From the IMG/VR virus record IMGVR_UViG_3300018090_000057, positions 1 to 24,863 of that record: DNA of 24,863 nt; one strand, written 5' to 3'. The DNA comes from a virus. Positions 1 through 24,863 of this stretch are shown piece by piece. The translations under genes were made by a program, and so were the position numbers. Under the pieces are notes generated by a model. That model was not told the origin of the DNA, ran no database searches, and saw only the letters and a list, made by a program, of their open reading frames with translations. Within the stretch, counting starts at the first letter, position 1. The number at the start of each line of letters is the position of its first letter.

Positions 1-2604
1 TCACTGTCCCGTGCAGGTGCAATTCACGGTATCGCCGCCCATGCTCGATGCGGTGGTTGCGAGCGTGACGCCGCTGGTCGAAAGCGAGGACTGTTTGAGC
101 GCCAGTCCTGCGGTCACGTCCACGCACGTGCAGATCGGCGCGTTGGTGAAGGCAGGATGCGATGCGAACGCAAGAGCACAAGAAGTGACTGTACCACTGC
201 CGATCGTGATTACCATTGCTCCGTTGTTCCCGCTGATGCTCGGCGTGGTGCCGCACGATGAGACAGCGGGATTCGACGCACTGGCGGAAGCATCGGGAAC
301 CGAAGTGAGGAAGGCGTTGATCAGAGTCAGCGCCTCATTTTTTCCGCTTTCGTTGCCGAAGACGATTCCGATTGGAGTTATACCTGTGCCGGACACGTTC
401 ACACTATCGAAAATGGAAGCGAAACTCGGAGAGTGCTGCCCGCCACTGAGATCGGTAAAAGGCAGGCTTCCGCGTATTGCAGGATATGAGCCTCCTGAAT
501 TGCTGTTAGCGAGCGGCGGCATGACATTGAATGCACTACCCAGCCAGCAACCGCTTGCTCCGGATGAACTGTTGATTGCGATATTCCCCGTACTCCAACT
601 ACTGTCTCGAATCTCGGTCGGGCCGCCGACGTAGCCGAAATATCCCGTCGGGCCAACCTGCGGTTCGGCCTTGACGGCCGACAGTCTCATCACGCTCCCC
701 AGATTGAGAAATCCATAGGCGCCATTCAAATCCCCGCCATCGAAAGTGAAGGTGCCGCTGCTTGCTCCCTGAACGGCAATTCCCGTCATGGCGCCATCGT
801 CGAAATCCTTGACGGCTACGCCGCCGAAGATGCCGGCGAAGCCATAATCCCATGTCGCATTAATGTTGCCGCCGGTGATCCGCTCGCGATTTGTCTGGGC
901 TGACGCTCCATAGAAACACGCCCATCCGCCGCTTACGCAATCAACGTTGTCCCAACTGGAGTTTTCCACGTTCCCGATGGAGCCGTTGCTATCAATCGTA
1001 AAGCCAATTCCCGAATAGCCAATAGAGATATTCCTGAAATGCCCGGCGCCGGTGTAGCCGCTCGAACGTCCCGCAGGATTTCCGCCGGGACCCGTTCCGC
1101 TGTAGTTGTCGAAGGAAATTGCAAGGCCGGGCGTACTTCCGGGGTCGACGGCACCTCCGGGAAAGGCCAGGTTCTCAAGGTCCATACTGCCCGCGTTGTT
1201 CAGATTGAACACAATTCCCGCAGTCGGACCATCCCATTCAAAGCAAGTCCCCGCTGAACCGAACTGAGCATTCGATGAGCCTACCAGTGTCTCGCGGCCG
1301 GTCCCGTAAAACGAAAGCGGCTGTCCGAGCGGGTAGCAGACGGAGCAATAGGGCAGATCGATTCTCGCCGCCTGATTCGCACCGGCGCCGCTCACCGGCT
1401 GCGCGGCCAGCAGTGCCGCAGCGAGCGATGGCTCATTATCATGCCTCATCGTAACCGTTCCGCTTTGGGAAGGAGCGATCGCGACCGTCACAACGCCTGT
1501 CGTCGGGTTGATCGCCGTTATCGTGGTGAGCAGATCGGCAGGTTTGGCAACGCCCGGACAGGTAGTTCCGAAATCGGCATCCCGGCCGAAATGATTACCT
1601 TGGTCATCCCAGTATTGCGAGTGCGCGGCGGTCTCGCCGACAGGCAGAACCGGGAGGACCGCCCAAATCTGGTTCGGCGTACAGGATGCGCCGGTACAAC
1701 CGCAGATTACCTGTCCGACCGCGTTCGGATCGTTCGTCCAAGGCACCCGGATGTAATTGTCCGGTGAAAGCTTGGTGGCGCTGCCCGTGACCGTCGCTGC
1801 CGAACTCGGCGCGCTCCAGCTTCCGTTGAAAGCCACATCCTGGACTTCGTACGTTCTGCTCGCGCTGCATCCGCTGTTCTGGTAGAGGCTCGCGGTCGAG
1901 TCCGTCTGGCAACCTTGGTAATCCCCGCCGCTGGTGTGAAGCGTTGGGATCGGACGAGGGTTAAAGTAATAGCTATAGACTTTGGACGTCCCGAGCGTCG
2001 GCGCCGAAAGCGCATTGTTCGCACCGGCATGATCGATCTTTATGTGCTGACCGACCGCGAACTGCGTGCTCCCGATGCCGCCGCAAGTGAGGTTCGCAGA
2101 GCTTGCGGTGGCGGTGCAGCTAACCGTCTCGTTGGTGCAGAGTGCGCCGTAATCCTGCGGATTGATTACTCCGTTGAGATTGACGTGACTAATCTGGTCG
2201 CTTCCGTTGGCCTGATTTCCGCTCAGCGACAGCGGGCCCACGTAAGCGCTCGTCACTGCGCCACCCGCAGCGCACGTCCATTGCCCATTCTGTCCCAATG
2301 CCCATGCACCTGAGCCGCCTGCGGCGCACACACTCGTCTTCTGACAATTCGTGCAGTAAAAGATCGAGCCGTCTGTCTCGGCAGGAAGGTTAGCGAAAGT
2401 CAGCCCGGCGATTACAGGCGAAATCGGTTGTGCGCCGGAGAACCGATCGTTGATTGCCTGGCGAAATAACATCCCGGCGCCCGTGCCCGTATAATTGGGG
2501 ATCGGCTGATAGGCGCCGGGCGGAGGAAGGTTCTGCGCGCGGCCGGGCCGCGAGGGACAGCACAGGAGGCAGATTAGGCAGGCAAGCGCGAGTAGTTTTT
2601 TCAT
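1..2604 (-). CDS. Secreted beta-helix tailspike-like protein
   Basis: The product is 867 aa. The ATG at 2604 is chosen because it lies one base after the stop of the upstream fibre gene and opens with a good Sec signal peptide: MKK, a Leu/Cys-rich hydrophobic stretch, then a probable cleavage after GRA near residue 23. Around residue 130 there is a PQDYGA motif, typical of the first turn of pectate-lyase-3-type right-handed beta-helices in tailspikes. The middle is rich in Gly, Ser, Asn and aromatic turns, as expected for a solenoid. The C-terminal 100 residues form a compact Cys-containing domain (PICTCVD, NCTCTGQ). It probably binds or cleaves a cell-surface polysaccharide. The signal peptide is odd for a phage tail protein, since tails assemble in the cytoplasm. 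It could instead be an exported cargo (moron) protein. The stop codon is the first three bases of the window. Confidence 0.75.
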   Translation of the reverse strand: MKKLLALACLICLLCCPSRPGRAQNLPPPGAYQPIPNYTGTGAGMLFRQAINDRFSGAQPISPVIAGLTFANLPAETDGSIFYCTNCQKTSVCAAGGSGAWALGQNGQWTCAAGGAVTSAYVGPLSLSGNQANGSDQISHVNLNGVINPQDYGALCTNETVSCTATASSANLTCGGIGSTQFAVGQHIKIDHAGANNALSAPTLGTSKVYSYYFNPRPIPTLHTSGGDYQGCQTDSTASLYQNSGCSASRTYEVQDVAFNGSWSAPSSAATVTGSATKLSPDNYIRVPWTNDPNAVGQVICGCTGASCTPNQIWAVLPVLPVGETAAHSQYWDDQGNHFGRDADFGTTCPGVAKPADLLTTITAINPTTGVVTVAIAPSQSGTVTMRHDNEPSLAAALLAAQPVSGAGANQAARIDLPYCSVCYPLGQPLSFYGTGRETLVGSSNAQFGSAGTCFEWDGPTAGIVFNLNNAGSMDLENLAFPGGAVDPGSTPGLAISFDNYSGTGPGGNPAGRSSGYTGAGHFRNISIGYSGIGFTIDSNGSIGNVENSSWDNVDCVSGGWACFYGASAQTNRERITGGNINATWDYGFAGIFGGVAVKDFDDGAMTGIAVQGASSGTFTFDGGDLNGAYGFLNLGSVMRLSAVKAEPQVGPTGYFGYVGGPTEIRDSSWSTGNIAINSSSGASGCWLGSAFNVMPPLANSNSGGSYPAIRGSLPFTDLSGGQHSPSFASIFDSVNVSGTGITPIGIVFGNESGKNEALTLINAFLTSVPDASASASNPAVSSCGTTPSISGNNGAMVITIGSGTVTSCALAFASHPAFTNAPICTCVDVTAGLALKQSSLSTSGVTLATTASSMGGDTVNCTCTGQ

Positions 2605-2605
2605 T

Positions 2606-3190
2606 TCAATATCCGATTGCGATCCAGAACGCGCCATCGGTCGTTTCGTGTACACTGCCGCCGGCCGCCTCGGCGATTCCGTCGGACACATCGAACACGA
2701 CGGTGAATCCTGAGGTATTTATCGAGCCGCTTACCGGCGATGCGACCGTGTTGGCTCCCGCGGTTTTCTTGTAGAGATTCGCCGAGATCACTCCGTAACA
2801 GAGGTTCGGGAAGGCGGTGGGAAACGTGATGGAATACCTCGTATCGCCAGTGATTATCGTCCCCGGAATCGAGAGCGTTCCCCACTGAACCATCAATACC
2901 TGATTCGCGCCCGCATTCACATCGTCATAGGGTATCTTGAGGTAGCCATTCGGGCCCCGCGCTCCGCTGAAAAGGACCGTGAACGCCTGCAGCGCCGCGA
3001 TATTCGCGATGTTAGTATCCTGCCGGCCCTTGAGAAACGCGCTGCGATTGGCAAGCTGCTGATGCGGCTGGTTCGAGATTCCGACGCCGCCGAAGCTTGC
3101 GCCGGACGCGGCGCCTTCGACCGGATCGGTCGCCTGGATCTCGTAAATCTCATTAGCGGTGAATTCTGGAGCGTCGACCAGCGTAGCCAT
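2606..3190 (-). CDS. Tail fibre protein with gp53-like C-terminal domain
   Basis: The product is 194 aa. The N-terminal third has the form seen in tail fibres that plug into P2/Mu baseplates (EIQATDPVEG, then ISNQPHQQLANRSAFLKG, residues about 18-56). The C-terminal part (residues about 110-194) has a FPTAFPNLCYGV segment and ends FWIAIGY, matching the pattern of the gp53-like fibre tip domain. A clear ribosome binding site (AGGTG, 5 bases upstream) supports the ATG at 3190. It lies directly upstream of the tailspike gene and downstream of gpI and the 154-aa beta protein, the usual place for fibre genes. The role is host-surface recognition. The family is fairly certain; the receptor is unknown. 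Confidence 0.8.
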   Translation of the reverse strand: MATLVDAPEFTANEIYEIQATDPVEGAASGASFGGVGISNQPHQQLANRSAFLKGRQDTNIANIAALQAFTVLFSGARGPNGYLKIPYDDVNAGANQVLMVQWGTLSIPGTIITGDTRYSITFPTAFPNLCYGVISANLYKKTAGANTVASPVSGSINTSGFTVVFDVSDGIAEAAGGSVHETTDGAFWIAIGY

Positions 3191-3285
3191 TGGTCACCTC
3201 TTCGAAGCCTGCGTTCCTCGGCGGCCGGCGCCGCGCGCCGATCTCGCGCCGGAATCACAACCGAGCGCCACCGGCAAATTCATCA

Positions 3286-3750
3286 TCAGAACGTGAGCGT
3301 CCAGGTTCCTGTGAGGCTCATGTTTGAGCTGAACGTGATCGGGCTGATCGTCTTGCGCGCGAGCATCGGCGCTGGAGCGGTCGTGCCGGGAAGCCCCACG
3401 CTGCCATGATTGGCGAACAGCGCGAGCTCCTGGATCGTGATCCCCTGCGCGCCAGTGTCTGCGGTGGTAAGGCTCCAGTTCAGAGTCACGCTTCCGTTTC
3501 CATCCTCGGCGTGCGAGTCGATCGCCTTGAAGTAGGCCGGGGCGGTGAGCGACGTATCATTCACCGTCGGCGCGGCGGAGCCGGACCCGAAGCCGACTGC
3601 GGAACAGAACTCGCCCGTGGTGTCGCCGCCGAGCAGCGCAGCAAGCGCAGGCAATCCCGCGTTTACGAAAAGGTTTTTCCCCTCGAACGCGAAGACCAGC
3701 CGCCCGCGCTCGAAAACTCGGACGGCCACAGTGCCAGCAGGCCTTTTCAT
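3286..3750 (-). CDS. Fibre-associated beta protein, unknown function
   Basis: The product is 154 aa. The ATG at 3750 follows the gpI stop by one base (TAAGATG), with a strong GGAGGT ribosome binding site inside the end of gpI; longer upstream starts would overlap gpI heavily. The sequence has a KNLFVNAGLPALAALLGG segment, a GFGSG turn, an ITIQELALF strand and a final MSLTGTWTLTF strand. This is a pattern I associate with small phage tail proteins next to fibre genes, without an agreed function. It resembles the product of the gene at 10745-11347 in overall plan, so the two may be distant paralogues. It is probably a structural subunit at the baseplate/fibre junction. Confidence 0.7.
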   Translation of the reverse strand: MKRPAGTVAVRVFERGRLVFAFEGKNLFVNAGLPALAALLGGDTTGEFCSAVGFGSGSAAPTVNDTSLTAPAYFKAIDSHAEDGNGSVTLNWSLTTADTGAQGITIQELALFANHGSVGLPGTTAPAPMLARKTISPITFSSNMSLTGTWTLTF

Positions 3751-3751
3751 C

Positions 3752-4615
3752 TTAACCTCCATGAAGCTGCGCGACGCCATTGAGAACCAGAGCCCGATCG
3801 GCGACCACCGGCTCGCCCGCGCCGTGGGTAATTCCACTGTGTGCGTAATGAGCGTTGTAAAGCGGAGCGATCGGACCATAACCATCGGCCAGCGCGGCCT
3901 CGCTAATAGCAAGTCTGAGCCCGGCGTCCAACGGTCCAGGAGCCGCATCGAGTTGGTATTTCGCGATACCGCCGAGCGTGACCACATCGCGGGGAACCGG
4001 GGCGTAATCCAGATTCGGCGCAACTACAAACCATACCGAGTCGAGCCACGCGCGCGCCGGCTTGAAGAAATTCGCCGCCGCGACGATCTCTTGCACCGCG
4101 CCCGGCGTGACCGGCTGATTCGCGGCTAGATTGATCAGCAACCTGAACACCGCCCATCCCTCCCCCGCCGGCCAGGCCGTACCGCCCCAAAGCGCCTCGC
4201 CCTCCAGTATCGTCACACTCGTCCATCCGAGCGACGTCAGCGCCTGTCTAATCGCCCATGGGGTGCCCCGGTAGCGATGGAGCGGGATGGCCATCTCGAG
4301 CAGCGCGCGCTGCGCCGCGGCGCTGGTCGCGGACCCGGGGACCTCGCCACCGGGACCCGACAGAGTGTCGATGTCCGTGAGCGAGTCGATGTTGGTGAGC
4401 GCATCGATGCTTTCGGCAACCGGTGCAACGAGCTGCCACAGCGGCGACAGAACGTCGAACTGCCACGCCAGAAACGGCAGCGCGCCGTCGATTACCGATT
4501 CGATCCGGTAAATCAGAAGCGTCGAGAGATCGAGCGCTCCAAGCCGCCCAATCAGCACCAGCAGCGCTTGCGTGCGCGCGTCGTTGATCGATGGCGCGGG
4601 AGTCAGTTCAGCCAC
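3752..4615 (-). CDS. I: Baseplate/tail protein I (P2 gpI-like)
   Basis: The product is 287 aa. The N-terminal region has the gpI pattern (ALDLSTLLIYRI, then LPFLAWQFDV, residues about 28-55), followed by the RGTPWAIRQAL segment and a TILEGEALW strand. In P2-type baseplates gpI works with gpJ to form the wedge at the tail end. A Ser/Thr/Gly-rich stretch at residues about 72-100 (IDSLTDIDTLSGPGGEVPGS) looks like a loop insertion relative to shorter relatives. The start is GTG with AGGA six bases upstream. It overlaps the stop of a possible 49-codon gene by 8 bases. The position directly after gpJ is the standard P2 order. Confidence 0.9.
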   Translation of the reverse strand: MAELTPAPSINDARTQALLVLIGRLGALDLSTLLIYRIESVIDGALPFLAWQFDVLSPLWQLVAPVAESIDALTNIDSLTDIDTLSGPGGEVPGSATSAAAQRALLEMAIPLHRYRGTPWAIRQALTSLGWTSVTILEGEALWGGTAWPAGEGWAVFRLLINLAANQPVTPGAVQEIVAAANFFKPARAWLDSVWFVVAPNLDYAPVPRDVVTLGGIAKYQLDAAPGPLDAGLRLAISEAALADGYGPIAPLYNAHYAHSGITHGAGEPVVADRALVLNGVAQLHGG

Positions 4616-4757
4616 GGAGCGTCCTCACGAGGTCTGCGGCGCGCGCTTTGCGTCCCCATAGCGCGACGCGGGACGGGAGTTCGCAATGGCCATCCGCCGC
4701 GGCCCGAGCGCCCGCGTGGATTCCGTTTGCGCTGACCGATTCAATAGTGCGCGCCAT
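4608..4757 (-). CDS. Possible 49-aa small protein between J and I
   Basis: A reading frame of 49 codons fills the 147-base space between the end of J and the start of I. Its ATG lies four bases after the J stop, and its stop overlaps the gpI GTG by 8 bases. Third codon positions are about 70% G/C, consistent with coding but not proof. There is no convincing ribosome binding site, so translation would depend on coupling to J. In P2-like phages J and I usually adjoin directly, so the extra spacing needs some explanation. The product (begins MARTIESVSANG, basic C-terminus) has no motif I recognise. Confidence 0.35.
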   Translation of the reverse strand: MARTIESVSANGIHAGARAAADGHCELPSRVALWGRKARAADLVRTLRG

Positions 4758-4761
4758 GAGA

Positions 4762-5931
4762 TCAGGAATGCTCCGTCCCCTGGACGACGGACAGAGTAAT
4801 AGCCGTGCAGTTCGCCCACTGGCCGGCGGCAAGCTGCGTATAGGCCGGTGAGGTCAGGCTCACCTCGTACACCCCGGGGACCGACAACGCCGCGACTATC
4901 TGGCTCGGCACAATGTCCCGCTGAATCTTGGATGCGAGCGCAACCGCAAATTGCGCCGCCGCCTGGTTGGCCGCAGCCATCGTCGAAGTCGGATCCGCAT
5001 CCGAGTAGAGAGTAATGCTACCGGCGATTTGATAATCGATTTCGGAAACCGCCAGGACCGTCACGGTGTCGGTGAGCGGCCGAACCTTGTCCGCGCTGAG
5101 CACGCCGGCAACCTTGGAAAGCAGCGCGCCGCCCGCGATTCCCGCGTTGTTGGGCGCGGCGGCCGGCTGCACGATGATCGGTCCGGTGAGCACATAGACA
5201 TTGACCTGGCCGGGCGCGGGACTGAGCACGAGCGCGTCGGTAATCGAGGGATCGACTCCAAGCGCGAAGAACCGATAGGCGCCAGACGGACCCGCAACGC
5301 TGAACTCGTTGGGCGCGGCTTGGATCCGGGCGCGCAAATGATCGTCGGTCTCAGGCGCGCTGCCACCCGTGCTGGTCGTGGTGTTAGCGACGTTCGCGAT
5401 GAGCGCGTTCGGATTCAACTGTACATCGACTTGGCCAGGAAGGTAGCCGTTCGCGCCCGCCCCGGCCTGGACCGCGGTCGCAGTGACCGTCCCCGTTGTC
5501 GCGCCCGCCGGAATCACCAGCGTGCTGTTGGTTGCGAACGAAAACCGGCCGTCATTGGTCCCCACCAGCGTTCCGCCGGCGATCGTCACCGGCACCGTCA
5601 GCGCCGCTCCCAGAGTGAACTCGAGCGTCGTGACTGCCGGCTGCGCCGCCAGCCGCGTCACGCCCAGCAACTGGCCCAGGTAATCGAGCATCGGAAAGCT
5701 CGCGAACGCGAGCAGATTCTGCTGAGCCGCATACTGGATCGCGTTGCGAACCAGCGACTCGCGGTATGCATACAAATTAATCAGCAGGCGCTCGACCTGC
5801 GCCGGCTGCAGCGTGCGTCCCGCCGCCGCCTCAAAGGCCGCGATCATATCTGCCAGGATGAGATTCGGATCGAGGCCGTCGGCATCGTTCACGAAGACCG
5901 GCGGCGGAAGTGAGGGAATTCCTGCGGCCAT
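4762..5931 (-). CDS. J: Baseplate assembly protein J
   Basis: The product is 389 aa, close to the usual size for the P2 gpJ/Mu gp47 family. The N-terminus contains the family pattern DMIAAFEAAAGRTL, then YRESLVRNAIQYAAQQNLLAFA and LDYLGQLLGV (residues about 28-90). A beta-rich middle follows with repeated GTxTxTA strands and an ETDDHLRARI segment, then the C-terminal half typical of the family (VYVLTG, DTVTVLAV, CTAITLSV). It forms the wedge of the contractile baseplate together with W and I. The start has AAAGGA upstream at a suitable distance and lies 69 bases after the W stop. Confidence 0.93.
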   Translation of the reverse strand: MAAGIPSLPPPVFVNDADGLDPNLILADMIAAFEAAAGRTLQPAQVERLLINLYAYRESLVRNAIQYAAQQNLLAFASFPMLDYLGQLLGVTRLAAQPAVTTLEFTLGAALTVPVTIAGGTLVGTNDGRFSFATNSTLVIPAGATTGTVTATAVQAGAGANGYLPGQVDVQLNPNALIANVANTTTSTGGSAPETDDHLRARIQAAPNEFSVAGPSGAYRFFALGVDPSITDALVLSPAPGQVNVYVLTGPIIVQPAAAPNNAGIAGGALLSKVAGVLSADKVRPLTDTVTVLAVSEIDYQIAGSITLYSDADPTSTMAAANQAAAQFAVALASKIQRDIVPSQIVAALSVPGVYEVSLTSPAYTQLAAGQWANCTAITLSVVQGTEHS

Positions 5932-6000
5932 CAGATCATCCTTTCATCGTCGAGTTGGCGTGGCGGCGAGGACTGCCAAGACCTTGTGGATTGCGCCGCA

Positions 6001-6417
6001 CTAGCTCGCCATCGCCGGAATCGTCACGGTCGTGTTTTGTGGCGGCGAAGGCGCGCCGCCGAGCTTGAGCTGCCAGGTTACGGTGACGCTCAGGTGCGCC
6101 CCGCTTTGCGCCGACCCGTCGAGCACCGGGGCCACATTGATCGCGAGCGCCGTCACGCGCGGCTCCCACAGCGTAATCGCTGAGGTTAGTTCGCGGACGA
6201 TCGCGGGCAATGCCTCGTCGATCGGGTGGTCGATGTAACGCCAGATGTCGGAAGCGAAAGTGGGACGCAGCGGATCGCTGCCCTTCGGAGTGGTCAGAAT
6301 GATCGCGATGCACTGGTCCACATCGGCAATCCCCTGCACGACCTGCCCGATCGCGCCCAGCTTCAGGGACCAGTCTGCCGAAGTGATATCCGAAAGCGTT
6401 ACCGCATCCGTGCTCAC
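6001..6417 (-). CDS. W: Baseplate wedge protein W (gp25-like)
   Basis: The product is 138 aa with the gpW/T4 gp25 fold. The family signature includes DVDQCIAIILTTPKGSDPLR (residues about 33-52), FASDIWRYIDHPIDEA and an ITLWEPRV segment. These lysozyme-like-fold baseplate proteins connect the wedges to the central hub and are conserved in phages, T6SS (TssE) and R-type pyocins. The start is GTG at 6417, with GGAG about 12 bases upstream. A 56-base gap separates it from gene V. Confidence 0.92.
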   Translation of the reverse strand: MSTDAVTLSDITSADWSLKLGAIGQVVQGIADVDQCIAIILTTPKGSDPLRPTFASDIWRYIDHPIDEALPAIVRELTSAITLWEPRVTALAINVAPVLDGSAQSGAHLSVTVTWQLKLGGAPSPPQNTTVTIPAMAS

Positions 6418-6473
6418 TGTCTAGTTCTCCGGCTCGGCGATCCGTTCAATGCCTAATCGCATCGCGATTCGCC

Positions 6474-7067
6474 TCACGTCTGCGCAACCGTGGAAGAAGT
6501 CGGCAGCGGCGGCGAGATCGCCACGCCGCTCGGCGTGATTGTGACCTCGGAGCTCCCCGACGAAAGAGTGATCCCGGCGGGCGCGGCCACCGTCGCACTC
6601 ATCGCGCTCGCGCCCGCGAACGAAAACACGTGCAGCCCGCCGTCGTACTTTATGGCAGTGCCGTCATTGAAGTTGAGCGTGAGCACGTGCGCGCCGGAGT
6701 CGTACGTCACATCCGTGCCGTCCTGAAAGCTCAAGTTGAGCACGTGTGATCCGCGGTCGTACTCGAACGCGGTGTTGTCCTTGAATCCGAGGTGCCACTT
6801 GTCGGCACTGTCCACCGGCGGAGTGTCTGCAGCGGAATAGATAGCTCCGAGCACCGCGCCCGCCTCGTCACGAAGATCCATCAGGCAGACGACCTGTTCG
6901 CCCACGTCCGGTATCCAGTACGCCTTGTCATTCTGCGTCTTCGGCGACACCACCGGCAGCCAGTAGCTTTGCATCCGATCATAGTCGGGGAATATCACTC
7001 GCACTCGCGCGCCGGCAGTATCCTGCTCCTGTACCAACCCGACTCTGAATGGAGATACCGCGTTCAT
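6474..7067 (-). CDS. V: Baseplate spike protein V (P2 gpV / Mu gp45-like)
   Basis: The product is 197 aa. Residues about 7-85 form the OB-fold of the spike family (RVRVIFPDYD, WLPVVSP, WIPDVGEQVVCL, AGAVLGAIYS). Next come three perfect-length 19-residue repeats (95-151), each of the form F-x-D-x-T with a YDxGxHV element, and then a beta-helical tip (ITLSSGSSEVTITPSG). This trimeric needle pierces the outer membrane when the sheath contracts. The ATG overlaps the stop of the preceding gene (ATGA), implying translational coupling. I did not see the HxH iron-binding tip of P2 gpV; the end is Ser/Thr/Pro-rich instead. Confidence 0.92.
   Translation of the reverse strand: MNAVSPFRVGLVQEQDTAGARVRVIFPDYDRMQSYWLPVVSPKTQNDKAYWIPDVGEQVVCLMDLRDEAGAVLGAIYSAADTPPVDSADKWHLGFKDNTAFEYDRGSHVLNLSFQDGTDVTYDSGAHVLTLNFNDGTAIKYDGGLHVFSFAGASAMSATVAAPAGITLSSGSSEVTITPSGVAISPPLPTSSTVAQT
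6615..6785 (-). repeat. Three 19-codon tandem repeats in the spike gene
   Basis: Residues 95-113, 114-132 and 133-151 of the spike protein align without gaps: FKDNTAFEYDRGSHVLNLS, FQDGTDVTYDSGAHVLTLN and a third copy starting FNDGTAIKYDGGLHVF. Each repeat supplies two beta strands and a turn, as expected for the triple-stranded needle stem. The repeat number should set the needle length. Confidence 0.9.
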
Positions 7068-7366
7068 GGTACCAGCTCGAATGCCACGAGCCTGAGACTG
7101 CCGCTGGGGACGTCGTTCTGGTCAATCACGTCAAGCCATGCGACCCAGTCTCCGGCTGGACCGGCCGATGGCGTCACATAGACATAGTAATAGAGTCCAC
7201 TCTCCGCCTGGATCGTCGGTTGAGAGTTGACCTGCGTGATTCCGTTGGGGTCCCGAATCGATATCAGCGGTGCGCTTGGCGGATCGAAGGCCGCCGCCGG
7301 CTGTCCGGTCGTAAGCCGCCACGGAAGATACACCGCCTTGCCCGCCCGAATCTGCACCGGATTCAT
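7064..7366 (-). CDS. Small beta-rich phage protein, unknown
   Basis: The product is 100 aa, beginning MNPVQIRAGKAVYLPWRL. It has a SIRDPNG turn, a GLYYYVYVTP strand and a WVAWLDV strand, which suggests an Ig-like or jelly-roll fold as in small fibre/baseplate accessory proteins. It starts three bases after the stop of the 672-aa gene and overlaps the spike gene by ATGA, so it belongs to the same transcript. No catalytic motif is seen and the function is unknown. Confidence 0.65.
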   Translation of the reverse strand: MNPVQIRAGKAVYLPWRLTTGQPAAAFDPPSAPLISIRDPNGITQVNSQPTIQAESGLYYYVYVTPSAGPAGDWVAWLDVIDQNDVPSGSLRLVAFELVP

Positions 7367-7369
7367 CGT

Positions 7370-9388
7370 TCAGCTCACCACCTCGGCTTGGCCGAGAATG
7401 CACAGGACGGTTGCCCTTGGCGCTGCGAGATTCGCCAGGATCGTCGGCGTGACGCGGTCGAGCGTGACGACAACCGGTGACCTGGCCTTCCCAAGCTGCG
7501 CGGCAACCACGGGCCGCACTAATCCAAGGAGCATTCGCAGCCGCTTGGTCAGAGATGTGACGACCGAGACGATCGTGTTTGTAATCGCCGCAACTTGAAT
7601 CGCCGCGGAAATCGCAATCGCCGTGGCCGCGCGCGCCGCGAGGGCCTGGGCCGCTGTCCGAAGCCCCGCAGCGGCGAAAAAGAAAGCGCTGAAACTTGCG
7701 GAGACCGCGTGGCCGCCAAGCGCGATCACCCGAGATTCGATAATTCCCACGGCAGAACTCGCCGATGCGACCGGACGGGCGGCCACCGCGATCAGTTTGC
7801 TCGCGGTGATTTTCAACGCCACAGTGGCCGACGCCACGGCAAGCGATGCCACCGCGATTGCCCTTGATGCCGCGACTCCAACCGCCGCAGCGGGCGCCGT
7901 AACGGCCGGCCTCGCAAGAGCAATCGCGCCGCTGAGCGCGAGCTTCGCCGAGCGCGCTGCCGACGCGGCCAGCGACGAAACGGGTATCGCCGCGAGAGCT
8001 GCGAGCCTTACCACGCTCGACCCCGCGATCGCCTGCATCGAGGTTGCAATGGTGCGCGAGAGCGCGAGCCTCAGTGTTGCGCCCGCGGACGCCGCGACCG
8101 ACGCCACTGCAATTGCCCTCGATGTCCCCAAACTGACCGCCGCAGTGGTTGCGCTGGCGGCCGGCGCCGCGAGCGCAATCGTTCGGCTTGCTCCGAGCTT
8201 CACCGAGCGCATCGCCGACACGGCTCGCGACGAAATCGCCGTCGCCCCCGAGGTCGCAAGCCTTACCGCGGCCGACCCGGCGATCGCCTGCGCTGAAGTA
8301 ACAATCGCGCGCGAGAGCGCGAGCTTTACCGCCGAGGTGGCGGACGCGGCGAGCGCTTTGACTTGCGAGCTTACCGATTGCGCGAGCGTCACCTTGGAAG
8401 TCGCGGATACCGCATCGCCAGGCGGTGGTCCCACCGCAGAGGAAAGCGCGGCGAAGCCGTAATCACCAATCCAGTTGCGCATGTAGAAGCGCACCGCCGC
8501 GCGGCTCGCGCGCTCGCGCGAATGGCGATACCCAGTACGTAGCGGTCCCGCCAGAGGATTAGGCTGCCAGGAATCCAGAAATAGCGCGGGCGCCAGCAGC
8601 AGCGCGATCGACGACATGCAGCCGCTCCCGCCGCCGCTGATCGCAAGGCTATAGGCAGTCGTCGCTCCGGTCCCGCTTATATTCAGATCGCTCCCGTATG
8701 AGACCGCCTGGGCGCCCCCGATATTGATGTCAGACCACTCGTTCGTAACCGCAGGCGCCCCGCTGACGCTCGCGCCGCTCGCCGAGCCCGAACCATTGTT
8801 GTAAGACCAGGAAATCAACAGTTGATCCCCGCCCTGGCTCGGCGTCAGACTGGCAGCGGCGAGCGAGGAAACATAGGAACTGCTCCCGCCCGTCGTGGTT
8901 CCATACTGATCCACCGGAGAGCCGTTGCTCACGCCGCTGTACGCAATGAGCTGCAGCCAGCCGTAAGGCGTGTTGTTCGCCCAACTCCAGGTCGTCGACG
9001 GCGAGGTCGAACCGCAGACGTAATAGTAAGCGAATTGCTCAGTGTTCGAACCGCCGGAGTTGGTGGTTAACCCGGTGGACCCGATCAACGTCCAGCCCGC
9101 GGGGATCGTGATGGTGCCCGGGGCAAGATCAACTGCCAGAAACGCGATTATCACGTCACCGGTCTGTAGCCCGCCCGGCAGGTTCCCGGTCGCGGAGGTG
9201 GTCGTGGTATTGGTCCAGCTAGCCAGCGCGCCGACGCCGCGCAACGCGATCAACGGAGGGGCGCCGCCCAGTGGCAGCCCCACGATGCGAGGGCTTGGGG
9301 CCGCCGGCCGCAGCGGACTAACCGAGTATTGAGTCTGATTACCGGTCGTCGCCGACTGGGAGACCCGCTTTGAAAGACGCGATGCCAT
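7370..9388 (-). CDS. 672-aa fibre-like protein with 21-residue Ala-rich repeats
   Basis: Residues about 45-280 resemble a beta-sandwich domain I associate with phage fibres and secreted proteins (GDVIIAFLAVD, ITIPAGWTLIG, FAYYYVCGS, WLQLIAYSGVSNGSPVDQ). A linker with basic and aromatic residues follows (VRFYMRNWIGDYGF, about 305-318). Residues about 331-573 are an Ala/Ser/Val-rich array of 21-residue units with a core like L-x-x-SRxIAxxAxA. The C-terminus (about 600-672) is a mixed region with KRLRMLLGLVRPVV. There is no signal peptide. It may be a side fibre or baseplate-attached stalk. Because the cluster has no recognised tape measure protein, the long repeat could conceivably serve as a length-setting element, but the location and N-terminal domain favour a fibre. 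Confidence 0.6.
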   Translation of the reverse strand: MASRLSKRVSQSATTGNQTQYSVSPLRPAAPSPRIVGLPLGGAPPLIALRGVGALASWTNTTTTSATGNLPGGLQTGDVIIAFLAVDLAPGTITIPAGWTLIGSTGLTTNSGGSNTEQFAYYYVCGSTSPSTTWSWANNTPYGWLQLIAYSGVSNGSPVDQYGTTTGGSSSYVSSLAAASLTPSQGGDQLLISWSYNNGSGSASGASVSGAPAVTNEWSDINIGGAQAVSYGSDLNISGTGATTAYSLAISGGGSGCMSSIALLLAPALFLDSWQPNPLAGPLRTGYRHSRERASRAAVRFYMRNWIGDYGFAALSSAVGPPPGDAVSATSKVTLAQSVSSQVKALAASATSAVKLALSRAIVTSAQAIAGSAAVRLATSGATAISSRAVSAMRSVKLGASRTIALAAPAASATTAAVSLGTSRAIAVASVAASAGATLRLALSRTIATSMQAIAGSSVVRLAALAAIPVSSLAASAARSAKLALSGAIALARPAVTAPAAAVGVAASRAIAVASLAVASATVALKITASKLIAVAARPVASASSAVGIIESRVIALGGHAVSASFSAFFFAAAGLRTAAQALAARAATAIAISAAIQVAAITNTIVSVVTSLTKRLRMLLGLVRPVVAAQLGKARSPVVVTLDRVTPTILANLAAPRATVLCILGQAEVVS
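7670..8395 (-). repeat. 63-bp repeats in 255-bp higher-order units
   Basis: The second half of the 672-aa gene is built from 63-bp (21-codon) units. Every four units plus one codon the pattern recurs: a gcgatcgcctgc block, followed at the same distance by a gcgcgcgagagcgcgagc-like block, occurs at about 8280 and again at about 8025, a spacing of 255 bases. The matching protein segments are SAQAIAGSAAVRLA and SMQAIAGSSVVRLA. The copies have diverged, so the array is old or under selection for protein structure rather than newly expanded. It also keeps an antisense frame open by composition. Confidence 0.85.
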
Positions 9389-9401
9389 TGCGCCCTACCG
9401 C

Positions 9402-9842
9402 TTACTCACGCCACTTGATGTACCAATAAACCGACGCGCTATTCGTCGCGACATTCCACAGGACAATCGAACCCGCGGCCGGCACAATCAGCTCCTGTCC
9501 CTCCGACCAGGTCCAGATTACCCCCGCGCCAACCGTCGCCGGCAGCGCGATGTGCCGGAAAAAATGTGCGGGCGCGGTTGGCGCCGTGCCCCATGCAACC
9601 GCAGTCTCCGCAGTCGCAGCGGCATCCGCAGGATCCTCGGCCAATCCCAAGACCGGCGACGTAGGGGTCACCCCAATCGCCGCGGGACGGCCGACGCCGT
9701 ACGTGCTCGCAGTTGCGGCCCCGAGAAAGATGCCCACTTCCAGAATGACCGCGCGGTTGCTGCTGCCCGCGCGAAACTCCGCGGCTGGCGCGCTGCTCGT
9801 CGTAACCGTGCTGGGAGTGCTCAGAGAGTAGGTATTCGCCAT
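9402..9842 (-). CDS. Small phage structural protein, unknown
   Basis: The product is 146 aa, beginning MANTYSLSTPSTV. An AEFRAGSSNRAVILEVGIFL strand pair, a FFRHIALPA segment and a WTWSEGQELIVPAAGSIVLW C-terminal strand pair suggest an all-beta, probably trimer- or capsomer-associated protein. The pattern (strand, then GEELIVPA near the end) recalls decoration-like proteins of phages with large tails, but I cannot name the family. A good ribosome binding site (AAGGGGGAAG) precedes the ATG. The upstream 160-aa protein has a similar overall plan, so the two may be partners. Confidence 0.65.
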   Translation of the reverse strand: MANTYSLSTPSTVTTSSAPAAEFRAGSSNRAVILEVGIFLGAATASTYGVGRPAAIGVTPTSPVLGLAEDPADAAATAETAVAWGTAPTAPAHFFRHIALPATVGAGVIWTWSEGQELIVPAAGSIVLWNVATNSASVYWYIKWRE

Positions 9843-9859
9843 TCAGCTTCCCCCTTCGC

Positions 9860-10342
9860 TCAATCCTCGGAGAACAACACCGTCGCGTCCAAATTCACCG
9901 ACACAAGCCCCGAGATGGAGAGCAAGTCCGCATTTCCGGTCGCGCCGCCGTTGGCCAGCAACGTGATCGCATCGTCGGGGTCGATCGCGACCCAACCACC
10001 CATCCCGCCCGTCGCAGGCAACCCGATCGAAATTGGATAACTGGGGCCGCCGCTGCCCGCGGTAATCGAAGATGCGTCGGTGAAAACGGTCGTCGAGGCG
10101 GACGGGTTGTTTGGATTGCGCTTGACCGGCGTCGCGCTTGTTCCGCCCGTGCTGGCCGACGTCGTCCACTGCTTCACGCGCAGGATCACGCCGCCTGCCG
10201 AGGTCATGCGCGCAGCACCCATAATCGAGAAGATGTTGCATTGCGGCTGGTTCGAAACGGTCAGAAACCTCAGATGCGTTGATTCGGTCGCCGCAGTACT
10301 ATTGGTCGCGGCCTGGCGATTCACTGCATAAAAGAACGGCAT
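9860..10342 (-). CDS. Small phage structural protein, unknown
   Basis: The product is 160 aa, with an excellent ribosome binding site (GAGGAGG, six bases before ATG). It starts MPFFYAVNRQAATNSTAATE, and later segments (NIFSIMGAARMTSAGGVILR, AIDPDDAITLLANGG, SVNLDATVLFSED) indicate a beta-sandwich. It resembles the next protein downstream in size and composition. It sits in the accessory cassette between gpD and the spike gene, together with fibre-type genes. A virion-surface role is an inference from context only. Confidence 0.65.
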   Translation of the reverse strand: MPFFYAVNRQAATNSTAATESTHLRFLTVSNQPQCNIFSIMGAARMTSAGGVILRVKQWTTSASTGGTSATPVKRNPNNPSASTTVFTDASSITAGSGGPSYPISIGLPATGGMGGWVAIDPDDAITLLANGGATGNADLLSISGLVSVNLDATVLFSED

Positions 10343-10345
10343 TAG

Positions 10346-10564
10346 CTACCTCCTCATATGTTCTTCGGGAATCGCGGCCAGCGGAGGCGTGCCGTACTGA
10401 GTAATGCAGCGCCGGCAGACATAGAGTACGTGCGTCACCTCCCGCGTTACGAGGCCGCCGTCGCGCCCGCAGCTCGCACAGAAAACCCGATGCATGTTGC
10501 GCCCCAGCGGTCCGTCCGTTGAGGTTCGCGCGGGTTCGCTGAGCCTGCTGTGGCCGGCTTTCAT
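10346..10564 (-). CDS. Four-cysteine zinc-ribbon-like small protein
   Basis: The product is 72 aa. Cys29-x2-Cys32 and Cys50-x2-Cys53 are spaced like a zinc ribbon (FCASCGRDGG and YVCRRCITQYG). The ATG at 10564 overlaps the stop of the upstream membrane-peptide gene (ATGA). An alternative internal ATG at codon 24 would leave a 49-aa protein that still contains all four cysteines. Such proteins in phage late operons can be nucleic-acid-binding or structural knuckles. No further assignment is possible. The next gene starts after a four-base gap. Confidence 0.6.
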   Translation of the reverse strand: MKAGHSRLSEPARTSTDGPLGRNMHRVFCASCGRDGGLVTREVTHVLYVCRRCITQYGTPPLAAIPEEHMRR

Positions 10565-10743
10565 GACGCACTATGCTTTTTTCGGGGCGGCGCGGCCGCG
10601 CTGATTCGCGCGCCGATTCGCGGGCGGCGCAAGCCAAGCCGTTCCGGCCGGCGCGTCGCGAGATCGCACGCCACTCGGGCGAGCATCGCCGCGCAGAGCG
10701 CAGCCGCGCAGAGCGACACCAAAACCAGCAACCCTGCGCTCAT
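10561..10743 (-). CDS. Small single-pass membrane peptide
   Basis: The product is 60 aa. Residues 4-22 are a hydrophobic helix (GLLVLVSLCAAALCAAMLA), followed by a strongly basic tail rich in Arg/Lys. The ATG is one base after the stop of the upstream gene, and its own stop overlaps the following ATG. Size and layout fit a small phage membrane protein, such as a holin-like or spanin-like component, but there is no endolysin next to it. The assignment as lysis gene is therefore only a possibility. Confidence 0.5.
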   Translation of the reverse strand: MSAGLLVLVSLCAAALCAAMLARVACDLATRRPERLGLRRPRIGARISAAAPPRKKHSAS

Positions 10744-10744
10744 G

Positions 10745-11347
10745 TCAGCCCGCCGTGATCGTGAGCGCGGAGGTCACGCTCACGGTATAGCCGTTCTGGA
10801 CCGCCTGCGATGTGGAGAAGGCGGCCTCGCCGTACAGCGTACCCGTGGTTCCGCCGATCGTGTTGTTATCGGCCATGAACAACCCCTGAAGCGTGACCGA
10901 CGTGAGCATGTTGTAGGTGGCCTGCGATGCGCTGTTGTCGACGTATCCACCGGAAATCGTCCCCGCGGTCCATGCCTGGCGATTGGTCTGGCTGACATCG
11001 GTGCCCGCAATTTCGGTCCACCCGGAGTGCGACGCGATCGTGTCGGTTATCGCAAAGGTGGGCGCGGATGAGCCCTTGATGAGGCCGACGTACCATGCCG
11101 GCGAGGCGAGGCCGGTCTTGAATGTGGCGTCCAGCAGCTTGTTCACGCCTGCGGTCGTAACGAGGTTTTCCACCTCCTCGACCCAGACGATGCGCCGCTC
11201 GCGGTTGCGGCAGACGACTCGATGATGCGTTCGGATGCTCTTGGTACCCAGCCGATTAGAGGCCGCTTCGATTATCCGGCGCTGCCCTACGCCGATGTTC
11301 TGACTATCCAAGGGTTGCCTCCGATTAGGTAATTGTCGGACTGTCAT
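10745..11347 (-). CDS. Fibre-type beta protein, unknown function
   Basis: The product is 200 aa. The ATG at 11347 overlaps the gpD stop as ATGA and is preferred over a longer frame that would run into gpD. The N-terminus is basic (RQLPNRRQPLDS). The core has a VTTAGVNKLLDATFKTG segment, WYVGLIKGSS, then a long beta region ending GYTVSVTSALTITAG. The order (NLV, AGVNKLL, a VTLQGLFMAD-like strand, a final beta strand) parallels the 154-aa protein at 3286-3750. I recognise the general type from phage genomes but know no specific function. Confidence 0.7.
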   Translation of the reverse strand: MTVRQLPNRRQPLDSQNIGVGQRRIIEAASNRLGTKSIRTHHRVVCRNRERRIVWVEEVENLVTTAGVNKLLDATFKTGLASPAWYVGLIKGSSAPTFAITDTIASHSGWTEIAGTDVSQTNRQAWTAGTISGGYVDNSASQATYNMLTSVTLQGLFMADNNTIGGTTGTLYGEAAFSTSQAVQNGYTVSVTSALTITAG

Positions 11348-12351
11348 GACACCCGCCGCGCGTCGATTTCGGTCGTGTAACCGTGCGCTCGCGACAGGTG
11401 ATGCCGCGCCATCTCCACGAGGTATATTCCGTCGAAATGTCCCCATCCGCTGAGCAGCACATTAACCCCCGCAACCAGCCCCGCCGCGCCAGGAGTGACC
11501 AGCTGCACGGTCGTGAATAGCCGGTTGTCAAAATGCAGCGCGGCTTGCGCCTTCAGCATCGCCTCCTGACCGTTCTCGCACCGCGTCACGACCTTCCGCG
11601 TATCCCCGGTCGGCATCGCGGCTTCGGACTCAACTTGAGCCAGGAGAAGTTGCTTGCCATCGGGGTCGAAGTAGGTCACCTGCGATGCGGCGAATATGCG
11701 GCGCGTGCGGTTGCGGAAGAGGAATCGTTCGGTGCCGGTTCGTGAAATCGTGGCGACCGGCGGCGCCGATTCCAGCGCCGACACCGCATAGAAGACCATC
11801 GTGCTGCCGCGCACCGTGAAGTCGTAGCCATGTTCATTGGCGAGGCGTTTTAGAAATGAGAGGTCGGTTTCGCGGCGCTGCGTGATTCGTTCGAAGACGA
11901 GCGACTCCACTTCAGGCGCCGCAAAAAGAACCAGTCCGTACTTCGCCGCGATTGATTCGGCTATCTCGAGCAGGCTCTGATTCTCATAGCCGACGCTGTT
12001 TTCGGTGCGCATCGGCGGCGTGATGTAAACGGCCAGGCATCCCAGCCGAAACACATCGGGCGGGCCGCTCAGCACGAGATCATCCACCTGGAAATCCCCG
12101 CAAGGCAGCAACTCCCCGCCGTGATATCCAATGAGAAGGTTGAGCTGGTCGCCGAGCGCCGGATACCACACCCCCTGCCAGAGTTTCTCGCGGTCCTCGA
12201 ACTCGATCTCGACCTCGCCCGACGCACTCGCCAGCCGATCGCAATAACTAATCGACAGCACCATCTGCGATACGTCGCCGGATATATTCACGCCCGCGTA
12301 GGTAAGTACCCACTGGGGCGAAGGGACGGGAAACGCCGCGAGAGCACTCAT
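11344..12351 (-). CDS. D: Phage late control / tail hub protein D
   Basis: The product is 335 aa, typical for P2 gpD/Mu gp44-type hub proteins. The ATG at 12351 overlaps the gpX stop (ATGA); a longer frame upstream would overlap X by about 50 bases. Recognisable segments include the hub N-terminal VEIEFEDREKLW and GDQLNLLIGYHG, the YENQSLLEIAESIAAKYGL helix, and the RETDLSFLKRLANEHGYDF signature (residues about 160-180). The C-terminal region matches the tail/VgrG-like barrel. It forms the trimeric hub joining the tube to the spike, so it should contact gpV directly. Confidence 0.92.
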   Translation of the reverse strand: MSALAAFPVPSPQWVLTYAGVNISGDVSQMVLSISYCDRLASASGEVEIEFEDREKLWQGVWYPALGDQLNLLIGYHGGELLPCGDFQVDDLVLSGPPDVFRLGCLAVYITPPMRTENSVGYENQSLLEIAESIAAKYGLVLFAAPEVESLVFERITQRRETDLSFLKRLANEHGYDFTVRGSTMVFYAVSALESAPPVATISRTGTERFLFRNRTRRIFAASQVTYFDPDGKQLLLAQVESEAAMPTGDTRKVVTRCENGQEAMLKAQAALHFDNRLFTTVQLVTPGAAGLVAGVNVLLSGWGHFDGIYLVEMARHHLSRAHGYTTEIDARRVS

Positions 12352-12611
12352 AAGCCTTGCGCCTGCGCCGCGGAGACCGGCGACCTCGATGCGGTCTTCC
12401 ACGGCGGCAGTCCGGTACTGGCTACCGCGCTGACGCTGAGGACCCGAATGAGAATCACCAGCCCCGACTCGAATACGGGCTCAATCGGCACATCCGGATT
12501 GGCCATGATGATTGGGCTGTATTTGGCCGCATCGCCATAGTATCGCCACGCGAGCAGGTCCCATCGCTCGCCCGCGGCTGTCACATGAACTATGAATTGC
12601 GCCGAGGCCAT
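12348..12611 (-). CDS. X: Tail protein X (LysM-like)
   Basis: The product is 87 aa. The start is the ATG at 12611, sharing its A with the stop of U (TGATG); a GTG one codon earlier is possible. The sequence shows the gpX/LysM pattern: GERWDLLAWRYYGDAAKY, then IIMANPD and a VILIRV strand. In P2-type tails gpX is a small hub-associated protein thought to bind peptidoglycan or help hub assembly. U-X-D is the P2 order, which supports the assignment. Confidence 0.9.
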   Translation of the reverse strand: MASAQFIVHVTAAGERWDLLAWRYYGDAAKYSPIIMANPDVPIEPVFESGLVILIRVLSVSAVASTGLPPWKTASRSPVSAAQAQGL

Positions 12612-13225
12612 CACCGGGCCGCGCTCCGAGTGATTACGGAAATCGGTACGTCGTCAGGCAGAAGGTTCGGAGTTATCGCACCGGCCGGCGGCGCATTGCT
12701 GAGAATCGCCGTCACTCCCTGGGGCGAAAGCGGCGCGAGAGGCGTGGACGAGGAAGCCCCGGTCGCGGCCGAGCCGCTCGCCGCGGCGCCGTTCACCAGC
12801 GCGAGCGGGGTGAAGGGCGCAAGCGGCGGCGCGCTCGGATCCAGCTCCGCGCCGGGCGCGAACTCCTTGAGCTCGAGCCTTGCCCCGACCGCGATCGCCG
12901 TCCCGTTCGCGCCGAGTTGCGTTGACCGCGTCGCGATCGACTCGATCACGAAATACCCCCACAAGGTGCCATCGCCCATGACCAGGGGCAGCGCCTGATG
13001 CGCATTGGCTGCGGCGCGAAGCGCGGCGAGCCCGGATGTGGGGTTGGAAAATGATGCGTGGAAAATGAGATCGAGCACCAGCCGTTCAAGGCCGTTGGAG
13101 AGCCACTGGAGCCGCGGCGGCGCCTCGATTACGTCGTGCTCTGCGTAATCATAACGGCGCTCCGCCTCGAGATGCTCTGGCGAGCCGACAACTTGAAACT
13201 TTATTTCTCCCAGCTCAGCAAACAT
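12611..13225 (-). CDS. U: Tail terminator-type protein U (P2 gpU-like)
   Basis: The product is 204 aa. Family-like segments are FAELGEIKFQVV at the start, YDYAEHDVIEAPPRLQWL, a middle LPLVMGDGTLWGYFVIESI and a final strand KEFAPGAE (through residue about 135). The last 65 residues are an Ala/Ser/Pro-rich extension (NGAAASGSAATGASSST), longer than the approximately 160-aa P2 protein. It normally follows the tape measure gene, but here the gene upstream is the RRM gene. A GGGAG ribosome binding site lies about 9 bases upstream. Confidence 0.85.
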   Translation of the reverse strand: MFAELGEIKFQVVGSPEHLEAERRYDYAEHDVIEAPPRLQWLSNGLERLVLDLIFHASFSNPTSGLAALRAAANAHQALPLVMGDGTLWGYFVIESIATRSTQLGANGTAIAVGARLELKEFAPGAELDPSAPPLAPFTPLALVNGAAASGSAATGASSSTPLAPLSPQGVTAILSNAPPAGAITPNLLPDDVPISVITRSAAR

Positions 13226-13298
13226 TTCCGAACGCTCCCGTGAAATCTCCTGTGGCCGCGCTCGTTAAGAGCGGCGGGCCCGTTTCGGCGAACTCCGA

Positions 13299-13589
13299 TC
13301 ACTCACGGCCCGCCACCGCGGAGCTGCGTTCGCGCGCGCGCCGGGCCGACGTGGCCGCTTCAACGCGCATCGGACGGCCGCCCAGTTCCTTGCCGTTGAG
13401 CTCGCGAATTGCCGCGGCGGCGTCTTCCTCGCGCGCCATCTCGATGAATCCGAATCCGCGCGAGCGGCCGTCAAAGCGGTCGCGGACGACTTCGGCACGC
13501 TCCACGGTTCCGATCTGTGCGAACGCGTCACGCAACGCGGTATCGTCCAGCGAGAAGCTGAGGTTGCCCACAAACAGGCGCGCGCTCAT
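13299..13589 (-). CDS. Single-RRM RNA-binding protein in the tail operon
   Basis: The product is 96 aa. It is a complete RNA recognition motif: RNP2 LFVGNL at residues 5-10, RNP1 RGFGFIEM at 44-51, and a normal beta-alpha-beta-beta-alpha-beta spacing, followed by a basic tail (residues about 81-96: SARRARERSS). These aromatic residues normally contact single-stranded RNA. The ATG overlaps the stop of the -1-frame chaperone product (ATGA at 13589-13586), so it is tightly coupled to the tail genes rather than being a loose insertion. In P2/Mu-type order this slot belongs to the tape measure gene. Bacterial single-RRM proteins are known as free-standing host genes (for example cyanobacterial Rbp). 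One inside a phage structural operon is unusual. Confidence 0.93.
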   Translation of the reverse strand: MSARLFVGNLSFSLDDTALRDAFAQIGTVERAEVVRDRFDGRSRGFGFIEMAREEDAAAAIRELNGKELGGRPMRVEAATSARRARERSSAVAGRE

Positions 13590-14037
13590 CTGCCGTTCCC
13601 TCCGCGGGATTCGCCGAGCGTGCGGAGGTACTCAGCGACCGCGCCGATCCAATAGTCCATTTCCGCAAACTCCATCGCCTCTAGCTCGTGAACCGAGAAT
13701 CCGAACCGGACGAGGCCTGCGAAGTTTGCAGCGGAGGGCCCTGAAAATTTTCGCCGATTACCTCGGCCTGGAGGGCAAGAACGTCACCCAGCTCCATCGC
13801 GAGCACGTCCTCGTACGCGATTCGGCGCCCGTCGATTTCCGCCAGCTCCGCGATCAGCGCGAACACCACCGCGGTCGGATCTCCGCCCGCCGCCGCCCGC
13901 TGCGCCCGCATCAGGTCCCGCCCATAGCCCTTGCGCACCGCGGCCGCCGCACCGGACGGAAGCTCGATCGTTCTGGATTCCGCCCCCGCATCGGCGCCAC
14001 CGATCTTCACTCCATTCACGGTCAGATCCTCGGCCAT
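13586..14037 (-). CDS. Tail assembly chaperone, -1 frameshift product
   Basis: Slippage at 13744-13750 joins the first 98 codons of the short chaperone to a -1-frame extension of 52 codons, giving a protein of about 150 aa that ends at TGA 13588-13586. The extension begins SGPSAANFAGLVRFGFS and contains HELEAMEFAEMDYWIGAV, a pattern like the E' (T) extension of P2/Mu/lambda-type chaperones (acidic, then a helix with Trp). Its stop overlaps the ATG of the RRM gene. The product is predicted from the sequence; no frame-specific evidence is available. Confidence 0.8.
13681..14037 (-). CDS. Tail assembly chaperone, short (zero-frame) product
   Basis: The product is 118 aa, of the gpE / Mu gp41-type tail chaperone family. 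The ATG at 14037 is chosen over a GTG six codons earlier because AGGAGA sits at the right distance before it. The sequence begins MAEDLTVNGVKIGG and has an IELPSGAAAAVRKGYGRDLM helix region. It ends ALQAEVIGENFQGPPLQ plus about 15 residues. These proteins coat the tape measure protein during tail assembly and are normally made in two forms by -1 frameshifting. The slippery site lies at codons 97-98. Confidence 0.85.
   Translation of the reverse strand: MAEDLTVNGVKIGGADAGAESRTIELPSGAAAAVRKGYGRDLMRAQRAAAGGDPTAVVFALIAELAEIDGRRIAYEDVLAMELGDVLALQAEVIGENFQGPPLQTSQASSGSDSRFTS
13744..13750 (-). other. -1 ribosomal frameshift slippery heptamer A AAT TTT
   Basis: In the coding direction, codons GAA AAT TTT CAG (residues 96-99 of the short chaperone) contain A AAT TTT, which fits the X XXY YYZ rule exactly. 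After slipping back one base, both tRNAs re-pair with AAA and TTT. The -1 frame is then open for 52 codons and has a plausible family-like extension. No strong stem-loop was seen directly downstream. Confidence 0.8.
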
Positions 14038-14140
14038 TGCAGTTCTCCTACTCACTTGACTCCGGCAGCCCGGAATTATGCTTCCCCGCCCCTGCTACGT
14101 TCATGGGCAAAGCCCCAAATCGGCACTCGGCCCGATCGCA

Positions 14141-14659
14141 TCACCCGCCGAGGTCGGTGCGGAATTTCGCGAGTTGATCGACGCCGCCCACCACGTACAC
14201 GTTCGCAAAGACGTCGTAGAGGTAGATTTGAACGCCGGCCACATAAAGCTCGGCGTGATAAACGCTCACGCTGGAGGTGGTCTCGACCATCTGATGCTGC
14301 TTGAACGCCGGGCTCCCCGCGTCCTTGAACACCCCGGTCATCAGGTAGATGACTGGCAGCTCCGCGCTGCGCCCCTGGCTCGTGTACTGTTCGAGACTGC
14401 CCCGCACCTGGAAGTAATGGCTCTGGAAGGGGCTCGCTGCCAGGGTGAGCGTCTCGGAATCGAACGACGCCCATTTGATTCGCGACTCGAGCTTCTCGAC
14501 CCCGGCCCACAGCTCCGCGGTGCCCGCCATCCCGAGACCCTTGTAGTCGATCATGCGATGGCGCGGCTGCGGTATGTCGATTTCCTCGGCGCGGCCGAGC
14601 AGTCCGACCCCGTCGATATATATATTGGCGTTAGTCAGCGAGTTGATTTGAATATTCAT
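14141..14659 (-). CDS. Major tail tube protein (P2 FII-like)
   Basis: The product is 172 aa, the usual length of the FII family. It begins MNIQINSLTNANIYIDGV and has the family segment EEIDIPQPRHRMIDYKGLG (residues about 26-44), then ELWAGVEKLESRIKW. It forms the rigid inner tube of the contractile tail. The start has GAGAGG about six bases upstream, and the gene follows the sheath gene by 14 bases, as in P2. Confidence 0.95.
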   Translation of the reverse strand: MNIQINSLTNANIYIDGVGLLGRAEEIDIPQPRHRMIDYKGLGMAGTAELWAGVEKLESRIKWASFDSETLTLAASPFQSHYFQVRGSLEQYTSQGRSAELPVIYLMTGVFKDAGSPAFKQHQMVETTSSVSVYHAELYVAGVQIYLYDVFANVYVVGGVDQLAKFRTDLGG

Positions 14660-14673
14660 CTTGACCTCTCAGT

Positions 14674-16212
14674 TCAGTCAGTGGCGCTGGCTGCGGCCGG
14701 GATTGCACTGGTCTGGCCCAGTTGCTGGAGCAGGGTCGTATCGATGAAGGTCTGGAAGGTGATCCGTTCCGCGGGAGGCGGCGGCATCACGTCGATATCG
14801 AATACCAACTGGCCGGCCGCGACCTGGTTTGGCGGGTTCTCGGCCGGGTTGTAGCTGGCCGCGCCGGCGACCAATGCCCCCCGCTGGATCAGCGTCCGGA
14901 TGAAGGCATTCGCGCTCGCCAGTATCGCCGTGATCAGTGCGTTGGAGATCGGCTGATCGATGAACTGGAGCATCGCGAGTTCGACCGACTCTTCGATTAC
15001 ATCCATGGTGCGGCGCACGCTGATGAAATTGTCCGGGGCGGTGCTCGACGGATACTCGGCCGACCGGTTGCCCCACACGCGAAGCCCCGTCCCGAACGCA
15101 TTGAAGACCGTCAGGATCCCCTGCGCGTTGAGGTTGTTGAGGTCCGAGACGGGATCCAGGATCGACGCGTAGATTGCGACATCCGGTCCGAGGATGCCAT
15201 TCACCTGGGTATTCGACGGAGACCACCAGTAGCCCTGCGCGAGGTCCTTGGCCGCCATCGCACCCGCGACCCATTGCGAGTACGGCCCGACCGAGTTGGC
15301 GTTGAATGCCGCGGTGAGCGGAATCCCCGACGCACTCAGCGTAACGCCCGTGGGTACCAATCCCGAATCGTAAAACGTCTCCTGCGGATAGCAGAGGATC
15401 GCACGGTTGCTCGACGTGTCGAATGCGTTGTTGGCGGCCGAGCGGTTGGCGATCGCGGTTGCAACCGGCGTCCCGGGCGGCGAGTCGATGAGCGCGATGG
15501 CGCGCAGCGTATTCGCCATCGTGGTCACCGCGCCCGCCACGTCGGCATTCTGTGAGTATCCGGGGGCGATCAGAATCTTCGGGAAGAAGCCCATCGTGCC
15601 GTAAGTGATCTGGAGCGCCTGCAGGCCCGTATATACGCCGCTCGTGACAGCCCCGATAATGTCGGCGTCCTGCACTTTGGTCGGATCTGCGTAATTGAAT
15701 GAGATTGAAACCGCAGCGCCGGTCGCCAGCGCGCCGCCCTGCCTCGCAGTAATCACTCCGTTCAACGGGTCGAGCGTATAGTCAGTGCTGGATGAGTAGG
15801 TAGTCGTTCCGGCTGAGTTCTTGACCACGACATTCGACACGCCCATGTGTCCGAGGTTGAGCACTTGAGCACCCGAGGCCGGGAAGCTCATCGCCTGGCT
15901 CGTTACCGCGGTGAAGTGCCGGGTCGGATCGAACACATTGACTACTATCGCCTGGCCCGCGCCCTGCTTCTGTATGGCGGCCAGCGCGTAAGGGATCGTG
16001 TATCCCTGAACCAGCGGGCCGAAGTTGGCCGCATCGATCGCGGAACTGACGAGCGTCGGAGAGTTGACCGCCGGCGCGGCGGCCGGCGATTGAACCGCCC
16101 ACGCCGGCGCTGTGCCAACCAGGCCAATCACCGCGGACTTAACCACCGTGACCGGGGCCGGGCCGACTGGCACTTCGATCACTTCAACTCCGTGCAGGAA
16201 GGATGCAGGCAT
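14674..16212 (-). CDS. Contractile tail sheath protein (FI/gpL-like) with inserted domain
   Basis: The product is 512 aa, typical for contractile sheaths and larger than P2 FI (about 396). It has the N-terminal arm typical of sheaths (ASFLHGVEVIEVPVGPAPV, then VIGLVGTAPAW). The conserved C-terminal half has IYASILDPVSDLNNLNAQGI, a WGNRSAEYP segment, and the helix around FISVRRTMDVIEESVELAML. Residues about 118-177 carry a separate beta module (STDYTLDPLNGVITARQGG, then SISFNYADP) that is also found at the C-terminus of the adjacent gp37-like protein. The sheath contracts to drive the tube through the cell envelope. Ribosome binding site: GAGGTG. Confidence 0.95.
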   Translation of the reverse strand: MPASFLHGVEVIEVPVGPAPVTVVKSAVIGLVGTAPAWAVQSPAAAPAVNSPTLVSSAIDAANFGPLVQGYTIPYALAAIQKQGAGQAIVVNVFDPTRHFTAVTSQAMSFPASGAQVLNLGHMGVSNVVVKNSAGTTTYSSSTDYTLDPLNGVITARQGGALATGAAVSISFNYADPTKVQDADIIGAVTSGVYTGLQALQITYGTMGFFPKILIAPGYSQNADVAGAVTTMANTLRAIALIDSPPGTPVATAIANRSAANNAFDTSSNRAILCYPQETFYDSGLVPTGVTLSASGIPLTAAFNANSVGPYSQWVAGAMAAKDLAQGYWWSPSNTQVNGILGPDVAIYASILDPVSDLNNLNAQGILTVFNAFGTGLRVWGNRSAEYPSSTAPDNFISVRRTMDVIEESVELAMLQFIDQPISNALITAILASANAFIRTLIQRGALVAGAASYNPAENPPNQVAAGQLVFDIDVMPPPPAERITFQTFIDTTLLQQLGQTSAIPAAASATD

Positions 16213-16286
16213 CTGTACTCACCTCGTGGCGGGAGCAGCCAAGGGGCGCCCCCGCGTTTTGACTTCGGCGTTCGCGCGCGAGCCGC

Positions 16287-17108
16287 TCAATTGGTCGGCG
16301 CGCTTTGCCCCGCGGACGCGATCACCTGATCGGCGTAGCTGTACGCGATCCCGACGGTCTCGCCCGGCCCCGTTGCGCCGCCGGTCAGCGCCGTGATAAT
16401 CCCGTTCACCGCATCGACTGCGAAGTCGGTTCCCTCGGCCAGCGGCGCTCCGCCCGGGCCGGTCACCTGCACGGCGAACACGTTTCCATTGGGAAGCTGA
16501 ATCTTTCCGGTTGCATCGAACGTGTATGACGCGGCGCCGACCGTGATCGAAGTCACGCCGCCCTCTTCCATCGCGATTCCCCGGATAAAGAGTGGGAATC
16601 CTTCTTGCCCCGATGCTTCCAGCGCCAGGGTCGAGAGCGCAAACGTGATTGCATAAATCCACACCCCGCCCTGGCGGTCTCGCTCGACGAACTTCTCGCT
16701 CTTTGGGAACATCTTGCGGCATCCGGGAACCCGAAACCCGGTGAGCGCGGCGCGCACCGCCTCGATCGCCGCGTAGGCGCCCGGACTCGGCCCGCTCGCA
16801 TCCCCGCCGTAGCTCCATCCGAGATCGCGCATCATCAGGGTGACCTCGAATTCGAGCTTCCGTTCCTGGATGATCGCCGCGGTGTCGAGTTGTTCGCCGT
16901 AGGCCGCGCCCTTGTACTGGACGAGTGCGGCGCCGATGCGATGCGTCATGCGGTAGGACTCGGGGCGATCGGGATAGTGGGCGATTTCGATCGAATTTAT
17001 CTGCGAGCCGAGTTGGGCGAGAATCGCGCTCTCGATGGTCGCGATATCGATCGGCGTCGGCGGGGAAAATGTTGCGCCGTCAAAGGGCGCATCCAGCATC
17101 GCGCCCAT
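16287..17108 (-). CDS. gp37-like tail completion protein with fused C-terminal beta domain
   Basis: The product is 273 aa. Residues about 15-165 match the Mu gp37-type family (IATIESAILAQLGSQIN, then EFEVTLMMRDLGW and AIEAVRAALTGF), which acts near the neck or tail start. Residues about 205-262 are an extra beta module (GTDFAVDAVNGIITALTGG, then GIAYSYAD) very similar to the insert in the sheath encoded downstream. Mu gp37 is shorter, so this looks like a fusion. The start follows the gp36 stop by three bases. The tail-sheath gene begins 74 bases further on. Confidence 0.8.
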   Translation of the reverse strand: MGAMLDAPFDGATFSPPTPIDIATIESAILAQLGSQINSIEIAHYPDRPESYRMTHRIGAALVQYKGAAYGEQLDTAAIIQERKLEFEVTLMMRDLGWSYGGDASGPSPGAYAAIEAVRAALTGFRVPGCRKMFPKSEKFVERDRQGGVWIYAITFALSTLALEASGQEGFPLFIRGIAMEEGGVTSITVGAASYTFDATGKIQLPNGNVFAVQVTGPGGAPLAEGTDFAVDAVNGIITALTGGATGPGETVGIAYSYADQVIASAGQSAPTN

Positions 17109-17111
17109 CGC

Positions 17112-17546
17112 CTAGTACCCTTTGAGCGAGCCGCGGCTGAACACGCGGCCCGGTCCCTCGACCGCTTCGGCTGCGCCTGCGACCGGCGGTTCATGGTTGT
17201 CCGCGGCCAGCCCCAGGGTCAGCTCGCCCGAGGCGACCTTCCCCAGCATCGCGATTGCGTCATCGTACCTGCGGCGCGCGTCCTCGAGGTCGTGCAGCGG
17301 ACGCAGCACCTGCAGGCGGTACATCGCGATATCGGTCGCAAGCCGGTTCAGCACCGCCGGAGGATCGGCCAGCGGCAACGCGAATCGTCCTTCGAGATAA
17401 CCATCGATCTCCGCCGACGCATCGGAGAGCGCCTGCTGAAGCGGCGCGGTATCGATAGTAACCGCAGTCGGATCCTCATTAGTCAGTTGAACGAGATCGC
17501 GATTTGGATACCGATTGATCATGTCCTGCGGACTCGCGTAACTCAC
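17112..17546 (-). CDS. gp36-like head-tail connector protein (DUF1320 type)
   Basis: The product is 144 aa. It begins MSYASPQDMINRYPNRDLVQ, has the helix pair DASAEIDGYLEGRFALPLADP (residues about 42-62) and ends with an RRRYDDAIAMLGKVASGEL segment. This arrangement is characteristic of the Mu gp36 family, placed between major head and tail genes. It likely sits at the head-tail neck. The start lies 180 bases after the end of gene T, a larger gap than usual in this operon, and that gap holds two strong hairpins. Confidence 0.88.
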   Translation of the reverse strand: MSYASPQDMINRYPNRDLVQLTNEDPTAVTIDTAPLQQALSDASAEIDGYLEGRFALPLADPPAVLNRLATDIAMYRLQVLRPLHDLEDARRRYDDAIAMLGKVASGELTLGLAADNHEPPVAGAAEAVEGPGRVFSRGSLKGY

Positions 17547-17598
17547 TTCATTTCACTCCAGCGCAACCGGGCCGGACGCTCGCAGCCAGGGTTGGAAG

Positions 17599-17641
17599 GT
17601 CCCCCGCGAGCGAGGAGCGGAGGGGTGCTCCTGCTCGCGGG
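17599..17641. other. Strong hairpin between T and gp36
   Basis: CCCCCGCGAGC at 17599-17609 pairs with GCTCGCGGGGG at 17631-17641. Inside, after one bulged G, AGGAGC pairs with GCTCCT around an 8-base loop. There is no T-run on the transcript side, so it is not a standard intrinsic terminator. A processing or stoichiometry-setting element downstream of the abundant head protein message is the natural suggestion. Confidence 0.75.
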
Positions 17642-17653
17642 GGATGGGGAGAT

Positions 17654-17696
17654 ACGCCGGCGCCGCAAGGGGGAGGAGAGCCCGCGAGGCGCCGGC
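17654..17696. other. Second GC-rich hairpin between T and gp36
   Basis: CGCCGGCGCC at 17654-17663 and GGCGCCGGCG at 17687-17696 form a perfect 10-bp stem with a 23-base loop. It is closer to the end of gene T than the first hairpin. Together they nearly fill the 180-base gap, which contains no convincing gene. Confidence 0.65.
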
Positions 17697-17726
17697 GCTG
17701 GGAGGCAATAGTCACTCGGCCGCTCC

Positions 17727-18674
17727 TCACGCCAGGTACTCGCTGACGATCAGATCGGCGCTGTTGCGCCAGATGTTCGTGGTCGGAACGCTCGCGCTCG
17801 CGCCGGTACCGACCATGAATTCGGAATTCAGGAGCTGGCGCGCTACTTCCTCGAGCGCGGGCGGAACCACCAGGTACACGCCCTGGCGGCCCGACAGCGC
17901 GCCGAACGGCTGCCCCGCATCGGTCTTGAACGACCTCATCGCCGAGCGCGCCGCGCCATAGTTGGCGGGATTGCTCAAATCGGTGTTGCTCGCGTAGCAG
18001 AGCTGCCACAGCCCGACGCCCGTGTTCGCGCGCCCATCGACGCCGTAACGGAACTCGCGCCGGTTGAACACGCCCTCATCGGTGAGCGAACTCATCCGCG
18101 TCACCGCGTACTCGCGGCGTAGCTGGAAGATGAACGGCCGAATCGCCCGCGATGCGTCGATCAGGAACCAGTAGGCGCCCGAACCGCTGGTGTTGATGTT
18201 CGCCGCGGTCGTGTCTCCGGTCTCATTCATCAGGCCCACCGGGTGGCTGGCGGAGAAAAACGGCTGGCCGTCGAAGCACAGGACGCCCGAGGGGCTGGTG
18301 ACCGCCTGCTTGATCATCGCGAACAACATCATGTCGGGATGCACCTTGGTGTCCCATCCGAGCTGCTCGATGATCGGCTCGTAGACTCCGTAGGTGTCGT
18401 CCTCGATGTCGTTGCGATCGATCGCGACGGTGTCCTCGAAGTTCTTGTTCACGATCGTGTAGGTGTGCGCCTCGAGCGCCTGGATGACGCGGTCGCCGAG
18501 CCACTCGCGGAACTTGGTGGTGCGGCCGAGCCACGGGTAGGTGGTCTGCCGCGAGCCCGAGCGCACGATGGTCGCGATCTGCTCGTAGTAGGAGGGCGGC
18601 TTCTCGAAGCCGCGCTGAAAGACGACGTCGAAGCCGGTGAAAAGTGCGGTCAGATTTGCAGCGCTGATCTCCAT
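17727..18674 (-). CDS. T: Major head (capsid) protein, Mu gpT-like
   Basis: The product is 315 aa, close to Mu gpT. Family signatures are LFTGFDVVFQRGFE (residues about 11-24), TYPWLGRTTKFREWLGDRV, VNKNFEDTVAIDRNDIEDD, and the C-terminal LVVPPALEEVARQLLNS segment followed by NIWRNSADLIVSEYLA. It forms the icosahedral capsid shell. The ATG has GGAAGGTG in a good position. It is the most highly expressed gene expected in the block, and the hairpins just downstream may relate to that. Confidence 0.95.
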   Translation of the reverse strand: MEISAANLTALFTGFDVVFQRGFEKPPSYYEQIATIVRSGSRQTTYPWLGRTTKFREWLGDRVIQALEAHTYTIVNKNFEDTVAIDRNDIEDDTYGVYEPIIEQLGWDTKVHPDMMLFAMIKQAVTSPSGVLCFDGQPFFSASHPVGLMNETGDTTAANINTSGSGAYWFLIDASRAIRPFIFQLRREYAVTRMSSLTDEGVFNRREFRYGVDGRANTGVGLWQLCYASNTDLSNPANYGAARSAMRSFKTDAGQPFGALSGRQGVYLVVPPALEEVARQLLNSEFMVGTGASASVPTTNIWRNSADLIVSEYLA

Positions 18675-18715
18675 TTACTTCACCTTCCTGATGGCGGTTT
18701 CGCCGGCGCGGGCGC

Positions 18716-19198
18716 TCAGGCGGCTGCCGTGGATTGATGCCAGAAGTCGACCCACACCTGGCCGCTCGGATCGATCGCAACCACCTGCCCGGCGGCCGCG
18801 TTCTGCTGCACGCCCGCACCGCTCTGGCGATCGGTCGCGCTGACCGTGTGATCGTCGATTGCGAAGCACACCGAACCTATCTGCGCCGCGGTTATCGAGC
18901 TGTCCTGGTCGAACATGAACACGCCCTTGCGCACCACGATCGACAAAGCGCCTGCGGCGCCGCCCGAATTGATCGCGTCCTGTCCCGGCATGCCGTTGTG
19001 GACGCGCTCGGTGCGCCCGACGATCTTCAGCGCATTGGCGGTCGTGGTGGTCGCCGATGCGGGCACCGCGTTGCCGTTCGTGTTGAGCGCCGCCATCGAT
19101 CCCAGATAGACGTTGGTGTTCGCCTCGACCGGGTAGACGCGCATCCGGCCGCCGTCGGCCATCTCGGGCGTGTTGCGTGAGCTGGTCAAAGCCGCCAT
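18716..19198 (-). CDS. Capsid decoration (cement)-like protein
   Basis: The product is 160 aa, placed between the protease and the major head gene, where Mu-like phages carry a capsid-stabilising protein. It contains YLGSMAALNTNGNAVPASA, IVVRKGVFMFD and a final VDFWHQS segment, giving a beta-rich, surface-protein-like profile. The ATG has AAAGGTGAAAAA upstream. The decoration assignment is by position and general appearance, not by a firm motif. Confidence 0.65.
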   Translation of the reverse strand: MAALTSSRNTPEMADGGRMRVYPVEANTNVYLGSMAALNTNGNAVPASATTTTANALKIVGRTERVHNGMPGQDAINSGGAAGALSIVVRKGVFMFDQDSSITAAQIGSVCFAIDDHTVSATDRQSGAGVQQNAAAGQVVAIDPSGQVWVDFWHQSTAAA

Positions 19199-19258
19199 TT
19201 TTTCACCTTTGCCCTTCGCGCCCGGCGGCGGTCCTGCCGCGCGGGGCGCGTGATCGTC

Positions 19259-20431
19259 TTAGCGGTCGTGCTCGGTGGTTGTGCGCTCGAAGCGCAGAAA
19301 ATCGGCGCGGCCCATCTTGCGCTTGAGGAAGTCGCCGTGGCTGACCCCGAGTTGCGCGCAGATTGCGACCTCGGTGGTATTGAGCTGCGACGCCGCCGCC
19401 GCGATTCGGCTCGGCGGCTCTCCTGCGAACGCCGGCTCGCTTCCCAGAATCGACGGCTGCTTGGCGACGAAGGCCTGGAAGCCGCGCGGGTCCGCGCTGC
19501 AATAGGTGGTGGCCCACTCGCGTTGCGCCGGAACGAGCTTGCCCGCGCGAATCGCGTCGTCCACCGCGTGCGCGGCGCGCTCGCGGGCGCGGTCGGCCTT
19601 GAGCGCGTTGAGTTCGGTGAGCGCCTTCTGGAACTCGGCGATCCCGACATATCGCGCCGGATCGGCCACGTGCGCGTGCGCCGCTTCATCGCGGTCCGCG
19701 CCGGCCGCCTTCTCGGCAAGTTCCCGAACGCCGGCGAGGATCTCGTCATTCGATGCGTCGGCGGCGAGTCCGAGCAGATCCCTAAGCTTGCCCAGGAATT
19801 CTTCCATCATTTCGCCCTCGTGATTCGCGGCGCTGGTGTCCGCGGCCGCGATTGCGGTCAGATAAAGATTCGGATTGTTGGTCAGCCCCGCGCGCAAAAG
19901 CCGGGTCACTTTTCCGCTTGCCGGATCGAACTGGAACACGGGCGAGACGTATCGATACTCATGAACGCGAATCGCCGCGGCCGCGCGCGCGGTCCACTCG
20001 ACCCGGCCCCAAATCGCGCCGCCGCGCGCTTGCAGCTCCGTGATCCATCCGGCCGCCGGCGCGGGACGCCCTGCGGGTGCGGCAAAATCCGTCGCATGGT
20101 CGTAATCGACCGGGATACCCGCCTCCAGGCGCAGCGCGAGCGTGGCCGCGATCACCGTCTCAGGATCGTCGAGGCGAAACGGACCGCGCCCGTCGCGCCC
20201 GTGGAACACTCCGGCGGGCAAAAGCTCGATCCAGTCGGGCACCTCGGCGTCGCCCGCGCCAGCGGCATCGCTCGCCGCGCGCATCGCAGGCGGCGTCCGG
20301 AGCGAGCCGAGCGCCTGCGCGCGGACTTCCAAATCGGCGCTCGCGCCGGCGGGCGCGGCCAGAGCCGAACGATTCAATTTGCCCGGGTTCGCTCCCTGGT
20401 CTCCGCCGGCGCGTGATGTGAGCGCATCCAT
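19259..20431 (-). CDS. Phage head protease/scaffold, Mu gpI-like
   Basis: The product is 390 aa. Residues about 65-200 match the Mu I protease family (DWIELLPAGVFHGRDGRGPF, then IPVDYDHATDF, WGRVEWTARAAAAI and HEYRYVSPVFQFDPASGKV). The C-terminal third is helical and charged, as expected for the scaffold part (the Z-like product in Mu). It cuts scaffold and capsid proteins during head maturation. The ATG at 20431 has no clear ribosome binding site; an internal ATG near codon 49 is possible. Normally portal and head-assembly genes precede it, but here host sequence does. Confidence 0.85.
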   Translation of the reverse strand: MDALTSRAGGDQGANPGKLNRSALAAPAGASADLEVRAQALGSLRTPPAMRAASDAAGAGDAEVPDWIELLPAGVFHGRDGRGPFRLDDPETVIAATLALRLEAGIPVDYDHATDFAAPAGRPAPAAGWITELQARGGAIWGRVEWTARAAAAIRVHEYRYVSPVFQFDPASGKVTRLLRAGLTNNPNLYLTAIAAADTSAANHEGEMMEEFLGKLRDLLGLAADASNDEILAGVRELAEKAAGADRDEAAHAHVADPARYVGIAEFQKALTELNALKADRARERAAHAVDDAIRAGKLVPAQREWATTYCSADPRGFQAFVAKQPSILGSEPAFAGEPPSRIAAAASQLNTTEVAICAQLGVSHGDFLKRKMGRADFLRFERTTTEHDR

Positions 20432-20765
20432 TGAGCCGCATTGTGCGCCAGCATTTCGATTTCAATAAGGATGAACAGTTCATCCTGAACAAATTTGCCA
20501 GTCTGGATTGAGGTATATTCAGAAAAGCCATGCCTGCCAGCGGTTTTCTGCGATCCTCGCGATGGGCGCCGCGCGGGAATCCGTTTCGCCCCTGTCCGCC
20601 GCATGGTGCGGCGGCGGCTTCCCAAGCGGGCGAGCGCGCGGGGACGCATTTTTTGCGATCGATCGAGCGTGCGGGAAATTTCGCCGCGGCCGCGCCGGGG
20701 CGCATCGGAGCGCCGATCGCCGGTCGCTTTTTCACCTCGATAAATCCGCGTAATCTGCGCCTGCT
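20432..20765. other. Divergent intergenic region between prophage and ABC gene
   Basis: This is 334 bases without a convincing gene. It contains the 19-bp palindrome at 20468-20486 and a GC-rich hairpin (CCGCCGCA, loop TGG, TGCGGCGG at 20596-20614). It must hold the prophage/host boundary and the promoter of each divergent gene. I could not identify consensus promoters, tRNA or attachment-site sequence. Confidence 0.6.
20468..20486. promoter_or_regulatory. 19-bp perfect palindrome, possible operator
   Basis: AGGATGAAC and GTTCATCCT flank a single A. The site lies about 40 bases before the putative start of the phage operon. The perfect dyad with a one-base centre looks like a repressor or regulator half-site pair. 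No cognate regulator gene is in the window. Confidence 0.5.
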
Positions 20766-21572
20766 ATGAAAGCTTCCCAACCCGTGCTCGATGTGACCGG
20801 CCTCACCATCGAACGCGACGCCCCGATCCTGCGCGGGATCGACTGGCGCGTCGCACCCGGCGAGCACTGGGTGATTCTCGGCGCGAACGGCTCGGGGAAA
20901 ACCTCGATGCTTCGCGCGCTGACCGGCTATCTCCCGCCGACCACCGGAACCATCCGGGTGCTCGGCGAAACTTACGGGCGCGCCGACTGGCGCGACCTGC
21001 GCACGCGCGTGGGCCTGGTCAGTTCGAGCGTGGTCCAGATGATGCCCGATGGCGAGAGCGCGCTTAACGCGGTGGTAAGCGGCAGGTATGCGATGATCGG
21101 TTACTGGGGCAGGATGCGCGGCGAGGATCGCCGGCGCGCGATGAGAATTCTCGGTCAGGTCGAGGCCGCCGCGCTCGCCGCGCGACCGTGGCTGCAGCTC
21201 TCGCAGGGCGAGCGCCAGCGCGTGCTGATCGGACGCGCCCTGATGCCCGCGCCGAGGCTGCTAATCCTCGATGAGCCCTGCGCGGGACTCGACCCGGTCG
21301 CGCGCGAGCGCTTCCTCCAGTTCCTCGAACGGCTCGCCCGCCGGCGCGGCGCCCCCGCCCTTGTGCTGGTGACGCATCATGTCGAGGAGATCATGCCCGC
21401 CTTCTCGCACGTGCTGGTATTGAAGGGCGGCCGCGTGCTCGCGGCTGGCCCTCGCGAGCGCGTGCTCACATCGAAGATGCTCTCGGATGCCTTCGGCGAG
21501 GTCGTTCATCTCAAGCGCGCGGGGCGACGATTCACGCTGACGGTCCGTCCGATGAGCACGCTCGCCGCCTGA
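20766..21572 (+). CDS. ABC transporter ATP-binding protein (YlmA-like)
   Basis: The product is 268 aa, a complete single ATPase domain. Walker A GANGSGKT is at residues 39-46, the signature LSQGE at 145-149, Walker B LLILDE at 165-170, then CAGLDP, and the switch His in VTHH (204-205). It resembles the YlmA/ModF-type soluble ATPases whose transport partner is not always known; no permease or binding protein gene is adjacent. It is on the opposite strand to the phage genes and has host-like character. The gene after it is convergent. Confidence 0.9.
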   Translation: MKASQPVLDVTGLTIERDAPILRGIDWRVAPGEHWVILGANGSGKTSMLRALTGYLPPTTGTIRVLGETYGRADWRDLRTRVGLVSSSVVQMMPDGESALNAVVSGRYAMIGYWGRMRGEDRRRAMRILGQVEAAALAARPWLQLSQGERQRVLIGRALMPAPRLLILDEPCAGLDPVARERFLQFLERLARRRGAPALVLVTHHVEEIMPAFSHVLVLKGGRVLAAGPRERVLTSKMLSDAFGEVVHLKRAGRRFTLTVRPMSTLAA

Positions 21573-21591
21573 TTGCGAAGAGCGGGATATG

Positions 21592-21619
21592 GCGCGCAGC
21601 AGCCTCGATGCTGGCGCGC
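21592..21619. terminator. Hairpin between convergent genes
   Basis: GCGCGCAGCA pairs with TGCTGGCGCGC (one bulged G) around a seven-base loop. It lies 20 bases after the ABC stop and 41 bases from the stop of the opposing gene. There is no T-run on either side, so termination is only likely by position and stem strength. Confidence 0.4.
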
Positions 21620-21659
21620 GCCTTGCCCGCGCAATTTGACGCGCCCGCCGACCGCGTTC

Positions 21660-24600
21660 CTATTTCTTCGGCGCGACTCCCGTGCAACTCAAGCTCACGG
21701 TCTGCGGCGAGCTAGTTGCGTTGTCGCTAATCGTCAAATTCCCCGAAGGGCCACCCAAACCAGACGGCTCGCAGGTGACCTCGACCTGGCAGCTCTTGCC
21801 CGGAGCGAGCGCGCCGCAGTTGTTGGTTTCCGCAAACGGTGGGTTCGGCCCCGCGGATACCTGCTCGATTATTACCGGCAACCCCTTCTTGGCCGAGCCG
21901 GCATTCTTGACGGTGACCGTCTTGGATTTACTGGTCGTGTTCTCGGTGACCTTGCCGAATTTCACGCTCTTCGGACTGACGGTCACCTTCTCGCTCACCG
22001 CCGTGGGAGTGGCCGTCGGCGTCGGCGTGAGCGTCGGCGTCGCGGTCGTGGTCGCCGTGGCAGTGGATGTCGCCGTAGCCGTTGCGGTCGCAGTCGCCGT
22101 CGCGGTCGCAGTCGCCGTTGCCGTGGCGGTGGCTGACGCAGTCGGAGTTGCAGTGCGAGTTGCCGTGGATGTCGCAGTCGCACTCGCACTCGAGGTCGCC
22201 GTGGCGGTTGCGGTTGCGGTCGGCGTCGCAGTGCGAGTCGGAGTGGCCGTAGGCGTACCCGATGTCGCGGTCGCAGTCGCCGTGGCGGTTGCGCTCGCAG
22301 TGGCTGTCGGACTTGCGGTCGCCGTCGGCGTTGCGGTTCGAGTCGCCGTAGCGGTTGCGGTAGCCGTCGCCGTCGGAGTCGCGCCGCTGCTTGAGGTCGC
22401 CGTCGGAGTCGGCGTCGCAAGCGTCAGGCTGCATCCAGTAGCGCTCGCGCTCGGATCGACTACCGTCAGGAATGCGCTGGTGAGCTGGTTGGGACTCGCG
22501 CTGGCGTTGCTCGCGTTGTTCGTTGTCTGAAAGCCGGTATTCGTAACAGGGAAATCGGTCGAATAGGTCAGGCCCGAAACATAGATGTACCCGCTTGAAT
22601 CCACCGCGATTCCGTCCCCGGCATCAGCCTCTCCGCTGCCGCCGAGAAACCGCGAGAACACGAGCTGATTCGCAGCCGTCGATTGCGTGGGATCCAACTC
22701 GCTCACGAACGCAGTTATCGGCACGTCGAATCCTTTGATGGTGATCCCGGCCGACTTGCTCGACGTCTGACATGCGTTCGCGCTCAGCGGGAATCCGCCG
22801 CTGGTACCCACCACGCCAGTCGTGGATGCCGATATGCCGGTGAAGTAGACCTTTCCATTGTTCAGCACCATGTCGACGATCGCTTCGCCGATGCCAACTG
22901 TGCCAAGCCCTGTGTTAACCTGTGTTCCCAAGCCGCTGAAGTAGGTCGAGTAGCGGAGCTGGTTCGCCGCCACGACCTGGGTCGTGTCCAGCTTGGTGAC
23001 GAAACCGGCGGTAGCAGGCGGTCCAGCGTTACTGGCATTGCCGGCCTGGTTGGTGGCCTGAAATGCCGGTTCGTCGATTCCCGGGACCGGGAAGTCAGTT
23101 GACCCTGTCAGTCCAGCGACCCACACCTTGCCCGCGCTGGGGTCGGCCTGGATCGCCGTGCCAGCATCACCCACCACGAATGTGTTGGCGAATTCTGTAC
23201 CCGCGTTTCCCGAACCTCCAAGATACGACGAATACATCAGCGAGGTCTCGGCTGTGCCACCCGGGTTGATTCCCGCGACAAACGCATTGCTGGTTGAGAG
23301 GGCGGTGCCCTTGTAGCTTGCCTGGTAGGGATTTACGGTGGTTAGATCGCTGGAGTAAGTGGCGCCGGTGATCCAGATATTGAGGCTGCCATCCAGAGCG
23401 ATTCCGATCCCGGCGTCGGCGTTCGTGCCGTTCCCGCTACCGCCATAATAGCTGAGGAAGGAGTAAGCGGGTCCGCCTGGTTCGACCACCATCGCGAACG
23501 CATTGCTCTTGCTGCCGCTTGCCTTTAGGTCAGTCTGAAAGGCATTGGCTGTCACCGGCGGAAACCCGCGAGCCTGAGTGCTCTGCGTGGAGCCGACCAG
23601 ATACGCCGAGCACCCGGTGCTGCACGATGGATCAAGCGCGACGCGGGAGACCGTCGCGTTGTCTTCTCCGTCGATGTAGCACGAGTACACGACACCGGTG
23701 CCGCTCGAATTCAGCTCGCTGACGAAGCCGACGTTAGTCCCGCCGTTCTTCTGATTATTGGTCTTTCCCCAGGTGCCGCACGAACTGGTACCGGGAAAAT
23801 TGATGGTTCCGGGGCATAAGCCATTGACGGGGTTTTCGCCCGAATAGGTCTGGCCTACAACGTAGGCCTCGCCGCTCTGATCGACGGTGACGCCGAAGCC
23901 GATATCTCCGTTGCCGTGTCCCGCGTCGCTCCCGTTAGGGCTATTGCAAACTCCGTCTCGCTTGTCTCCCTGGGCGCCCTCGTAAGTCGCATACACCAGG
24001 GACTGCGCGCCCACCTTGGTGGTATCGAACTTCGCGATAAGGACATTGGGATTCTGATCCGGCGGAGCGAAGTTGCCCTCGAGCGTGCTCTGAAAGAACC
24101 CGCTCACGCCGGGAAGGTCGTTGGATTCTGCGCTGCCGACGATGTACGCCGTGCCATTCGCGCCGAGCGCGACGTCCAGGCCGACATCAGCGACCAGCAG
24201 CGCCGTACCCTGCGTGACGAACGAGAACTGCTCGAGATTGAGTTTGCTGAAACTCGATCCGTGGCCGCCATAGTAGGTTGAGTATCTGATTTGCGGACTA
24301 ACGAGCGGGTCGATCACGATCGCGCGGGAATGATCGTAGGCTGCAAGCTGCAACCCGGCCTCGTAGTGCGCGATACCCCCTGCTACCGTGCCCTTCGCCG
24401 AAAGCGTGAGTGATCCCGCAACCGGCGAGCGCCTGCCGCCTGCGAGCTCCTGGTAAATCTTTGGCTTGCGAATCGCGAGCGAGCCGGAGCCGGTCTCAAC
24501 CAACAGGTTGCCGTCTTTGTCGAGACTGGTGCGATTGCCGCCTTCGATCGCGAACCTGATTTTCGTGGTATCGGCGCCGGGCGCGGCGATGAAATCATAT

Positions 24601-24863
24601 TCGAGCGCGCCGGGATTGCCGTAATAGACGAGATCGATTCCCGGATACGCCTCGCGATAGCGGACCTTGGCAAAGGTCGGGATGTTCGTGTGCCACTTGC
24701 TGCGATCGTCGCCAATCAGATAACTGACATGCCCCTGCAATGCGCCCTCGCCGGCGATCTGCGGATGCGGATTCGCGCCGACCAGCTTGATGCGCACTGC
24801 GGACTCGGTCAGTTGGGTATGATCCTCGAACGGCTCGCCATCCAGCCGGAACGGATATGGGGA
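21660..24863 (-). CDS. SBBP-repeat secreted/surface protein, 5' end outside window
   Basis: At least 1067 aa are visible. The frame stays open to the right edge, so the true start lies beyond 24863, even though an in-frame GTG exists at 24797. The visible N-terminus carries the DUF7948-type domain (HTNIPTFAKVRYREAYPGID, LVYYGNPGALEYDF). A seven- or eight-blade SBBP propeller follows, with repeats of the form D-x-G-I-A-V-D-x-S-G-x-x-Y-V-S-G-L-T. Then comes a Thr/Ala/Pro-rich linker of about 140 residues and a final Ig-like HYDIN-type domain (VSPKSVKFGKV, KTVTVKNAGS). It is probably exported and cell-surface or matrix associated. No anchor or sorting signal is visible at the C-terminus (ends VAPKK). 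Confidence 0.85.
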   Translation of the reverse strand, partial: SPYPFRLDGEPFEDHTQLTESAVRIKLVGANPHPQIAGEGALQGHVSYLIGDDRSKWHTNIPTFAKVRYREAYPGIDLVYYGNPGALEYDFIAAPGADTTKIRFAIEGGNRTSLDKDGNLLVETGSGSLAIRKPKIYQELAGGRRSPVAGSLTLSAKGTVAGGIAHYEAGLQLAAYDHSRAIVIDPLVSPQIRYSTYYGGHGSSFSKLNLEQFSFVTQGTALLVADVGLDVALGANGTAYIVGSAESNDLPGVSGFFQSTLEGNFAPPDQNPNVLIAKFDTTKVGAQSLVYATYEGAQGDKRDGVCNSPNGSDAGHGNGDIGFGVTVDQSGEAYVVGQTYSGENPVNGLCPGTINFPGTSSCGTWGKTNNQKNGGTNVGFVSELNSSGTGVVYSCYIDGEDNATVSRVALDPSCSTGCSAYLVGSTQSTQARGFPPVTANAFQTDLKASGSKSNAFAMVVEPGGPAYSFLSYYGGSGNGTNADAGIGIALDGSLNIWITGATYSSDLTTVNPYQASYKGTALSTSNAFVAGINPGGTAETSLMYSSYLGGSGNAGTEFANTFVVGDAGTAIQADPSAGKVWVAGLTGSTDFPVPGIDEPAFQATNQAGNASNAGPPATAGFVTKLDTTQVVAANQLRYSTYFSGLGTQVNTGLGTVGIGEAIVDMVLNNGKVYFTGISASTTGVVGTSGGFPLSANACQTSSKSAGITIKGFDVPITAFVSELDPTQSTAANQLVFSRFLGGSGEADAGDGIAVDSSGYIYVSGLTYSTDFPVTNTGFQTTNNASNASASPNQLTSAFLTVVDPSASATGCSLTLATPTPTATSSSGATPTATATATATATRTATPTATASPTATASATATATATATSGTPTATPTRTATPTATATATATSSASATATSTATRTATPTASATATATATATATATATATATATSTATATTTATPTLTPTPTATPTAVSEKVTVSPKSVKFGKVTENTTSKSKTVTVKNAGSAKKGLPVIIEQVSAGPNPPFAETNNCGALAPGKSCQVEVTCEPSGLGGPSGNLTISDNATSSPQTVSLSCTGVAPKK
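22003..22425. repeat. Low-complexity Thr/Ala/Pro linker repeat
   Basis: About 420 bases are made of short GTNGC-type units (on the plus strand), coding for TATATA- and TPTAT-like dipeptide repeats in the SBBP protein. The same composition leaves an antisense frame open that would code for a Val/Ala repeat; that frame is not a gene. Unit length (6 bases) keeps the frame when copies are gained or lost. Confidence 0.9.

Follow-up and report, generated by a model that had tools for sequence, protein, structure and literature searches.

The window analyzed here, a stretch of 24,863 bases that makes up the whole of a virus record, carries a Mu-like structural operon on its minus strand. The genes and features of this operon are given below in order of descending coordinates, with the evidence for each assignment.

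19259..20431 (-), prohead protease of the Mu gpI family (Mu-like_Pro, 2.1e-76)
18716..19198 (-), putative decoration protein (position and synteny)
17727..18674 (-), major capsid protein of the Mu gpT family (Mu-like_gpT, 4e-97)
17112..17546 (-), g36, conserved head-tail gene (synteny across relatives)
16287..17108 (-), g37, conserved head-tail gene (synteny across relatives)
14674..16212 (-), contractile tail sheath (Phage_sheath_1, 5.1e-19; phrog_23, 1.9e-93)
14141..14659 (-), tail tube, FII-like (Phage_tube, 3.2e-40)
13681..14055 (-), tail assembly chaperone, zero-frame product, E / gp41-like (phrog_21320, 9.4e-22; weak Phage_TAC_7/15 matches; synteny, following the tube)
13744..13750 (-), slippery heptamer A AAT TTT in the zero frame of the chaperone (sequence; relatives)
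13586..13750 (-), E', the -1 frame extension of the chaperone (sequence; its TGA stop overlaps the RRM ATG)
13299..13589 (-), RRM protein of 96 aa (Pfam RRM_1, AlphaFold RRM fold, family conservation)
12611..13225 (-), gpU-like tail protein (Phage_P2_GpU, 1.8e-26)
12348..12614 (-), gpX-like tail protein (Phage_tail_X, 4.1e-12)
11344..12402 (-), gpD-like baseplate hub (Phage_GPD, 8e-8; phrog_52, 4.6e-77)
3752..7067 (-), gpV, gpW, gpJ and gpI-like baseplate genes (named by position; order common to relatives)

The region immediately upstream of the protease (20766-21572 and 21660-24797) encodes an ABC transporter of host type and a PT-repeat protein. An ABC transporter is found at the same position in L009, L013, L036, L089 and L093, and in L093 and L089 it lies in the portal-protease interval. 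Between gpD and gpV there is a block of six ORFs (7064-11446) that is absent in most relatives and includes a 672-aa repeat-rich protein, a homologue of which is present in L012.

The 96-aa ORF between the frameshifted chaperone and gpU is a canonical single-domain RRM. It matches RRM_1 (PF00076) over residues 5-74 with an E-value of 1.5e-23 and 82.9 bits, against a gathering cut-off of 20.7, and it has both aromatic RNA-contact motifs, RNP2 as LFVGNL and RNP1 as RGFGFIEM. The AlphaFold model (mean pLDDT 82.6) shows the beta-alpha-beta-beta-alpha-beta arrangement, and structure matches in the PDB include the RRMs of HuR, TIA-1 and RBM39 (E about 1e-9). A preliminary description of this DNA had placed a complete RRM with both motifs between the chaperone and gpU, with its ATG overlapping the stop of the -1 frame product. 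The ORF, the Pfam match and the model confirm the former, and the sequence confirms the latter, as the TGA of E' lies at 13588-13586 on the minus strand. RNA binding would be the natural reading of the intact RNP motifs. RRMs may alternatively have single-stranded DNA or proteins as ligands.

Relatives were gathered by a search with the tail tube, which yielded 80 viral contigs, and by a scan of GTDB genomes, which placed the element in Ca. Binatota, a group of uncultured soil bacteria. A search of the viral contigs with gpU gave no match. An RRM homologue lies between the chaperone and gpU in most of the tube-search contigs that span the site, and in 17 Ca. Binatota genomes the gene is found between the chaperone and either the tape measure or gpU; the conserved order that had been proposed as a check in related genomes was thus found. 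The exact chaperone-RRM-gpU order of the window is shared by eight relatives (L002, L003, L006, L008, L009, L010, L085, and L086), which excludes an assembly join in the window, a possibility that had been put forward as evidence against the whole idea. More generally, we rejected a one-off insertion or assembly join because the order recurs across dozens of independent contigs, far beyond chance.

The RRMs of the element form a lineage of their own. In a tree, 57 distinct element RRMs group apart from 59 host RRMs with a branch support of 97/96; the only exception is L304, which has a long branch. Across 24 diverged members, R44, G45 and F48 are invariant, and aromatic residues are retained at position 2 of RNP2 and position 3 of RNP1. 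The median dN/dS of the RRM gene is 0.083, second lowest of the genes compared after that of the tube, with values of 0.101 for the capsid, 0.117 for the sheath, 0.19 for the chaperone and 0.23 for gpU. As this low ratio is seen despite the highest mean synonymous divergence among the genes compared, the constraint appears to act on the protein. Conserved order, a single lineage and purifying selection together support the earlier suggestion that the RRM gene was adopted by the phage operon.

Relatives that have a tape measure at this place and no RRM gene had been named as a finding that would speak against such an adoption. They do exist, as the RRM gene is absent from the operon in four genomes (G006, G007, G046, and G054) and in the L032 group, yet the tree favors secondary loss. 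The capsid-sheath-tube tree requires two moves of the tape measure and four changes of RRM state; the latter are compatible with one gain and three losses, and secondary loss of the RRM would be the best explanation, given this tree, for the relatives that lack it. Since about three lineages apparently lost the gene and kept the rest of the operon, the RRM is not strictly essential.

Other RRM genes and element copies were encountered during this analysis. A further RRM gene, at L304:6422-6745 (G013:C16), belongs to a second prophage region, with TerL-like and Mu Gam-like genes nearby; it is not part of a tail operon, and its long branch falls close to the RRMs of the element. Three viral contigs of 155-470 kb (L378, L385, and L386) carry RRM genes with none of the element's tail genes detected nearby. 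G012 has two copies of the element; the second (L270, G012:C15) is diverged and likewise has an RRM after the chaperone, at the contig end.

The preliminary description also held that the RRM gene occupies the place of the tape measure, and this claim was only partly borne out. In most relatives the RRM gene is followed by a tape-measure-like protein of 270-430 aa with a shared C-terminal motif, and then by gpU. In other prophages, proteins of 650-700 aa end in the same motif, and two of these proteins have matches to PhageMin_Tail and to tape-measure PHROGs. In L387 (record G149, 43,860 bases), a chaperone with A AAT TTT is followed by the RRM, a full-length tape measure of 634 aa (PhageMin_Tail, 2.3e-25) and gpU. 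G149 also encodes a MuA-like transposase (phrog_310, 1.2e-92), a MuB-like protein and Mu Gam, and therefore the RRM coexists with an intact tape measure in a transposable phage, although the long branch of this phage makes its place in the tree unsure. We found no tape-measure-like ORF in the window, and the clade to which it belongs (nine entries, support 95 in the capsid-sheath-tube tree) has no tape measure at this locus. In G001 and G002, whose chaperone-RRM-gpU layout is that of the window, a protein with the tape-measure motif is encoded immediately upstream of the genes for large terminase and portal. The tape-measure-like gene of this clade has moved to the terminase-portal cluster and was not replaced by the RRM; for the window itself, the relocation is deduced from G001 and G002 because its own tape measure is off the contig. 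A different rearrangement is seen at L012:960-3359, where chaperone and tape measure have jointly shifted to a position between the capsid and g36 and the RRM is still found between the tube and gpU. Tape measures are recognized as long proteins with a profile match, and the RRM protein, with 96 aa, matches no PHROG family. Replacement of the tape measure by the RRM was rejected, as tape-measure-like genes are present beside the RRM or in the packaging cluster.

The frameshift site of the chaperone is kept also where the RRM is absent. The heptamer A AAT TTY is kept in 57 of the 60 relatives listed, and the lowest synonymous divergence of the operon falls at about codons 96-124 of the chaperone, its dual-coded end. 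The overlap of stop and start codons, the conservation of which had been named as support for a real system, is unique to the window, and in relatives the chaperone and RRM genes are separated by 3-82 nt; a conserved ATGA coupling was accordingly rejected. Relatives without the RRM retain the same A AAT TTT site and the E' extension, so that the RRM appears dispensable for the frameshift signal. In L012 the chaperone is located about 5 kb from the RRM and the slippery site is still present.

Gene transfer agents (GTAs, viriforms) are defined by particle genes derived from caudoviricetes, by endogenization, often at multiple loci, and by vertical inheritance with host co-diversification; functionally, they package mostly host DNA, their own locus not being packageable, and deliver DNA to other cells (PMC9662315). 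The present element has caudoviricete-derived capsid, protease, portal, large terminase and tail genes. In many genomes the portal and terminase genes are on another contig or kilobases away from the capsid genes, an observation limited by the fragmentation of these metagenome-assembled genomes. The portal was detected in 25 of 41 family genomes, often apart from the capsid cluster, and in several genomes the portal is separated from the protease by genes of host type (methyltransferase, NHL-repeat protein, ABC transporter). We rejected the possibility that portal and terminase are missing, as both are located upstream or on other contigs. The capsid gene occurs in 30 of 148 genomes of the class Binatia, nearly always as a single copy. 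Distances of capsid, sheath, tube and RRM correlate with those of rpoB (Spearman 0.45-0.58, with 0-5 of 2,000 permutations as high), and nearest neighbors mostly agree in this distance-based comparison. PF02914 (MuA) had no match beside the element: of the 26 element genomes, 23 lacked any match and three had it on a different contig. This negative is soft, since the profile also missed the MuA of the distant phage G149. By these genomic criteria, the element resembles a GTA-like cluster of Mu origin that is inherited vertically; it differs from known GTAs in its contractile Mu-type tail and its RRM gene.

The closest known relatives of the operon are the Mu-like and P2-like tail operons (sheath, tube, E/E' chaperone, tape measure, U, X, and D), with which it shares gene families and order, the -1 frameshifted chaperone and, from Mu, the gpT capsid, gpI protease and portal. 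The element departs from these in the RRM gene inserted between chaperone and tape measure, and in tape-measure-like proteins that are mostly only 270-430 aa long or, in the clade of the window, encoded at another locus. Bacterial single-RRM proteins of the Rbp type resemble the element RRM in size, RNP1/RNP2 and fold, whereas the element RRM is a distinct lineage within a tail operon, with the host paralogues of the same genomes separate from it. RRMs of giant eukaryotic viruses have the same fold and were the best viral structure matches, but these viruses are unrelated and no phage tail operon is known to be involved. In agreement with the preliminary description, which knew of no phage system of this type, we found no PHROGs family matching the window RRM, no RRM match at E 1e-3 among 50,697 phage records, and no paper in the open-licence literature that treats GTAs of Binatota or RRMs in tail operons.

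Our preferred reading, to which we assign a probability of about one half, is that a canonical single-domain RRM gene was gained once by a Mu-like, contractile-tailed phage lineage of Ca. Binatota and stayed among the tail genes once the element had become a vertically inherited GTA-like cluster, its product binding RNA and acting on late mRNA. The protein would bind RNA and, with less confidence, its target would be the element's own late mRNA, which we infer from the position of the gene. It may thereby affect the stability or translation of the chaperone, tape measure and gpU set, as a post-transcriptional regulator or chaperone of late mRNA rather than as a tape measure or required frameshift factor. 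An Rfam search for an RNA target gave no match, and no coding stretches with strongly reduced synonymous change were found except the dual-coded frameshift region and, to a lesser extent, parts of the major capsid gene. In one clade (L046, L036, L048 and their relatives), the leader upstream of the RRM is 60-66 nt long and contains an SD-like GGTGA and partial GTGACTA repeats.

Alternatively, the RRM fold may have been recruited to bind protein, as a chaperone of gpU or of the shortened tape measure, and any binding of RNA would then be incidental. We regard this structural or assembly role as possible if rather unlikely. The RRM gene has the chaperone on one side and the tape measure or gpU on the other, and its protein-level constraint is strong and comparable to that of structural genes. 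The tape-measure-like proteins of RRM-bearing elements are hydrophilic and Arg-rich, and several of those from RRM-less elements have hydrophobic stretches: a 19-aa hydropathy peak above 1.8 was seen in 0 of 29 of the former and 6 of 9 of the latter, although this amounts to only three independent contrasts and is not significant. However, RRMs that bind only protein have often lost the RNA-contact residues, which are conserved here; moreover, the RRM remains with gpU where the tape measure departs (window clade, L012), and a full-length tape measure stands alongside the RRM in L387. The same hydrophilic, basic proteins, together with the presence of an RNA-binding domain within a capsid and tail operon, could be taken to indicate that RNA is loaded into the particle by the RRM, or that the RRM marks an RNA or RNP cargo, but the genomes encode terminase and portal, so that DNA packaging is the default, and we consider this highly improbable. 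We give a similarly slim chance to the idea that the RRM and the basic tape-measure-like protein handle RNA in the tail, either as RNA or RNP cargo that is carried or delivered or as an aid to tail assembly.

The position of the RRM immediately near a slippery site that is itself conserved had suggested that the protein might bind the E/E' slippery region and tune the -1 frameshift. This proposal is weakened by the RRM-less relatives, which keep the site and the extension, and by L012, in which RRM and site are separated; a required role in frameshifting is therefore unlikely, and we consider action at this region very doubtful. It is somewhat easier to imagine, and still unlikely, that the RRM is a passenger (moron) gene with a host-directed role, for example as a cold or stress RNA chaperone, that merely rides in the operon. 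Hosts have 1-6 RRM genes each, and the gene was repeatedly lost with the element intact. Against this, one exact slot has been held across deep divergence and rearrangements, the element lineage is separate from host RRMs, and the gene is on the same strand, within the operon and tightly spaced.

With the adoption of the RRM by the phage operon, the tail genes of a phage-derived element include an RNA-binding domain that has been conserved throughout a bacterial family, and the findings suggest that Ca. Binatota has a GTA-like system not yet described. The natural rearrangements of the operon, in which the tape measure would have moved twice and the RRM been lost about three times, provide ready-made comparisons for RRM function. 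If the RRM does control late-gene expression, tail assembly would be regulated post-transcriptionally in a way that is new.
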